Origin: Spirosoma lacussanchae
GTDB lineage: Bacteria > Bacteroidota > Bacteroidia > Cytophagales > Spirosomataceae
Direction: 5' to 3'
NCBI RefSeq assembly: GCF_005870035.1
Contig: NZ_SWJG01000003.1
Location: 186,001-250,000, forward strand
DNA: 64,000 nt
Part shown: piece by piece, positions 1 to 64,000 of the stretch
Numbering within the stretch: position 1 is the first letter of the stretch
Layout: each line of letters begins with the position of its first letter
Translations under genes and position numbers: made by a program
Notes under the pieces: generated by a model
What the model was told of the DNA's origin: nothing
Database searches by the model: none
Seen by the model: the letters and a program-made list of their open reading frames with translations, nothing else

Positions 1-27
1 GCTGCGCCACATCCCGAATGAGGTCTG

Positions 28-57
28 CAAAGGTAATTAATAAAGCCAAATGCGCAA
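28..57 (-). promoter_or_regulatory. Bacteroidota-type promoter for a leftward gene leaving the window
   Basis: On the minus strand an exact TACCTTTG (TAnnTTTG -7 box) lies at 35..28, with TTG 19 bases upstream at 57..55. It is followed 15 bases later by an ATG at 12..10, so a leftward gene probably begins there and runs off the window. The -33 box sits inside the arm of the long hairpin that terminates the M1 peptidase gene. The boxes are seen; promoter activity is inferred. Confidence 0.55.
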
Positions 58-106
58 TGGATATTGAGCGATACTCATCAATATCCATTGCGCATTTGGC
101 TTTATT
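39..106 (-). terminator. 29-bp perfect inverted repeat downstream of the M1 peptidase gene
   Basis: Arms 39..67 and 78..106 are exact reverse complements (29 bp) around a 10-base loop. It begins 6 bases past the M1 stop codon on the minus strand and probably ends that transcript. The stem is far longer than a usual intrinsic terminator and shares the core GCGCAAT with the hairpin at 4996..5035, so it may belong to a repeat family. Confidence 0.7.
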
Positions 107-112
107 CAGGCT

Positions 113-2515
113 TTACTCATTCCGACCGGTACCCTGTACGGCAGGTGGTGGCGTAGTACGCCGTTGCTGCTGCATGGGGTTCGGGGGCGCTCCTCCACCC
201 CGTTGCTGTTGCTTAAACAGCTGAAAGCGGGTCGGTTGCGACGAACGCGGAAACGAGTTGTTTTCGGTATCAATGTCGGCGATCTCCTGATAGGGGTCCA
301 GCGTCCACTGGGTCACTTTCTTGCTGGTAGCAACGACTTTCCGGATTTGTACATCGTTGAAGCGCCAGATCTCGGCCGGGAAACGGGCCACCGAGTCGGT
401 GCCGTCCTCGAACTGCATCCGTACGATCACAGGCATGGGCACGCCCCCCTTGTTTTTCAGCGAGAGTGTATAGAAGTTGGTCTTCGTATTGGTTTCGAGC
501 GTTTTGCGCTCGTCCTCGCTCAGCGTAGCCAGGTAATCCTGATACTTCTTTTTGTCAGCATCGGTAACGGCGTAGGGGTCATAGGAGTTGTAGAAATCCT
601 TCATGGTGCTGTCCTGAGCTACCACGGTCTGGTCTTTGGTAGCCGCATCGCGCTGTTTGCTGATGGTGTTGGCCCGGCGCTGGGCGGCTTCACGAGCGGC
701 TGCTTTGGCTACAACCGGGTCCTGATTATCGACCTGGAACCAGTCTACCTCTACCAAATCCTGATCAACCGGTTCAACGCCGTAGAACCAGCCTTTCCAG
801 AACCAGTCGAGGTCAACACCCGAGGCATCTTCCATAGTCCGGAAAAAATCAGCTGGCTCAGGGCTCTTGAAGGCCCACCGGCGTGCGTATTCCTTGAAGG
901 CGTAGTCGAAGAGTTCGCGGCCCATGACCGTCTCGCGCAGGATGTTGAGCGCCGTAGCTGGCTTGGCATAGGCGTTGGGCCCGAGGCTGATAACGTTGTC
1001 GGAACTGGTCATGATGGGCGACAGTACCGACTTGTCAGACTTCATGTAGTCGACGATCTGTTGCGGCTCACCCCGGCTTGTCGGGAAGTTATAATCCCAT
1101 TCTTTTTCGGCCAGATACTGACAGAACGTGTTCAACCCTTCGTCCATCCAGGTCCACTGGCGCTCGTCGGAGTTGACGATCATGGGGAAGAAGTTATGCC
1201 CCACTTCGTGAATAATTACGCCAATCATACCGGCTTTGGTGCGCTCGGAGTACGTGCCATCGGGCTCGGGCCGACCGCCGTTGAACGAGATCATGGGGTA
1301 TTCCATGCCGCCACCTGCCGTAGCATGACACGAGATTGCCACCGGGTACGGATACTTGATCGTGCGATTACCGTACGATTTGAGCGTATGTTCTACGACG
1401 CGGGTTGAGTACTGACCCCAGAGCGGGTTTCCTTCTTTCGAATAGAACGACATGCTCCAGATTTTACGACCGTCGCCATAGACGTCGGTTTGCATGGCGT
1501 CCCAGATGAATTTACGGCTGCTGGCAAACGCAAAATCACGTACGTTGTCGGCTTTGTAAATCCAGGTCTTCTTCGCTTTTACGTCGGTTGGTTTCGCTTT
1601 TTCGGCGGCTTCGGCTTCGGCCTGGGTTACGATGACAACCGGCGTTTTCGAGTTTGCGGCCTGGGCCATGCGTTTTTGCTGAGCCGCCGTCAGGACTTGC
1701 TTGTAGTTCTGGCATTCGCCGGTCGAGCCGACGATGTGATCGGCCGGGGCGGTGATGGCTACTTTGTAGTTCCCGAAGATGAGGGTAAACTCACCCTGGC
1801 CTAGAAACTGCTTGTTCTGCCAGCCATTTACGTCGCTGTAGGCGCACAAACGCGGAAACCAGTGGGCAATGAAGTAGTTAGAGTTGCCGTCTTTCGGGAA
1901 AAACTCGTAGCCACTGCGGCCGTAGTACTCCGTAATGAAGTAGTTCCAGTCAATGTTGAATGAGTAACTCGTGCCTGGCTTGAGGGGGGCCGGCAGGTCG
2001 ATACGCATCATGGTCTGGTTGATCGTGTACTTCAGGGGCGTGCGTGATTTGGCATCGGTAACGGCCGTGATCTTGTAGCCGTACTTGTCGGTGGCCTGGG
2101 TGTTGCTCCGCTCACGCACCGAGGTCAGGTTCTGTAACTGGGCGAAACTCATGCCGTTTTCGCTCACGCCACCGGTGCGGGTTACGCTGCCGGTCGAACC
2201 TTTGGCAAACAGGTTCTGATCGAGCTGAAGCCAGATGTAAGGCAGTACGTCGGTCGAGTTGTTGTGATACGTAACTGTTTCAGAGCCGATGATCTTCTGA
2301 TTCGCATCGTCCAGTTCGACCTTGATGTCGTAGTCGGCGCGGTTCTGGAAGTAATCTTTGCCGGGAGCGCCCGCTGCCGTACGGAAGGTGTTGGGTGTTG
2401 GGAGCATGGGCCCGAGCTGCTCAAAACGCGAGTTAGCGTTCTGTGTCGGAGCGGGTTGCTGCGCCAGTACGGTTGCCGACCAGAGGGCCAGGCAGGAAAG
2501 AAGGATTTTTCTCAT
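113..2515 (-). CDS. M1-family zinc metallopeptidase, downstream tandem paralogue
   Basis: An 800-residue exported peptidase of the gluzincin M1 family (aminopeptidase N-like). An N-terminal signal peptide (MRKILLSCLALWSATVLAQ) indicates export to the periplasm or surface. The zinc site is complete: HEVGH at residues 436-440, with the third ligand Glu 459 in WMDEGLN, giving HExxH-x18-E. The N-terminal third is the usual beta-rich M1 region. The C-terminus is a low-complexity Gln/Gly/Pro tail (QQQRGGGAPPNPMQQQ) with no recognised sorting domain. It follows a paralogue of nearly equal length by 23 bases on the same strand, so the two are probably co-transcribed. A 29-bp hairpin closes the unit. 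Substrate is unknown; the family trims N-terminal residues from peptides. Family call is secure, specificity is not. Confidence 0.93.
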   Translation of the reverse strand: MRKILLSCLALWSATVLAQQPAPTQNANSRFEQLGPMLPTPNTFRTAAGAPGKDYFQNRADYDIKVELDDANQKIIGSETVTYHNNSTDVLPYIWLQLDQNLFAKGSTGSVTRTGGVSENGMSFAQLQNLTSVRERSNTQATDKYGYKITAVTDAKSRTPLKYTINQTMMRIDLPAPLKPGTSYSFNIDWNYFITEYYGRSGYEFFPKDGNSNYFIAHWFPRLCAYSDVNGWQNKQFLGQGEFTLIFGNYKVAITAPADHIVGSTGECQNYKQVLTAAQQKRMAQAANSKTPVVIVTQAEAEAAEKAKPTDVKAKKTWIYKADNVRDFAFASSRKFIWDAMQTDVYGDGRKIWSMSFYSKEGNPLWGQYSTRVVEHTLKSYGNRTIKYPYPVAISCHATAGGGMEYPMISFNGGRPEPDGTYSERTKAGMIGVIIHEVGHNFFPMIVNSDERQWTWMDEGLNTFCQYLAEKEWDYNFPTSRGEPQQIVDYMKSDKSVLSPIMTSSDNVISLGPNAYAKPATALNILRETVMGRELFDYAFKEYARRWAFKSPEPADFFRTMEDASGVDLDWFWKGWFYGVEPVDQDLVEVDWFQVDNQDPVVAKAAAREAAQRRANTISKQRDAATKDQTVVAQDSTMKDFYNSYDPYAVTDADKKKYQDYLATLSEDERKTLETNTKTNFYTLSLKNKGGVPMPVIVRMQFEDGTDSVARFPAEIWRFNDVQIRKVVATSKKVTQWTLDPYQEIADIDTENNSFPRSSQPTRFQLFKQQQRGGGAPPNPMQQQRRTTPPPAVQGTGRNE

Positions 2516-2538
2516 AGTTTGCTGCAGGTTGTTTGGTT

Positions 2539-4956
2539 CTAGTTTCGGCCGCTTCCCTGAACGGCAGGACGCGGGGGTGTCGACTGGCTTTGGCGCTGTT
2601 GCTGCATAGGGTTCGGCGCGGTTGCGCCCCCTCCCCGCTGTTGCTTGAACAGCTGGAAACGGCTCGGCTCGGCCAGGGCCGGGAAGCTATTGTCGTCGGT
2701 ATTGATGTCGGCAATTTCCCGATAAGGGTCCAGCGTCCACTGGGTCACTTTTTTGCTGGTGGTAATGACCTTTTTGATCTGTACATCGTTGAAGCGCCAG
2801 ATCTCGGCCGGGAAACGGGCCACCGAGTCGGTTCCGTCTTCGAACTGCATCCGTACGATCACGGGCATGGGCACGCCCCCCTTGTTTTTCAGCGAGAGCG
2901 TATAAAAGTTGGTGCCCGCTTCGGCCAGTTTCTGCTCGTCGGGGGTGAGGGTGGCCAGGTAATCCTGATACTTCTTCTTGTCTTCGTCGGTAACGGCGTA
3001 GGGGTCGTAGGAGTTGTAGAAATCCCTCATGGTGCTGTCCTGAGCCACCACGGTCTGGTCTTTGGTAGCCGCATCGCGCTGTTTGCTGATGGTATTGGCC
3101 CGGCGCTGGGCAGCCGCCCGTGCTTCGGCCTTCGCCACTTCGGGGTTCTGGCTGGCGGGCTGAAACCAGTCTACCTTCACCAGCGACTGATCGACGGGCT
3201 GAACGCCGTAGAACCAGCCTTTCCAGAACCAGTCGAGGTCAACACCTGAGGCATCTTCCATGGTCCGGAAAAAATCGGCGGGCGTGGGCGATTTGAACAT
3301 CCATCGGCGTGAATATTCCTTGAAGGCGTAGTCGAAGAGTTCGCGGCCCATGACCGTCTCGCGTAGGATGTTAAGCGCCGTGGCGGGTTTGCTGTAGGCG
3401 TTGGGACCAAAGGTGTTGGGCAGAATATTGTCGGAGCTGCTCATGATGGGCACCTGTTGGGTAGAGTCGAGCTGCATGTAGGGGACAATGTACTGCGGTT
3501 CGATACCCCGGGCCGGAAAATCGGGGTCCCACTCCAGACACGCCAGCCCTTCGAGGAAGCTGTTCAGCCCTTCATCCATCCAGGACCACTGGCGCTCGTC
3601 GGAGTTGACGATCATGGGGAAGAAGTTGTGTCCCACTTCGTGGATAACCACCGAAATCAGGAAGTTTTTGGTACCCTGCGAGTAGGTACCATCGGCCAGC
3701 GGACGGGCGCCGTTGAACGAAATCATGGGGTACTCCATACCGCCGATGGGGCCGTGTACGGAGTAGGCTACGGGATAGGGATAGTCGAACGTACGGCGCG
3801 AGTAGGAGCGCAGGGTATGCGCCACCAGCCGGGTCGAGTACTGGCCCCAGAGCGGATTGGCTTCTTTGGGGTAGAGCGACATGGCCCACACGCGCTTGCC
3901 ACCTACGTTGGGCTGGAGGGCGTCCCAGATGAACTTACGGCTGGTTGCGAAGGCGAAATCGCGTACGTTATTGGCTTTGTAGATCCAGGTTTTCTTACCG
4001 GTTGGTTTGTCGTGCGCGACCCCGGCTTTTTCGGCGGCTTCGGCTTCGGCCTGGGTCACGATTTGTACCGGATTTTCGCCGGGCTTGTCACCTTTGGCTT
4101 TGGCACTGTTCCATCGGTTCAGCTGCGTAGCGGTCAGTACCTGCGAGGGGTTCTGAAGTTCACCGCTGGCGCCCACCACGTGATCGTTCGGAACGGTGAT
4201 GGCGACTTTGTAATTGCCGAAGATGAGGGTAAACTCACCCTGCCCCAGAAACTGTTTGTTCTGCCAGCCGTTCGCGTCGTCGTAAGCGCAAAGCCGCGGA
4301 AACCATTGCGCTATCTCGTATACGTAGTTGCCGTCTTTCGGGAAGAACTCATAGCCCGAACGGGCTCCAACGGATTTGGCGTCAACGATGTTGAAATTCC
4401 AGTCGATTGCGAACGAAACCGACTTGCCGGGCGCCAGGGGCGTGGGCAGATCGATGCGCATCATGGTCTGGTTGATCGTATACTTCAGCGGTTTACCAGC
4501 CGCATCGCGTACCGATGTGATTTTATAGCCGTATTCTTTATTCCGCAGCGCAGCGCTGGGGTCCAGCTGGCCGGGCGACGCCCCCCGTTCGGCGTTGATG
4601 CTGTTGGTTTCAGTGGTGTTGCCGTCGGCATCGGGCTTGAACAGGTTCTGGTCGAGCTGCAGCCAGAGGTAGCGAAGAGCGTCGGACGAGTTGTTCTGAT
4701 ACGTGATGTTCTCCGAAGCCGTTATCCGTTGTTTGGTGTCGTCGAGTTCGGCTTTGATGTCATAGTCGGCGCGGTTCTGGAAGTAGTCTTTGCCGGGAGC
4801 GCCTGAAGCGGTACGGAAGGTATTGGGGGTGGGCAGCATAGGCCCAAGTTGCTCAAAACGGGTGTTGGCGTTCTGAGTTGGCGCTGATGGCGCCTGTGCC
4901 TGCGCCGTTGTGAATCCGATGGAAACACCGATCGCCAGCAAAATTATCTTTTGCAT
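2539..4956 (-). CDS. M1-family zinc metallopeptidase, upstream tandem paralogue
   Basis: An 805-residue exported M1-type peptidase, first gene of the tandem pair. It has a signal peptide (MQKIILLAIGVSIGFTTAQAQ), HEVGH at residues 439-443 and Glu 462 in WMDEGLN, so the catalytic zinc site looks intact. The C-terminal tail is rich in Gln, Ser and Pro, like that of its neighbour. DNA of the two genes is nearly identical in several 3' patches (for example 2780..2899 against 348..467) but clearly diverged in the 5' half, a mosaic that suggests gene conversion. ATG at 4956 is the natural start before the signal peptide. A perfect hairpin lies 40 bases upstream and belongs to the neighbouring HupE gene. 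Substrate unknown. Confidence 0.93.
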   Translation of the reverse strand: MQKIILLAIGVSIGFTTAQAQAPSAPTQNANTRFEQLGPMLPTPNTFRTASGAPGKDYFQNRADYDIKAELDDTKQRITASENITYQNNSSDALRYLWLQLDQNLFKPDADGNTTETNSINAERGASPGQLDPSAALRNKEYGYKITSVRDAAGKPLKYTINQTMMRIDLPTPLAPGKSVSFAIDWNFNIVDAKSVGARSGYEFFPKDGNYVYEIAQWFPRLCAYDDANGWQNKQFLGQGEFTLIFGNYKVAITVPNDHVVGASGELQNPSQVLTATQLNRWNSAKAKGDKPGENPVQIVTQAEAEAAEKAGVAHDKPTGKKTWIYKANNVRDFAFATSRKFIWDALQPNVGGKRVWAMSLYPKEANPLWGQYSTRLVAHTLRSYSRRTFDYPYPVAYSVHGPIGGMEYPMISFNGARPLADGTYSQGTKNFLISVVIHEVGHNFFPMIVNSDERQWSWMDEGLNSFLEGLACLEWDPDFPARGIEPQYIVPYMQLDSTQQVPIMSSSDNILPNTFGPNAYSKPATALNILRETVMGRELFDYAFKEYSRRWMFKSPTPADFFRTMEDASGVDLDWFWKGWFYGVQPVDQSLVKVDWFQPASQNPEVAKAEARAAAQRRANTISKQRDAATKDQTVVAQDSTMRDFYNSYDPYAVTDEDKKKYQDYLATLTPDEQKLAEAGTNFYTLSLKNKGGVPMPVIVRMQFEDGTDSVARFPAEIWRFNDVQIKKVITTSKKVTQWTLDPYREIADINTDDNSFPALAEPSRFQLFKQQRGGGATAPNPMQQQRQSQSTPPRPAVQGSGRN

Positions 4957-4995
4957 GAAGTGAGTTTATCAGAATTTGAATTAGGAGAGTAAAAT

Positions 4996-5035
4996 TATAG
5001 AAAAAGCGCAATATGCCCATTGCGCTTTTTCTATA
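4996..5035 (-). terminator. Intrinsic terminator after the HupE/UreJ-like gene
   Basis: A 17-bp perfect stem (4996..5012 with 5019..5035) encloses a six-base loop, with an A5/T5 pair at its outer part, so a U-run follows the GC core on either strand. It lies 38 bases past the HupE-like stop codon on the minus strand. Confidence 0.8.
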
Positions 5036-5072
5036 TAGCCGTATATAATCACGGCGTTCAGCAGCCGCGCAA

Positions 5073-5684
5073 CTACTTGCCCGCCACTAACTCATTGTTC
5101 AGAATCAGCGAAATAGCCATGCCGGCCACGATTCCTGAAACGACCAGTACCCACCGGAGTCGGCTCCGGCGAAGGATATCCAGCACCACAAAGGCAATGG
5201 CGAGTACGAGCGTTACGATGAGCAACTGGCCAAGCTCCAGCCCGATGTTAAACGCCAGCAGCGGCTGAACAATGCTGGCTTCGCGGCCGAGCAGGCTGCG
5301 CAGGTAGTTGGAGAAGCCCATGCCGTGGATCAGTCCAAAGACCAGAGCCAGGCCATACCGCCAGTAGCGATTGGGCGACTGGGCAGTGGGCTGCAGTCGG
5401 GAGCGGGGTTCCTGATAAAATAGATTGGTTAGAGCCGTAATCAGGATCGTAACCGGAATCAGCAGCTCGATGAGTGCCGTGCTGTAGTCGATCAGCTGTA
5501 AGGTGGCCAGGGCCAGCGTAATGGAGTGACCAATGGTGAAGGCGGTAACCAGCACCAGTACCTGCCGCCATTGCTGGAGGGTATAAACCGTACAGAGTGC
5601 AATCACGAACAGAATGTGGTCATAACCACCGGGATCGGTGATGTGGTCAAAACCCAGGCGCAGGTAGATGAAAAATTCGTCCAT
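5073..5684 (-). CDS. HupE/UreJ-like integral membrane protein
   Basis: A 203-residue polytopic membrane protein with about six hydrophobic helices. His-rich motifs typical of the HupE/UreJ family are visible: GFDHITDPGGYDHILF near the N-terminus, FTIGHSITLAL in the next helix and HGMGFSNYL further on. Characterised relatives move nickel or cobalt for hydrogenase and urease; short Bacteroidota versions like this are mostly uncharacterised. The start codon lies two bases after the gamma-carbonic anhydrase stop, so the two genes are surely co-transcribed and may be translationally coupled. No hydrogenase or urease genes are nearby, so a metal-supply role to the metal-dependent anhydrase is possible but only inferred. 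Confidence 0.85.
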   Translation of the reverse strand: MDEFFIYLRLGFDHITDPGGYDHILFVIALCTVYTLQQWRQVLVLVTAFTIGHSITLALATLQLIDYSTALIELLIPVTILITALTNLFYQEPRSRLQPTAQSPNRYWRYGLALVFGLIHGMGFSNYLRSLLGREASIVQPLLAFNIGLELGQLLIVTLVLAIAFVVLDILRRSRLRWVLVVSGIVAGMAISLILNNELVAGK

Positions 5685-5686
5685 AC

Positions 5687-6196
5687 TTACTTAAACCACT
5701 CGGCGTACATGACGTAATTGTTGGCGGTGCGATCAAAAATCTCGGCCTGTTCTGTAGAAACTGCTTTCAGAAAACGGGCAGGATTACCAGCATAAATGGA
5801 GCCGGGCGGAATAACCGTGTGCTGGGTGACGATGGCACCAGCCGCAATGATACTGCCCGTTCCGACCACCGCACCGTCCATGACGATAGCTCCCATGCCG
5901 ATCAGGACCCGGTCTTCGATCGTGCAGCCGTGTACAACGGCGTTATGGGCAATACTGACCGAGTTACCAATGGTGGTGGCGTATTTCTGGTAGGTGCAGT
6001 GGATGACGGCTCCATCCTGAATATTGGTCCGGTTGCCAATGCGGATGCTGTTGACATCGCCCCGCACAACGGCGTTGAACCAGACTGTACAGTCATCTCC
6101 CATGGTTACGTCACCAATCAGGGTGGCGTTGTCGGCAAACCAGCAGTTGTTGCCGACCTGCGGCTCTATACCGCGTACAGGTTTAATCAAAGCCAT
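5687..6196 (-). CDS. Gamma-type carbonic anhydrase-like protein
   Basis: A 169-residue left-handed beta-helix protein of the gamma-carbonic anhydrase (Cam/YrdA) family. Hexapeptide repeats run through most of the chain (ADNATLIGDVTMGDDCTVWF, VVRGDVNSIRIGNRTNIQDG). The three expected metal-binding histidines are present, one in AVIHC and two in IAHNAVVHGC, so it could bind zinc or iron as a trimer. Family members either hydrate CO2 or have lost activity; sequence alone does not separate these. There is no signal peptide, so it acts in the cytoplasm. A perfect TAnnTTTG box ends four bases before the ATG, suggesting a leaderless or near-leaderless mRNA. It precedes the HupE-like gene by two bases. 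Confidence 0.9.
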   Translation of the reverse strand: MALIKPVRGIEPQVGNNCWFADNATLIGDVTMGDDCTVWFNAVVRGDVNSIRIGNRTNIQDGAVIHCTYQKYATTIGNSVSIAHNAVVHGCTIEDRVLIGMGAIVMDGAVVGTGSIIAAGAIVTQHTVIPPGSIYAGNPARFLKAVSTEQAEIFDRTANNYVMYAEWFK

Positions 6197-6200
6197 GCGG

Positions 6201-6208
6201 CAAAGGTA
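6201..6208 (-). promoter_or_regulatory. -7 promoter box almost abutting the gamma-carbonic anhydrase start
   Basis: Minus-strand TACCTTTG at 6208..6201 is an exact TAnnTTTG box; only CCGC separates it from the ATG at 6196. Transcription in this phylum starts a few bases after the box, so the mRNA should start at or very near the start codon. Upstream is the T-run of the previous gene's terminator; no clear TTG -33 box is seen. Confidence 0.5.
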
Positions 6209-6224
6209 GTTCCTGTAACGAAAA

Positions 6225-6248
6225 AAGCCGACTCCTGCGAGCCGGCTT
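6225..6248 (-). terminator. Intrinsic terminator after the Asp/Arg-rich lipoprotein gene
   Basis: Minus-strand AAGCCG pairs with CGGCTT across a 12-base loop and is followed by six Ts. It lies 24 bases past the stop codon of the gene at 6272 and directly upstream of the gamma-carbonic anhydrase promoter box. Confidence 0.7.
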
Positions 6249-6271
6249 CTTCCGGAGTTGTTTCTGGTTGA

Positions 6272-7636
6272 TTACTTCTTCATTTTATCGACCAGCTTTT
6301 CGAGCGCTTCTTCAACGTCGTCGACAGAGCGGTTCACCTCGCGTTTTACTTTCTTGAAGTCGTCTTCGCCCGCCCGCTGCACTTTATAATACGAATCGGT
6401 TAGTTGACGGCGCTTGTCTTCGAGGTCTTTTACGCGGTCTTCCCGCTCCTTGCGCGCTTTCTTGCTTTCGCCTTTTACTTCTTCTTTGGCTTCATCGAGC
6501 TGGTCGTCCAGTTTGTCCATCTGCTCGTCAATTCGGTTGGCCAGGTCGCGCCGTTCGCGTTCAAAATCGCTGTCGTTGTCGCGATTCCGGCGGCTGTTGC
6601 GGTCGGTATCCCGGTCCGAACGATCGTCCATCCGGTCGCGGTTATTGCGATCGTCCCGGCGGTTGTTGGTCCGGCTGTCGTCGCGATCTCCGGCGTCGTT
6701 ACGGTCGTTGCGACCGCTGAAAATACCGGCTATACCAGTGCGGCTATCCCGGTCGTCGCGGTTATCCCGATCGTTGTCGCGCTCATCCCGGCGGCTGTCA
6801 CGTTCGTCATCCCGACGGTTGTCGCGATCGTCCCGACGATTATCTCGCTCGTCATCCCGGCGGCTATAACGATCGTTGTTGCGGTCGTCCCGGCGGTTAT
6901 CCCGGTCATCGTAACGGTCGCGACTGCGCTGGTCGTCGTAGCGATCGTCTGAACGGCGGTCGCTGTACTGGTCACGGTCATCATACCGGCTACGATCTCG
7001 GTCGCTATAAGCGTTCCGATCATCGCGCGAGCGGTAGCTGTCGTTATCTGAACGGCTGCTGTATCGGTCACGATCATCCCGGCGGCTATCGCGATCATCG
7101 TACCGACTGCTGCGATCGTTATACCGATCGTCATCCCGGTCGTCGTATCGGCTGTCGTATCGGCTGTCGTTGCGGTCGTTATACTGACTGTTGCGATCGT
7201 CCCGATCATCCGATGAATAGCGGTTGTTATACGAGCTGCCTCCCGACATACGGCTCGGGCGGTCGTAGTCACTATCAGCATCGCGGTACCGGTTGTTGTA
7301 CGAACGGCTGTTGCGGAAGTCGTTCTGGCTCAGCCGATCGTCATTCCGGTTGTTCCGGTTGCGACTAAAGATACCTTCGCCCCGGTCGTTGTCGCGATCA
7401 TCGTCGCGGTCACGGTTAGAACGGTTGCGGTCGTTGTAGGCGGCTTGCCGATCGTTGCGATCGTCCTCGTCCCGACGGTAGTCGGCGGTTCGGCCGCGGG
7501 CGTTGCGGTCATTGCGTACCATTTCCTGCCGGCTGGCGTTCGAGTCACCATAAAGCCACCCTTCTACGGTGGCGCAGGAAGATAAACCTACGGTAGCAGC
7601 CAGCAGGGAGGCAACTACCCATGTCCTTCGTTTCAT
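6272..7636 (-). CDS. Asp/Arg/Asn-repeat lipoprotein with C-terminal coiled coil
   Basis: A 454-residue protein in three parts. First, a lipoprotein signal ending VGLSSC, so Cys near residue 21 should be lipidated. Second, about 310 residues of polyampholyte sequence built from short variants of DRDDR, NDRNDR, RYDDRD and SRRDDRD, dominated by Asp, Arg, Asn, Ser and Tyr, with near-balanced charge and no predicted fold. Third, about 100 residues (from about 353) of charged amphipathic helix with regular Leu/Ile/Val spacing, likely a coiled coil. The DNA of the middle part is a degenerate minisatellite, which also opens long spurious frames on the other strand. I do not recognise a named family. 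An envelope-anchored, hydrated or phase-separating spacer protein is conceivable. It is monocistronic, with its own terminator. Confidence 0.8.
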   Translation of the reverse strand: MKRRTWVVASLLAATVGLSSCATVEGWLYGDSNASRQEMVRNDRNARGRTADYRRDEDDRNDRQAAYNDRNRSNRDRDDDRDNDRGEGIFSRNRNNRNDDRLSQNDFRNSRSYNNRYRDADSDYDRPSRMSGGSSYNNRYSSDDRDDRNSQYNDRNDSRYDSRYDDRDDDRYNDRSSRYDDRDSRRDDRDRYSSRSDNDSYRSRDDRNAYSDRDRSRYDDRDQYSDRRSDDRYDDQRSRDRYDDRDNRRDDRNNDRYSRRDDERDNRRDDRDNRRDDERDSRRDERDNDRDNRDDRDSRTGIAGIFSGRNDRNDAGDRDDSRTNNRRDDRNNRDRMDDRSDRDTDRNSRRNRDNDSDFERERRDLANRIDEQMDKLDDQLDEAKEEVKGESKKARKEREDRVKDLEDKRRQLTDSYYKVQRAGEDDFKKVKREVNRSVDDVEEALEKLVDKMKK

Positions 7637-7745
7637 ATCGTTGCGTTGAGTTTTGTTGGTAAGATCAGTCTACACAGGTCAAAAAACATACCAACCCGCT
7701 TGCAGACCTATAAACCCCCACACATACATAAATGTTAGGATTTTT

Positions 7746-7764
7746 CTCTACGGTAAACGTAGAG
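7746..7764. repeat. Small inverted repeat upstream of the Asp/Arg-rich lipoprotein gene
   Basis: CTCTACG and CGTAGAG form a 7-bp perfect inverted repeat around five bases, about 110 bases upstream of the lipoprotein start. It is preceded rather than followed by Ts on the plus strand, so it is not a standard terminator. It could be an operator or mRNA leader structure. Confidence 0.3.
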
Positions 7765-7790
7765 TATGTTCCCGTGGCGTCGACTGTAGC

Positions 7791-7820
7791 GGGGGCTACC
7801 GAACACAACCGGCAGCCCCC
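7791..7820 (-). terminator. Possible terminator of the alpha-2-macroglobulin gene
   Basis: Arms 7791..7801 and 7810..7820 pair over 11 positions with one A-C mismatch and contain five G-C pairs at the base. It lies 42 bases past the macroglobulin stop codon on the minus strand. No U-run follows, so it may be factor-dependent or a processing hairpin. Confidence 0.4.
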
Positions 7821-7862
7821 TAGTCAGTACACAAACCAAGGGTTTCGTCAACTGAAATGCGC

Positions 7863-10800
7863 TTATTTGACGGTTAGGGTACCCGCACCGTTATAGCTCC
7901 GATACTCATGGTTATACATGGCATCTGCCGAAACCGGACCCACCACAAACCGGCCTTTCGATACGGCGCGGGCCAGGTAATAGAAGACCTGTTCGGTACC
8001 GGTTGCTTTTGTGTAGAAATTGATGCGGTCGTCGCGCAGGTCGAAATGCTGCGGGGTACTGGCGCCTTTTACCCAGCTCAGGTCGCGCTGCTCGGTCAAG
8101 CGCGGGTTCTCTACCTCCAGCCCGGCCGGCAGCAGGTCGGTCACAACTACATTGTCAACGGCCAGCCCGCTGGTACTCGCCACCGATACCCGCACAACAA
8201 CCAGATCGTTCTGCCGGACTTCGCTGATAGGGGCGCCGTCGCGGTTGAGGTACGTCCGCCGAACGCGCAGACCGTTATCTTCTTCGGTTACCTGCCCCGA
8301 GGCCGGTACGCCTTCGCTGGCCGCGAAGTAGTATACGTTGCCGGTACCTTTGGCGTTCAGGGTGATAGGCCGACCAACCGGTACCCGTTTGAGGTTCAGG
8401 TAGTCGGCCGCTAACGTACCCAGCGAGTTACCCCCTGCCGATACGGTAGCCGTGGCGGTACTGCCCGCGTTCTGCCGGGCCAGCTTGCCGAGCGCCAGAA
8501 AAGCAAAGGCCGCTTCCTGGGTGTTCAGGTACTGACTTTGGCGGAGGGCTGTTGTCAGCTGACGGGCCAGGGCCGGAATCTGAAGGTTATCCCGATCCGT
8601 AGCCACGAGCGCATCGAGCGACAGGGCCAGATTGCGCAGGGGAGATGCGTAGCTGCCACCGGTTTCGCGGCCGGTCATGGTATCCGTATACCGTTTGGGG
8701 AGCAGAGCCCCTGCTGATCGGGTGTCGCCGGTACGAACGAAGGCCGAAGCCAGCAGGTAGCGGCTGTCGGTAGTGAGGGCAGCAGCGTTCTGTTTGTGGT
8801 AGTTCATGGCCGACCGGTTGGGCTTGCCGGCCAGCGCCAGTACGTACAGGCTGTACAAACTGGTTCGGCTGGTTACCGACCGAACCGTCCGGCCGCCGGT
8901 TTCGTCGTAGGTTACCTGCTCTTCTTTGGCTGGCTGGTTGGCCAGGTTGGTGAGGTAGTCGATAGCTTTGCTGGTCACCGCTGGCGGCACTTCGTACCCC
9001 GCCTGACCTGCTTCGACCAGAAAATGCAGCGCATAGGCTGTGGCCCAGGCGTCTACGTTGGTGCCTTCCATACCGGGCCACATCGAAAACCCACCGCTGG
9101 CGGCCTGTAAACTCCCGATCTTTTGAATCGCCTGCTGTACGTTGGTGGCCGGGTTCAGGTCGCTGTCGCCGTTGCGGACAAAATAGGTGTTGGTTGCTAC
9201 CTGCCTGGTCAGGTCAGCGAAGTAAAGCTGCGGAAAGGCCTTTGAAACGGTTTGTTCCAGACAGCCATGCGGGTAGCCCAGCAGGAACGACAGTTCACGG
9301 CCATACTGCGCCACCGGCGACCGGCTCAGGGTCAGGCTAGCCCGAGCCGTACCGGGCAGAAAATTGGTGCCGGCCAGGTTGAGGGTGGCTGTTTTGCCGG
9401 CGGCTATGGCCCCCGACGTGCTTGTTTTCTGCAACGAAGCGCCCGGCCGTACGGTCACGTCGGTTTTCTCGGTAAAAGTTTCTCCCCGTAATGATGCCCC
9501 CACCCCGGTAACGGTAATCGTTACGGCTCCGGCACCGATGGCCTGCTTAGCCGCGATCCCGAACGTCAGACGGCTCTCGCGACCCGGCGCAATAGTCAGT
9601 TTTCGGGTGGTGAGGCTGTCGGCCGAGAGCGGGCCGCTCAGGCCGAGCCGGGCCGTCACGACGGCGGGCTGCGTGGTCGTGTTGCTGAGGTTGACCGACA
9701 GGTCGAGCTGATCGCCGGGGGTCAGAAAGCGCGGTAAGCCGGTGCTGATAACGATCGGATCGGCCACTTTCATGTTGGTATTGGCCGAGCCAAAGGCGTT
9801 GTCTTTGTACGCTACGGCCATCACCCGCAGATCGCCCGAAAACTGGGGTACATCGACCGTAAACTCGGCTTCACCATCAAGGCCGGTCTCCAGAATACCG
9901 CTCCAGAGCGCCACCAGCCTGACCCGGCCGTTGCTGAGTGGGTTGACCCGCCGTTCGAGATCGTAGCCGTCGCCCCCTACGCTTGATGCCGAGCGTAGGG
10001 ATAATTCGGGGTAGAGCAGGGCGTACAGGTCGTGGCTGCTGACTTCAAGGGCGCGTTTCTGGTAGAAAAACCCGTGCGGATCGGGGGTTTTAAAGTTCTT
10101 CAGCTGCAGGATGCCTTCGTCCACAACGGCTACTGTTACCTGCGCGTTGCGGGCTGTTTTGATTCGGATGGTCTGCTTCGTTTTGGAGCGCGACCGGGTA
10201 GCGGCCGTTATCGCAACGGGTAGCTGGGTGCTGTTGTCTGTTACGGGGATCGGTGCAAAGCCGTGGGCTACGGTGAGCGGTAAGTTCGTGTTGTCCATGG
10301 CCCGGATCAGCGTGGCCGTTACGTACACGTTGGGCAGGTGGTCGGCACCAACGGAGAAGCTCCACTCGGCTGATTTGTCTTTGGTTGTCAACCACTGCTG
10401 CTCCATGACCCGGTTGCGCTCGATAGTCACCAGCAGCTTCCCGTCGAAGGGGGCTTTGAACAGAATTTTGGCTTTGTCGCCGGTCTGGTAGGCGGGTTTG
10501 TCGAGGGTCATTAGCACCTGCCCTTCCTGACTGACCTCAAACGACGAGGCCGAGGTGCTGCCATAGCCATAGGCGTAGACCGGCGTGGCTGCGTACCCGC
10601 TGGCCGACGCACCCGGTCGTCGGACTCGTATCTCGTACTCGCCCGATACCGTTGGCACATAGCGGAACGACGCTTTGCCCCCTTTGAACAGCAGGGTGTT
10701 GGTGTAGACCGTCTTCTCGCGCTTTTTGGTTGTGTATTTGATCTGATCGTTTTCCTGCTTTTCGATAACAGTCTGGTAATCGAACCGAACGACTTCCACG

Positions 10801-13379
10801 CTGGCCGACACCGACGGACGCAGCGACCCGCTGGCATCGACTGCTACCAGTTCGGCGGCCATGGGCGTGTTCGTAGTCACGTACGAGTCGGCCAGGCGAA
10901 TGCCGAAAAGAACCGGCTGGGTCTGTACCTCGAACCGCCGGAGCCGGTTCACGGGGCGCCCGTTTTCGTCGAATACCGTTACGAAGAGCTTGCCCTCCAG
11001 CAGACCAATATCCTGGTAGGTGGCCGGAATCTGAAAGCGTTCGGTGGCCTGCCCGTTGGCGTTGGTTTTGCCCTGCCGTACCTCTTTCGGGAACGTGCCG
11101 GGCGCCCCCGCCTGCCCGCTGGGAATAGCAAACGAATAATCGTCGAAGCCTTTGGGCGCGAAGGTTTTTCGTTTGAGCTGAAGTTCTATCTCGTACGATC
11201 GGTCGCTGGCGGGCGGGCCAAAGAGGTTCATGGCCGTGGCCGAGAGCGTAATGGTCTGGCCTGACTGATAGTTGGTGCGGTCGGTCAGCACGTCAACCTT
11301 GATGCGGTCGGGTACAAACTCTTCGACGCTGATGGGCTGGGCGGTCAGCAGTACGTTATTGGCGTTTAGAATCTCGATGGTATAGCTGCCCGTGACGGCG
11401 GCCGGGTCGAGGGGTATATCGGTCGACACCGCGCCCTGGGCGTTGGTCGTTTTACGGAACGCCCGTACCTCGCGGCCATTGGGCGCTAGCAGCCGGATCA
11501 GCACCGGAATCTCGCCCACGCTCTGCCACGCCAGCGACCGAACCAGGGTATTGATATGAATCGTTTCGCCGGGGCGGTAAATGTCGCGGTCGCCGTAGAC
11601 GAAGGCGTCGAAACCCGAGGGGTTGTCGCGTTTGCCTTCTACTTCGAAGCGCGACGTTTCTACCTGGGCATCGGGCAGGAACAGGAAATTGAAATCGCCC
11701 CCGTCAGTTGCTTTGCTGTCGGTTCGGGCCGTGATCATCCGGATCGTGAAGCCGGGGGCTTTCTCGTCTACCTTCTCAAACCGGGCAAAGCCGCTGCCGT
11801 CGGTATTGAGTGTGTAGACCGACTGGTTGTTGCTGCTGACAAGGGTTACTTCTACATTCTGCAGCGGTTCGGTCGTTCGGATAGAGTTGGCCCATACCAG
11901 CACGTCGGTATCGGTCTGGTGAGCGACCAGGCCAATATCCGATACCGAAACTAGTTGTGTGCTTTGCAGATAGGCTTCGTCTTTGGAGCCGACCGATACC
12001 AGATAAACACCCTTGAAGTTGTTGTTCTGATCGGGCAGGGCAATGTTCAGCGCCGAAACGCCCCGCACTTTGGGCAGGTCTTCGGTATCGATGGTCTTGC
12101 TGACCAGCACCTGGCTGAGGTCGTTTTCGTCGTCGCCGTTGTAGCTGTAACTGCCGGTTGGCCCCCAGGAGCCATCGCCTTTCTCGGCGTATTGTTCGTA
12201 GCGGTACGACCGGAAATAGTTGAGCAGGTTGTTCTCGTACAGTTTGGCAATTTTAACCTGCACCTTCGGCACGTTAACGATATTCAGTCCAACGTTTCGC
12301 GACCCTTTCGAGGACAAATACAGCGCTTTCTGACTGGCAAACGCAATGCTGGCGGGCATCTTCCCGAAAAACAGATCCTTGGTAACGGGTTCGCTGAGCC
12401 GGGTGCCCAGGGTGCCGCGGATCTGATCGGTCAGCGTCAGTACATACGTGTCGGTTTCGGTAAAATTGCCCCGGATAACGAAGCCGTTCTCAGTCAGTTC
12501 AGCCGTTGTTTCGACCTGCGGCTGAATGGTATAGTATTGGCTCAGCCCGCCCGATCCCGCATCGGCCGGTTGCAGTTCCTGGGTGGTAATGACCCGAACA
12601 ACTCCTGTCGGGCCGCCCGTTCGGCTGGCTTCGAAACGCGTTTGAACATCCACCACATCAACGCTTGTCTGGGCGGGCAACGAGGCCGTTTCGTCAATAA
12701 CATCTTTACTGACATAAGCCGTGCTGGCTACTTTCAGCCCCTTGTCGACTTTCAGTTGAAGCGGCTGCTCGTTCCGGACGGCGGGCGCGTTCATGAGGGT
12801 CATAACAACGCTGCTGCCGGCGTCGCTGGCGTTGAGCTGCGTCGGGAGGGCTTTGTTGTCGGTGCTGACGGTTACTTTACCGGCTACTTCGCCTGCACTA
12901 ACGGGGTAGTTGAAGTTCAGTCGGGTACGGGCAACGGGCTGTCCGGTTTCGCGCGCTTTGGCCCACCAGGTTTCGGTGCTGGTCAGCTGCAGATAAGGCG
13001 TATGAAAAGCCATGGCCTCGCCCGAGACTTTCAGGTCCTTGTCGGTCGCCTGGTTTAGCAGCTGGTCGGTCAGTTCGGCCCGGTAGTCGGTGGCTGCGTC
13101 GAAGGCGGTAGCGGGTGAGAAGATCAATTCGTTGGGAGCCACCCACTTGAACTTACCCCGAACGGCCGGAATGAACCGCACGTACTGGGTTGAGTCCCAT
13201 TCGTCGAGGGCGGCCGTGGGGCCAACGTTTTTATTGAAGGTAAACGTCAGGTTCTGCGTCTGTTGTACTTCATCGTCGAAGTTGCGGCCTACTACGCTGA
13301 CCTCGTTGAACGAAAGCCGGGCGCACTGAACAAGAAGAAGACAGAAAAAAGGAACGGGGAGTAACCGACGAATTTTCAT
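7863..13379 (-). CDS. Bacterial alpha-2-macroglobulin, lipoprotein with thioester
   Basis: An 1838-residue alpha-2-macroglobulin-like protease trap. The N-terminus MKIRRLLPVPFFCLLLVQC is a lipoprotein signal with Cys 19 as lipidation site, placing it in the periplasm on a membrane. Many macroglobulin (MG) beta-sandwich domains fill the first 1200 residues. The thioester site GCLEQ is intact at Cys 1373 to Gln 1376, followed by the alpha-alpha toroid region. Family knowledge: proteases cut a bait region, which lets the thioester bond covalently to them. It lies downstream of penicillin-binding protein 1C, the same partnership as yfhM and pbpC in Enterobacteria, here with a small NTF2-like gene between. 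A near-match promoter box (TACTCTTG) lies about ten bases before the ATG, so it may also be transcribed alone. Confidence 0.93.
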   Translation of the reverse strand: MKIRRLLPVPFFCLLLVQCARLSFNEVSVVGRNFDDEVQQTQNLTFTFNKNVGPTAALDEWDSTQYVRFIPAVRGKFKWVAPNELIFSPATAFDAATDYRAELTDQLLNQATDKDLKVSGEAMAFHTPYLQLTSTETWWAKARETGQPVARTRLNFNYPVSAGEVAGKVTVSTDNKALPTQLNASDAGSSVVMTLMNAPAVRNEQPLQLKVDKGLKVASTAYVSKDVIDETASLPAQTSVDVVDVQTRFEASRTGGPTGVVRVITTQELQPADAGSGGLSQYYTIQPQVETTAELTENGFVIRGNFTETDTYVLTLTDQIRGTLGTRLSEPVTKDLFFGKMPASIAFASQKALYLSSKGSRNVGLNIVNVPKVQVKIAKLYENNLLNYFRSYRYEQYAEKGDGSWGPTGSYSYNGDDENDLSQVLVSKTIDTEDLPKVRGVSALNIALPDQNNNFKGVYLVSVGSKDEAYLQSTQLVSVSDIGLVAHQTDTDVLVWANSIRTTEPLQNVEVTLVSSNNQSVYTLNTDGSGFARFEKVDEKAPGFTIRMITARTDSKATDGGDFNFLFLPDAQVETSRFEVEGKRDNPSGFDAFVYGDRDIYRPGETIHINTLVRSLAWQSVGEIPVLIRLLAPNGREVRAFRKTTNAQGAVSTDIPLDPAAVTGSYTIEILNANNVLLTAQPISVEEFVPDRIKVDVLTDRTNYQSGQTITLSATAMNLFGPPASDRSYEIELQLKRKTFAPKGFDDYSFAIPSGQAGAPGTFPKEVRQGKTNANGQATERFQIPATYQDIGLLEGKLFVTVFDENGRPVNRLRRFEVQTQPVLFGIRLADSYVTTNTPMAAELVAVDASGSLRPSVSASVEVVRFDYQTVIEKQENDQIKYTTKKREKTVYTNTLLFKGGKASFRYVPTVSGEYEIRVRRPGASASGYAATPVYAYGYGSTSASSFEVSQEGQVLMTLDKPAYQTGDKAKILFKAPFDGKLLVTIERNRVMEQQWLTTKDKSAEWSFSVGADHLPNVYVTATLIRAMDNTNLPLTVAHGFAPIPVTDNSTQLPVAITAATRSRSKTKQTIRIKTARNAQVTVAVVDEGILQLKNFKTPDPHGFFYQKRALEVSSHDLYALLYPELSLRSASSVGGDGYDLERRVNPLSNGRVRLVALWSGILETGLDGEAEFTVDVPQFSGDLRVMAVAYKDNAFGSANTNMKVADPIVISTGLPRFLTPGDQLDLSVNLSNTTTQPAVVTARLGLSGPLSADSLTTRKLTIAPGRESRLTFGIAAKQAIGAGAVTITVTGVGASLRGETFTEKTDVTVRPGASLQKTSTSGAIAAGKTATLNLAGTNFLPGTARASLTLSRSPVAQYGRELSFLLGYPHGCLEQTVSKAFPQLYFADLTRQVATNTYFVRNGDSDLNPATNVQQAIQKIGSLQAASGGFSMWPGMEGTNVDAWATAYALHFLVEAGQAGYEVPPAVTSKAIDYLTNLANQPAKEEQVTYDETGGRTVRSVTSRTSLYSLYVLALAGKPNRSAMNYHKQNAAALTTDSRYLLASAFVRTGDTRSAGALLPKRYTDTMTGRETGGSYASPLRNLALSLDALVATDRDNLQIPALARQLTTALRQSQYLNTQEAAFAFLALGKLARQNAGSTATATVSAGGNSLGTLAADYLNLKRVPVGRPITLNAKGTGNVYYFAASEGVPASGQVTEEDNGLRVRRTYLNRDGAPISEVRQNDLVVVRVSVASTSGLAVDNVVVTDLLPAGLEVENPRLTEQRDLSWVKGASTPQHFDLRDDRINFYTKATGTEQVFYYLARAVSKGRFVVGPVSADAMYNHEYRSYNGAGTLTVK

Positions 13380-13414
13380 GGAGTCAGGACAAGAGTACGA
13401 TGGGGAACGAAAAA

Positions 13415-13440
13415 ACCCACTCTAACTACGCGGAGTGGGT
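13415..13440 (-). terminator. Intrinsic terminator after the NTF2-like gene
   Basis: ACCCACTC and GAGTGGGT form an 8-bp stem with a 10-base loop; on the minus strand it is followed by a T-run. It separates the NTF2-like gene from the macroglobulin gene, so read-through to the latter is probably reduced. Confidence 0.7.
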
Positions 13441-13496
13441 ACTGAATTCAAAGAAGTTGCCGCAGGTATTGAGTATCCGGCAAACAGGGATAGTCA

Positions 13497-13934
13497 CTAT
13501 TTGGCGGCCGTGAACTGAACGTTGGCAATTTTCCAGGTCGATCCCTGCTTTACGCTCGTGACCGAGAATGAGACGGTATTCTCGAAGTTCTGACCCTGAA
13601 TGCTGCCTTTGGCTTTCCAGCTGCCGGTCGTTACGGCCGCATCGCTGTTGTACTGGCGGGTCCGGGGGTTGGATAGCGTACCGGTTTCGATGATGACATA
13701 CCCCCCGCCCACGCCCTGGGCCAGCAGATCACCGTCTACCGTTGCGCCGTCGAAGCTAGTAATGGTGAAGTCAGAAGTCATGTATTTACTGATGGTACCG
13801 TCTTCGTCGAGCATGGCTTTGAAGAACGCATTGGTCAAGGCAGTTGGGTCCTGCAACGGGTCAGTAGCGGTGGTTTGGGCAAAGGCAGCGCTAGTCAGTA
13901 GCAGCGCCAGTAGAACGGATAAAAGGGATTTCAT
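13497..13934 (-). CDS. Small exported NTF2-like protein
   Basis: A 145-residue protein starting at the ATG of MKSLLSVLLALLLTSAAFAQ, a clear Sec signal peptide; a longer frame upstream would bury that signal and is not used. The mature part resembles the NTF2/SnoaL/DUF4440 cone fold: a helix-rich start (DPTALTNAFFKAMLDEDG), then strands with regular hydrophobic alternation (YVIIETGTLSNPR, ENTVSFSVTSVKQGSTWKIANVQF). No catalytic residues can be assigned; such domains bind small ligands or help assembly. It lies 67 bases after pbpC and 117 before the macroglobulin gene on the same strand, so a helper role in that envelope set is possible but unproven. Confidence 0.75.
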   Translation of the reverse strand: MKSLLSVLLALLLTSAAFAQTTATDPLQDPTALTNAFFKAMLDEDGTISKYMTSDFTITSFDGATVDGDLLAQGVGGGYVIIETGTLSNPRTRQYNSDAAVTTGSWKAKGSIQGQNFENTVSFSVTSVKQGSTWKIANVQFTAAK

Positions 13935-14001
13935 AGGAAGATATTGGCTTTTAGGGCGGAAAAGTGTGAAGAATTTGTGGAAACGCAAAATGAATAAATC
14001 C

Positions 14002-16377
14002 TCATTCGGCCCTGACCAGGATGCGCAGGTCGGTATGTCGGCCGCGGTCGTCGGCGCAGGAAATCTTCAGCGCACCCGGCCGGGGTTTGAAAAATACGGC
14101 TTCCTGCGGACTGGCTTTGCGGTACAGCTTATCGTTCAGGTACCAGAAAATGGTTTCCACATCGTTGGGGGCCTGACAGCTTAGCTCGAGTTCGGCGGGC
14201 TGGCGGGGGTTGATGTAGTATTCACTGCCTTCGCTGGGGCTGGTAATCAGCGGACCACCCGACCCGAATACCCGCTCGCAGGCCGGATTATGGGACGGTA
14301 TACGGGCCACCGGTATGCGCTGGGCCTGGTAGAAAGCCAGTACGTTCGGAGCCAGGTTGGGATACATCCGGCGAACGGCTCCGCTGTCGGGGCGGCAGTG
14401 GGCACAGTAGGCCAGCGTACCCGTCGGGTTGGTCCAGATTGGCTTGCGATGCTGGCAGTACCGGTGCCGCGATACCCCCATGAGGTAATAGTCGGTAATG
14501 GGGTTCAGGCAGGAGTCGCCGGGAATATCGCCGGTTTCGGGGCAGATCAGCCGCATGGCCAGCGTACGGGGTGGCCGTATCCAGCCGCTCGGGGCGTTAT
14601 AGTCCAGGGCGTTGAAGAGCTGAAACAGCAGCGGAGTAGCGGTATTGGCCCCGCTCAGTTCGGCAACGCCCACCCCCGAGAAGTTACCGACCCACACGCC
14701 GATCGTATACCGCTGGTTGTAGCCGATACTCCAGGCGTCGCGTCGGCCGTAGCTGGTGCCGGTTTTCCAGGCAATCCGCGGCAGATGGTAGCTGTTGTCG
14801 AAGTTATTAGGCAGGTCGGGCCGGGTGATCTGGGTAAGCGTGTGGCCAATCAGGTAAGCCGCTTCGGCCGATAGAATCCGCGATCCGGCCGTTTGCTGAC
14901 CCGCAACGGCCGGGGTTAGCCGCCCATCGGTCACCACGCCCCCGTTGGCAAAGCCCGCATACAACCGGGTCATTTCGTCGAGCGTAACGCCACAGCCGCC
15001 CAGAATCATAGACAGGCCAAGGTCCCGGGCCTGCTTCTTCACCGTCGAGAAGCCTGCCTTGCGCATGGTCGCTACCAGTGTCGATGTGCCGATGTCATTC
15101 AGCAGCGCCACGGCCGGTATGTTGAGCGAGTTGGCCAGCGCAAACTCGGCCGTAACGGGGCCGTTGAACCGCTGGTCATAGTTGCTGGGGGCATAGCCGC
15201 CAAAATTGGTCGGCACGTCGGCTAGTTTAGTTTTGGGTGTGATTAGCCCCCCGTCGAAGGCCAATCCGTACAGGAGCGGCTTGAGGGCGCTTCCCGGCGA
15301 CCGTACGGCCCGCACCCCATCGACCTGCCCCCCGTCGAGGGTATTGGCGAAGTCGGCCGAGCCGATATAGGCTACCGTTTCGTGGGTTCGGTTGTCGAGT
15401 ACCAGCACGGCTGCGTTATGAATATTCAGCGCCCGAATGCGGTTGGCGTAGTTGGCAACAATCCGCTCCGCCGTAGCCTGGGCCGCCGGATGGAGGCTCG
15501 ATCGAATAATAGGAATTTCCGGATACTCGGCCCGGAGCCGTCGCGCCAGATGCGGAGCCAGCTGGGGCGCGGCTCGCCGGTAGGCCGTGAGTGGTTCGGC
15601 CAGCGCATCGGCAATGGTTGCGTCATCGTACAGACCCGCCGACCGGAAGCGCCCCAGCCAGCGATTGCGTTCCTGCACGATCCGGGCGTTATTCTGGCCG
15701 AGCCGCAGACTCGACGGTCGGTTCGGAATGATGGTCAGCGTGGTCAGTTCGGCCAGACTCAGCAGGGCGGGCGGCTTGCCGAAGTACAGCAGCGAGGCCG
15801 ATTTGAGCCCTTCGATGTTGCCGCCGTAGGGAATCAGGTTCAGATACAGTTGCAGAATCTCGTCTTTCGACAAATGAATTTCCAGCTGTACGGCCCTTAA
15901 CAGCTCAATCAGCTTGCTAATGTAGGTGCGCGGGCGGGGCTCGAGCAGCCGTACGGTCTGCATCGTGATGGTCGAAGCCCCGGAGGTGCGTCGGCCGTTG
16001 AGAAGATTCCGCCCGGCCGCCCGCAGCATAGAAACCGGGTTAAAGCCCGGGTGGAACCGGAAGTAATTGTCTTCCTTGAACAGGATGGCGTCGCGCAGGG
16101 CGGGCGTTATCTCGTTCAGTTCAGCATACATCCGCCACTTGTCGTCGCGACTCAGGAACGCGTGCAGAATCTGCCCGTCGCGGGCCGTAATCAGGGTGGC
16201 GTACGGAACCGTAGTCCGGATCGGGAAGGCCAGGTCGAGCCCGGTAGCCAGCAGCATACCAGCCACCACAACCCGAACCCAGCTCTGTTGCCAGACTCGT
16301 TTCAGCCAGGGTCTTGCTGTTTCCTGCACCCAACGGCGTAACTTAGGGCGTCGATCTGCTTCGTTAAGCCTTGACAT
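14002..16377 (-). CDS. pbpC: Penicillin-binding protein 1C (glycosyltransferase/transpeptidase)
   Basis: A bifunctional class A PBP of about 791 residues. It has a cytoplasmic basic N-terminus, one membrane anchor (WVRVVVAGMLLATGLDLAF) and a GT51 transglycosylase domain with catalytic Glu in FKEDNYFRFHPG (near residue 102). The transpeptidase domain has SALK (Ser near 363), SLN and KTGTS (near 538). A C-terminal beta domain of about 90 residues matches the PBP1C-specific BiPBP_C region. It polymerises and cross-links peptidoglycan in the periplasm. ATG at 16377 is chosen; a GTG six bases upstream is in frame and possible. A near-consensus box (TATCTTTC) lies nine bases before the ATG. It is the first gene of the pbpC, NTF2-like, macroglobulin series, and divergent from the MBL nuclease gene. 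Confidence 0.95.
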   Translation of the reverse strand: MSRLNEADRRPKLRRWVQETARPWLKRVWQQSWVRVVVAGMLLATGLDLAFPIRTTVPYATLITARDGQILHAFLSRDDKWRMYAELNEITPALRDAILFKEDNYFRFHPGFNPVSMLRAAGRNLLNGRRTSGASTITMQTVRLLEPRPRTYISKLIELLRAVQLEIHLSKDEILQLYLNLIPYGGNIEGLKSASLLYFGKPPALLSLAELTTLTIIPNRPSSLRLGQNNARIVQERNRWLGRFRSAGLYDDATIADALAEPLTAYRRAAPQLAPHLARRLRAEYPEIPIIRSSLHPAAQATAERIVANYANRIRALNIHNAAVLVLDNRTHETVAYIGSADFANTLDGGQVDGVRAVRSPGSALKPLLYGLAFDGGLITPKTKLADVPTNFGGYAPSNYDQRFNGPVTAEFALANSLNIPAVALLNDIGTSTLVATMRKAGFSTVKKQARDLGLSMILGGCGVTLDEMTRLYAGFANGGVVTDGRLTPAVAGQQTAGSRILSAEAAYLIGHTLTQITRPDLPNNFDNSYHLPRIAWKTGTSYGRRDAWSIGYNQRYTIGVWVGNFSGVGVAELSGANTATPLLFQLFNALDYNAPSGWIRPPRTLAMRLICPETGDIPGDSCLNPITDYYLMGVSRHRYCQHRKPIWTNPTGTLAYCAHCRPDSGAVRRMYPNLAPNVLAFYQAQRIPVARIPSHNPACERVFGSGGPLITSPSEGSEYYINPRQPAELELSCQAPNDVETIFWYLNDKLYRKASPQEAVFFKPRPGALKISCADDRGRHTDLRILVRAE

Positions 16378-16386
16378 ATTCACGAA

Positions 16387-16394
16387 GAAAGATA
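16387..16394 (-). promoter_or_regulatory. Possible -7 box of pbpC
   Basis: Minus-strand TATCTTTC matches TAnnTTTG at seven of eight positions and lies nine bases upstream of the pbpC ATG. It is a weak call on sequence alone; it would give a very short leader, as with the gamma-carbonic anhydrase gene. Confidence 0.3.
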
Positions 16395-16416
16395 CCTAAA
16401 CCCGGCTGTTCTGCCA

Positions 16417-17811
16417 ATGACCATTCAATTTTTCGGTGCCGCCCGCACTGTGACGGGCAGCAAACATCTCATTACGACCGACCGTGGCGTGCAGATTCTG
16501 CTCGACTGCGGGTTGTTTCAGGGCATCAATACCGACGAGCTGAACCAGACTTTTGGCTTCGATCCCGCCCGCGTCGATTATATGGTCCTGTCGCATGCCC
16601 ACATCGATCATACCGGTCTTATTCCCAGGCTCGTTAAGCAGGGCTTCCGGGGACCGATCTATACGACGGCCTCAACCATCGATCTCTGCAATGTGATGCT
16701 CATGGACAGCGCCCGCATTCAGGAGCGCGACCTCGACCGGGTCAACAAACGTCGGTCCCGGCGGGGGCAACCCGAACTCGAAGCCCTCTACGACGAGCAG
16801 GACGTTGAGCAGTCCCTGAGCCAGATGCAGCCGGTTCGGTACGGCCAGCCCTTTGCCATCGGCGATACCGTAACGGGGCTGCTGACCGATGCGGCCCACC
16901 TGCTGGGCAGCGCGGCCGTAAGCCTGACCATTCGGGAGCAGGGACAGGAAAAGCGCCTGTTCTTCAGTGGCGACATTGGCCGTCCTGACGATAAAATCCT
17001 GCGTCGGCCCGATCCGTTTCCGCAGGCCGATTACATCCTCTGCGAATCGACCTACGGCGACCGCATTCACGAAGCCGAGCCCGATATGAAAGCGCATCTG
17101 CTGCGCATTGTAGAGGATACCTGCGTAAAAAAACGGGGTAAACTTCTGATTCCGGCCTTCGCCGTTGACCGGACGCAGGAGTTGATTTACGCCCTCGACC
17201 AGCTATCGAGCGAAGGCCTGCTGCCGCGGCTGCCGGTCTACATCGATAGTCCCATGTCGGTGAAAGCAACCGAGGTCATGCGTAATCACGAAGACGATTT
17301 CAACCCCGAGATTCTGGCTTACATCAAGAAAGACGGCGATGCGTTTGAGTTTCCAAACCTGCATTACGTGTCGGACGTCAACGAATCGAAAGCCATCAAC
17401 GACCAGCGGGAACCGTGTATCATTATTGCTCCCTCGGGTATGGCCGAAGCCGGGCGCATCAAACACCACATCAAAAACAACATCGAGAACCCGAATACGA
17501 CCATTCTGCTGGTTGGGTACGCATCGCCCAACAGCCTGGGTGGCGCGCTGAAGCGGGGCGATGCTGAGGTAACGATCTTCGGCGAACGCTACCCCGTAAA
17601 CGCGCGGGTTGAGGTGATGGACTCGTTTTCGGCCCATGGCGACTACCGGGAGATGCTCGACTTCCTGGGCTGCCAGGACCCAGGTCGGGTCAAAACCGTT
17701 TTTCTGGTCCATGGCGAGTATGACAAACAGCTGGTCTGGAAAGAAAAGCTCGAAGCCGCCGGGTTTGCCGATGTGCAGATACCCGACATGATGGATAAGG
17801 TCGATTTGTAA
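16417..17811 (+). CDS. Metallo-beta-lactamase/beta-CASP nuclease-like protein
   Basis: A 464-residue cytoplasmic protein of the MBL-fold beta-CASP family (RNA-specificity domain type). The metal motif HAHIDH is at residues 60-65, and further MBL ligands follow (ADYILCESTYGDR region). The beta-CASP insertion contains DSPMSVKATEVMRNH, and the C-terminal part has the RNA-metabolising zinc-dependent motif with SGMAEAGRIKHH and FSAHGDYREM. Relatives include CPSF-73-like and RNase J-like enzymes that cut or trim RNA. Length and motif order are normal. It is divergent from pbpC with a 39-base gap and followed by a hairpin that serves mainly the opposite strand. RNA as substrate follows from family knowledge, not from anything seen here. 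Confidence 0.92.
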   Translation: MTIQFFGAARTVTGSKHLITTDRGVQILLDCGLFQGINTDELNQTFGFDPARVDYMVLSHAHIDHTGLIPRLVKQGFRGPIYTTASTIDLCNVMLMDSARIQERDLDRVNKRRSRRGQPELEALYDEQDVEQSLSQMQPVRYGQPFAIGDTVTGLLTDAAHLLGSAAVSLTIREQGQEKRLFFSGDIGRPDDKILRRPDPFPQADYILCESTYGDRIHEAEPDMKAHLLRIVEDTCVKKRGKLLIPAFAVDRTQELIYALDQLSSEGLLPRLPVYIDSPMSVKATEVMRNHEDDFNPEILAYIKKDGDAFEFPNLHYVSDVNESKAINDQREPCIIIAPSGMAEAGRIKHHIKNNIENPNTTILLVGYASPNSLGGALKRGDAEVTIFGERYPVNARVEVMDSFSAHGDYREMLDFLGCQDPGRVKTVFLVHGEYDKQLVWKEKLEAAGFADVQIPDMMDKVDL

Positions 17812-17833
17812 GGCACTGGATACACATGAAAAA

Positions 17834-17855
17834 CCCCCGGCCTGGTGGCCGGGGG
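17834..17855 (-). terminator. Strong terminator of the 67-residue protein gene
   Basis: CCCCCGGCC pairs perfectly with GGCCGGGGG around a TGGT loop; on the minus strand five Ts follow. It lies 30 bases past the stop codon of the small gene at 17886 and 22 bases past the MBL nuclease stop on the other strand. On the plus strand no U-run follows. Confidence 0.8.
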
Positions 17856-17885
17856 CTAAGAGCGGTCAGGAAAAAGAAAGAGTCG

Positions 17886-18089
17886 TCAGGTAAAGCGAAC
17901 CCGGGCGAAGCAACGATTCAGTACAGCGCGATAGACTTTGCCAAATTGGGCATAACACCAGCGTTTGAGCTGTTTGACTTCATCTGGAATCAGCATCTGA
18001 ATGGCTTTCGCCAACTCTTTCTCGAACAGGGCTTTGTCAAAACTCACCTTCTGAAGGATCGTCTTGATGTACTCGAGCATGGAAAGCAT
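17886..18089 (-). CDS. Small basic helical protein of unknown function
   Basis: A 67-residue protein (begins MLSMLEYIKTILQKVSFDKA) that is mostly predicted helix, with several Lys/Arg and two Cys (RWCYAQFG, LNRCFARV). There is no signal peptide or membrane segment. I do not recognise a named family. Support for it being real: amphipathic, well-composed protein sequence, ATG start, and a strong intrinsic terminator on its own strand just downstream. It sits convergent to the MBL nuclease gene and divergent from the BatD-like gene, with 123 bases upstream for a promoter. A nucleic-acid or regulatory role would be a guess. Confidence 0.65.
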   Translation of the reverse strand: MLSMLEYIKTILQKVSFDKALFEKELAKAIQMLIPDEVKQLKRWCYAQFGKVYRAVLNRCFARVRFT

Positions 18090-18212
18090 ACGTTTAAACG
18101 TTTTCTGGTTAGAGGAGCCGATGAATGAAAAAAGAGGTTTGTAGGTTCTTGGTACGCGTATCTAACTAAAAATGGAACGGCTTGTTCGCGAATTTGTTGC
18201 CCAAAAATAGCT

Positions 18213-19628
18213 ATGTCCTTTGCAATATTCCGCAAATTTCTTGGATTATATTTTTGTTTACGAATAGTGTCGTTTGGGCAACAAATTGATAATGCAGCAG
18301 TTATAGAATTGGGCCAACCCAATTTTCCGATTGAACGGCCATTTGTCATCACGGTAACTATTACCAATAGCGACACCCGGCCGATACTAACGTTTCCGGA
18401 TATTGCGGGTTTCGTTAAAAAAGGAACCTCGGCCAGCGTAACCACGACCGAAGTGGGGGGTAAGTCCGTTACCAATCAGATTATTACCCAGAATTACCAG
18501 GCCCGCGCCCCCGGCCGCTATCGCCTGCCGCCGTTTGTGATTGTCATAAACGGTACGCCGGTTCGATCGGAGGGGGCCGAACTCGTGGTTTCGTCATCGC
18601 TCCAGAACCCGCTGCCCCCGCCAGTGGTGCCTTCGGGCAACGCGGCTTTTCTGCAACTCCAGACCAGCAAATCGGCAATCTACGCGGGCGAAGGGGTCGG
18701 CATGACATTGTCGTTTTTCGTAGCTGACAACTACCCCTACGAGTTGAGCTTCACCGCCCTCGACAAGCAGCTTCAGACAATCATTAAGCAGATCAGACCC
18801 GTTAATGCCTGGGAGGAGAACTGGAACATAACCGACCTGAAGCCCTCGCCCGTGCTGGTAGCCGGGAAAAAATACCGGCAATATCAGCTATACCGGGCCG
18901 AGTTTTTTCCGCTGGCTGTCCGGCCGCTGCGTGTGCCTGCCGTTACCCTCCAGCTCACGCAGACTCGCCCGGCCACTACCCAGCCCGAGCCGGTTTCTTT
19001 TACCAGCCGACCCGTTGCGGTAGAGGTGCGGGCGTTGCCGGCGCATCCGCTGCGGGGGCGTGTGCCGGTTGGTCTGTTTCGGCTCGAAGAAGGGTTGAGC
19101 CGACAGCGGGTTGGACTGGGGCAGAGCGTCCGCTATTCTTTTGCCATAGCCGGCGAAGGCAACATAGCGACCTTGCCCAACCCGACAACGACAGGTAATC
19201 CGACCGAGCTGGAGGTGTTTCCACCCGAATCGCGGCATGTCATCAACCGGACCGGCGACCGGATTACGGGCCGAAAATCGTTCTCGTACTTTCTGGTGCC
19301 CCACCGAAACGGGTCCGTTACGCTGGCAAACCAATTTCAATGGATATATTTCGACCCGCAACGGGCTCGTTATGATACCCTGCGCTCCCGACTGCAGTTG
19401 CTGGTGGGTGGGCAGGCGTCGCTGAACACGACGGCCAATGCGGCTATGGACACGCTCACGGCTAACCAGCCGACGGATGACAGCAGTGAGCGGTCGTTAT
19501 ATGCGGGCATCGATGTATTGGATAGTACAGAGCAACCCATTCAGGTCTCAGCGTTGATCAGGGCCATCGCCAACGTGTTGATTGTGTTGATGCTCCTGGG
19601 AATGATTTTTGTCTTTTTTAGAAAATGA
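18213..19628 (+). CDS. BatD-like exported protein with C-terminal membrane anchor
   Basis: A 471-residue protein with an N-terminal signal ([15 protein letters not shown]), repeated Ig-like beta domains and one transmembrane helix at the very C-terminus ([23 protein letters not shown]), the layout of BatD (oxygen tolerance/aerotolerance) proteins. The N-terminal region ([20 protein letters not shown]) and [15 protein letters not shown] fit that family. BatD usually lies with BatA, B, C and E (VWA and TPR proteins) and a MoxR ATPase; none is here, so this is an orphan copy, somewhat shorter than typical. Its stop overlaps the chorismate synthase start by four bases (ATGA), implying translational coupling. 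Function in Bacteroidota is not settled. Confidence 0.8.
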
Positions 19629-20704
19629 GCAGTACCTACGGAACCCTATTCAAGATTTCTACTTTCGGCGAATCGCACGGACCCGCCATCGGCGTCGTTA
19701 TCGACGGCTGCCCGGCTGGTCTGGCTTTCGACACCGATTTCATTCAGCACGAACTGGACCGGCGCAAACCCGGGCAGTCGCGCATCACGACCCAACGGCG
19801 CGAGGCCGATGAGTTCGAGGTGCTGTCGGGCGTATTTGACGGACAGACGCAGGGAACGCCCATTGCGCTGATCATTCGCAATACCGACCAGCGGAGTAAA
19901 GACTATGGGCATATTGCCGAACAGTTCCGGCCGTCGCATGCCGACTACACCTACCAGACCAAGTACGGCTCCCGCGATTATCGGGGGGGGGGGCGGTCGT
20001 CGGCCCGCGAAACGGCCGCCCGCGTAGCCGCCGGTGCGGTAGCCAAGCTGCTGCTTGCTCAGCAGGGGGTGCAGATCCAGGCGTACGTATCGCAGGTCGG
20101 TACGCTGAAGCTCGACAAGCCGTATCAGGAGCTAACCCTGGCGCTGGCCGAAGAGAACGCCGTGCGCTGCCCCGATCCGGCCGTGGCGGAGCAGATGTTT
20201 CAGTACATCGACGAAACCCGGAAGCGGGGCGACTCGATCGGGGGCGTGGTCGACTGTGTGGTAACGGGTGTTCCGGCGGGCTGGGGTGAGCCGGTCTTCG
20301 ACAAACTTCATGCCGAACTGGGAAAAGCCATGCTCAGCATCAACGCCGTGAAAGGCTTTGAATACGGAAGCGGATTTGCCGGGGCCGAGCTATACGGTTC
20401 GCAGCATAATGACGAATTTTATACCGATGCCCGGGGCGCAGTACGCACCCGAACCAACCATTCGGGCGGGGTTCAGGGCGGAATCAGCAACGGCGAGGAT
20501 ATCTTTTTCCGGACGGCCTTCAAACCCGTTGCCACGATTATGCAGGACCAGGACAGTGTAGACGTACATGGTCAGCCGGTAACGGTATCGGGAAAAGGTC
20601 GGCATGACCCCTGCGTCGTGCCGCGGGCGGTTCCTATCGTTGAGTCGATGGCTGCGCTGGTGCTGGCCGACATGATGCTCCGCAACAAAGCCGCCCGGGT
20701 GTAA
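19625..20704 (+). CDS. aroC: Chorismate synthase
   Basis: A 359-residue enzyme that converts 5-enolpyruvylshikimate-3-phosphate to chorismate, the last shikimate step, using reduced FMN. Family signatures are intact: [14 protein letters not shown] at the N-terminus, [14 protein letters not shown] around residue 122, and [16 protein letters not shown] at the C-terminus. It is cytoplasmic and normal in length. It starts inside the stop region of the BatD-like gene (four-base overlap), so expression of this essential-type enzyme is tied to that gene. The codons for the RGGGR motif contain a run of eleven G (19983..19993), a possible slippage site at an active-site loop. It converges on a small membrane-protein gene 18 bases downstream. 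Confidence 0.97.
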
Positions 20705-20722
20705 ATATTTTGGATGTTTGGG

Positions 20723-20929
20723 TTACTTCTTTCGGGTGAAGACGGCCTGCATCAGCACATAGCCCAGGAAACCGAATCCGATGGCCTGCGCCGTGACGCC
20801 AATCGTGAGCAGGAGGCCAGTGGCTTCCCAGCCCGCGCTTTTGCCGTAGGCCCCCAGCAACACCAGCAAAATGCCGACCAGCCAGAAGCCAGCGGCCAGC
20901 AGAATAAATTTATTGCGGATCGTGATCAT
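20723..20929 (-). CDS. Small two-helix membrane protein
   Basis: A 68-residue protein with two hydrophobic segments (FILLAAGFWLVGILLVLLGAYG and the GLLLTIGVTAQAIGFGFLGYVLM stretch) and a basic C-terminus (FTRKK). It has ATG start and good protein composition. It resembles the many short GldL/DUF-type inner-membrane proteins of Bacteroidota, but I cannot assign a family. It stands alone, convergent with aroC and divergent from apbE; a long inverted repeat lies in the divergent region. Confidence 0.65.
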   Translation of the reverse strand: MITIRNKFILLAAGFWLVGILLVLLGAYGKSAGWEATGLLLTIGVTAQAIGFGFLGYVLMQAVFTRKK

Positions 20930-20953
20930 GCGACATCGTAATTAGGGGTAAGT

Positions 20954-21004
20954 ATAGCGTGAGCGGTAGGTAATGGTGGCACCACTGCCTACCGCTCACG
21001 CTAT
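20954..21004. repeat. Long inverted repeat just upstream of apbE
   Basis: A 17-bp perfect stem (20954..20970 with 20988..21004) continues inward as an imperfect stem (TGGT with ACCA around GGC), so nearly all 51 bases can form one hairpin. It ends 11 bases before the apbE ATG, where a ribosome-binding site would be, and 25 bases upstream of the small membrane-protein gene. It could be an operator, a leader structure that hides the start, or a mobile palindrome. Confidence 0.6.
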
Positions 21005-21015
21005 GCTATGACCTC

Positions 21016-21996
21016 ATGTTAAGAATAATGGTTTTTTCGGTGCGGTTGTTTGGTTTGCTCGTTCTGTTTCTGGCTAATACTTCGCTAGCCCAGCCAGTTC
21101 GTTCGGAGCGGTTTACGTTTCGGCGGGGGCTGATGGGGACGCAATTTACGCTTACTGTTTACGCGCCCGACAGCCTGACCGCACAACGCGCCAACGCAGC
21201 CGTGAGTGCCCGGATGGATACGCTGAATCAGGTAATGAGCGATTACCTCGACGGGTCGGAGATCAACCGGCTGTCCGGTACCAGTGGCTCGGGCCAGTGG
21301 GTTCCCGTATCGCCTGATCTGTTTCGGGTGTTGTGGAAAGCCCGGCTGATTGCCCGGCTCTCTGGCGGGCGCTACGACCCCACCATCGGGCCACTGTCGC
21401 AGCTCTGGCGACGGGCCGTCCGGCAACGGGCGCTGCCGAACCGGGCTGAACGCCGGCGGGCGCGCCGGGCGGTGGGGTATCGGTATATGGAGCTGGATAG
21501 TGGGCGTCGGGCGGTGCGCCTGACCCGATCCGGTATGCGGCTCGACGTGGGCGGTATTGGGCAGGGGTTTGCCATCGACGAAGCCGCCGGGCTGCTGCGT
21601 CGGCTGGGCCTGACCGCTTTTCTGCTCGATCTGGGGGGCGACGTGCTAGCAGGTGAGGGGTCGTGGCGGGTTGGGGTCGACTCCACAACCATAGATCTAC
21701 GCCGGGCCGCCATTACCACCTCCGGTGACCTGTATCGCCATTTCGACTACCGGGGCCGGCGCTACTCCCACATCATGAACCCACGCTCGGGGCTGGGTAT
21801 TCGGCAGTCGGTGCGGGCTACCGTGCTGGCGCCCGACGGCTGGCGGGCCGATGCGCTCACAAAAGTATTCAGCGTTGCCGGTCGGCGCCGGAGCCGTCGG
21901 TTACTGAAGCGGTTTCCGGATACGGAGTTGTACCGGATCGACATGAAGAATGGGCAGCAGCGGCACTGGCGTTCGGCCGGGTTTCCGGTCAGATAG
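21016..21996 (+). CDS. apbE: FAD:protein FMN transferase (ApbE family)
   Basis: A 326-residue exported enzyme that attaches FMN covalently to Thr or Ser of target flavoproteins such as Na+-NQR and Rnf subunits. A signal peptide (LFGLLVLFLANTSLAQ) sends it to the periplasm. Family features seen: LMGTQFTLTVYA near the mature N-terminus, LDVGGIGQGFAIDEA, LLDLGGDVLAGEG, TSGDLYRHFDY and YSHIMNPRSG, which build the Mg2+/FAD site. The C-terminal third is unusually Arg-rich. No obvious flavinylated target is encoded nearby. Its stop codon overlaps the end of the convergent kinase gene by eight bases (21989..21996). A long hairpin directly precedes its start. Confidence 0.93.
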   Translation: MLRIMVFSVRLFGLLVLFLANTSLAQPVRSERFTFRRGLMGTQFTLTVYAPDSLTAQRANAAVSARMDTLNQVMSDYLDGSEINRLSGTSGSGQWVPVSPDLFRVLWKARLIARLSGGRYDPTIGPLSQLWRRAVRQRALPNRAERRRARRAVGYRYMELDSGRRAVRLTRSGMRLDVGGIGQGFAIDEAAGLLRRLGLTAFLLDLGGDVLAGEGSWRVGVDSTTIDLRRAAITTSGDLYRHFDYRGRRYSHIMNPRSGLGIRQSVRATVLAPDGWRADALTKVFSVAGRRRSRRLLKRFPDTELYRIDMKNGQQRHWRSAGFPVR

Positions 21997-23347
21997 ATTC
22001 TACCGGGTCAAATTTGGTTATCGAATTTGATCGATTGGCAGACTTTTTGCTTTTATCTAGCCGGAACGAAATCGTTATCGTTGAGCCCTTGCCGGGTTCG
22101 CTCTGAATATGAAGGTTGCCCTGGTTGAGCCGTATGAATTCCCGACAGATTTGGAGGCCCAGCCCGGTTCCCCGTTCGCCCGATGTGCCGCGACTCTGTA
22201 CGACCGACCCGCTGGACTCGGCCTGGTCCGGTATGGGCATACCAATGCCCGAATCCTGAACCGTCAGCGAGACCTGCCCGTTGTTCGTCGACGTCGAGAG
22301 GTGAATAGAGCCGGCCGGGGGGGTAAATTTGATGGCATTATGAATCAGGTTTCGAACAACGATCGAGAGCTGGTGTTCGTCAACGGCCGCCGGAGCGGCA
22401 TCGAGGTGGGTAGTTACCGTAAGCTGCTTACGCTGAATATCCGATACATACAACAGCAGTATGGGGTCGGCAATTTTCGACAGATCGAGGGAAACGGGAT
22501 TGGGGTTGATCCGTTCGCGCTGCAGCATGGCCCAGTGGAGCAGGTTATCGAGGGTCAGGTAAACACTATCGACCGACTGGGCCAGCTGATCGATGCGTTG
22601 CGCAAACTGATTGCCGGAGGTGTAGCCCGCCTTCACGGCCATGAGCTGGGTTTTCAGACCGGCCACCGGGCTCCGCAGGTCATGACCGATGATAGCGAAG
22701 AGGTTATCTTTCATCGTATTCAACTCACTGAGCGCCTGGTTCTGAACCGCTATGGTTCGCTGAATCTGGATGGCCGTTTTTTTGACGGTATAGCTAACGT
22801 AAATAAGCGCTATAAAGGTGGCCACACCCGTAATGAGCTGGCCCATTTCGACCGGTTGTTGCAGCTGCTGAAAGGTAATCAGTCTGGCGGCTAAGTAGCT
22901 TATGGTCAGTATAGTGCAGAGAATCAGCGACGCCCGGCTGTTGATCAGGATGATCGAAAAAATACCGATCATGATAAAGAGCAGTTCGACGTGTACATCG
23001 GCTTTGTCGATCAGTCGAACATAAATACCCCAGATCGTGGTCACGTACATGGCGATGAGCAGATACCAGGAGGCTAGTTGCACCTTGTGTCGGTACGCCA
23101 GCCAGAGCGTAGGCACCAGAAAAGCTGGAACGGCAATCAGGTTATACTGAGCCCGATCATACTGGCCGTTTGCCATGCTGACTGACACGATGAGCCCGAG
23201 CAGGACCATGCCGTACCAGCCAATATGCAGCAGGGTGATCAGCCGGAGCTGGTCGAACGGAGATAAAGACGAGAAGTTACCGTTTAGAAGCATCCGGCGG
23301 GGAAGCCTGAACGGCCAGGGCATAGCCTGATTGAGCTGGTTTTGCAT
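21989..23347 (-). CDS. Membrane sensor histidine kinase (HisKA type)
   Basis: A kinase of about 452 residues with roughly six transmembrane helices in residues 37-190 and little outside them, so it probably senses within or near the membrane. A short linker helix leads to the HisKA box NLFAIIGHDLRSP with His 222, then an ATP-binding HATPase_c domain (NLIHNAIKFTP, DSGIGMP, GTGLGLQICREF). ATG at 23347 is used; an in-frame TTG lies six bases upstream. Its catalytic half is closely related to that of the TPR kinase at 23737, including the TLDNLLHW-type helix, so the two arose by duplication. No response regulator is adjacent except the LytTR gene beyond that kinase. Confidence 0.92.
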   Translation of the reverse strand: MQNQLNQAMPWPFRLPRRMLLNGNFSSLSPFDQLRLITLLHIGWYGMVLLGLIVSVSMANGQYDRAQYNLIAVPAFLVPTLWLAYRHKVQLASWYLLIAMYVTTIWGIYVRLIDKADVHVELLFIMIGIFSIILINSRASLILCTILTISYLAARLITFQQLQQPVEMGQLITGVATFIALIYVSYTVKKTAIQIQRTIAVQNQALSELNTMKDNLFAIIGHDLRSPVAGLKTQLMAVKAGYTSGNQFAQRIDQLAQSVDSVYLTLDNLLHWAMLQRERINPNPVSLDLSKIADPILLLYVSDIQRKQLTVTTHLDAAPAAVDEHQLSIVVRNLIHNAIKFTPPAGSIHLSTSTNNGQVSLTVQDSGIGMPIPDQAESSGSVVQSRGTSGERGTGLGLQICREFIRLNQGNLHIQSEPGKGSTITISFRLDKSKKSANRSNSITKFDPVESI

Positions 23348-23736
23348 GTACAAAGAGTAACGTAAACGCCTTTCCCGACAAGGTGGTCTCGTTTAAGGTA
23401 CTGTAGACGTTAGCCGGGCCATTACGTAACTCATCTATGGAGCGGATAGGCCAGTATGTACGCAAAAAGACAGCCGCCCCTTGTCTCGCAAGGCGGTCGG
23501 TAGTTAGCTGGGTATGGGTCGTTAAGGCGCTCAGACAGCGTCAAACCAGTCTTTCGAGTGGCTGGTTCTCTGGTCTGCTATGTTTGTCGGCTCCTCCTGT
23601 TTTTTTTTGTCATGCCGACGAAGGAAGCATCGCATGGGTGAGTAATCGGGGGGCTGCCTTCGCCAGTATGACAAGAAAAGTACCATAACGGAGAAAACGT
23701 CAGTCGGCCATTTGTCCAGTTAAATATATAGGCTGG
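23348..23736. other. Gap between the two kinase genes
   Basis: No supported gene. It holds the presumed promoter region of the first kinase, and a 68-base imperfect palindrome (23607..23674) described separately. Frames of up to 83 codons here lack protein-like composition. Confidence 0.5.
23607..23674. repeat. REP/MITE-like imperfect palindrome
   Basis: The ends 23607..23628 and 23653..23674 are inverted copies matching at 18 of 22 positions, with TTGTCAT termini and a shared CGAAGG core, around a 24-base centre. From memory, similar TGTCATGCCGACGAAGG hairpins recur between genes in Hymenobacter and Spirosoma; only one copy is visible here. Confidence 0.5.
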
Positions 23737-25812
23737 CTATTGTAGAAGGACGGCTGTTGGTACAGTAGCCTGCTGGTATTCCGGAAACCCAACGGTTACC
23801 GTGGTGCCCTGGCCGGGTGTGCTTTCGAAGTGAAGCTGGCCCTTGTTAAGCTGAACCAGTTCCCGGCAGATTTGTAGGCCCAGGCCCGTACCGTGCTCGC
23901 CGGCCGTACCCCGCCTGGAGAGGTGCCGGTTGGCCTGGTCGGCCGGTTGGCTGGTTTCCATACCTACACCCGAGTCTTTAATAAGCAGTACGGCGTAGTC
24001 GTTCTGGCGCCGGGTGATCAGCTGGATAGACCCGCCAGCGGGGGTAAACTTAATAGCGTTCTGCAGAATATTGCGCCCTATGATATGCAACTGATGCTCA
24101 TCGGCCCAGACTACCACTGGGCTGTATGTTTTATGCACAATCAGTTGTTTGGCTCTGATCTCGGCGTCGTACAGTTGAACGACCGACTCGATGGTTTCGG
24201 CCAGCTCGACCTGTGTCAGCCTAGAATGCAGACCTTTCTGCTGGAGTAGTGAAAAATGAAGCAGGTTATCGAGGGTAGTATAGACACTGTCCACTTTCTG
24301 GGAGAGCAGGCTGACGCGCGCGCTAAACGCGTCGGGCGAAACGAATCCTTCTTTGATACCCGTAAGCTGGGCTTTTAGCGAGGCAATGGGGCTGCGCAGG
24401 TCGTGACCAATAATCGTGAACAGGTTATCTTTGAGCGCGTTGGCGGCCTGTAGCTGATTAGCCTTGTCCTCAATATCCTCTTTCTGGGCCGCCAGCAGGC
24501 GAGCGTTAGTCTTTTCGCGCCGGAGGGTAGTGAACAGGAAGGCCACACTCACCACCAACAACAAGGCAAACAGGGTCAGTATGGTTTGCCGCTGCTGCTG
24601 ATTCGTTAATTCACTTTCACTTTTGGCCAGACTGATTTTTCGCAGGGCGGAATCTTTACGCAGAAGCTCAATGGTTTGTTTCTGCTCAGTGAGTTGATAC
24701 CGGGCCTCGACCTGCGCTATCGCCTTACTTTTCTCAAGCGTAAACAAACTATCCCTGATCTCATGGAGCTGGCGCAGGTGCGTTAGCGCATCGGTGTACA
24801 GCTTCCTATATTCTTCCAGCTCGATGAGTGTCGTCAGGGCGGATATGGTGTGCTTCGAATGCTTTTTTTGAAGAGCTAGTTTATAGGCTTTCCGGGCATA
24901 GAATAGAGATTTGTCAAACTGGCCAAGTTGCTGGTAAGCCAGGGCATAAATCTCAAAGACGTTTGTTGACGTAGTAGGAGAAATATACCCGCGCCGAAAC
25001 GACTCATCCAGGTGGGCAATTGCTTCTCTGGACCGTTGCTGCCTGACCAGGTTGTTGGCAACCATGACAACACTCACGGGTAAATTCGTAACGCTTTTGT
25101 GAGCGATGTAGTAAGAAAAGGCCCGCTTACGGTAAAGGTAGGCTCTGGCATACTGTCCGTTTTTTTCGTATAAATCGGCTAAGACTTCTTCGGCGAACAA
25201 CATGTATTTCTGTTTGCCCGGATCATTAGCCACCATTTGTCTGGCTAGCTGGTGAAGCTTGCGCACATACTGCAGAGCAAGCGGACGATTGTTTATATCC
25301 CAATTGACTGACGCGAGCAAATCATAGGCATAAAATAATTGAATGCTGTCATTGAGTTGCTCGGCCATATCACGGGAAGCCGAAATGGTTTCGACAAGTT
25401 TATGATACTCCCCAAGATCACCATATACGCAGGCCAGCCGGTACAGTAGTTTACACTGGAGAGGGGTGATGCCGGTCTGTTTCCCTATTTGAATCGCCGT
25501 TGCAAAAGCGCCCCGGGCTTCCCTGTACTGATTCAACCGTTTATAATAGTTACCCAGATGCATGTATAACCGACTTTCCTCTAGAGCCAGTTTATGTTGA
25601 TGGGCTAGCTTAATGCCTGCCATAGCCATGACATAGGCGCTGTCGGGCGTTTTTTGCTGATTGAACAGTTGGGCCAATTCGTTATACAGTCTTATGCGTA
25701 CGGTATCGTGCCTGGCCTCTGTCAGCTGCTGGCGGAGTTGGGCAATCGAGTAAGACTGCGCCCAGGTAGTCTGAAATACGAGCAGGGCGATGCCCGTGAA
25801 CAGCAGTTTCAT
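23737..25812 (-). CDS. TPR-containing sensor histidine kinase
   Basis: A 691-residue hybrid-free kinase. It has a signal peptide (LLFTGIALLVFQTTWAQ), then about 370 residues of tetratricopeptide repeats in the periplasm, a coiled segment, one transmembrane helix (ILTLFALLLVVSVAFLFTTL), and the cytoplasmic HisKA box NLFTIIGHDLRSP with His 470. The HATPase_c domain has NILQNAIKFTP, DSGVGME and GTGLGLQICREL. The kinase core is paralogous to the kinase at 21989. It lies 47 bases after the LytTR regulator gene on the same strand, so the two are probably one operon and a signalling pair. LytTR regulators normally pair with LytS-type kinases, so a HisKA partner is less usual. The signal sensed is unknown. 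Confidence 0.92.
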   Translation of the reverse strand: MKLLFTGIALLVFQTTWAQSYSIAQLRQQLTEARHDTVRIRLYNELAQLFNQQKTPDSAYVMAMAGIKLAHQHKLALEESRLYMHLGNYYKRLNQYREARGAFATAIQIGKQTGITPLQCKLLYRLACVYGDLGEYHKLVETISASRDMAEQLNDSIQLFYAYDLLASVNWDINNRPLALQYVRKLHQLARQMVANDPGKQKYMLFAEEVLADLYEKNGQYARAYLYRKRAFSYYIAHKSVTNLPVSVVMVANNLVRQQRSREAIAHLDESFRRGYISPTTSTNVFEIYALAYQQLGQFDKSLFYARKAYKLALQKKHSKHTISALTTLIELEEYRKLYTDALTHLRQLHEIRDSLFTLEKSKAIAQVEARYQLTEQKQTIELLRKDSALRKISLAKSESELTNQQQRQTILTLFALLLVVSVAFLFTTLRREKTNARLLAAQKEDIEDKANQLQAANALKDNLFTIIGHDLRSPIASLKAQLTGIKEGFVSPDAFSARVSLLSQKVDSVYTTLDNLLHFSLLQQKGLHSRLTQVELAETIESVVQLYDAEIRAKQLIVHKTYSPVVVWADEHQLHIIGRNILQNAIKFTPAGGSIQLITRRQNDYAVLLIKDSGVGMETSQPADQANRHLSRRGTAGEHGTGLGLQICRELVQLNKGQLHFESTPGQGTTVTVGFPEYQQATVPTAVLLQ

Positions 25813-25859
25813 GGTCGGTGGAGAGAGGAGAGGATAGTCGTCGGTGCGGTGGGGCGAAC

Positions 25860-26597
25860 TTAGCTGATAGCTTCTGTAATACCGGCTTGCTGCATAAACT
25901 GGAGCACGGCCGGCCGGTAGGTGATACCAATCGGAATTTTGTGCGATAGAACATGCAGGCGGTGGGTTTCCAGATTGCTCAGATGCAGGGCGTTAATGAT
26001 GAACGACTTATGAACGCGCAGAAATCGGTTGGCGGGCAGCTCATTCTGGAGCGTGGCCAACCGCTGGTTAATGGCTACCGAACCCGTCAGGGTATGAATT
26101 TTTGTATAGGCACCGTATGCTTCGGCATACACGATATCGTCCAGCACGAAGCGGTTCAGTTTCCGACCGGACTTGAAGTAAATATACCGGTCGTCGTTGA
26201 TAGCGGCCGGTTTGTCAGGTGTCGTAGTAGCTAACGGTTGAATCTGGCTCCCCAGCGCACGACGGATAGCGCGCAGGAATCGTGGGTAGCTGTACGGTTT
26301 AGTAATAAAATCGGCCACCGCATCAATATCGAAACAGGCCACCGCCGGCTGTACATGAACCGTTGTGATAATGACCTGCGGAGGCTGCGGCAGGCAAGCC
26401 AGCAGGTCGAGACCATTCATGTCTGGGAGTTCATAATCCAGCAGAAGCAGGTTGATCGGATTCGTGTTCAGTAAAGAAAAGGCTTCTTCCGCTGTACGAC
26501 AAACCAGGGGCGCTGAAAAAAGGGCTGTTCTTGCCAGATACGTAATGAGCTGCTCAGAAAAAGCCGGGTCATCGTCAACGATTAGGCAGCAGTACAT
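25860..26597 (-). CDS. LytTR-family response regulator
   Basis: A 245-residue two-domain regulator. The receiver domain starts MYCCLIVDDDP (acidic pocket) with phospho-acceptor Asp 54 in LLLLDYELPDMNG and the conserved Lys in ITKPYSYP. The C-terminal LytTR DNA-binding domain is recognised by YIYFKSGRKLNRFVLDDIVYAEAYG in two parts and FLRVHKSFIINALHLSNL. It precedes the TPR kinase gene. Such regulators bind direct or inverted repeats in promoters; a recurrent ATGTTCAT/ATGAACAT 8-mer in the gap upstream of this gene is a candidate site. Confidence 0.93.
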   Translation of the reverse strand: MYCCLIVDDDPAFSEQLITYLARTALFSAPLVCRTAEEAFSLLNTNPINLLLLDYELPDMNGLDLLACLPQPPQVIITTVHVQPAVACFDIDAVADFITKPYSYPRFLRAIRRALGSQIQPLATTTPDKPAAINDDRYIYFKSGRKLNRFVLDDIVYAEAYGAYTKIHTLTGSVAINQRLATLQNELPANRFLRVHKSFIINALHLSNLETHRLHVLSHKIPIGITYRPAVLQFMQQAGITEAIS

Positions 26598-27501
26598 GGG
26601 TGAGTCAGGTTACGGATATGTGACTACAATACGATTAGTTAATCATGAGCTAGCAAAAATCATGGCATAGTGCTAAATGGGCAAGTAAAACTACTTAATT
26701 ACGACAGCCGTAATTTGAATTACATAGTTAGTAAAAGATTATTTGGTGTAAAAATACTGGAATTGGGCGTAAGTATTTATTGGTTACAGATTGGCAGCTG
26801 ATCTGATGAATGTTCATCCATAGAAAATTAATATTCGGATAAAAAAATAAGCTATTCAGATAGTATTTGTGCCCATATGAGTGCTGTAACCCCCTTCAGG
26901 CCACAGTTGGCAATAGTTTAGCTTACTGTATGTGCGGAAAGAAGACAAACAAGTTTATAAGGATCGCTTGGGGTTAATACCTGGTTTTTATGAACATTCT
27001 TTCATGTTAACTCCGTCCATGCCGGTAGTGGCGTAGCTATTAGCCAGCAGACTGGGTAACCCCCACAACATTATGTTCATACAGACTCAAAGCAGAAAAG
27101 TTTTGGGATTGGGCGAGATGCGTATATGCTATACCGTTAGATCTGGTCAGGTGGGGTTAGGAAGGAAGCGGGCCTTTTCGAGTGCCTGCTTTTTTAGCCG
27201 TTATCCGGGAGAGATAAACCCTGCGGCTTCGGTAGCCGGCAAGCCAGTCCCATCAGGTAGTGAAAACGTGAAAAGTATAAACACAGCATAGAAATGAACA
27301 TGGTTACTGACGTTTTACAAAATGGACATATGGCACTTTGGACCTACTGTGTCTATGGCTGTTTAGCTCTTCTGCTCATGTCTCAACCAGTATCGGTATC
27401 TGGTTGGGCCTATGGCGTGGTAATTTCAGTCATTGAGAGCACTGCATTTCGCGAATAACTGACCAAGGGACATAAAAGAAGCATTGGTAACAACGGACTG
27501 A

Positions 27502-27660
27502 TTTACAGCCGTATATCCTGGTCATTTTGCATTGGAACGCCTGGTCAGTTTACAGCGAAACCAGGTGGTCAATATCCCCGAAACTCCCAGTCAGAGCCCT
27601 GCCCAGATGAATAGCGGACAGTTGTACAACTTCGATTTCATGCTGGAACAGATTCCGTAA
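27502..27660 (+). pseudogene. Possible C-terminal gene remnant
   Basis: An open stretch of 52 codons ends in TAA and reads as plausible protein (for example RLVSLQRNQVVNIPE and LYNFDFMLEQIP), but it has no good start and is cut by a stop immediately upstream. It looks like the tail of a decayed gene. I cannot name the family; a chance frame is possible. Confidence 0.3.
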
Positions 27661-27671
27661 TTCCAATAAAC

Positions 27672-27698
27672 GGGAGCGTAGCGTTTAGCTACGCTCCC
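27672..27698. repeat. Perfect hairpin before the secreted-protein operon
   Basis: GGGAGCGTAGC and GCTACGCTCCC form an 11-bp perfect stem around GTTTA. It ends 28 bases upstream of the ATG at 27727 and just after the gene remnant. No U-run follows, so it may be a leader element or a leftover terminator. Confidence 0.55.
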
Positions 27699-27726
27699 TA
27701 TACCTCTCAATTTGTTGTTTACGATC

Positions 27727-28290
27727 ATGAAAAAAGTTCTCCTGACTATCTGTCTGCTGAGCCTGTCTTTAGTCGGAATGGCCCAGACGGTTGATTACAC
27801 ACTGCGGTACGACATTCCCAAAGCCCGCTACGAGGTGTACGCCCGGCCCAATTTCACCCAGAGTCAGTATAACTGGGGTAGTGCGCAGGTATCGGTGGTT
27901 ACGCCCTCGTCCCTGGCCAACGCGGCATTTACTGTCACTAGTGTAGCCGCCGGTGGCTGGACAGACAACTCGCAGGCCTACGATGTACAGGGGTCCGATT
28001 TTCACGGTGTTGGCTCTACCGGTCTGAAAGTAGATCTGACAGCGAACCAGGAAACACTACTGTTTCACTTTACCCTGCCGGGGGGCGTTTGTTTGCCAGG
28101 CCTGCGGCTCTACATCAACGGTGTCGATCCGAATTCGAGCGTGCCCGGTATGCTGGGGGGCGATTTTGCCAATACCATGTACTCGGCCAACGATATACTG
28201 GGGGCCAATAACCTCTATATACAGAACTATGCCAATGGAGGTACGGTCTGTACTAATTGTACGTTGACAGCACCCACCCTAAGCAAATAA
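27727..28290 (+). CDS. Exported beta-rich protein, paralogue of the gene at 29175
   Basis: A 187-residue exported protein; ATG at 27727 begins a signal peptide (MKKVLLTICLLSLSLVGMAQ), and the in-frame TTG 15 bases earlier is less likely. The mature part aligns along its length with the N-terminal 180 residues of the protein at 29175: RYEVYAR.NF against RYEVLAKPDF, AQVSVVTP against SQVSVVLP, then WTDNS against WADNS, DFHGV, and DPNSSVPGM.GGDF against DPNSGAPGMKGGDF. This looks like a conserved extracellular beta-sandwich module, perhaps cohesin-like. Unlike its paralogue it lacks a C-terminal sorting domain and ends with a Cys-x-x-Cys (VCTNC). First gene of three with gaps of 4 and 16 bases. 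Confidence 0.85.
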   Translation: MKKVLLTICLLSLSLVGMAQTVDYTLRYDIPKARYEVYARPNFTQSQYNWGSAQVSVVTPSSLANAAFTVTSVAAGGWTDNSQAYDVQGSDFHGVGSTGLKVDLTANQETLLFHFTLPGGVCLPGLRLYINGVDPNSSVPGMLGGDFANTMYSANDILGANNLYIQNYANGGTVCTNCTLTAPTLSK

Positions 28291-28294
28291 ATGT

Positions 28295-29158
28295 ATGTTC
28301 AGGAAACAAGTTTATATCTGGCTGCTAAGCGTCATGGCCGTTGTGGTGCTGCCACTCGGTCAGCGTGTGACGGCCTCCGGTTTAGAGAACGATAATGAGT
28401 CACTGACCAGAACCTGGATCGCAGATTCAGACGCGGATGGGGTAGACGATGCCAATGACCTATGTCCAGGCACGCCTGCCGGTACGCCCGTCAACACCTA
28501 CGGCTGCCCGACCGACGTAGCCAGTTGCGACTATACTACCTCTACGGTCATGCTGGTTAGTACGGGTGGTAGCAGCGGTGGCACGGTGAGTACGCGTTAT
28601 GTGCTGGCCAGCAACAATGGTACTATTTTGCAGATCAACCCAACCGCCACCTTTACGGGTCTGAGCGGTACGGCTACCTACATGGCGCTGGCCGTAACCT
28701 TCGAGGGAGCTGCCACCAACCTGACTGTAGGTAGCGCGCTGAGCGCTGTAACGGCGAGTTGCCTGGACTGGTCAAACGCACTGGTGTTCAAAGCCTGTGT
28801 GCAGGGACCGGTTACCTGCGATTATCAGGTTGGGCAAACCATCACGCTGCAGGCAGCCGGTGGCAGCAGTGGCGCCGGCATCAAGACCAGCTATGTCTTG
28901 ACCGATGCGGGGGGGAAGTTGGTAAAAGTGGCCAGTTCGCCTTCGTTTAACAGCTCTGATCTGGCAGCCGGTACGTACATGGCCTACGCATTAACCTATA
29001 CCGACGATGCGAGCATCGCTAATCTGGTCGCTAATGGCGTGAACACACTCAACCAGGTAACCGCCAGCTGTCTGGTAAGGTCGTCGGCCGTTTCAATAAC
29101 GGTTTGTGGCTGTCCGCCAGCTGTCTGCGTACCGGTGGTGGTAAGTCGTTTACGATAA
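28295..29158 (+). CDS. Exported protein with thrombospondin type 3-like repeat and tandem modules
   Basis: A 287-residue exported protein. After a signal sequence (VYIWLLSVMAVVVLPLG) comes one Ca2+-binding thrombospondin type 3-like stretch, DSDADGVDDANDLCPGT, of the kind found in OmpA-linked linkers. Two tandem modules of about 95 residues follow. Each begins with CDY, has GGSSG then a YVL strand, ATYMALAVT or GTYMAYALT, and ends VTASCL, so they are internal duplicates likely stabilised by disulphides. The end is Cys-rich (CGCPPAVC) and has no recognised sorting tail. It lies between two paralogous secreted genes, suggesting a shared extracellular assembly. Function unknown. Confidence 0.8.
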   Translation: MFRKQVYIWLLSVMAVVVLPLGQRVTASGLENDNESLTRTWIADSDADGVDDANDLCPGTPAGTPVNTYGCPTDVASCDYTTSTVMLVSTGGSSGGTVSTRYVLASNNGTILQINPTATFTGLSGTATYMALAVTFEGAATNLTVGSALSAVTASCLDWSNALVFKACVQGPVTCDYQVGQTITLQAAGGSSGAGIKTSYVLTDAGGKLVKVASSPSFNSSDLAAGTYMAYALTYTDDASIANLVANGVNTLNQVTASCLVRSSAVSITVCGCPPAVCVPVVVSRLR

Positions 29159-29174
29159 ACCCGTTCGAAAAGAC

Positions 29175-30017
29175 ATGAAAACATTATATTCACTGATCAC
29201 TAGTTTTTGCCTGGCTGGCCCCATGATTGCCGCCGAGGCCCAGCCACAGGTGCAGTTGCGACTGGCCTTCAACACCGAGTCGAATCGCTACGAGGTGCTG
29301 GCCAAGCCCGATTTTTCGGCAAAGAATTTTGTCTGGGGGCCGTCGCAGGTATCGGTGGTACTACCGGCCGAGGTCGCCAACGAACCGCTGGCGGTGCGCA
29401 GTACTAATGTGGGCGACTGGGCCGATAACTCGGTCGTTTGTGGCCCTGAATCGGCAAAGGCGCTCGATTTTCACGGCGTTACAAGTCCGGGTGGTAAGGT
29501 TGACCTGGTAGCTGGCGAAGAGTTTGTGCTGTTCGATTTTATCCTGAAGAGTGGCTACGTGGCCAACGTTCGCCTGTTCGACAACCTCACGGACCCCAAT
29601 TCGGGCGCACCCGGTATGAAGGGGGGCGATTTTCAGAGCTATATGGCCGACCAACGGGGTAATGACTACCTGCGGGTTAACAGCCAGCTGGTTCCGCTGT
29701 TGGTGAAAAACACCGCAGAGGGTCTGGCGCTGGATGCCGACGAGGCCGGTAAGTCGATTCGGGTGGTAGCCTATCCGAACCCGAGCGCCATTGGCAAGTT
29801 CCGGTTGTACCTGAAGGGCTTCCCGCGCGATGAAGTGGTTCGGGTTGAGATGACCAGCCGGTCTGGCAAGCCGTTTCAGTCGTTCGATGAAAAAGTAGAG
29901 ACGCTGGCCGGCCGCGAAATCAACGCGCCGACTACCGAAGATGCCTTTTTTATCGTGACCGTAAACCGCCCGGCTTTTCGGCAGCAGTTCAGCCAGAAGG
30001 TTCTCATCGGCGAGTAA
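29175..30017 (+). CDS. Secreted protein with probable type IX sorting domain
   Basis: A 280-residue protein: signal peptide (SLITSFCLAGPMIAAEAQ), a module of about 180 residues homologous to the protein at 27727, and a C-terminal domain starting near residue 196. That domain (VVAYPNPSAIGKFRLYLKG, later VEMTSRSGKP, ending FSQKVLIGE) has the pattern of type A sorting domains of the type IX secretion system. It is therefore likely exported through the outer membrane and perhaps anchored at the cell surface. It ends the three-gene unit, which closes with a bidirectional terminator. The ligand of the N-terminal module is unknown. Confidence 0.85.
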   Translation: MKTLYSLITSFCLAGPMIAAEAQPQVQLRLAFNTESNRYEVLAKPDFSAKNFVWGPSQVSVVLPAEVANEPLAVRSTNVGDWADNSVVCGPESAKALDFHGVTSPGGKVDLVAGEEFVLFDFILKSGYVANVRLFDNLTDPNSGAPGMKGGDFQSYMADQRGNDYLRVNSQLVPLLVKNTAEGLALDADEAGKSIRVVAYPNPSAIGKFRLYLKGFPRDEVVRVEMTSRSGKPFQSFDEKVETLAGREINAPTTEDAFFIVTVNRPAFRQQFSQKVLIGE

Positions 30018-30032
30018 ATTTTATACCTGCGA

Positions 30033-30070
30033 AAACGCCCGCTGCCGAAGTAATTCAGCAGCGGGCGTTT
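30033..30070. terminator. Bidirectional terminator between convergent genes
   Basis: AAACGCCCGCTGC pairs perfectly with GCAGCGGGCGTTT across a 12-base loop that can itself form a short stem. It lies between the secreted-protein operon and the Gfo/Idh/MocA gene and can serve both, with A and T runs flanking the GC core. Confidence 0.8.
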
Positions 30071-30096
30071 CTGTTTTCGGCCGTCGGGCCGTTGGC

Positions 30097-31443
30097 CTAG
30101 ACCGCAATCGTCTTACCCGGTACGGCAATGGGATAGAGCCCATCTTTATCGGGCAGGCTCTTCGGCATGGCGTCCCAGGCAAGCGTAGCCGGGAAGAGGT
30201 CGATCTGCGAGTTCAGCGCTTCGTCCCACTTCACGACCTTGCCCGAATAGGTAGCCATGCGACCCATGATGGCCGTCATCGTGCTTTTGGCGCCATTCTC
30301 GGCATCCGCAAACTTGTATTGTCCCCTGGCAATGGCATCGAACAGTTCGTCATGCTCGATCTGGTAGGGGTTGCCGTCGGCTTTGCTGTTATGAACGTAG
30401 AGGGGGGCTCCTTTGTAGGGTAGCAGTGCGCTCTTTTGGCCAAACGTGTCGATTTTTCCTTTGGTGCCGAGGAATTTCTCGTCAACGATGCTGTAGGTGC
30501 CCTCGTAATGACGGCACTGGCTGTTGATGGTGGTGCCGTCGGCATAGGTGAAGTCGACGATGTGATGGTCGAAAATTTCGCCATAGTCCTTCCCGTTTCG
30601 AACCTGCCGCCCGCCTGTTCCCTGACACGACACCGGATAGCCCTGTTTGACCCAGTTTGCTACGTCGATGTTATGAATGTGCTGCTCATTGATATGGTCG
30701 CCACAGAGCCAGTTGAAGTAATACCAGTTCCGCATCTGGTAGTCCATCTCGGTCTGATTCGGTTTACGCGGCTTTTGCCAGACGCCCCCACTTACCCAAT
30801 ACACCTGCCCACCAACAATGTCGCCCAGCGCCCCGTCGTGAATACGCTTGATCATTTCGCGGTAAACGGGCTGGTAGTGGCGCTGTAGACCAACCACAAC
30901 GTTTAGTTTTTTCTTCTTGGCCTCTTCCGCTGCGGCCAGCACTTTCCGGACTCCGGGCGCATCGGTCGCTACCGGTTTCTCCATGAATACGTGCTTGCCC
31001 TGCCGAACGGCTTCTTCGAAATGACTGGGCCGGAAACCCGGTGGCGTTGCCAGAATAACCACATCGGCCAGCGCGATCGCCTGCTTGTAGGCCTCGAAGC
31101 CGACAAACTTATGATCCTCGGGCACCTCTACCCTAGGAGAACCATCGGCGGCTTTGGCACCCCGCTCCATAAGCGACTTATACGCGTCGTCGATCCGATC
31201 GCGATAGGCGTCGGCCATGGCCACGATTTTTACGTTCTGTTTCGTGCTCAGGGCCTGTTGAGCTGCTCCGGTACCACGGCCCCCGCAACCGATCAGGGCA
31301 ATCTTAATGGTATCGTTCACTGAAAAATGGTAGCCCGGACCTGCCGTAGCACCAAAAGGAAGGCTGCTTAACAGGGCGCCACCTGTCAGTAGCCCCGATG
31401 TTTTCAGGAAACCACGCCGGTCCTGGTTCGATTCGTTTGTCAT
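30097..31443 (-). CDS. Tat-exported Gfo/Idh/MocA-family oxidoreductase
   Basis: A 448-residue NAD(P)-dependent sugar or inositol dehydrogenase-like protein. ATG at 31443 is chosen because it starts a Tat signal (QDRRGFLKTSGLLTGGALL); an upstream frame of 24 codons has no signal logic. The Rossmann motif IALIGCGGRGTGAA follows, then the signature EKPVATDAPGVRKVL with the usual Lys, and a C-terminal beta-sheet substrate domain with GDHINEQHIHNIDVANW, which carries the likely catalytic His residues. Tat-exported members are frequent in Bacteroidota and Planctomycetota, where a tightly bound cofactor lets them act in the periplasm on glycosides or polyols. No sugar genes are directly adjacent, so the substrate is open. 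Confidence 0.92.
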   Translation of the reverse strand: MTNESNQDRRGFLKTSGLLTGGALLSSLPFGATAGPGYHFSVNDTIKIALIGCGGRGTGAAQQALSTKQNVKIVAMADAYRDRIDDAYKSLMERGAKAADGSPRVEVPEDHKFVGFEAYKQAIALADVVILATPPGFRPSHFEEAVRQGKHVFMEKPVATDAPGVRKVLAAAEEAKKKKLNVVVGLQRHYQPVYREMIKRIHDGALGDIVGGQVYWVSGGVWQKPRKPNQTEMDYQMRNWYYFNWLCGDHINEQHIHNIDVANWVKQGYPVSCQGTGGRQVRNGKDYGEIFDHHIVDFTYADGTTINSQCRHYEGTYSIVDEKFLGTKGKIDTFGQKSALLPYKGAPLYVHNSKADGNPYQIEHDELFDAIARGQYKFADAENGAKSTMTAIMGRMATYSGKVVKWDEALNSQIDLFPATLAWDAMPKSLPDKDGLYPIAVPGKTIAV

Positions 31444-32160
31444 AGCAATTGGCTGGGAGAAAAAATTCCTGATTCGAAAAGGCAACCGGTTGGGTATTAT
31501 ACTTTTCCGCCCCAAAGAATGAGGCTACACATCCCTGGTCTCAAAGCCCGGTTCGGCAGACGGTTGCGGTTCCTGCCCGGAGGGTTTGTTGCTGACGCGT
31601 AGTGGTCCATGCCCCCACGGACCACGGTGATGGGCATGTTGTAGAGACGCAACCCTTTGCGTCTTTTATCCGGATGGTACTAGGTCTTTTATCCGGATGG
31701 TTTGTTGCTGTCGCCTTGGTGGTCTGGGTCCTCACAGACCATGGTTATAAATTACCTGATCCTGTTAGTGCGTATAAAGCGGTCCGTATAATACGTATAG
31801 ATAGTAGGGTGAGTGGGAAGGCATTGGCCGTAAATGGGGGGGGGCGGACTAGCCGAAACAGGCGTTAAATCCATGCATAAACTAATACGGAGCGTTTGCT
31901 GTCCGGTGTTACGCCAGTCGTGGTGTGTGGTTGTTAAGTTACTGTGAATTAAAAACCATAAACAATCTAAGTTGGAAAATATGTAACTCATGGTAGACTA
32001 ATTAGTGAATTAAAATCGATAAATGACGACAAATCGGCCAAAAGCAGGGAAAAAATTTATAAATGGCAAGAAAAATTAGTACTAAACTCAGGCTAATGTT
32101 TAATTTTATCGGCACAAACTAGCCAGTTATCTCATAAACCACGTCTATTTTATAATTCCT
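31444..32160. other. 717-base gap with repeats, upstream of the TonB receptor
   Basis: The left half carries small palindromes and direct repeats (31582..31741, listed separately). The right half is strongly AT-rich and should contain the promoter of the TonB receptor, but I see no exact TAnnTTTG box in it. No frame here looks like a gene. Confidence 0.5.
31582..31741. repeat. Cluster of small intergenic palindromes and direct repeats
   Basis: Two similar blocks begin GGTTTGTTGCTG (31582 and 31698), each followed by a hairpin: GTGGTCC with GGACCAC (31602..31625) and TGGTCTG with CAGACCA (31720..31741). Between them lies AGACGCAA with TTGCGTCT (31645..31664) and an 18-base direct repeat (31661..31678 and 31684..31701). 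The GAGACGCAA palindrome resembles dispersed repeats I recall from Cytophagales genomes. Likely a nest of REP-like elements. Confidence 0.55.
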
Positions 32161-35100
32161 ATGAGCAAATTTATTGCCCACTCATTGCTTGTGCTTTGGG
32201 TAATCTGTTCAGCCAGTATTGCCGCCCTGGCGCAGGGCACGATTACTGGTAAAATAACAGATGACGCCCAGAAAGAACCGCTTGCTGGTATCAGCATCGC
32301 CGTTAAAGGAAAGGTAATCGGCACAATTACCGATACAAAAGGAAACTTCTCGCTGACCACCAACACCGAACGCCCGTTTGTCATTCAGGTCACCGGCGTC
32401 GGATTTCAGTCGCAGGAGTTCACGATCAGTGAGAACCGAACCAACCTGAACATCACGCTGAAAGAGCAGGTGCTGGTGGGCCAGGAGGTCGTTGTATCGG
32501 CATCGCGGGTTGAGGAGAGCGTGTTGAAATCGCCGGTATCGGTCGAAAAAATGGATCTGCGGGCTATTCAGAGCACCCCTTCGGCAAACTTCTACGACGG
32601 TCTGTCCAACGTAAAAGGCGTCGATATCGCTACCCAGGGGCTGCTGTTCAAATCAATCAACATGCGCGGTTTTGGCGCAACGGGTAACCCGCGTACGGTG
32701 CAGATGATTGATGGAATGGATAACTCGGCCCCCGGTCTGAACTTCCCGGTCGACAATATTGCCGGTATTCCGGAGCAGGACATCGAGAGTGTCGAGATTT
32801 TGCCGGGTGCGGCCTCGGCGCTCTATGGGCCTAATGCCATTCAGGGGCTGATTCTGCTGAACAGTAAAAGCCCGTTCCTGTATCAGGGCCTGAGCGCTAA
32901 CGTAAAGACCGGAATCATGAGTGCCTCGAACCGCACAACGCAGAACACCGGCTTCTACGACGCGTCGATCCGGTACGCCAAAGCCTTTAACAACAAGCTG
33001 GCGTTCAAGGTAAACCTGGCCTACCTGAAAGCGCAGGACTGGCAGGCCAACAACTACACTAACCTGAACCCGCTCAATGGAGTAGAAGGCAATGCCGACC
33101 CGAACCGCGGTCCCGGAACGGCTATCAACTACGACGGTACAAACACCTACGGCGACGAAGCCCAGGCTAACCTGCGTTCGGTAGGACAGTCGCTGGTGAC
33201 GGCTCGGCTATTGCCAGCCGCTGCCCTCGGTCTGTTGCCCGACCGGAACGTGAGCCGTACGGGGTATCCGGAGGTAAATCTGGTCGACTACAACACCAAA
33301 AGCCTGAAAGTGAACGGCGCTGTTCATTACCGCCTTACCGATAAAGTAGAGCTGATCGGGCAGGTGAATTACGGCTTCGGCACAACGGTGTATACGGGTA
33401 CCGGCCGGTACTCGCTGCGTGATTTTAGCCTGGCGCAGGGTAAACTCGAACTGCGGGGCGACAACTTTACCCTGCGGGCCTACACTACCCAGGAGCGGTC
33501 GGGTAAGTCGTATACGGCCGGACTGGCCAGTATCTTCCTCAACGAAGCCTGGAAGCCAAGCACAACCTGGTTTGGTCAGTACGTTGGCGCGTACGTGCAG
33601 GCTCGTTCGGCGGGTCAGGCCGATGACGCGGCTCACCTGACGGCGCGGGGCGTGGCTGATCAGGGGCGGCCGCTACCGGGTACCGATGCCTACAACACCC
33701 TCTACGAGCGGGTGCGCAACACGCCCATCAACCAGGGTGGTGGTGCCTTTCAGGACAAGTCGAACCTGTACCACGTTGAAGGATTATACAACTTCAAAAA
33801 CCAGATCAAATTTGCCGATGTGCTGATTGGGGGTAACCTGCGGCAGTATAGTCTGGGGTCGGAAGGAACCCTGTTTGCCGACAACGTAGAAGGCCGCACG
33901 GGTCGGATCGGTATTACGGAGTTTGGTGGGTTCGCGCAGGTGAGCAAATCGTTGTTCAGCGAGCACCTGAAACTGACCGGATCGCTGCGTTACGACAAGA
34001 ACCAGAACTTTGCCGGTCAGTTTACGCCCCGCGTATCGGCCGTGGCAACGTTTGGGGAGCACAATTTCCGGCTGTCGTACCAGACCGGTTTCCGGATTCC
34101 CACTACCCAGAATCAGTACATCGATCTGCTGGTACCTAACGCCCGCCTGATTGGCGGTCTGCCCGAGTTCTATACGCGCTACGGTCTGCAAAACGCCTAC
34201 TCGCGTTCTGACTTAGGAACACTGAGCAGCGATATAACAACGCTGGCCACAAACAGGGATTTTCAGAATCAGGTAATCAACGCACTGACCGCCCAGATTT
34301 TGCCGCTGGTTACGGCTGCTGTGTCGGCTAGTGTAGCGGCTGGACAGATCCCTGCTTCAGCAGCTCCGGCAATTATTCAGCAGGCAGTGACTGCTCAGGT
34401 AACTGCCAATGCTCAGAATGCCATACAGGGCCAGGCTATAAACACGGTAGTTGGTAATCTGAAGCCGTACCAGCGGAAGGAATTCAAGCCCGAGCGTGTG
34501 GCTAATTACGAGATTGGGTATCGGGGGGTGTTTAACAAGCGTCTTTTTGTGGATGCTTATTACTACTACAGTGTGTACACCAACTTTATTGGAAGTGTTA
34601 TATTGGTTCAACCCACGGCTGCGTTTGCCAACGGACTTATTCCGGCTTCGGGCATATTAGGGGGTGGCACACGGCAGGCCTATTCGCTGCCTGCCAACAG
34701 CAGTGAAAAAATTACCGCGTCTGGCTGGGCTATTGGGCTGAACTACTCCCTGCCGAAAGGCTACGGCCTGACGGGTAACATTGCGAACAACACCCTCAAT
34801 AACTTTACCCCCTCACCCGAGTTGCAGACGGCTGCGTTCAATACGCCAAAATATCGCTGGAACGTTGGCTTCAACAAACGCCCGGTCGGTGGCTCGAACA
34901 TCGGCTTTGCAGTAGCCTTCAAGCACCAGGATTCGTTTACCTGGGAAGGCTTTGCGCAGCCATCGGAAACCGGTATTCCACTCTATACCAACACCATTGT
35001 GCCAGCCATCAGCAACCTCGATGCGCAGGTGAACTATAAAGTACAGCGGATCAAGTCGATTGTGAAACTGGGAGCTACCAACCTGTTCGGCAAGCCGTAC

Positions 35101-35175
35101 TTCCAGGCCTATGGTAACCCCTACGTTGGGTCGACCTACTACCTGAGCCTGACGTTCGACGAGCTGCTCAACTAA
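32161..35175 (+). CDS. TonB-dependent receptor with carboxypeptidase-regulatory domain
   Basis: A 1004-residue outer-membrane receptor. Order: signal peptide (LLVLWVICSASIAALAQ), CarboxypepD_reg-like domain (residues 22-105, GTITGKITDDAQKEPLAGIS), plug domain (SVEKMDLRAIQ, MRGFGATGNPRTVQMIDGMD, VEILPGAASALYGPNAIQG), then a beta-barrel ending in an aromatic-type strand (YYLSLTFDELLN). It lacks the SusC hallmark and a SusD partner, so it probably takes up a siderophore, vitamin or other small ligand. An odd Ala/Gln/Val-rich stretch at about residues 685-768 (PLVTAAVSASVAAGQIP and similar) interrupts the barrel. No partner transport genes are adjacent; an APC permease lies 0.9 kb downstream. Confidence 0.93.
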   Translation: MSKFIAHSLLVLWVICSASIAALAQGTITGKITDDAQKEPLAGISIAVKGKVIGTITDTKGNFSLTTNTERPFVIQVTGVGFQSQEFTISENRTNLNITLKEQVLVGQEVVVSASRVEESVLKSPVSVEKMDLRAIQSTPSANFYDGLSNVKGVDIATQGLLFKSINMRGFGATGNPRTVQMIDGMDNSAPGLNFPVDNIAGIPEQDIESVEILPGAASALYGPNAIQGLILLNSKSPFLYQGLSANVKTGIMSASNRTTQNTGFYDASIRYAKAFNNKLAFKVNLAYLKAQDWQANNYTNLNPLNGVEGNADPNRGPGTAINYDGTNTYGDEAQANLRSVGQSLVTARLLPAAALGLLPDRNVSRTGYPEVNLVDYNTKSLKVNGAVHYRLTDKVELIGQVNYGFGTTVYTGTGRYSLRDFSLAQGKLELRGDNFTLRAYTTQERSGKSYTAGLASIFLNEAWKPSTTWFGQYVGAYVQARSAGQADDAAHLTARGVADQGRPLPGTDAYNTLYERVRNTPINQGGGAFQDKSNLYHVEGLYNFKNQIKFADVLIGGNLRQYSLGSEGTLFADNVEGRTGRIGITEFGGFAQVSKSLFSEHLKLTGSLRYDKNQNFAGQFTPRVSAVATFGEHNFRLSYQTGFRIPTTQNQYIDLLVPNARLIGGLPEFYTRYGLQNAYSRSDLGTLSSDITTLATNRDFQNQVINALTAQILPLVTAAVSASVAAGQIPASAAPAIIQQAVTAQVTANAQNAIQGQAINTVVGNLKPYQRKEFKPERVANYEIGYRGVFNKRLFVDAYYYYSVYTNFIGSVILVQPTAAFANGLIPASGILGGGTRQAYSLPANSSEKITASGWAIGLNYSLPKGYGLTGNIANNTLNNFTPSPELQTAAFNTPKYRWNVGFNKRPVGGSNIGFAVAFKHQDSFTWEGFAQPSETGIPLYTNTIVPAISNLDAQVNYKVQRIKSIVKLGATNLFGKPYFQAYGNPYVGSTYYLSLTFDELLN

Positions 35176-35190
35176 GCTGTTCAAACACTA

Positions 35191-35227
35191 AAAAAAGCCG
35201 CTTCCCAATCTGGGAAGCGGCTTTTTT
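35191..35227. terminator. Bidirectional terminator after the TonB receptor
   Basis: A 16-bp perfect stem (35191..35206 with 35212..35227) with a five-base loop, six As on one side and six Ts on the other. It serves the receptor gene and, from the opposite strand, the gene at 35238. Confidence 0.9.
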
Positions 35228-35237
35228 AATAGAATGT

Positions 35238-35885
35238 CTATTGATTTTTACCGCCCTGTGGGTAGCTGTTGCCACCCGCTTTCTTACCCGCGGCAGCACC
35301 GGCGGGGGTACCGGGTTTGCCTGCGCCGGTGGGCTGTGGCCCGTTCGTGCTGACGTTCTTATCGCTGGTTTTGGCCTCTTTCTGCACACCAGCGGCCGAG
35401 GTTGGCCGCTGCGAGCCGCCCGTAGACCCCGAGGTCGACGCTGAACTGGCTTTAGCCCCGCCGTAAGTAGGTGTGCCTCCGCTGGTTAGTCCACCATCGG
35501 TAGCGGTACCGTTTTTCGTACTCTTGGCTTCTGTTGCCGAACTTTTCAATTTCGATTCGGCTACGCGCGTACCTTTCGCTCCGCCCCCCGATGGTACACT
35601 GGCTGAGCCCTGTGAGGTACTGCCCTGCGCATTGGTGGGTTGGTTGGGCGATAAGTTGGTGTTGCCGTTGCGACTGACCCCCGAAGACATTTTGCCACTG
35701 CCCCGACGCTCCAGACCCTCAACGGGCGTTGCCGTTGCCGTAGTCGACTGGCTGCTCTGCTTGGTGGCCCCGCCCTGTTGCGATACAATGCCGCCGTTGC
35801 TCGTTTTACCAGACTTGCTTTGTCCGGCCGAGTCGAGGGCTATGCCCATGGCCAGAGCTGCGCTGAGAATGATTGCCTTTTTCAT
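35238..35885 (-). CDS. Exported low-complexity Ser/Gly/Thr-rich protein
   Basis: A 215-residue protein with a signal peptide (IILSAALAMGIALDSAGQ) and a mature part composed almost wholly of Ser, Gly, Thr, Ala, Lys and Gln, such as SSQSTTATATPVEG and GGAKASSASTSGSTGG, ending in a basic Gly/Lys tail (AAGKKAGGNSYPQGGKNQ). It should be disordered in the periplasm or outside. I recognise no domain. ATG start, a shared terminator and a plausible signal peptide support it as a real gene. Role unknown. Confidence 0.65.
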   Translation of the reverse strand: MKKAIILSAALAMGIALDSAGQSKSGKTSNGGIVSQQGGATKQSSQSTTATATPVEGLERRGSGKMSSGVSRNGNTNLSPNQPTNAQGSTSQGSASVPSGGGAKGTRVAESKLKSSATEAKSTKNGTATDGGLTSGGTPTYGGAKASSASTSGSTGGSQRPTSAAGVQKEAKTSDKNVSTNGPQPTGAGKPGTPAGAAAGKKAGGNSYPQGGKNQ

Positions 35886-36076
35886 ACCGATTGAGTTAGA
35901 ACGAAACCGTAAACACCTGTTTCATCTAATTTAACCTTAGTCTATAGTATTTGTTCTTTAATCAACAGGCTGCCTGGAGTCGAGTGAGGTAGCGGCCTCG
36001 CCACCGGCGAACTTTTGGGGCGGGTTTAGCCGTTGGTCGGTAGATATCCTTTTGTCTTCTTTTATCCGTTACCGGA

Positions 36077-37489
36077 TTGATCGATTCTACGCCTTCTGAA
36101 TCTTCTCGTCCCATACCTACTCCCGATTCGGGGGGGGCGCTGCCCCGGCAGCTGACGCTCGTACAGGGTACCGCGCTGAACATGATCGACATGGTTGGTA
36201 TCGGACCGTTTGTGGTGCTGCCGCTGGTCATAAAAACGCTGGGCGGTCCGCTGTTTTTATGGGCCTGGGTACTGGGAGCGGTCGTTTCGCTGATCGATGC
36301 CTTTGTCTGGGCCGAGCTGGGTGCGGCCTTCCCCCAGGCGGGTGGCAGCTATAACTTCCTGAAGATTTCGTACGGCGAACGGCGCTGGGGCCGTCTGCTC
36401 TCGTTCCTGTACGTCTGGCAAACGCTTATTCAGGCTCCGCTGGTGGTGGCGTCCGGCGCCATCGGGTTTGCGCAGTACGCATCCTATCTGGTGCCGCTCA
36501 ACGAGTGGCAGCATCGGGTGGTGTCGGGTGGCGTCGTGCTGCTGATCATTGCGCTGCTGTACCGCAAGATCGACTCCGTCGGTCGGATCGGGCTGGTTAT
36601 GTGGGGGGCTGTGCTGCTCACTCTTGGCTGGATCATTGTGGGGGGGCTGACCCATATCCGGGTGCCACTCAGCGAAACGTTCGGAGCCATGGGGTCGCTG
36701 AGTGGCGGGCTGCTGGCGGCCGGACTGGGGCAGGCTTCGGTCAAAACCATCTACTGTTATCTGGGGTACTACAATATCTGTCACCTCGGTGGTGAGATCC
36801 AGCGCCCAGCCCGAAATATTCCGGCCAGTATGTTTATTTCGGTAGTGGGTATCGCTCTGCTGTATCTGCTCATGAACATCAGCGTAGTGAGCGTGGTGCC
36901 CTGGCGGCAGGCGCAGGAGAGCACCTTCATCGTGAGTACCTTCGTTGAAACAATTTACGGGTCCGGAGCGGCCCGGCTGGCTACGGTGCTGGTGCTGATA
37001 GTGGCGTTTTCGTCGCTGTTTGCCGTGCTGCTGGGGTATTCGCGGGTGCCCTACGCGGCCGCCGTCGATGGGCAGTTTTTCCGAATCTTCGCCCGGCTGC
37101 ATCCTACGCGGCAGTTTCCCTACGTGTCGCTCTTGTTGCTGGGGGGGCTGGGTTTCGTGTTCAGCCTGCTGTTCCGACTGGGCGATGTCATCACAGCTAT
37201 TCTGGCCATGCGTATTGTGGTGCAGTTCGTGGGGCAGGCCGTGGGGTTGCTGCTGCTGCACCGCAGACGGGGGCGCCGGGCCGCGGATTTTCCGTTTCGA
37301 ATGCCGCTCTACCCGTTGCCGGTACTCCTGGCAATCGGTGTCTGGCTGTTTATTTTCTATTCAACCGGCTGGGCCTTCATGCGTTCGGGGCTGATCGTTA
37401 TGGGGTTGGGTGTAGTGGCCTTTCTGCTGTCGACGCGCTTCCGGAAGGAATGGCCATTCGCAAAAACAGACGTTCCTTCAATTACGTGA
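36077..37489 (+). CDS. APC-superfamily amino acid permease
   Basis: A 470-residue permease with about 12 transmembrane helices. The first helix has the APC signature GTALNMIDMVGIGPFVVLP, the unwound substrate-binding segment, followed by the Gly/Ala-rich helix with ELGAAFPQAGGSYNFLK. It probably exchanges or imports an amino acid or related amine; specificity cannot be read. The frame has no ATG before residue 36, which is already in helix 1, so translation most likely begins at TTG 36077. A run of eight G at 36130..36137 follows shortly after. It stands alone; neighbours give no pathway. Confidence 0.9.
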   Translation: MIDSTPSESSRPIPTPDSGGALPRQLTLVQGTALNMIDMVGIGPFVVLPLVIKTLGGPLFLWAWVLGAVVSLIDAFVWAELGAAFPQAGGSYNFLKISYGERRWGRLLSFLYVWQTLIQAPLVVASGAIGFAQYASYLVPLNEWQHRVVSGGVVLLIIALLYRKIDSVGRIGLVMWGAVLLTLGWIIVGGLTHIRVPLSETFGAMGSLSGGLLAAGLGQASVKTIYCYLGYYNICHLGGEIQRPARNIPASMFISVVGIALLYLLMNISVVSVVPWRQAQESTFIVSTFVETIYGSGAARLATVLVLIVAFSSLFAVLLGYSRVPYAAAVDGQFFRIFARLHPTRQFPYVSLLLLGGLGFVFSLLFRLGDVITAILAMRIVVQFVGQAVGLLLLHRRRGRRAADFPFRMPLYPLPVLLAIGVWLFIFYSTGWAFMRSGLIVMGLGVVAFLLSTRFRKEWPFAKTDVPSIT

Positions 37490-37554
37490 TTATGTTGTAG
37501 CATAACTTCTATTTACACTGGTCGACGACTGTAGCCGGGCTACCTTTACTCCGT

Positions 37555-37709
37555 ATGACTACTGAGGACTGTGGCCCTGAACACTCCACAAACGCATTAG
37601 AGTTGTATACGCCGTTCGGCTGAATCAGGTCGATCAGGCGTACCAGTACGAAGATCCGGACCATTGGCGGATGCCGCATCCGAGTCCGCAGATTCCGTAC
37701 CACTTCTGA
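37555..37709 (+). pseudogene. Possible frameshifted gene remnant
   Basis: A short frame starting ATG at 37555 reads protein-like to STNALELYTPFG, then stops at 37621. Shifting frame by one base at that point gives LNQVDQAYQYEDPDHW and RMPHPSPQIPYHF, followed by a stop at 37707. The two pieces together look like the tail of a real protein broken by one indel. The family is not recognised and chance cannot be ruled out. Confidence 0.3.
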
Positions 37710-37720
37710 GCTGACAAACG

Positions 37721-38275
37721 CTACTGCCGTTGCAGCACGGCCCGCTGAAACCCGTTGGCCGGATAGCTAGAAACTGACGAAGGTGCAGCTTGCCCTCTCG
37801 GTACTGGCCCACTGGCGGAGCTGCCGGATAACGGGCCGCTGGTCATCACCTCGAACGTGAGCGTGTTGGGGCCGGTCAGCTCGTAGGCGGTTTTCAGGCG
37901 GTTGGTTGCCAGGTCGAACTGGCAGAGCAGCCGATTGCCGAGCCGGTATTGGTTGATCCGAACCCCATTTTTCTCATCGATTACGTACTGGCCCCGTTTG
38001 GCGTCTATCGTGATGAGCTCGTAGGCGCGGGTGTCGATCTGGTTACCGGTTGTATAGGTAATGACAAAGCTAGCCCGATCGGCGTCTATGGGACCAATGT
38101 CGAGCTGCATGGCTACGGTTTGGGTGGTGCCCTGGGCCGATCGGATGAGCAGCGGCCCGCGCCACTGGCCGTACCACGATTGCGGAAAGTCCTGCGCCCC
38201 GGCTGAGCCCGGAAACGAGAGCCATAGACCTATTCCAAATAGCGTGGCTAGCATCCGGACGAACAACGATTTCAT
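37721..38275 (-). CDS. Exported protein of unknown function
   Basis: A protein of 184 residues. ATG at 38275 starts a signal peptide (FVRMLATLFGIGLWLSFPGSAGAQ), and a TTG two codons upstream is less likely. The mature region begins with WYGQWRGPLLI and alternates hydrophobic residues through MQLDIGPIDADRASFVIT, RAYELITIDAKRGQYVID and NRLLCQFDLAT, the pattern of a small beta-barrel or lipocalin-like sheet. The end is Ser/Pro/Gly-rich. I know no named family. It is divergent from the metal-efflux operon with a 71-base gap, so the two may share control. Confidence 0.7.
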   Translation of the reverse strand: MKSLFVRMLATLFGIGLWLSFPGSAGAQDFPQSWYGQWRGPLLIRSAQGTTQTVAMQLDIGPIDADRASFVITYTTGNQIDTRAYELITIDAKRGQYVIDEKNGVRINQYRLGNRLLCQFDLATNRLKTAYELTGPNTLTFEVMTSGPLSGSSASGPVPRGQAAPSSVSSYPANGFQRAVLQRQ

Positions 38276-38346
38276 AATCAATGGCGTTATCGGGACAGAA
38301 CTTTGCTAAATTAGCCGTAAAATCAGCGAATAAAAAGCCGTTGTCT

Positions 38347-38742
38347 ATGAAGCAGTTTTTGTCAGTTGCGCTGGCCCTCATGCTCTTTGCCGGGAGTTTA
38401 CTGCCGCCAATGAGCGCCGAGCAGGTGGTTCGACTGCCCGAATTGCTTACTCATTATCATCAGCACGAACGGGAAGAAGGACAACCGCTGACGTTCTGGT
38501 CGTTCCTGACCGAGCACTACCTGCCGGATTCGCAGCACTGCAAAGCACCTAAACATAGCCACAACCGCCTGCCATCGTTCGATGGGAGCGCATCGGCCTA
38601 CGATTTTGTACCCGTCGTTTTCCTGACCTGTAGCGAGCCGTTTGTACTGGAACGATTGTCGGTGGCGATGTTCCGGCTGCGGCTGATGAATGCCCGTCAG
38701 GTGTTTACGTCGCTGCTTCAGCCCCCACGCGCGCTGGCCTGA
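38347..38742 (+). CDS. Small exported His/Cys-rich protein of the metal-efflux operon
   Basis: A 131-residue protein from ATG 38347, chosen because it starts a signal peptide (FLSVALALMLFAGSLLPP). The mature N-terminus is rich in likely metal ligands: HYHQHE, then SFLTEHYLPDSQHCKAPKHSHN, with six His and a Cys in about 45 residues. A short hydrophobic beta-type region follows (YDFVPVVFLTCSE). Similar small His-rich proteins precede CusA-type pumps in Bacteroidota; a periplasmic metal-binding or metal-delivery role is inferred. It is 155 bases before the pump gene, same strand. No sensor kinase or regulator gene is next to it. Confidence 0.75.
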   Translation: MKQFLSVALALMLFAGSLLPPMSAEQVVRLPELLTHYHQHEREEGQPLTFWSFLTEHYLPDSQHCKAPKHSHNRLPSFDGSASAYDFVPVVFLTCSEPFVLERLSVAMFRLRLMNARQVFTSLLQPPRALA

Positions 38743-38897
38743 CTCCGTATTGTTTATCCTGCTTCTTTGGTTTCGGTCGTGTTGATGCGGCCGGTCGTTG
38801 CCATGGCGCTCGGTATTGACCGATGGCTGTGTCTCCCTGCGTACCTGTACTGCTTGTTCATCAGGCCGTTCTGCCGGTCTGTGTCTTTCCTGTATTC

Positions 38898-41800
38898 ATG
38901 TTTGATGCTATCATCCGATTCAGTATTCGGAACAAACTTGTCATTGGCGCCTTCGTGCTGGCGCTTGTGGGCTGGGGCGGCTATTCGGCCTGGAACCTGC
39001 CTATCGACGCCGTTCCCGATATAACCAACAACCAGGTCGTTGTTATCACCCAAACGCCGGCCCTGGCCGCTCAGGAGGCCGAGCGGTTTGTGACCACCCC
39101 GCTGGAACTGGCCATGGCTAACCTCCAGAACGTCGAGGAAATCCGGTCAGTGTCCAAGCTCGGCCTGTCGGTGCTGACGGTCGTTTTTACCGAAGAAACC
39201 GACATGCTCGAAGCCCGGCAACTGGTGTCGGAGCAGATGCAGAATGCGCTCAAAGACATTCCGGCCGATTATGGGCGGCCGTTCCTGGCGCCGATCACTA
39301 CGGGGCTGGGCGAAATTTATCAGTATACGCTGGTGCCGCAGCCGGGCTACGAAGGCAAATATTCGCTGACGGAGCTGCGTAGTATTCAGGACTGGATCGT
39401 AAAGCGCCAGCTGGCGGGTATTCCGGGCGTGATCGAGATCAGCAGTTTCGGCGGCTTTCTGAAGCAGTACGAGGTGGCCGTTGATCCCGACCGGCTGCGG
39501 GCTGCGGGCATCACCCTCACCGAACTGGCCGACGCCATGGCCCGCAACAACGCCAACACGGGTGGGTCGTACATCGAACGCAACAGCCAGGCCTATTTTA
39601 TCCGGGGCGAAGGGGCCGTCTCGTCGCTGAAAGACATAGAAAACATCATTGTCCGTACCAGCCACGATGGCCCCGGCAGCACATCGGTGCCGGTGCGGAT
39701 CGGGAACGTGGCCACGGTTCGGTTCGGGCATGCGGTCCGGTTCGGGGCGCTGACCCGCAACGGCAACGGCGAGGCTGTGGGTGGTATCGTGCTGATGCTG
39801 AAAGGAGCCGACTCCGAAACGACGATCCGGGGCGTAAAAGAGCGCATCGGGCGTATCCAGGCGTCGTTGCCGGAAGGCGTCAAAATTGTGCCGTTCATCG
39901 ACCGGACCAAACTGATCGGTAAAACCATCACTACCGTTACCCGCAACCTGGTTGAAGGGGGGCTGATCGTGGTAACGGTGCTGCTGCTGCTAATGGGCAG
40001 CTGGCGGGCGGGGCTCATCGTGGCGTCGGTTATTCCGCTGGCCATGCTCTTCACGCTTGGCATGATGAAAACGCTGGGTTTGTCGGCTAACCTGATGAGC
40101 CTGGGCGCTATTGACTTCGGCCTGATTGTCGACGGGTCAATTATCATCGTCGAAGCCGTACTTCACCACTTTTCAAAGCTTGGCTCGGCCGGTAGCTCTT
40201 CTTCACTCACTCAGTCACCCAATCGCTCATTCACGCAATTAGAAATGGACGAAGCGGTGTTCGAGTCGGCGTCGGCTATTCGGCGGTCGGCTGCCTTCGG
40301 CGAGATTATCATCCTGATCGTATACCTGCCGATTTTGTCGCTGACGGGTATTGAGGGTAAGATGTTCCGCCCGATGGCCGAAACGGTAGGGTTTGCCATC
40401 CTGGCTGCGCTGGTGCTGTCGCTGACGTATGTGCCAATGATGTCGGCCCTGCTGCTGCCCAAAACGCTCGACACCCGCCGTACCCTGTCGGACCGGCTGA
40501 TGGACTGGCTCTACCGACAGTATGAGCCTCTGGCCAGACTGGCCCTGCGCTGGCGGAAAACGACGGTAGCGGTGGCGCTGGCGATGCTGGCCGGGGTGAT
40601 GCTGCTGTTTGGGCAGCTGGGGGGTGAGTTTATCCCGCAGCTCGACGAGGGCGATATGGCCATCGACTTTCGGATGCCGTCGGGCACGTCGCTCTCGGCT
40701 ACCATCGACGCGTCGCTCAAAGCGCAGAAAGCCCTCCGTACCCATTTTCACGAACTGAAACAGATTGTAGGACGCATCGGAGCCTCCGAAATCCCGACCG
40801 ACCCGATGCCCGTTGAACAGGTAGACCTCATGCTCACGATGAAAGACCGGGCCGACTGGACCAACGCGACCGACCGCGACGATATGGCCGAAAAAATGGG
40901 CGCGGTGCTGGCGCAGGAAGTGCCGGGGGCCAGTGTTGAGTTTACCCAACCGATTCAGATGCGCTTCAACGAAATGATTACGGGCGTTAAGTCCGACATT
41001 GTCGTCAAAATCTTCGGCGACGATCTGCAAACGCTGTTCGAGCGGGCCAGCGCGGCCGGTCGACTCATCGAAGCGGTGCCGGGCGTGGCCGGGCTGCGGG
41101 TCGAGCAGACGGTTGGTCTGCCGCAGATCAACGTGCAGTACGACCGCGCGCGGCTGGTGCAGTACGGATTGGCGGTGGCCGACGTGAACCGGCTGATCAA
41201 GGCGGGTTTTGCGGGCGAAATTACTGGCCCGGTTTACGAAGGCGAGCGCCGGTACGATATGGTGGTGCGGCTGGCCAGCACCAGCCGACAGGGCCTGACC
41301 GACCTGAGCGGGCTGTACGTTCCTCTGCCGCAGGGCGGAAGCGTTCCGTTGAGTGAGGTGGCCACGGTGAGCTACATTCAGGCCCCGGCGCAGATTTCGC
41401 ACGACGGCACCAAACGACGCATCACGATTGGGGTCAGTATCCGGGGCCGTGATGTGGAGAGCGTGGTCAACGACATCCGCAGCCAGATCGAACCCCGAAT
41501 CAAACTCCCGCCCGGCTATTACTACACCTATGGCGGGGCATTCGAAAACCTTGAGAAAGCCAAAGAACGGCTCAGCATTGCCGTTCCTGTGGCCCTGTTC
41601 CTGATTTTTGTGCTGCTTTTCGCCACGTTCAACTCGCTGACGTATGCGCTGCTGATCTTTAGCTCCATTCCGCTGGCGGCTGTGGGGGGCGTGCTGGCGT
41701 TGTGGCTGCGCGATATGCCGTTCAGCATTTCGGCGGGGGTTGGCTTCATTGCGCTGTTCGGGGTGGCCGTGCTGAACGGAATCGTGCTGATCGGTTATCT

Positions 41801-43298
41801 GAACGAGCTCGAAAAGCAGGGAGACCAAACCGTCTACGACCGGATACTGCACGGGCTGCGGGTCCGGTTCCGGCCGGTGATCATGACGGCGGCCGTAGCG
41901 TCGCTGGGATTTCTGCCGATGGCGCTGTCGACATCGGCCGGGGCGGAGGTGCAGAAGCCACTGGCTACGGTCGTGATCGGTGGCCTGATTACCGCTACGC
42001 TGCTGACGCTGGTGGTGCTGCCGGTATTATACAGCCTGGTTGCGGGTTGGACAAGAAAACGCCAGAATCCGTTATCCAAACCTTTGCCCACCGCCCTGGG
42101 ACTGGTGCTGCTCCTGGGCCTGGCTACCTCGGCCAGCGGCCAGACAAACCGGCTCAACCTGGGGCAGGCCGTAGAGACGGCCAGTCGGCAGAGTTTGCTG
42201 CTGCGCGGTAGTGCGCTCGAAGCCGAGAGCCAGCGGGCCCTGATCGGATCGGCCTTCGACCCGGCCAAAACCGGCGTTGAGGTTCAGGTCGGGCAAACCC
42301 AGGCTCAGCCAACCGATTACATTGTGGGGGTTACGCAGTCGTTCGCGCTGCCGTCGTTCTACCGGGCGCAGCGGCAGTTGTACCAGAGCACCGCCACGGC
42401 GGCCGAACGGCGGCTGGCTCTCCGGCGGCTGCAACTGGCCGCCAGTGTGAAGCAGGCCTATTATCAGCTGCTGTTCGATAACCAGCTTGCCACGCTGCTG
42501 CGCCGGCAGGACAGCCTGTTCCAGAATGCGGCCCGGGCGGCTGGTGTACGGTATAAAACTGGCGAAACCAATCGGCTCGAGCAGGTATCGGCCGATACGC
42601 GCCTGCAAAGCGTGCGGCTGCGCCAGCTTACCCTCCGGGCCGACATAGAGGCCCACGCCCGGGCATTGCAGCTGCTGATCAACACGCCCGACCCGGTAAC
42701 GATCGATACGACAATAGCCCTCCGGCGCGACCTGCCCGCCGGAACACCACTGGCTACGGCCGATGCCGGGCCGGTGGCCGATACCAACCCGGCGCTGGCA
42801 GTTCTGCAACAGGAGCGGACCATCAGCCGCAACCAGACCTACCTGGAGCGGCAGCGGCTCAAGCCCGATCTGCTGGTCGGCTATTACAACCAGTCGATCA
42901 ACCGGGAGCTGAGTTTCAACGTGCTGCAGGCCGGGCTGTCGTTTCCACTGTTCGCACAGGCCACCAAAGCCCGGATTGCAGCCGCCCGCATCAACGAGCA
43001 GCTGACCGACGCTAACTTTCAGTACGCGCAAACGCAGCTGACGGGCCAGCTGGCTATTCTGCAGCGCAATGCCGAAACGCTGCGGGCCTCGCTCGCTTAT
43101 TTCGACGAAGCCGCGCTGCCCCAGGCCCGGCTGATCCAATCGACGGCCCTGCGCAGCTACCGCGCGGGCGAAATCGATTACGTTGAGTTTTTTCAGGCGA
43201 TTCAGCAGGCGTTTGCCATTGAAGAGCAGTACCTCAGCGCCTTGTTTAACTATACCACCGTGGTGATCCAGGCTGAGCAGCTGCTGGGCATCGACTAA
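38898..43298 (+). CDS. CusA/CzcA-type heavy-metal RND pump fused to a TolC-like channel
   Basis: A fusion of 1466 residues. Residues 1-1050 are an HME-type RND pump: FDAIIRFSIRNKLVIGAFV helix 1, LPIDAVPDITNNQVVV, AIDFGLIVDGSIIIVEA in the proton-relay helix 4, and GGEFIPQLDEGDMAIDFRMP. It expels Cu+/Ag+ or Zn2+/Co2+/Cd2+ using proton motive force. Residues 1063-1082 are a second signal-peptide-like segment ending SASGQ, and the remaining 385 residues are an outer-membrane efflux (TolC/CusC) protein of coiled-coil hairpins. Such fusions are common in Bacteroidota and imply cleavage after insertion. A Ser-rich insert (about 425-445) interrupts the pump after helix 4. Start at 38898 (MFDAII) is preferred over an earlier frame start. 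The adaptor gene follows 11 bases later. Confidence 0.94.
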   Translation: MFDAIIRFSIRNKLVIGAFVLALVGWGGYSAWNLPIDAVPDITNNQVVVITQTPALAAQEAERFVTTPLELAMANLQNVEEIRSVSKLGLSVLTVVFTEETDMLEARQLVSEQMQNALKDIPADYGRPFLAPITTGLGEIYQYTLVPQPGYEGKYSLTELRSIQDWIVKRQLAGIPGVIEISSFGGFLKQYEVAVDPDRLRAAGITLTELADAMARNNANTGGSYIERNSQAYFIRGEGAVSSLKDIENIIVRTSHDGPGSTSVPVRIGNVATVRFGHAVRFGALTRNGNGEAVGGIVLMLKGADSETTIRGVKERIGRIQASLPEGVKIVPFIDRTKLIGKTITTVTRNLVEGGLIVVTVLLLLMGSWRAGLIVASVIPLAMLFTLGMMKTLGLSANLMSLGAIDFGLIVDGSIIIVEAVLHHFSKLGSAGSSSSLTQSPNRSFTQLEMDEAVFESASAIRRSAAFGEIIILIVYLPILSLTGIEGKMFRPMAETVGFAILAALVLSLTYVPMMSALLLPKTLDTRRTLSDRLMDWLYRQYEPLARLALRWRKTTVAVALAMLAGVMLLFGQLGGEFIPQLDEGDMAIDFRMPSGTSLSATIDASLKAQKALRTHFHELKQIVGRIGASEIPTDPMPVEQVDLMLTMKDRADWTNATDRDDMAEKMGAVLAQEVPGASVEFTQPIQMRFNEMITGVKSDIVVKIFGDDLQTLFERASAAGRLIEAVPGVAGLRVEQTVGLPQINVQYDRARLVQYGLAVADVNRLIKAGFAGEITGPVYEGERRYDMVVRLASTSRQGLTDLSGLYVPLPQGGSVPLSEVATVSYIQAPAQISHDGTKRRITIGVSIRGRDVESVVNDIRSQIEPRIKLPPGYYYTYGGAFENLEKAKERLSIAVPVALFLIFVLLFATFNSLTYALLIFSSIPLAAVGGVLALWLRDMPFSISAGVGFIALFGVAVLNGIVLIGYLNELEKQGDQTVYDRILHGLRVRFRPVIMTAAVASLGFLPMALSTSAGAEVQKPLATVVIGGLITATLLTLVVLPVLYSLVAGWTRKRQNPLSKPLPTALGLVLLLGLATSASGQTNRLNLGQAVETASRQSLLLRGSALEAESQRALIGSAFDPAKTGVEVQVGQTQAQPTDYIVGVTQSFALPSFYRAQRQLYQSTATAAERRLALRRLQLAASVKQAYYQLLFDNQLATLLRRQDSLFQNAARAAGVRYKTGETNRLEQVSADTRLQSVRLRQLTLRADIEAHARALQLLINTPDPVTIDTTIALRRDLPAGTPLATADAGPVADTNPALAVLQQERTISRNQTYLERQRLKPDLLVGYYNQSINRELSFNVLQAGLSFPLFAQATKARIAAARINEQLTDANFQYAQTQLTGQLAILQRNAETLRASLAYFDEAALPQARLIQSTALRSYRAGEIDYVEFFQAIQQAFAIEEQYLSALFNYTTVVIQAEQLLGID

Positions 43299-43309
43299 CG
43301 ACCATATTG

Positions 43310-44464
43310 ATGAAATATAGCCTGATTTTCTATACGACCCTGGCCCTGCTGGCCTGTAATACCCCGCAAAAAAACGAAGAGGGTGCGGCCGAAGAAACGC
43401 CTGCCGCCGGGCCCGCCGACCAGATCACGCTTACCCCCGGCCAGCTGAAGGCCATAGGGCTGCAGCTGGGGCCGGCCAGCCAGACAACCATAAACGACGA
43501 GGTGAAAACGACGGGAACCGTTGACGTGCCTCCGCAGTACATGGCGTCGATCAGTCCGCTGATTGGCGGGGTGATCAAGAGCGTAAATGTATTACCCGGT
43601 CAGCGCGTCGGGAAAGGGGCTACCCTGGCCACCCTGCAAAGTCTCGACTATATTCAAATGCAGCAGGACTACCTCCAGGCGGTCAGTCAGTTAGCCTATC
43701 AGCAGGCCGAGCTGAAACGGCAGCAGACGCTGATCAGCGAAGACGTGGGCGCCCGTAAGCGACTGGAGCAGGTCGAAGCCGACTACGGCAGCAACCGGGC
43801 GCTGGTCAGCTCGCTGGCGCTCAAGCTCCGCACGCTGGGCACGTCGGTCGAGTCGTTGCAGTCGGGGAAGTTGTCGCCGGTGATGCGGATAACGTCGCCG
43901 GTGGCGGGATACGTCACCGTGTCTTCCGTGCATCTGGGTCAGCAGGTAGCTACGGCCGATGTGTTGTTTCAGGTCATGGACCAGTCGCACAAGCACCTCG
44001 AACTGAGTGTCTACGAAGCCGATGCCTACAAGGTGAAGAACGGACAGGTGATCGAGCTTGCCGATCCGAAACTGGGGTCGGGAACCCTCCGCGGTCGGGT
44101 GTATCTGGTTGGAAAGGCGTTCGAAGGCGAGGCCCGAACCATTACCGTACATGGGCATGTCGACAACGAAGCGCAGGAGGCCCGGCTCATTCCCGGCATG
44201 TTCCTGAACGCCCGTATCCTGACGGGCGCGCGCCTGGCCACGACCCTGCCCGAAGATGCCGTTGTCCGGAAAGGGCAGAACGGTTTTGTTTTCGTAGCTA
44301 CCAGCGAACCCCGAACCTATAAACGGATTCCGGTACGGCTGGGCATTGCCGAAAATGGCCGACTCGAAGTCATAACGCCGGCCGATCTGTCAAAAGTCGT
44401 GATTAAAGGAGCCTACCTGCTCGAAGCCGAGCTGATGAAAGGTGAAGGCGAAGAAGAGGAATAG
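43310..44464 (+). CDS. CusB-type periplasmic adaptor lipoprotein
   Basis: A 384-residue membrane fusion protein of the metal-efflux RND complex. N-terminus SLIFYTTLALLAC is a lipoprotein signal with the lipid Cys near residue 16. A linker rich in Glu/Ala/Pro follows, then barrel-sandwich and coiled-coil hairpin regions (GGVIKSVNVLPGQRVGKGATLATLQSLDY, helices rich in Gln) and beta-barrel and proximal domains. It bridges the pump in the inner membrane and the channel supplied by the fused C-terminus of its partner. Metal-binding Met residues typical of Escherichia coli CusB are not obvious, so the metal is open. ATG at 43310 is preferred over TTG one codon earlier. A hairpin and T-run end the operon. 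Confidence 0.93.
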   Translation: MKYSLIFYTTLALLACNTPQKNEEGAAEETPAAGPADQITLTPGQLKAIGLQLGPASQTTINDEVKTTGTVDVPPQYMASISPLIGGVIKSVNVLPGQRVGKGATLATLQSLDYIQMQQDYLQAVSQLAYQQAELKRQQTLISEDVGARKRLEQVEADYGSNRALVSSLALKLRTLGTSVESLQSGKLSPVMRITSPVAGYVTVSSVHLGQQVATADVLFQVMDQSHKHLELSVYEADAYKVKNGQVIELADPKLGSGTLRGRVYLVGKAFEGEARTITVHGHVDNEAQEARLIPGMFLNARILTGARLATTLPEDAVVRKGQNGFVFVATSEPRTYKRIPVRLGIAENGRLEVITPADLSKVVIKGAYLLEAELMKGEGEEEE

Positions 44465-44485
44465 AGTCTGGTGCTTACTGAAGAC

Positions 44486-44525
44486 GGTAGTGATGGCATG
44501 ACCCGCAAGTCGTACCACCACTACC
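44486..44525 (+). terminator. Terminator of the metal-efflux operon
   Basis: GGTAGTG pairs with CACTACC, and the stem continues inward with mismatches to a CCGCAA loop; a run of Ts follows at 44526. It begins 21 bases past the adaptor stop codon and ends just before the convergent FAD/Fe-S gene. Confidence 0.75.
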
Positions 44526-44529
44526 TTTT

Positions 44530-47490
44530 TTATTTCAGCGCGTCGAAGAGAATTTCGGCGGGGTGTTGGGCGGTTCGGCCGGTGCCGTCGTGGATCTGGT
44601 GGCGGCAGGAAGTGCCCGGCGCGGCAATGATGACCTCGTCGGGTTGCTGACGAACCGTCGGGAACAGCACCAGCTCCCCGATCTTCATCGATACCTCATA
44701 ATGCTCGGCTTCGTAGCCAAACGAACCCGCCATGCCGCAGCAGCCCGACGGAATCAGCTGTACTGTGTAATTTTTAGGCAGCGAGAGCGACTTCTTCCCC
44801 GGCACCAGCGACGATACGGCTTTCTGCTGACAGTGGCCGTGGAGCTTGATGAGCCGGGTTTCGTCGGTGAACTGCTCGGGGCGGATGCGTCCCGCGTCGG
44901 ACTCGCGTGCTATGAACTCCTCAAACGTCAGCGCGTGTTCGGCAATCCGTTTCGCATCGGCCACCAGCGATTCATCGACCAGGTCGGGGTATTCGTCGCG
45001 GAAGGTCAGGATGGCCGATGGTTCCAGCCCGACCAGGGGGGTTTCGGCGGTGATGAGCTGGCTCAGGGCGCGGATATTACGCTCGGCCAGGGTTTTGGCG
45101 TATTTCAGCATCCCCTTCGACAGAGCCGCCCGGCCGCTTTCGCCATGTTCGGGAATGAGCACCTCGTAGCCCAGCCGTCGGAACAGTTCGATGGCTTTCT
45201 TGCCAACCTCTACATCGTTATAGTTCGTAAACTCGTCGCAGAAGAGATAAAACCGCGGAGCCGCCCCCTGGGGCTTGGCAACGGCCTGGCGCTGGCTCCA
45301 GGCCCGCACGGTCGTTTTTCCCAGCAGCGGCATGGTCCGGTCGGGGTGGAAACCGACAATGCGGTTGGCAATACGCCGGAGAGCGGGTGTTCCCAGCACC
45401 CCGTTCCAGGCCCAGGGTACGTAGCTGGCCAGCCCCGCCAGCCGGGTGAAGTTGGCAATCAGCCGCGACCGGATCGGTACGCCGTTGGTGTCGTAGTAAT
45501 GCTGCAGAAACTCGGCCTTCAGCTTGGCTACGTCTACGTTTGACGGGCATTCGTTCTTACAGCCTTTGCACGACAGACAGAGGTCGTATACCTGCTTGAT
45601 TTCTTCGTGGTCGAAGCGGTTGTCTTTCGGCGAGTGGGTCAGCATCTCGCGCAGGATGTTGGCCCGCGCCCGCGTGGTGTCTTTTTCGTTGCGGGTGGCC
45701 ATGTAGCTGGGGCACATCGTTCCGCCCGACGATTGGGTTTTGCGGCAGTCGCCCGAGCCGTTGCACTGCTCGGCATGCTGCAGCACGTCCTGATTGTGAT
45801 AACGGAAATAGGTCTGGAAGCTGGGCGTCTGCTGCCCGGCTTCGTAGCGCAGAAACGTATCCATGGGGGGCGTTTCTACAATCTTGCCGGGGTTGAAGAT
45901 GCCGTCGGGGTCCCAGGTGTGCTTGATCTGCCGCATCAGCTCGTAGTTATGCGGCCCAACCATCTGCGGAATAAACTCCCCCCGCAGCCGCCCGTCGCCG
46001 TGTTCGCCGGAGAGGGAGCCGTTATATTTCTTGACGAGCGTGGCTATTTCTTCGGCAATGAGTCGGTACTGCCGATGGCCTTCGGCGGTTTTCAGGTTGA
46101 TGATTGGCCGCAGGTGCAGCTCCCCCGACCCGGCATGGGCGTAGTGAACCGACGTCATGTTGTGTTTCCGCAGAATCTCGTTGAACTCGCGGATGTAGTC
46201 GGGCAGGTCGCGCACGTCAACGGCCGTATCTTCAATGACCGCCACCGCCTTTTCGTCGCCGGGGAGGTTGCCCAGCAGGCCCAGACCGGCTTTGCGGAGC
46301 GTCCAGATTTTTTTGGTATCGTCGCCGAACAGGAGCGGGAAATGGTAACCTAGTCCGGCCGCCCGCATCTCGGCTTCCATCTGCGCGGCCAGCTGCTCGA
46401 TCTCGGCGCGGGTATCGCGCGAGAGGTCAACGACCAGAATGATGGGGAAATGGTTGGTTGGCGTTTTCTGCACGAAAAACGAGTTTTTCCGCTGCTCGGC
46501 GTTCTCGTCGGCCCGTTCCAGAATAATATCGTCGATGAGCTCAACGGCGTAGGGGCCGTAGTTCAGGGCCACCAGCGTAGCGCGCAGCGACTCATCGATG
46601 GAGTGGCAATGAACGCAGACCAGCCCGGTTTCTTTGGGTGGCAGCGGCACCAGGTTCAGCTTGATTTCGGTCAGGAAACAGAGCGTACCTTCGGAGCCGG
46701 CAATGAACTTGGCCAGGTTAAACGGCGGGCCGGTTGGTGTAAACGGTTCCATCTCCAGCACCTCGTCGAGGGCGTAGCCGGTGTTGCGCCGTTCGATGGT
46801 ACGTTTGGGGAAGTTGCGCCGGATTTCGTCCTGGTTGGCCGGGTCGGAGAGGATAGCGCTGGTTTTGAGCAGGATGGTATCGGCCAGGGTAGCAGACCCG
46901 TTTTTGCGGCTGGCTGCGCTGACCTGTTTGGTGAAGTCCCAGCCGCTCATGGGGCCAAACTCCGCTTCGGAGCCGTCGGCCAGCAGCGCCTTCACCGACA
47001 GGGTATGGTTGCGCGTATCGCGATAGACGACCGAGTTGGAGCCGCAGGAGTTGTTGCCAACCATACCGCCAATCATGGCCCGGTTGGCCGTTGAGGTTTC
47101 GGGACCGAAATACAGGCCGTAGGGCTTCAGAAACCGGTTCAGCTCATCGCGCACGACGCCGGGCTGCACGCGTACCCAGCGCTCTTCGGCGTTCACTTCC
47201 AGAATCTGCGTAAAATGCTTCGATACGTCGACCACGATACCGGCGCCAACGACCTGCCCCGCCAGCGACGTACCCGCCGTACGCGGAATGAGCGAGAGCT
47301 TGTGCTCACGCGCGAAGGCGATGAGCGTTTTGAGGTCGTCGATGGTCTTGGGAACTGCCACGGCCGTCGGCATCTCGCGGTAGGCCGATGCGTCGGTGGC
47401 ATAGAGCGTTCGATGGGTGGTATCCGTAAAGAAATCGCCCGTCAGGCGGGTCTTCAACTCATCGAACGGCTGGTCAATTGTTGTGGGCAT
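44530..47490 (-). CDS. FAD-linked and Fe-S 2-hydroxyacid dehydrogenase (YdiJ/Dld-II type)
   Basis: A 986-residue two-part oxidoreductase. The N-terminal half is a VAO-type FAD domain (IPRTAGTSLAGQVVGAGIV) and FAD-oxidase C-terminal domain (GEHGDGRLRGEFIP). The second half has a cysteine-rich Fe-S module (CNGSGDC, then CLSCKGCKNECPSNVD near residue 637) and a CCG domain (GCCGMAGSFG near 913). This fusion is that of Escherichia coli YdiJ and large D-lactate/D-2-hydroxyglutarate dehydrogenases, which oxidise a D-2-hydroxyacid and pass electrons to quinone or cytochrome. It is cytoplasmic or membrane-associated. ATG at 47490 is chosen; 18 extra codons upstream lack support. Convergent with the metal-efflux operon; no pathway partner adjacent. 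Exact substrate unresolved. Confidence 0.93.
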   Translation of the reverse strand: MPTTIDQPFDELKTRLTGDFFTDTTHRTLYATDASAYREMPTAVAVPKTIDDLKTLIAFAREHKLSLIPRTAGTSLAGQVVGAGIVVDVSKHFTQILEVNAEERWVRVQPGVVRDELNRFLKPYGLYFGPETSTANRAMIGGMVGNNSCGSNSVVYRDTRNHTLSVKALLADGSEAEFGPMSGWDFTKQVSAASRKNGSATLADTILLKTSAILSDPANQDEIRRNFPKRTIERRNTGYALDEVLEMEPFTPTGPPFNLAKFIAGSEGTLCFLTEIKLNLVPLPPKETGLVCVHCHSIDESLRATLVALNYGPYAVELIDDIILERADENAEQRKNSFFVQKTPTNHFPIILVVDLSRDTRAEIEQLAAQMEAEMRAAGLGYHFPLLFGDDTKKIWTLRKAGLGLLGNLPGDEKAVAVIEDTAVDVRDLPDYIREFNEILRKHNMTSVHYAHAGSGELHLRPIINLKTAEGHRQYRLIAEEIATLVKKYNGSLSGEHGDGRLRGEFIPQMVGPHNYELMRQIKHTWDPDGIFNPGKIVETPPMDTFLRYEAGQQTPSFQTYFRYHNQDVLQHAEQCNGSGDCRKTQSSGGTMCPSYMATRNEKDTTRARANILREMLTHSPKDNRFDHEEIKQVYDLCLSCKGCKNECPSNVDVAKLKAEFLQHYYDTNGVPIRSRLIANFTRLAGLASYVPWAWNGVLGTPALRRIANRIVGFHPDRTMPLLGKTTVRAWSQRQAVAKPQGAAPRFYLFCDEFTNYNDVEVGKKAIELFRRLGYEVLIPEHGESGRAALSKGMLKYAKTLAERNIRALSQLITAETPLVGLEPSAILTFRDEYPDLVDESLVADAKRIAEHALTFEEFIARESDAGRIRPEQFTDETRLIKLHGHCQQKAVSSLVPGKKSLSLPKNYTVQLIPSGCCGMAGSFGYEAEHYEVSMKIGELVLFPTVRQQPDEVIIAAPGTSCRHQIHDGTGRTAQHPAEILFDALK

Positions 47491-47706
47491 CGCAGGCAAA
47501 TAGAAGCGGGAATCGGACGGTAAAGATAAGGAAAAGAACCGCAACAGATCGGCTGGTGAAGCAGATTCGGCATAGGCTTACGGTCTGGCTGCGCGTTGTT
47601 TGGGCGTTGACAACCTATTCGCCCGATAGTGTTAACCGGTGCCTGGTTGCGCGGTATACCCGGAAACCTTATATTTTGTCGATTATCGTTCTAATGTACT
47701 GGTACA

Positions 47707-48480
47707 ATGCTTACTACCCCCCTCGCTATGAGTCTCCATCCTGCTCATTTATCTAATGATCTCCGTGCTCTTGACTTGAAACGCATCGGTATGTTCTGGC
47801 TCCTGGCCTGTTTGATATCCTGGGGAGGTAGTTACCTGGCCGGGGTGCTGATGCCCGCCGGGAGCTGGGCCGCCCGTATGATTGATACCAGTATTCCGGT
47901 GTCGCTGGGACCGTTGCTGGCCGGTTTGCTCGTATTTCGGCGGGTCAGACAAGTATCCTGGGCGGGGGCACAGCCGCTGCGGGCGTGGCTGATGACAGCC
48001 CTCTTGCCACTGGGCTGGCTGATAGCGGCCAGTATGGGCCATGCTGCCACGGCCGACTCTTTAACCCGACACCTGCTGTTCACCCTGTCGGTACTGGTGT
48101 ACTGCGCCGGCGAAGAATGGGGGTGGCGTGGGTTCCTGTACGAAGCGCTGCTGCCGCTGCCCGTCATAACGAGGGCTTTAGTGGGCGGGCTGCTCTGGTT
48201 CGGCTGGCATTTTGTGTTCTATAAAGACTTGCTGGACCTGAACTTCGCACTTACGTTTCTGGGCATGATCCTGATTGGCGCCTATGGTTTGAACGCGGCC
48301 GTAGCCCGAACCCGCTCCATAGCGGTGGCTGTCTGCCTGCACGCCCTCACCAAAACGAGCCTGCCTACCCCTTATTCGTGGGTTGTTATTGGGGCAATTA
48401 TTGTTCTGTTGATTACCTGGCCAGCAAACCAGACCGCTACCATGGTGCGTACCGAGGCTACTCTGCCTGAACATCACTGA
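47707..48480 (+). CDS. CPBP-family intramembrane metalloprotease
   Basis: A 257-residue membrane protein with about eight helices. It has the CPBP (CAAX protease and bacteriocin-processing, Abi) signatures: EEWGWR at residues 136-141 and WFGWH ending at His 168, with a third polar helix later (the alanine-rich GAYGLNAAVAR segment). Relatives of eukaryotic Rce1 cleave membrane peptides; bacterial members act in bacteriocin immunity, peptide maturation or are uncharacterised. Start ATG 47707 gives a short N-terminal tail; ATG 47728 is an alternative. It is the only plus-strand gene between two large minus-strand ones and ends 22 bases before the convergent CRTAC1-like gene. No bacteriocin genes seen. 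Confidence 0.88.
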   Translation: MLTTPLAMSLHPAHLSNDLRALDLKRIGMFWLLACLISWGGSYLAGVLMPAGSWAARMIDTSIPVSLGPLLAGLLVFRRVRQVSWAGAQPLRAWLMTALLPLGWLIAASMGHAATADSLTRHLLFTLSVLVYCAGEEWGWRGFLYEALLPLPVITRALVGGLLWFGWHFVFYKDLLDLNFALTFLGMILIGAYGLNAAVARTRSIAVAVCLHALTKTSLPTPYSWVVIGAIIVLLITWPANQTATMVRTEATLPEHH

Positions 48481-48502
48481 CCCAGCCCGGCCCCTAAACG
48501 GA

Positions 48503-51500
48503 CTACCGCCCGACCGATGGCCGGGCTGGGACCGGTTGCAGCAGCAGCAGCGAGTCGTTATTACGGGCAATAGCCAGGGCTGGTCTGTTCCCGACTCGCA
48601 GTGGCAGTATGTGTCTGACCTGCCCGGTGAGGGGTGGGCCGTTTAGTCGGGTTGGCTCAAACCGGCACTTTCCTTTGTTGATTAGCACGAGGCCATAATC
48701 GGCATCGTAGCGCCCCATCTGAATGTTGCAGCCGTAAAAATTGCCGCCCATGAGCACATCGGGTAAGGCATCGCCATTGGCATCGATGATGGCCGCTGCC
48801 TGGTAGGGTGCCAGTTGGGCCAGCATCGGCAGCGGCTGAGCCGAGAACCGTCCGTTGCCATCGTTGACCAGCATCAGATTCTGGAAGGTGTTGGCCTCGA
48901 GCTGGCGGGCGTCGGCCAGGTTATCGGCGCCGATCAGGTCGGCGATGCTGGCTCGGGCAAAGTCGCGGGCGTAGATGAACTTCTTCTTGATGAACGGAAA
49001 CTGCTTCTCGGTTTCGGCTTTGTTGGCAAACAGCACCTCTTCGTTGCCCAGGTAGTAGGTCAGTAGCTGATCCGTTTTCTGGTTATGGTCAAAGTCACCC
49101 ACGTAGAGCCGGACGGGCTGCTCAATGCTGGCACGCAGGCGGCTGTTGAGCCCCAGGTTGCCCACCAGTATGTCGAGGTCGCCGTCGTTGTCGAAATCGT
49201 GGGGCAGGCTGAAGTTCCACCAGCCTTTCCGCTCGGTCAGCATCCGTTTGGTAAAGCGACTCTGCTGGTTTTCGAGCAGGCAGATGCCATCCCATTCCAG
49301 CGTCAGCAGCAGGTCGGGGTCGCGATCGGCGTCGAAATCGACCCATTCGGCCTGTTTCACCAGCCCGATCGTGGCGGCTTCCGGAGCCTGCCGGGCGGTC
49401 ATGTCGGTGAAGCGGCCGGTGCCATCGTTCCGAAGCAGATAGGAGCGGGGGGGCATGCCGTACTCGAACGGAATGGTTCGGCCGCCAATGAACAGCTCCG
49501 GCCTGCCGTCGCCGGTGAGGTCGGTAGCCCGTACGCAGGCTGCCGTGAGATAGACACCCGGAAACGCGTCGGCTTTGCGGCTGAACTGCCCGCGTCCGTC
49601 GTTCAGATACAGGCGGGGCTGGGTATACTCGGAAGTACCCCGGTACTCGTTGCCTCCGCTGGCCACTACCAGATCGGGGTCCGCGTCACCGTCGACGTCG
49701 GCGAAAACGGCGTCTACATCTTCGTAGACGCTGTCGCGTTCAAGGGCCGGCTGGCGGGTTCGGGTAAACGTACCGTTGGGTTGCTGCACGAACAGAGCGC
49801 TTTTGCCATCGCGCGCCGACCCAGCAAATAAGTCCTCGAGCCCGTCGTGGTTCACGTCGGCCACCGCCAGCGGGGGACCTTCGGCCGACATCATATGCGG
49901 AATCAGGGCTTCGCGGTCGAACTCGTTGAAGTTGTTTTCCTGATGCTGATAAATCAGGTTGGCCGGGCGGGTAATATCCGTAAAGGCCGTTGTCCGGGGC
50001 TGGCGGGGCCGGTGAGCCGCGTAGTCGAAGCGGGGCAGGCCGGGCTGGTAGCGGAGCGAGATAACCCGCTGGCTGCTGTCGGGACTAACGCGCTGGTAGC
50101 GGTTGTCGGGCCAGACAATCAGTACCGAATCGACGGTAGCCAGGCGACCCAGCCCGACCGTGAGCGGCACCTCCATACTCGACTGGAAGCCCCGCACCGG
50201 AAATTTCTCGTAGCTGAGCACCTCGCCCTGTCTGTATACCAGACACTTGGCGCCAATGGCGTTGCGGTTGGGAGCCGCGCCCGTCAGCCGGATGGTCAGC
50301 GACTGATTGCCGGGGGCGTAGGTGCTGGACAGGTTTTCGTAGACGAAGGGGTGGTCGTTGATGTTGTTGGTAACCACGTCGAGGTCGCCGTCGTTGTCGA
50401 GGTCGGCGTAGATGGCTCCGTTCGAGTAAGCAGGTTTATCATTGTCGATGGTGGCGGCCAGGTCCTGAAAACGCAGGTCGGGCTGGTTGCGGAAAAACTT
50501 GTTGGGCAGCTTGATCTCGGGCAGTTTGTCGGTCAGCGACTGATCATTTTCGGTAAACTCTTTCCGGTCCATGCGCGCCTGTATGGTCTCGTTCGATACA
50601 AACGCGATGTAGTCAATGTCGTTCATGCGCTTCGGAATCCCGTTCGAGATGAACAGGTCTTTGCGTCCGTCATTGTCGAAATCCATGAACAGGGGCGACC
50701 ATGACCAGTCGGTAGCGTGAACGCCGGCATACATGCCAATCTCCGAAAAGGTATTGTTTCTGTTATTGAGCTGGAGGTTGTTGCGTGCAAACTGGTAGTT
50801 GTAGCCCTGTCTGATTTTGTATTTGAAGATGTTGTAGGAGTCTTCGCCCTCCGACCGTTTTAGAATCTCGCGGTCGAACGGAAGCATATCGAGCGAGATG
50901 ATTTCCGGAAACGCATCGTTGTTGATGTCGGCAATGTCGATGCCCATCGAGAACTGACTGGTATGTCGGATCTGCTGGTCAAGCTCTTCCCGAAATCGTC
51001 TCGATCCGGTTTTGGGGTCGGGCTGGTTGATGTAGAGATAGTCGTTTTCGTGGAAGTCGTTCCCGATGTACAGATCCGGATAGCCATCGAAGTTTACATC
51101 GCCCGTGCCCACGCCCAGCCCGTAGCCCAGCACGTCGCTGATAATACCAGCCGCCTGCGTTACTTCTACGAAGCGGGGCAGGCCACCCGCTCCCTGCTCA
51201 ACGCTCATGTTGCGAAAGAGCCGGTCGCCGGCGGTTGGGTGGGTTTTTCCCTGGAACGCGCTCCGGAAGCCGAAGGTGCCGTTCTGGTGCAGCGAGTGGT
51301 TAAGCTGAAACATGTCCAGATCGCCGTCGCCATCGTAGTCGATGAAGGCCGCCTGGGTGCCAAGTCCCGCCAGATCGAGTCCGTACTCGCTGGCGCGTTC
51401 GTCGTATACGGGTACGCCCGCTTTGGTAATTTCGCGGCAGACAAAGAGCCGGTTGTGCCCTTTGAAGTCGCCATAGCCGCTGACCTGGCTGATGTACAGA

Positions 51501-51892
51501 TCGAGCAGCCCGTCCTGGTTGATGTCAACGACCGACACGCCATTGGCCCAGCCTTTGCCCGCATTGATACCGGTCTGGTCGGTAACGTCGGTAAACTGGA
51601 GCTGGCCTTTGTTGAGGTAGAGTCGATTGGGGCCGCTATTGGCCGTAAAACACAGATCGACCAGCCCGTCGTTGTTGAAATCGCCCGCCCCTACGCCACT
51701 GCCGTTGTAGAAGTACATGTAGCTGAAAATATTCAGTTCGTTGGTTGGCACCAGCTCGTTCGTGAAGGAAATGCCGGTACGGGCCGCGTCGAGCAGCCGG
51801 AAGGTAGCTGGCTGACGGTCGGGTTTCTGGCAGGCGAAGAAAGTCAGCGCCACCGATGCCGCCGTGAGGAGGGAACGGACGCGGTTATTCAT
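48503..51892 (-). CDS. CRTAC1-like VCBS/FG-GAP lipoprotein with ASPIC/UnbV domain (copy 2)
   Basis: An 1129-residue surface or periplasmic lipoprotein. Signal ends TFFAC (lipid Cys). The chain is full of FG-GAP/VCBS beta-propeller blades with Ca2+-binding loops of the form DxNxDG: DFNNDGLVDL, DINQDGLLDLY, DYDGDGDLDMF, repeated to the end. An ASPIC/UnbV segment lies in the middle (GLGRLATVDSVLIVWPDNRYQ). Relatives include cartilage acidic protein CRTAC1 and many Bacteroidota and Planctomycetota proteins without known function. ATG 51892 overlaps the end of the dehydrogenase small subunit by eight bases, so it is translationally coupled to it. It is the last gene of the seven-gene operon and paralogous over its whole length to the gene at 54220. 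Confidence 0.9.
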   Translation of the reverse strand: MNNRVRSLLTAASVALTFFACQKPDRQPATFRLLDAARTGISFTNELVPTNELNIFSYMYFYNGSGVGAGDFNNDGLVDLCFTANSGPNRLYLNKGQLQFTDVTDQTGINAGKGWANGVSVVDINQDGLLDLYISQVSGYGDFKGHNRLFVCREITKAGVPVYDERASEYGLDLAGLGTQAAFIDYDGDGDLDMFQLNHSLHQNGTFGFRSAFQGKTHPTAGDRLFRNMSVEQGAGGLPRFVEVTQAAGIISDVLGYGLGVGTGDVNFDGYPDLYIGNDFHENDYLYINQPDPKTGSRRFREELDQQIRHTSQFSMGIDIADINNDAFPEIISLDMLPFDREILKRSEGEDSYNIFKYKIRQGYNYQFARNNLQLNNRNNTFSEIGMYAGVHATDWSWSPLFMDFDNDGRKDLFISNGIPKRMNDIDYIAFVSNETIQARMDRKEFTENDQSLTDKLPEIKLPNKFFRNQPDLRFQDLAATIDNDKPAYSNGAIYADLDNDGDLDVVTNNINDHPFVYENLSSTYAPGNQSLTIRLTGAAPNRNAIGAKCLVYRQGEVLSYEKFPVRGFQSSMEVPLTVGLGRLATVDSVLIVWPDNRYQRVSPDSSQRVISLRYQPGLPRFDYAAHRPRQPRTTAFTDITRPANLIYQHQENNFNEFDREALIPHMMSAEGPPLAVADVNHDGLEDLFAGSARDGKSALFVQQPNGTFTRTRQPALERDSVYEDVDAVFADVDGDADPDLVVASGGNEYRGTSEYTQPRLYLNDGRGQFSRKADAFPGVYLTAACVRATDLTGDGRPELFIGGRTIPFEYGMPPRSYLLRNDGTGRFTDMTARQAPEAATIGLVKQAEWVDFDADRDPDLLLTLEWDGICLLENQQSRFTKRMLTERKGWWNFSLPHDFDNDGDLDILVGNLGLNSRLRASIEQPVRLYVGDFDHNQKTDQLLTYYLGNEEVLFANKAETEKQFPFIKKKFIYARDFARASIADLIGADNLADARQLEANTFQNLMLVNDGNGRFSAQPLPMLAQLAPYQAAAIIDANGDALPDVLMGGNFYGCNIQMGRYDADYGLVLINKGKCRFEPTRLNGPPLTGQVRHILPLRVGNRPALAIARNNDSLLLLQPVPARPSVGR

Positions 51893-52481
51893 TCCAGGCA
51901 TTCATACCCGACGCGGGCAGGGGCATACAGGCAATGAAGTTGCCCGGTAGGGGATCGTAACTCAGCATTTTTTTGCCAACCTGCTCGCTGGTGAAGTAGC
52001 CAAGCAGGGTAAGCCCTTTCAGCTGGCGGTAAAAGGCCGTTGGTGGGCTGTCTTCGAGCGTAATGCCCCAGAGTGAGAGCGGGGTTTTGGCGGCCTCATG
52101 GTCCAGCTTGAGGAGCAGCGCTTCACGTTGGGCGGGGGTGGCCTCAACGAACGAGGTGCCGTGGGCTTCTTCGGCGGCTTCGTCCAGCGCGTTCAGGCCG
52201 TCGATGAACCGACCCTGCTCTTCTTCTGACAGCAGGTCGTTCAGCATTTTGTCGATAAACTGCGGTACCCCAATGTCTTTGGCACCCGGCGTGCCGGTAC
52301 GGGGCAGTATGGTTTCGGCAATTTCGGCAATGGTATTGGCCTGGGTGTCGGTCAGAAAAACCGGTTTCCAGCTTAGGGAAACGGGTGTTGAGCAGGCTGT
52401 AAACAGCTCGCTCAGCGCTCCAATCGAGACGGAGTAGCCCATGAACAGAGCCGATTGTTTGAGTAGGTCCCGGCGGGTCAT
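51885..52481 (-). CDS. Tat-exported small subunit of a GMC dehydrogenase (gluconate 2-dehydrogenase subunit 3 family)
   Basis: A 198-residue protein with a twin-arginine signal (MTRRDLLKQSALFMG) that also ends in a lipobox-like FTAC. The mature part is the PF13618-type helical domain (DTQANTIAEIAETILPRTGTPGAKDIGVPQF). In glucose, glucoside-3- and gluconate dehydrogenases this subunit is the Tat hitch-hiker that carries the folded FAD subunit across the membrane and stabilises it. The partner here is the upstream GMC gene, which has no signal of its own; the two overlap by four bases (ATGA). It overlaps the following CRTAC1-like gene by eight bases. No cytochrome gene is present. Confidence 0.9.
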   Translation of the reverse strand: MTRRDLLKQSALFMGYSVSIGALSELFTACSTPVSLSWKPVFLTDTQANTIAEIAETILPRTGTPGAKDIGVPQFIDKMLNDLLSEEEQGRFIDGLNALDEAAEEAHGTSFVEATPAQREALLLKLDHEAAKTPLSLWGITLEDSPPTAFYRQLKGLTLLGYFTSEQVGKKMLSYDPLPGNFIACMPLPASGMNAWNE

Positions 52482-54202
52482 AAGTCGTTGCGGTTTAGCG
52501 ATCGGGTGGCGAAATCAACCGCCCGGGCCGTCAGTGCCATGTACGTAATGGATGGATTTACGCAGGACGAAGAGGTCATACAGGCGCCATCGGTCACGAA
52601 CACGTTGCTGCAACCCCACACCTGGTTGTTACCGTTTAGGATCGACGTTTTGGGGTCGCGACCCATGCGGGCCGTCCCCATCTCGTGAACGCCTACTCCC
52701 ATACCGCCCGAATGATCGAAGGTTTTGATGTTGTTGAGACCGGCGGCTTCGAGCATTTCGGCGGCATCGGCCATCATCTGTTTGCGCATAGCCCGTTCGT
52801 TGGTGCCAAAGTCGGCATCGAACACCAGCGTCGGCAGGCCCCACTGGTCTTTTTTGTCCGGGCTCAGCGTCACTTTGTTGTTGTGGTCGGGCAGTACCTC
52901 GCCGAATCCCATCAGGCCCATACCCCAGCCACCGGGTTTGAAGAGGCTGTCTTTGAAAGAGGCTCCTACGCCCGGCTGGTTTACACCCGCGCCCCAGTTG
53001 TCGCGCCCGGCGCCGGCCCCCTGGTAGTCGTAGCCGCGCAGGAAATTAGGGTTTCTGGTTTTTGCATCGAGGTTGACATAGCGCGGAATGAACAACCCGC
53101 CGGGCCGCCGTCCTTTATAATATTGATCCTCAAAACCGTCGTAGCTGCCTACAGCACCTACATGATAATGGTGGTCCATGATATTGTGCCCCAGTTCGCC
53201 ACTGTCGTTGCCAAGTCCATTGGGGAAACGCCGAGATTTGGAATTGAGCAGGATCTGGGTGGTTGCCATCGATGACGCGCAACAGAAGATCAGTTTTGCG
53301 TAAAACTCGGTCATCTCTTTCGTTTCGCGATCGACTACCCGTACGCCGGTTGCTTTGCCTGCCTTTTCATCGAAAATGATGGAATGCACTACTGAGTTGG
53401 GTCTGATGGCGAAGTGGCCGGTTCGGTTGGCGGCTGGCAGGGTGGCCGCGTTGCTGCTGAAGTAAGCCCCGTAGGGGCAGCCCCGCGCGCAGCGGTTGCG
53501 ATTCTGGCATTTGGCCCGGCCCAACTCCTGATGCCAGGGCTGGGGGTCGGTCAGGTGCGCCACCCGCCCGATGGTTACGGGGCGGTTGCTGTATTTCTTC
53601 ATGACCTCCTGTTTGAAGTGATTCTCCATACAGTTCAGCTCCATCGGTGGTAGGAAATAGCCATCGGGGAGGTGGTCGAGGCCCAGCTTCTCGCCACTGA
53701 TGCCGACAAATTTCTCGACATACGTGTACCAGGGCTCAAGGTCTTTGTAGCGGATAGGCCAGTCGATGGCAATACCTTCGCGGGCGTTGGCCGTAAAGTC
53801 GAGGTCGCTCCATCGGTAGCAGTGTTTGCCCCAGGTCAGCGATCGACCGCCGGTCTGGTTGCCCCGTATCCAGTCGAAGGGCCTCACTTCTTCGTAGGGG
53901 TCGTCTATATCTTTCGTGAAGAAATGTTTGGTGCTTTCGCCCACGAACCCACTGCGGATCTGCACGTAATAATCTGTTTGGTCCTGATGACTCAGGTTGC
54001 CCCGGTGCGCAAAGTCCCAGTGATCGTGGTTCATGGTCGGGTAGTCGTCGATGTGGTTGACGAGCCTACCTTTCTCCAGCACCAGCGTATTAAGGCCTTT
54101 TTCGCAGAGTTCTTTGGCGGCCCAGCCTCCGCTAATGCCGGACCCGATCACGATGGCATCGTACCGGTGGGTTTTGTTAACAGTGGTGTTCAGGTTAGCC
54201 AT
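52478..54202 (-). CDS. GMC-family FAD dehydrogenase (sugar/glycoside dehydrogenase type)
   Basis: A 574-residue flavoprotein. The N-terminal dinucleotide fold is IVIGSGISGGWAAKEL (residues 18-32). The catalytic pair expected in GMC enzymes is His 506 (GVGVHEMGTARMG) and Asn 549 (CVNPSITYM). Cys 232, 238 and 242 form C-x5-C-x3-C followed by P-x-G-A, the motif that binds a 3Fe-4S cluster in bacterial cytochrome-coupled FAD glucose dehydrogenases. It has no signal peptide, and export is presumably by the Tat small subunit encoded next with a four-base overlap. It should oxidise a sugar hydroxyl (C1 or C3) in the periplasm; the exact substrate is unknown. The usual cytochrome c subunit is missing from the operon. 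Confidence 0.92.
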   Translation of the reverse strand: MANLNTTVNKTHRYDAIVIGSGISGGWAAKELCEKGLNTLVLEKGRLVNHIDDYPTMNHDHWDFAHRGNLSHQDQTDYYVQIRSGFVGESTKHFFTKDIDDPYEEVRPFDWIRGNQTGGRSLTWGKHCYRWSDLDFTANAREGIAIDWPIRYKDLEPWYTYVEKFVGISGEKLGLDHLPDGYFLPPMELNCMENHFKQEVMKKYSNRPVTIGRVAHLTDPQPWHQELGRAKCQNRNRCARGCPYGAYFSSNAATLPAANRTGHFAIRPNSVVHSIIFDEKAGKATGVRVVDRETKEMTEFYAKLIFCCASSMATTQILLNSKSRRFPNGLGNDSGELGHNIMDHHYHVGAVGSYDGFEDQYYKGRRPGGLFIPRYVNLDAKTRNPNFLRGYDYQGAGAGRDNWGAGVNQPGVGASFKDSLFKPGGWGMGLMGFGEVLPDHNNKVTLSPDKKDQWGLPTLVFDADFGTNERAMRKQMMADAAEMLEAAGLNNIKTFDHSGGMGVGVHEMGTARMGRDPKTSILNGNNQVWGCSNVFVTDGACMTSSSCVNPSITYMALTARAVDFATRSLNRNDL

Positions 54203-54219
54203 GATGGTTTACGGCAGCG

Positions 54220-57200
54220 CTACTTTCTGATGCGGTACAGGGTTGGTTTCGACTGGTTGGCTAAGGTAATCAAATGTGACTGCTGGCCGATGCGTAATGA
54301 GCTGATTTGCTTGACCTCCCCGGTTTCCAGATAGCCGCTTTGCTGGGTCGGTACTACGCTGAACTGTCCCCGGCGACGGTTTAGCAGCACCAGACCCCGG
54401 CAGGCGTCCAGCCGCCCGAACTGCGGAATGAACTGGGTAAAGTTGCCGCCCAGGACCAGGTCGTTCAGGCCGTCGGCGTTTACGTCCTGCCAGGCTATGG
54501 CGTTTACGCAGGACAGCTGCACCGGCGCCGGTAACGCCCGGACTGTAAACCGGCCGGCCCCGTTATTGACCGCAATGACCGACTGGCAGTAGCTGACCGT
54601 TCGTGTCTGGCTGGTCCGCAGCACCTCCTCCGGAAACAGGTCCTGAATCGATTTGCGGGCGTAGTCGGTATGTTTCAAAATCTGGCGTTTTAAAAAAGGA
54701 AACTGGTCGGTCATTTCGCGCTTCAGAAAAACCGGCATCAGCCGATGGTCGGCGCTGGTCCGGGTCATGATCTTATCCAGCCGGTCATTTTTATCGAAGT
54801 CGTTGACAAACAGAGTTAGTGGCTGGTCGGGCGTGCCGCGCAGGGCGCTGTTCAGGCCCAGATTGCCAAGTACCAGATCCGTATCGCCATCATTGTCTAT
54901 GTCGGCGGCTTTGAGGCTGCCCCAGAAACCGGTAAACGCATCGAGTCCGGTGTCTACTTCCTTAAACATACCGCCCTGGACCGAAAACACCTTCGGAGCC
55001 ATCCAGTCGCCAGCCACGACCAGATCGGGCCGTTTGTCGCCCGTAACGTCGGTCCAGGCTGCGTCACGAACCATACCGAGCGAGGCAAACGCTGGCGCAT
55101 ACCGGGCCGATACGTCCTGGAAATACCCCGCACCGTCGTTTTGCAGGAGGTAGCTCGGTGGGGTGAGCCCGTACTCCTGCGGGTAGCTTCGGCTGCCGAC
55201 AAAGAGATCGAGGTCGCCATCGGCGTCATAGTCCACCGGGACAATGACGCTCGTATTCATACCGGTTGGCGGCAGGGCCCGGCCGTTCAGGGTAAACTGG
55301 CCGTGGCCGTCGTTCATATACAGACGGTTCATCAGCTCCGGCGAGCCAGCTGCAACCTGGTTGCCTCCGCTCCCGATGATGAGGTCCAGATCGTCGTCGT
55401 TGTCGGCGTCGAAGAACTGGGGGGCCGTATCTTCGAAGGAGGCAAGCCGGGTAAAAACGGCCTGGGATGAGGGCTGAAATCCGCTGGCGGTCTGCCGGTA
55501 AAGCTGACCAGGCTGCCCTTTGGCTCCGCCGATATAGAGGTCGTCGCGCCCGTCGCCGTCAACATCGCCGATGGCGGCTTTGGGACCCTCGGTCGAGAGC
55601 CGGGCGGGGATGTTTCGTTCGTTGTAAAAATCGTCGTACGCGTCTTCACGGTGCGCGACGAAGGGCGACTGGACCCGTTCGAGCAGCGCGGGGCCGGGGA
55701 GCTGGGGCTGGGCAGGTGGCGGGTTCTGGGCGTCGCGAATGGACAGGGTAAGGAGTTGGTCGGGCTTAGGCGCTTTGACCAGGCTGACGCGACCGTCGTA
55801 CCACCGGATGCGGAGCGAGTCGGGCTGGCCAATGGTGCCGAGGCCCAGCGTCTGCACGTATTCGGTGCTGGACTGAAAACCGCGGGCCGGTGCCAGGTAG
55901 CGGCTGATAACCTGCCCCCGGTGCATCAGTTCGATGGTTGAGCCGATGGCAAAGGTGTTGAGGCCCTCGCCTACGAGTTTTACTTTGAGATAGCGATGCG
56001 TCGGGGTTTTTCGCTCGGCGTGGTTCTGGTAAATAAGGCAGGGCTGGTTAACGGTATTGACTACCAGGTCGAGGTCACCGTCGTTGTCGAGATCGGCGTA
56101 GGCGGCTCCGTTCGAGAACGACGGGTCGCCGAGGCCCATCTGCCGGGCATTTTCGGTAAACGTCAGGTTTCCGTTGTTATGAAAAAAGGTATTCGGAAGA
56201 GGAGTGGAGGGCATGTGGCGCACAACCTCGTCGAACTCTTTCTTCTTGCCGGACATAGCCTTGGTCTGAGCCAGGTCGTTGGCGAAGAAATCGATAAAGT
56301 CCTGGTCGATAACGTCGTGGTAAATGCCGTTGCAAACGTAGATGTCGTTGTAGCCGTCGTTATCGGCGTCGAACAACAGCGCGCCCCAGCTCCAGTCGCT
56401 GGCAGCCACGTCGGCGTAGTACGCAATCTCGCTGAAGGTGCCGTCCTGGTTATTTAGCTGCAGGCAGTTTTGCTGGTACTGGTTGTAAAAGCCGCGCTCT
56501 TTTTTGAGGTTGAAGAGATAATGGTTCTCGAACGAGGAGGTTGTTTTCTTCCGGAATTCATCGCGGGGCAGCATCTCGGTCGTGAACAGTTCGGGATAGC
56601 CGTCATTGTTAATGTCGCCCAGATCGGCGCCCATCGACGCGATGCTGAGGTGATTCATCCGGCTTTCGATGTCTTCGCGGAAGGTGCCGTCCTGATTGTT
56701 GATGTAGAGGTAATCTTTCTCAAAAAAGTCGTTGGAAATATATATGTCGGGCCAGCTGTCGTTGTTGACATCGCCGATGGTCACGCCCAGCCCAAACCCG
56801 ATCAGGCTGCTGTAAATACCCGTTTTTTCACTGACATCGACAAAAAGGGGCGCGTTTGGGGCAGACAGATTGGGTGAGTTGCCCCGTTTATTCACCGCCC
56901 CTACGCCCCCGCGTTCTACCGTCATGTTGCGCAGGAGTCGGTCACCACCGCCTTTCAGAAAATCCTTGACGGGCCAGTCTTTAGCCCGTAGCGTTCGGTT
57001 GTTGGCAAAGTCGAGGGTGTTAACCGGAATAAAGCTGTTGTTGAGAATATAGCAGTCGAGATCGCCATCACGGTCGTAGTCGAAAAAGGCCGCGTGGGTA
57101 GTATAGCCGTTATCGTCGAGTCCGTACTGCCGGGCCGATTCGGTAAAGGTTGGTACGCCGTTTTTCAGACCGTTGTTGATGTAGAGTTCGTTATGTTGGC

Positions 57201-57654
57201 CAATGCCTTTCTGGTAGCCCGCGTAGCAGACGTAAATGTCGAGCCAACCGTCGGCGTTGATATCGACCATAACAACGCCAGTGCCCCATTTACCCGTACT
57301 GCCTACGCCTGCCCGGTCGGTAATATCAGTAAACTGCCAATTGCCCGTACCGGGTTTGGTCTGGTTCAGGTACAGTTTGTTGGTACCCATGTTGGCGGTG
57401 AAGTAAACATCGGGCAGGCCATCATTATTAAGGTCGCCCACGGCTACGCCCCCGCCATTGTAAAAGTTGCGGTAGTTAAAAATGTTGAAATCTTCGCGGT
57501 TGACCACCTTGTTCTCAAACGAGATGCCGATGCGGTCGTTATCCATCCGCTCGAACAGGGCTTTGTCGGCCGGGCTCGAGCAGGCGAAGAGGCTGGTCAG
57601 CAGGGCGAGTACAACAGCCGGTACCAAAGCCGGTCGAAATAGGGTTGAATCCAC
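54220..57654 (-). CDS. CRTAC1-like VCBS/FG-GAP lipoprotein with ASPIC/UnbV domain (copy 1)
   Basis: An 1144-residue lipoprotein beginning with GTG at 57654; no ATG lies before the signal, which ends LTSLFAC. It is a series of FG-GAP/VCBS blades with acidic Ca2+ loops (DLNNDGLPDVYF, DINADGWLDIYVC, DYDRDGDLDCYIL, DVDGDGRDDLYIG) and a central ASPIC/UnbV segment (TLGLGTIGQPDSLRIRWYDGR). Two beta-propellers flanking the ASPIC region are likely. It lies 41 bases after the small lipoprotein gene and 17 before the GMC gene. With its paralogue at 48503 it brackets the dehydrogenase pair, so the two may form a surface complex with SusCD or with the enzyme (inference). No catalytic site recognised. Confidence 0.9.
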   Translation of the reverse strand: MDSTLFRPALVPAVVLALLTSLFACSSPADKALFERMDNDRIGISFENKVVNREDFNIFNYRNFYNGGGVAVGDLNNDGLPDVYFTANMGTNKLYLNQTKPGTGNWQFTDITDRAGVGSTGKWGTGVVMVDINADGWLDIYVCYAGYQKGIGQHNELYINNGLKNGVPTFTESARQYGLDDNGYTTHAAFFDYDRDGDLDCYILNNSFIPVNTLDFANNRTLRAKDWPVKDFLKGGGDRLLRNMTVERGGVGAVNKRGNSPNLSAPNAPLFVDVSEKTGIYSSLIGFGLGVTIGDVNNDSWPDIYISNDFFEKDYLYINNQDGTFREDIESRMNHLSIASMGADLGDINNDGYPELFTTEMLPRDEFRKKTTSSFENHYLFNLKKERGFYNQYQQNCLQLNNQDGTFSEIAYYADVAASDWSWGALLFDADNDGYNDIYVCNGIYHDVIDQDFIDFFANDLAQTKAMSGKKKEFDEVVRHMPSTPLPNTFFHNNGNLTFTENARQMGLGDPSFSNGAAYADLDNDGDLDLVVNTVNQPCLIYQNHAERKTPTHRYLKVKLVGEGLNTFAIGSTIELMHRGQVISRYLAPARGFQSSTEYVQTLGLGTIGQPDSLRIRWYDGRVSLVKAPKPDQLLTLSIRDAQNPPPAQPQLPGPALLERVQSPFVAHREDAYDDFYNERNIPARLSTEGPKAAIGDVDGDGRDDLYIGGAKGQPGQLYRQTASGFQPSSQAVFTRLASFEDTAPQFFDADNDDDLDLIIGSGGNQVAAGSPELMNRLYMNDGHGQFTLNGRALPPTGMNTSVIVPVDYDADGDLDLFVGSRSYPQEYGLTPPSYLLQNDGAGYFQDVSARYAPAFASLGMVRDAAWTDVTGDKRPDLVVAGDWMAPKVFSVQGGMFKEVDTGLDAFTGFWGSLKAADIDNDGDTDLVLGNLGLNSALRGTPDQPLTLFVNDFDKNDRLDKIMTRTSADHRLMPVFLKREMTDQFPFLKRQILKHTDYARKSIQDLFPEEVLRTSQTRTVSYCQSVIAVNNGAGRFTVRALPAPVQLSCVNAIAWQDVNADGLNDLVLGGNFTQFIPQFGRLDACRGLVLLNRRRGQFSVVPTQQSGYLETGEVKQISSLRIGQQSHLITLANQSKPTLYRIRK

Positions 57655-57695
57655 GCGATTGCGTCGTTACGGTGTCTGTCAAAAGGGGAAAGGGC

Positions 57696-58253
57696 TCAGA
57701 AGAACACGTCTTTTCGGGTAACGTGCTGAAGTCGGAGGCTGGGGTTTCGGATTACGATCAACCCCTGAACAGTAATCCATTTGGTAGGTACCCGCTGAAA
57801 TTCATACTTACCCGCCTTGCCGGTCAGGCGCATGACCAGTTTATCGTCCGTCAGGGTTTCAACGGTAATCGTGCCGTCGGTCATCAGGTAGCCTTCGCCC
57901 CGCCGGTTGGCTTTGTCGATCAACCGACCGATCATCACGCTGCCCGCCACCTGGTTGTCGAGGAATACCTGCCGTTTGATGGGTTTGTCTTTGTACCAGT
58001 CGCTGCCGCTGAACGCCACGATGATGTTGCTTTCGAACTGATCGAAGAGGTTGAGCCGCATAAACGTATCATACACATCGACCTGCCCGCTGAACTGGCT
58101 CTCGGCCGGGTAAAAATCGGCGCCATCGAGCTGTATCCGAACCCGGGCCTGACCCGGTTTAAGCGATGCATATAACTCATCGACAGTGGCTTCTGGGCGG
58201 CAGCCCGCCAGCCATATGAATAACAGGCCAATGAGCAGAAAAGAAAGTTTCAT
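57696..58253 (-). CDS. Lipoprotein of unknown function downstream of susD
   Basis: A 185-residue lipoprotein: ATG 58253 starts LSFLLIGLLFIWLAGC, lipid Cys at residue 18. A longer frame upstream would place the signal internally and run into the susD hairpin, so it is rejected. The mature part alternates hydrophobic residues (ARVRIQLDGADFYPAE, NIIVAFSGSDWYKD, DKLVMRLTGKAGKYEFQRV), suggesting a beta-sandwich of 160 residues. Family unknown to me. It occupies the place where many SusCD loci encode an extra surface glycan-binding lipoprotein (SusE/SusF position), so a ligand-binding role is a fair inference. It is separated from susD by a 14-bp perfect hairpin. Confidence 0.8.
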   Translation of the reverse strand: MKLSFLLIGLLFIWLAGCRPEATVDELYASLKPGQARVRIQLDGADFYPAESQFSGQVDVYDTFMRLNLFDQFESNIIVAFSGSDWYKDKPIKRQVFLDNQVAGSVMIGRLIDKANRRGEGYLMTDGTITVETLTDDKLVMRLTGKAGKYEFQRVPTKWITVQGLIVIRNPSLRLQHVTRKDVFF

Positions 58254-58286
58254 GTTACGATGGATACGGAAGTACCAGAACAAAAT

Positions 58287-58318
58287 ATCCCCAAAACGCC
58301 CAATGGCGTTTTGGGGAT
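58287..58318 (-). repeat. Perfect hairpin between susD and the next lipoprotein gene
   Basis: ATCCCCAAAACGCC and GGCGTTTTGGGGAT form a 14-bp perfect stem with a CAAT loop. It begins 18 bases past the susD stop on the minus strand. No strong U-run follows, so it may stabilise the susCD part of the mRNA or attenuate transcription rather than end it. Confidence 0.65.
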
Positions 58319-58336
58319 GCATAAACAGGCTGTCAA

Positions 58337-59830
58337 TCAATAGCCTGGGTTCTGTTTCAGGTTCGGGTTCGACACCGTAGCGTCAGACGGAATGGGGAAC
58401 AGTACCGTGTGCGCGCTCTTGTTGTCAACACCGGTGCCGGTCAGGAATTTGCCGAAACGAACTTCTACCGTCCGCTTGCCGCCTTCCCAGTAAGTTTCTC
58501 GACCGATCTCGTCGAACATGGCATCTTCGGTCAGCGATGTCAGCGCCGACGCGCCCCGCAGTTTGCGGAGGTCGTTTACCTGCGCCAATGCCGCGGCTGC
58601 ATTGCCCGACCGAAGCAGGGCCTCGGCTTTCATTAGGTACGCATCGCCGTAGCGGGCAATGATGTACTTGTTGGCATCGGCCGGGTGGTACTTAATAACC
58701 CGGATTCCTTTGTCGGTCGGCGTACCGGCCAGCGTTACGTCGCGGGTGAACTGCAGCGGCTTTTGCGTGCGCGAGTCGACGATAGCCGCGCCCTTGTCGT
58801 TATACTGCTGCCCGATCAGGAAGCCACGGCCAATACCTGAGAACTCTTTCCCGTCTCTCTTAGCCGCTACACCTTTCCGGACATCGCTCGTCTCGAACTT
58901 GTCGTAGAAGTCGGCCAGCGTAGCAAAACCGTTCCAGCCCGAAGGGTTCTGGTCGTAGTGGAGCGTCATATACCAGCGGTTCTGCGGAGATCCCTGCGCG
59001 CCGGTCAGAATGATCTCGTTGGCAGCCGTTTTGGTGAAGTTGCTGAAATAATCGGGGTTCAGCTTAAAGCCAGCGGCAGTAATAGCGTCAACGGCCTTAA
59101 CCACGTTGTCCATGTCGGCTTTGTCGAACGTATAGGGGCCTTCGGCTTTCGCAGATTTGAACACGGCTTTGTTCAGGTACAGTTTGGCCAGCAGGTAGTT
59201 GGCCGCAGCTTTCGTAGCGGTCGGGTTGTCGGACGAAGCCGGGTTGGCTTCGGTCAGTGCCGGGAGGGCTTCGGTCAGGTCTTTCAGAATAAAGTCGAAA
59301 GCCTCAGACCGGCTTTTCACCTTCGGGTTGTCGTTTACCCCTTCAGTAGCTTCGCGGAACGGAACCTGGCCCCAATAGTCCATGACGTAGAACATGTTCC
59401 AGGCCCGGAGAAACTTGGCCTGGGCAGCCTGCGCGGGCGTTGGGCTGGAGGCCAGAATCTGTGTACACTTGAACACCTGCGAGTTCAGGTTATTCCAGGC
59501 GTTCAGGTTCCAGGAGTGGGTAGCATCCCAGGTGTGCTGATCGAGCGTGCGCCATACGCCATTATCGCCCCAGTCGACACCGCGCGTGGGCGGAATCATC
59601 TCGGCCGTTGTGTGCTCACCCAGGGCGTATATATTAGCCTGATCGGAAAACTGGTTGCCCAGATCGTTGTAAACCGCCTGGAGGGACTGCGCTACGTCGA
59701 CGGATTTGAACCCGCCGGCCGACTTAACGACCAGCGAGTCTTTCTCGACCACATTCAGGTCTGTGCACGACGACAGCACAGCCAGTACAGCGGTCATACT
59801 CAATACCTTGCTTGTTATATGCGTATTCAT
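58337..59830 (-). CDS. SusD/RagB-family nutrient-binding lipoprotein
   Basis: A 497-residue SusD-type outer-membrane lipoprotein. N-terminus is a lipoprotein signal (VLSMTAVLAVLSSC). The helical TPR-like core is recognised by FLRAWNMFYVMDYWGQVPFRE and by AANYLLAKLYLNKAVFKS; the C-terminal SusD domain ends with ETYWEGGKRTVEVRFGKF and LFPIPSDATVSNPNLKQNPGY, the standard ending. It caps the SusC barrel on the cell surface and binds the imported ligand. It follows susC by 27 bases in the same operon. Ligand cannot be read; the operon enzymes point to an oxidisable sugar or glycoside. Confidence 0.95.
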   Translation of the reverse strand: MNTHITSKVLSMTAVLAVLSSCTDLNVVEKDSLVVKSAGGFKSVDVAQSLQAVYNDLGNQFSDQANIYALGEHTTAEMIPPTRGVDWGDNGVWRTLDQHTWDATHSWNLNAWNNLNSQVFKCTQILASSPTPAQAAQAKFLRAWNMFYVMDYWGQVPFREATEGVNDNPKVKSRSEAFDFILKDLTEALPALTEANPASSDNPTATKAAANYLLAKLYLNKAVFKSAKAEGPYTFDKADMDNVVKAVDAITAAGFKLNPDYFSNFTKTAANEIILTGAQGSPQNRWYMTLHYDQNPSGWNGFATLADFYDKFETSDVRKGVAAKRDGKEFSGIGRGFLIGQQYNDKGAAIVDSRTQKPLQFTRDVTLAGTPTDKGIRVIKYHPADANKYIIARYGDAYLMKAEALLRSGNAAAALAQVNDLRKLRGASALTSLTEDAMFDEIGRETYWEGGKRTVEVRFGKFLTGTGVDNKSAHTVLFPIPSDATVSNPNLKQNPGY

Positions 59831-59857
59831 GAGTCTTTTTTAAACTAATTGATTGAA

Positions 59858-62800
59858 TTAGAATGCGATATTGGCACCCAGAGTCCAGGTACGAGCGCGG
59901 GGATAGGCTGTGTAATCGATACCCAGCGATGGTACACCGTTCAGCGATTTGTTGGTATTTACCTCAGGGTCCTGGCCCGTATAATTGGTAATGACGAAGA
60001 GGTTCTGACCGGTCAGGAACAGCCGCAGGTTTGAGAGGGTTTTGTTACCCGTGTTAAAACGGTAGCCCAGGCTCAGGTTCTGCAGGCGAACGAACGATCC
60101 GTTTTCGAGGAAGCGGGTCGATACGTCAGGTGCGTTGAAGGGTCCTTCTTTCAGGCTAGGTACATCGCGGGTTACGTTGCGGCCGTTGTTGAAAGCACCC
60201 TTGGTGAAGAATGCGTTGGCATTGTTATTATACACCCAGTTGCCAAATACCCCGTTGAAGAAGAAGCTCAGGTTCCAGTTGCCGTAGTGCAGGTTGTTGG
60301 TCAGGCCACCCGTAAAGGTCGGCAGTGGGCTTTTGCCGATGAACTTTTGCACGTCGCCACCCGTATAGATGGTGTTGCCTGCTTCATCGTAACCGCCAAA
60401 CTCGCGCAGGAAGAACGCAAACAACGGCTGATCATTGGCGATCCGCTGGGCAAAAGCGCCCGTCAGACCCTGGCCGCTGATGCCGCCGGTATTGATCAGA
60501 CCTCCGTAATTTTTCACGATGTTCTTGTTGTAGGCTGCGTTGAACTGTACATCCCAGCCAAACTTGGGTTTGTCGACAATGCCGACGTTCAGGCCGAGTT
60601 CAACCCCGCTGTTGATTACGTTGGCGTCGAGGTTTCTCCAGACGAATGGCGTCAGAGCTGGTTGCGCCGATGTAACCTGAATCAGCAGGTCTTTGGTGTC
60701 TTTCCGGTAGAAATCGATCGAACCCGTTACGCGGCTACCGGCAATACCGAAGTCGACACCGGCGTTGAACTGGGCCGTAGATTCCCATTTCAGATCCGGG
60801 TTGGGAAACGATACGTCACTCAGGCCACCGCCGTTGATGTTATCCGACGATGCGTTGAAACCCCAGTCGCTGAACCGCTGACGCTGATCGTAGAGGTTGT
60901 GCGGAATCGACTGGTTACCCGTTACGCCGTAGCCTAACCGAACTTTCAGGTCGGAGAAGACCGCTTTCGGAATGAATGACTCTTCGCCCAACCGGTAGGC
61001 AACGGCCGCCGAAGGGAAATAACCGTATTTGTTACCGCCACCAAAGCGGGTCGAGCCATCGGCCCGCAGCGTGGCCGTCGTGATCAGCTTGCCAATGGTC
61101 AGGTTTACCCGGCCAAAGTACGACTGCAGTTCATCTTTGGTGTAGGCTGTGTTTTGAATCAGGCTACCAAAGCCCTTCGAGTTGTCGGCAGAGGCCGCGT
61201 TGTTGATCATCAGATCCAGATTGCCTGTCCGGAAATTGGTTGCAGTTGCCCGTTGGAAGGTATACTCAAAGCTCTGGTACGAGTAACCCAGCAGCGCGTT
61301 CAGGCTGATGTTCTTGTTGATCTCCTTGTCGTAGGTGAAGTAGTTCTCCATCAGATTGTTATTAATCTGAATGTCGGTCAGGAACAGGCGACCCACGTTC
61401 TGAATATCCTGATAGACGAGATCTTTAGAGAAAGCTGCTTTCCGGGACGACATTGACTTGTCGAAACCCAGTACCGTCTTAAATTTCAAGCCGGTTATGA
61501 TTTCATATTCGGCATTGAGGTTACCCAGTGACCGCAGTGTTTTGGTATTGTCGCGCGACAGGTCGAGCAGGGCCTGTGGGTTCGGCTCGGCTACGTTGCT
61601 CGACTGATAGAGCGTGCCATCCGGATTGTAAACCGACAGCGTTGGGTTCGATTTCAGAATACCCGCCAGCAGGTCACCCTGGTAGCCGGCGTTGTCGGTA
61701 ACCGGGACGTTGCCATCCTGGGTTTCCGATACCGTGGCCTGGATACCGATGTTCAGCTTGTTATTGATGAACTTCTTGTTGCCATTGAACGTAGCGCTCA
61801 GGCGGTTGAGGGAGCTTTTCTGCATGATACCCTGCTGGTCGAGGTAGCCAAGCGAAAAGCGGTAGTTGCCCGTTCCGTCACCGCCACCGTAGGCGAGGTT
61901 ATGCTGGTTGGTCAGACCCGTCCGGAACAGTACGTCCTGCCAGTCGGTGCGTGCACCCCGATCCTGAGAAGGTTGCAGTTTGGCATACTCGTCGGGGCTC
62001 AGCAAATCATAGCGTTTGGTAATGTTGCTGATCCCGAACGAAGGCGAATATTCGAGGCTGCCTTTGCCCGACTTTCCTTTTTTTGTCGTGATCAGAACAA
62101 CGCCGTTGGCACCGCGCGATCCGTAGATGGCCGTAGCCGACGCATCTTTCAGGATGTCGATGCTCTGAATATCTTCCGGGTTCAGGAAGTTGAGCGGGTT
62201 ACGGGGCGAGGAGCTACCGATCCCCGAGTTCTGACCATCCGACTGGGTATTGTCACCACTGAGGGGTACGCCGTCAACGACGAAGAGTGGGTTATTACCG
62301 TTCCGTACAGATGAGGTACCCCGGATACGGATGTTAATACCACCGCCGGGCTCCCCGCTGTTTTGCGTAATGGCCACCCCGGGTACCCGACCCTGCATGA
62401 GTTGCTCAGGCGATGTTATAATTCCTTTGTTAAAGTCTTTGGTGCCAATTACGTTCACCGCACCTGTAGCGTCCTTCTTTTTCACCGAACCATAACCGAT
62501 AACGACGACCTCGTTCAGGGTCTGATTATCTTCGGTCAGCGACACGTTAATAACGCTCTGATTACCCACCGTTACTTCCCGCGATTCATAGCCGACAAAA
62601 CTGAAGACCAGTACGGCCCGATCCGGCACGGCAATGCGGTAGTTACCAGACGCGTCTGAGTTGGTCCCGCGTTGGGAACCTTTAACCGCAATGCTTACGC
62701 CCGGCATGGCCGTTCCATTGGCGTCCTTCACCACACCCGACACCTGGCGATCCTGCGCCCATGTGCTAACTGTTATAGCAAAAAATAGAGTGGTAAGCAG

Positions 62801-62869
62801 GAGCCTGCTCACAAAAGTAGTAAGTCGGTAACAGCTGATCCGGCTTGCCACTGCGTAACTGTGCATCAT
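59858..62869 (-). CDS. SusC/RagA-family TonB-linked outer-membrane transporter
   Basis: A SusC-type receptor of 1003 residues. ATG 62869 (MMHSYAVAS) is preferred; 17 further codons upstream are possible. Order: signal peptide (LLLTTLFFAITVSTWAQ), CarboxypepD_reg-like domain (QVSGVVKDANGTAMPGVSIA), TonB-box region with the SusC hallmark LNEVVVIGYGSVKKKD, plug (GVAITQNSGEPGGGINIRIR, ILKDASATAIYGSRGANGV) and a 22-strand barrel ending ARTWTLGANIAF. With SusD it imports oligomeric substrates using TonB energy. It is the first gene of the seven-gene minus-strand operon. No ECF sigma or anti-sigma gene lies next to it, so regulation is not evident. Confidence 0.95.
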   Translation of the reverse strand: MMHSYAVASRISCYRLTTFVSRLLLTTLFFAITVSTWAQDRQVSGVVKDANGTAMPGVSIAVKGSQRGTNSDASGNYRIAVPDRAVLVFSFVGYESREVTVGNQSVINVSLTEDNQTLNEVVVIGYGSVKKKDATGAVNVIGTKDFNKGIITSPEQLMQGRVPGVAITQNSGEPGGGINIRIRGTSSVRNGNNPLFVVDGVPLSGDNTQSDGQNSGIGSSSPRNPLNFLNPEDIQSIDILKDASATAIYGSRGANGVVLITTKKGKSGKGSLEYSPSFGISNITKRYDLLSPDEYAKLQPSQDRGARTDWQDVLFRTGLTNQHNLAYGGGDGTGNYRFSLGYLDQQGIMQKSSLNRLSATFNGNKKFINNKLNIGIQATVSETQDGNVPVTDNAGYQGDLLAGILKSNPTLSVYNPDGTLYQSSNVAEPNPQALLDLSRDNTKTLRSLGNLNAEYEIITGLKFKTVLGFDKSMSSRKAAFSKDLVYQDIQNVGRLFLTDIQINNNLMENYFTYDKEINKNISLNALLGYSYQSFEYTFQRATATNFRTGNLDLMINNAASADNSKGFGSLIQNTAYTKDELQSYFGRVNLTIGKLITTATLRADGSTRFGGGNKYGYFPSAAVAYRLGEESFIPKAVFSDLKVRLGYGVTGNQSIPHNLYDQRQRFSDWGFNASSDNINGGGLSDVSFPNPDLKWESTAQFNAGVDFGIAGSRVTGSIDFYRKDTKDLLIQVTSAQPALTPFVWRNLDANVINSGVELGLNVGIVDKPKFGWDVQFNAAYNKNIVKNYGGLINTGGISGQGLTGAFAQRIANDQPLFAFFLREFGGYDEAGNTIYTGGDVQKFIGKSPLPTFTGGLTNNLHYGNWNLSFFFNGVFGNWVYNNNANAFFTKGAFNNGRNVTRDVPSLKEGPFNAPDVSTRFLENGSFVRLQNLSLGYRFNTGNKTLSNLRLFLTGQNLFVITNYTGQDPEVNTNKSLNGVPSLGIDYTAYPRARTWTLGANIAF

Positions 62870-63445
62870 AGATTTTGATAAATTAAGTATAAGTACCAGG
62901 TTACTGTTTATGCCTTTCAATGCAATCTACCTAAATCTTACCAAAAAGTGGTATTATTTGAGCATTAAATAGCAATTGGGCTGCAAATAAGTAGTGTTTT
63001 TTGCAAAACGTCAAGGTGAGTATCTATAAATTCCCATTAAAATATTATTCTATTTTTTATGTAGATATACTTAAGTATATAGTTTTTGTGATGACATATA
63101 ACCCACTGCATCGGATAAGTTCAGTAGCAGAGTTCAAAGGAAGGGGGGGCAGTGGGTTGGCAATCGGCTTAAACAGGCCGATTTGGGTGGGTAAACCTGG
63201 CAAACATCAGACTATAATCCGTTGGTTGTGGGGGTTTTTTCGCCACTGGAGCAGGCCATCGGATAGCTTTTTTTTACTACAATTGGCAATTTTTTTCCTA
63301 AATTAATCCTATACGGATACCCGTATATCAGGTAAAAACGTACGAAAAAGGCGTAACGATAACGTAGGTAACTTATTCAGTAACAGACAAAAAGATTATG
63401 ATTTTTTAACTATAAAGTACAAAACGACAGATTGCTGACTGCCCC

Positions 63446-63461
63446 AATATAGTACTATATT
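63446..63461. promoter_or_regulatory. 16-bp perfect palindrome, possible operator
   Basis: AATATAGTACTATATT is its own reverse complement. It ends 33 bases upstream of the -33 box of the rightward promoter. The half-site TATAGT/ACTATA recurs at 63545..63550 and nearby. A binding site for a dimeric regulator is inferred from symmetry and position. Confidence 0.4.
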
Positions 63462-63494
63462 TACCAATAGTATACCGATTTTAACAATTCTCTA

Positions 63495-63527
63495 TTTGCG
63501 TTTGTCAAATCAAGATAGCTACTTTTG
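63495..63527 (+). promoter_or_regulatory. Bacteroidota-type promoter for the rightward SusC-like gene
   Basis: TTTG at 63495..63498 and exact TAnnTTTG (TACTTTTG) at 63520..63527 are separated by 21 bases; a second TTTG at 63501 gives a 15-base spacer. The start codon is about 230 bases downstream, so the mRNA would have a long leader. Confidence 0.55.
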
Positions 63528-63755
63528 CTATAGATTATACTTTGACTATAGGCTATACTATGTCTATTGCAAAGCTTTATTTAGTGGTTTATTGACGAAC
63601 GTCTGTCCATCTGAATCCAGTCTCCCAGACTGTACCCTGTTATGATGATCATTCAATGTTATGAAAGCAGGATGGCCTCGCTGCCACAGCCGACAGTCCG
63701 TCTGGCCAGTAACCAAAACCATTTTTAATTATTCAAAACATTTTACTGTAAACCT

Positions 63756-64000
63756 ATGATGGACAAATCCTACACAGGTGACCGTTTCGGCGGTTACGTA
63801 GGTCAGGTTGGGAGCGCTCAACCCCAGCCATTTCGTAAGAAAGCTTGCTACGGCTTTTTATCGTTACTGGCCATGGTACTACTGCTGGGAAACCAGCTGG
63901 CGTGGGCGCAGGGCACAACCCTGACGGGTAAGGTGGTTGACAAATCGGGTATTGGCCTGCCCGGTGTAACCGTACAAATTAAAGGCGCTAACCGGGGCAC
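63756..64000 (+). CDS. SusC-like TonB receptor, N-terminal part (runs off the window)
   Basis: The first 81 codons are present. Sequence starts MMDKSYTGDRFGGYVG, with a long hydrophilic N-terminus of about 32 residues, a signal helix (GFLSLLAMVLLLGNQLAWAQ), then a CarboxypepD_reg-like domain (GTTLTGKVVDKSGIGLPGVT, IKGANRGT), the usual start of SusC/RagA receptors. The long N-region before the signal is common in large Bacteroidota receptors. It is divergent from the susC gene at 59858 and has its own promoter-like boxes. Whether a SusD follows cannot be seen. Confidence 0.88.
   Translation, partial: MMDKSYTGDRFGGYVGQVGSAQPQPFRKKACYGFLSLLAMVLLLGNQLAWAQGTTLTGKVVDKSGIGLPGVTVQIKGANRG

Follow-up and report, generated by a model that had tools for sequence, protein, structure and literature searches.

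We analysed a 64-kb window of DNA lying within contig C17 of the 6.33-Mb genome of Spirosoma lacussanchae. Seven consecutive minus-strand genes in this window encode a SusCD-type importer, three further lipoproteins and a two-subunit dehydrogenase; the start of a second operon lies divergent from them. The features, with their window positions, are:

59858..62869, minus strand: SusC-type TonB-dependent transporter (TIGR04056, 698 bits; Plug and CarbopepD_reg_2 domains, no STN domain listed)
58337..59830, minus strand: SusD-type surface lipoprotein (PF07980, PF14322)
57696..58253, minus strand: LIP, a small lipoprotein neighbouring SusCD (no Pfam or NCBIfam model)
54220..57654, minus strand: CRT1 (CRTa), a CRTAC1-like FG-GAP/ASPIC lipoprotein (PF13517, PF07593)
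52478..54202, minus strand: GMC FAD dehydrogenase (PF05199, PF00732; no signal peptide visible)
51885..52481, minus strand: Tat-type small subunit of the Gluconate_2-dh3 family (PF13618, 132.6 bits)
48503..51892, minus strand: CRT2 (CRTb), a second CRTAC1-like lipoprotein (PF13517, PF07593)
63756..64000, plus strand: start (SusC) of the divergent twin operon, the remainder of which lies beyond the window (L033, L193)

With inner starts for SusC (62869), LIP (58253) and CRT2 (51892), the ORF coordinates give intergenic distances of 27, 83, 41 and 17 bases, with 4 and 8 bases shared at the two overlaps, exactly the order and spacing that a preliminary description of this DNA had reported for the seven minus-strand genes. 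Pfam and NCBIfam likewise agree with its assignments of SusC, SusD, the two CRTAC1-like proteins, GMC and the small subunit, LIP being recognised as a lipoprotein by eye. Lipoprotein-type signals were also seen by eye at the N-termini of SusD, CRT1 and CRT2. The N-terminus of the small subunit, MTRRDLLK, is a Tat-type motif; by eye, M-x-RR opens 29 of 31 related small subunits (L159 and L177 are without it), and a stricter regular expression for the motif counted 9 of the 31. Both CRT proteins have the CRTAC1-like make-up of FG-GAP repeats plus UnbV_ASPIC (Pfam), and CRT1 matches cartilage acidic protein 1 (PDB 9etn) at 2.2e-7.

The run possesses the adjacent SusC and SusD homologues of a polysaccharide utilisation locus, but not the carbohydrate-cleaving enzyme expected in the same operon, as a GH65 is found only in the divergent twin. 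In fact, the Pfam and NCBIfam searches placed none of the seven proteins in a glycoside hydrolase, polysaccharide lyase, other hydrolase or regulator family, which bears out the earlier remark that the run lacks all of these, and a motif search detected no CxxCH haem motif in any of the seven. Several CRTAC1-like genes of S. lacussanchae adjoin SusC or SusD genes, suggesting that these lipoproteins are regular SusCD partners in this species. The genome contains 11 UnbV_ASPIC matches (contigs C17, C19, C21, C22, C18, C5 and C1).

An alignment of LIP, searched against 222 Spirosomataceae genomes and 390 genomes sampled from the order, matched 68 of the former and 32 of the latter, 30 of these 32 belonging to the family and two being marginal. 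Within the genus, the LIP-bearing genomes are S. lacussanchae, G201, which is almost certainly S. sordidisoli and is so named below, and a third genome, G200. All non-own matches were fetched, giving 68 related loci, a denominator that retains two weak matches outside a SusCD context (L143, E 5.8e-7; L144, E 2.3e-6, which yielded no LIP ORF) and one short stretch without SusC (L131). The order SusC-SusD-LIP occurs in 65 of the 68 loci, and a same-strand CRT gene after these three also in 65 of the 68, several of the fetched stretches being cut off at 20 kb or where the contig ends, so that later genes may be missed. In a FastTree phylogeny of 128 CRTAC1-like proteins, which has several long branches, a CRT1 clade (57 rows) and a CRT2 clade (48 rows) each received a support of 100.

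Because the two CRT proteins of the window fall into these separate clades, and in view of the 65/68 counts, the conserved unit is SusC-SusD-LIP-CRT1-CRT2, and the dehydrogenase is not part of this core. The preliminary description had regarded the operon as built around the dehydrogenase, a view that does not survive the comparison: what is conserved is SusC-SusD-lipoprotein-CRTAC1 without the GMC pair. Conservation of the seven-gene order in relatives, which that description had proposed as a check, proved to be confined to one of the 68 related loci, that of S. sordidisoli, where all seven genes stand in the same order as in S. lacussanchae (L076, L078). G200 has the core without the GMC pair and without CRT2, and the pair is dispensable in so far as G200 does without it; S. 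lacussanchae and S. sordidisoli versus G200 thus form a natural with/without set. An ORF of 1004 amino acids at window positions 44530-47544 resembles, by eye, an FAD-linked oxidase with iron-sulphur motifs, and G200 has an ORF like it immediately after CRT1, in the same orientation (L077).

LIP itself gave no Pfam or NCBIfam match and no PDB match under E 0.7. Its AlphaFold model (pLDDT 83.5) is beta-rich and barrel-like, with no convincing relative among solved structures. The family nearly always directly follows SusC-SusD and, in the order sample, is essentially restricted to Spirosomataceae. What the survey reveals is a conserved importer core that includes a lipoprotein family without a name and two constant classes of CRTAC1-like protein.

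The clade membership of the two CRTAC1-like proteins also allows the GMC pair to be placed in a slot between CRT1 and CRT2, whose contents we counted over the 53 loci having both genes in the run. The slot is empty in 40 loci, with CRT1 and CRT2 within 25 bases of each other or overlapping in 37 of the 40. It holds a GH31-DUF4249-TonB receptor module in nine loci, from three genera only (six in g30, two in g9, one in g12), a second SusC-SusD-CRT0 set in three, and the GMC/small-subunit pair in one (S. sordidisoli), matching the window. In G048, the source of the closest CRT2 relative, nothing occupies the slot. Elsewhere among relatives, a TonB receptor-DUF4249 pair or a GH97 lies between LIP and CRT1, and in some the GH31-DUF4249-TonB receptor module is found after CRT2 in convergent orientation. 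Among the 68 related loci we saw no relative passing from GH31 to GMC in the slot, and a GH31 search of S. lacussanchae (G000), G200 and G201, run with no positive control, returned nothing at E <= 1e-30. It is conceivable, albeit doubtful, that the slot is an exchangeable enzyme bay for a hydrolase or an oxidative module, and that the importer was switched there from hydrolytic to 3-keto alpha-glucan use. If so, polysaccharide utilisation loci could replace hydrolysis by oxidation with the importer unchanged, and such a swap would escape annotation based on glycoside hydrolases.

A search of the 222 family genomes with the GMC protein identified 34 genomes with a match of at least 64% identity, the point at which the group was cut (856 bits, the next match scoring 803); six of the 36 genomes of the genus are included. 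In the GMC tree, whose outgroup branches are very long, three members at 64-66% identity (G131, G132 and G047) group with paralogues. Of the 32 loci fetched, 31 have a Gluconate_2-dh3 gene after GMC. Only two of these 32 stretches from other genomes contained a labelled SusC or SusD close to the pair, one on the same strand 468 bases downstream (L174) and one convergent (L163). The neighbours vary, and include an M61 or tricorn peptidase, a rhamnose mutarotase with oxidoreductases, and a radical SAM protein with a PF06439 protein. Since the neighbours differ and SusC and SusD are seldom labelled among them, the pair does not belong to this operon; it is a cassette also found elsewhere, in differing contexts.

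The GMC protein of the window groups with those of genus g10 (support 100) and not with the pairs of its own genus (G184, G189, G203, G213), and the 4-base overlap between GMC and small subunit is common to the window and three of the four g10 pairs. Taken together, this grouping and the common overlap point to acquisition of the pair by transfer, or to its having been left by differential loss. Between S. lacussanchae and S. sordidisoli, at a dS of 0.5-0.6, dN/dS ranges from 0.013 to 0.121 over all seven genes and is 0.046 for GMC and 0.063 for the small subunit; the pair is under purifying selection. Across the 222 family genomes, LIP is held by 24 of the 34 genomes with the GMC group versus 44 of the 188 without it (Fisher 1.9e-7), or by 21 of 31 upon removal of G131, G132 and G047. 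Stratified by genus, a test that does not use these three, the association has an odds ratio of 10.2 (z 3.2, five informative genera), a value in which relatedness within genera remains.

The nearest solved relatives of the GMC protein are the large subunit of fructose dehydrogenase (132.6 bits) and, in addition, those of glucose dehydrogenases; we found no characterised enzyme within the window's own GMC group. Fructose dehydrogenase attacks its monosaccharide substrate at C5. Both points tell against the glycoside 3-dehydrogenase reading favoured below. The likeness to fructose dehydrogenase (PDB 7w2j, 8k6k) extends to an aligned His and Asn near the C-terminus of the large subunit, but the match amounts to only 132 bits and the run encodes no cytochrome subunit.

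Lac-type enzymes are made up of a GMC protein and a Gluconate_2-dh3 small subunit, their third component being a cytochrome c subunit. Both the GMC large subunit and the Tat-type small subunit are present in the run; no cytochrome c subunit is encoded with the pair, all seven proteins being free of CxxCH, and 2 of the 32 related loci have an ORF with this motif at most three ORFs away from GMC. Work on Caulobacter and Pedobacter (PMC9007349) describes LacABC-type lactose/glycoside 3-dehydrogenases acting with a DUF1080 hydrolase. This has a counterpart in four same-genus relatives, where the dehydrogenase is linked to a PF06439 hydrolase. Unlike LacABC, the run of S. lacussanchae has no haem-motif protein, the hydrolase lies outside the operon, and the pair sits inside a SusCD operon.

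In the four relatives (G184, G189, G203 and G213) the gene order is radical SAM (YgiQ-type, PF08497)-GMC-small subunit-PF06439, with 32-81 bases separating the small subunit from the 3-keto-disaccharide hydrolase, an assignment made by running Pfam on L158, the other three hydrolases matching this one at 439-501 bits. G187 has the radical SAM-PF06439 site without the GMC pair. Homologues of the hydrolase (E <= 1e-80) occur in all 36 genomes of the genus, S. lacussanchae included; given this genus-wide distribution, the hydrolase is not tied to the GMC pair, which is present in six of the 36. The preliminary description had suggested that 3-keto-glycosides are made here and cleaved by enzymes encoded elsewhere, and had recommended looking for the latter. 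Such a search was productive, yielding 14 PF06439 matches in the S. lacussanchae genome, one of which (C1:1043874-1044572) is 75% identical to the GMC-linked hydrolase, in a gene neighbourhood that differs from the GMC-linked site. Hence, the suggestion gains from the four linked pairs and loses from the contrast between 36 and six genomes and from the differing neighbourhood. Because of the linkage in four relatives, together with the published LacABC-DUF1080 genetics, formation of a 3-keto-glycoside and its cleavage by enzymes encoded elsewhere would be our leading guess.

As to the substrate, the divergent twin operon (C17:249756 onward) begins 886 bases upstream from where SusC starts, has its first 245 bases in the window, and comprises SusC-SusD-CRT0-CRT1'-CRT2'-PAP2-243-aa protein-GH65, three of its products being CRTAC1-like. 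The GH65 matches the kojibiose hydrolase FjGH65A of Flavobacterium johnsoniae with 786 bits; counted by eye, the catalytic acid and base glutamates and the kojibiose-contacting Trp-Glu pair align, provided that the numbering of the paper runs three ahead of that of the chain. The twin operon was seen in S. sordidisoli up to a cut-off GH65 start (G201, L194) and in G200, where it was fetched in part (L195), as far as PAP2, the last CRT reading as two ORFs.

GH31 or GH97 is found in 28 of the 68 related stretches, and neither in 40. One GH97 that was tested resembles SusB (758 bits), and one GH31 is near an oligosaccharide alpha-glucosyltransferase (512 bits) and alpha-glucosidases. Since GH97, GH31 and GH65 accompany the core or the twin operon, the substrate may be an alpha-glucoside. 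The FjDexUL locus of F. johnsoniae combines GH66, GH31, GH97 and GH65 for branched dextran (PMC10316084). Sus/FjDexUL-type loci have in common with ours the SusC-SusD pair and lipoproteins, and also the GH31 and GH97 of the relatives and the GH65 of the twin; unlike them, the seven-gene run contains neither a hydrolase nor a SusR-like regulator, and adds LIP, the CRTAC1-like proteins and the GMC dehydrogenase.

The reading that we favour, tentatively and at somewhat short of an even chance, is that the operon imports alpha-glucosides and that its enzyme slot has acquired what is probably a glycoside 3-dehydrogenase, which suggests that the food sugar is oxidised before cutting. An importer for alpha-linked gluco-oligosaccharides would have gained the GMC and Tat small-subunit cassette between CRT1 and CRT2. 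SusCD, acting with LIP and the CRT lipoproteins, would capture and import the oligosaccharide, and the folded GMC protein, exported to the periplasm by Tat along with its small subunit, would oxidise a sugar hydroxyl, most likely that at C3, and pass the electrons to a carrier presumably encoded elsewhere. PF06439-type hydrolases with genes elsewhere in the genome might then cleave the resulting 3-keto-glycoside, working beside the putative GH65 alpha-1,2-glucosidase of the twin operon.

The varied contexts of the pair, its tree position with g10 rather than with the pairs of its own genus, and its absence from G200 would also fit a mobile two-gene cassette that simply landed in an expressed operon and whose substrate is unrelated to SusCD import. 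We consider this unlikely, as the pair has been kept in two species separated by a dS of 0.5-0.6, with overlaps of 4 and 8 bases and a dN/dS of about 0.05, and as the GMC group is associated with the LIP core even when stratified by genus. Alternatively, the pair could oxidise a released monosaccharide and deliver electrons to the respiratory chain, with no cleavage of 3-keto-glycosides. The large subunits of fructose dehydrogenase and of glucose dehydrogenases are indeed the nearest solved structures; these matches, though, reach only about 130 bits, and a 3-keto-disaccharide hydrolase follows four related pairs, which makes periplasmic respiration of this kind rather improbable.

Some SusCD pairs import ligands other than glycans, so the core might import something else altogether, with the dehydrogenase acting on the imported ligand. 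This would accord with the 40 of 68 stretches in which neither GH31 nor GH97 occurs, and with the fact that we found no role for bacterial CRTAC1-like proteins in print; however, enzymes of alpha-glucosidase type (GH31, GH97 and GH65) occur repeatedly within or next to the core or in the twin, and we regard a non-sugar ligand as very unlikely.

Two additional clusters in the S. lacussanchae genome deserve mention. Around the 75%-identical hydrolase, two PF06439 genes lie close together on opposite strands, one of them being that match (L185, 7804-10686; C1:1041804-1044686). The other, at about 9700-12751 of L034 (C17:297737 region) and distinct from the run, has the order small subunit-GMC-AP_endonuc_2 (xylose isomerase-like), and its make-up would fit a 3-keto sugar route.
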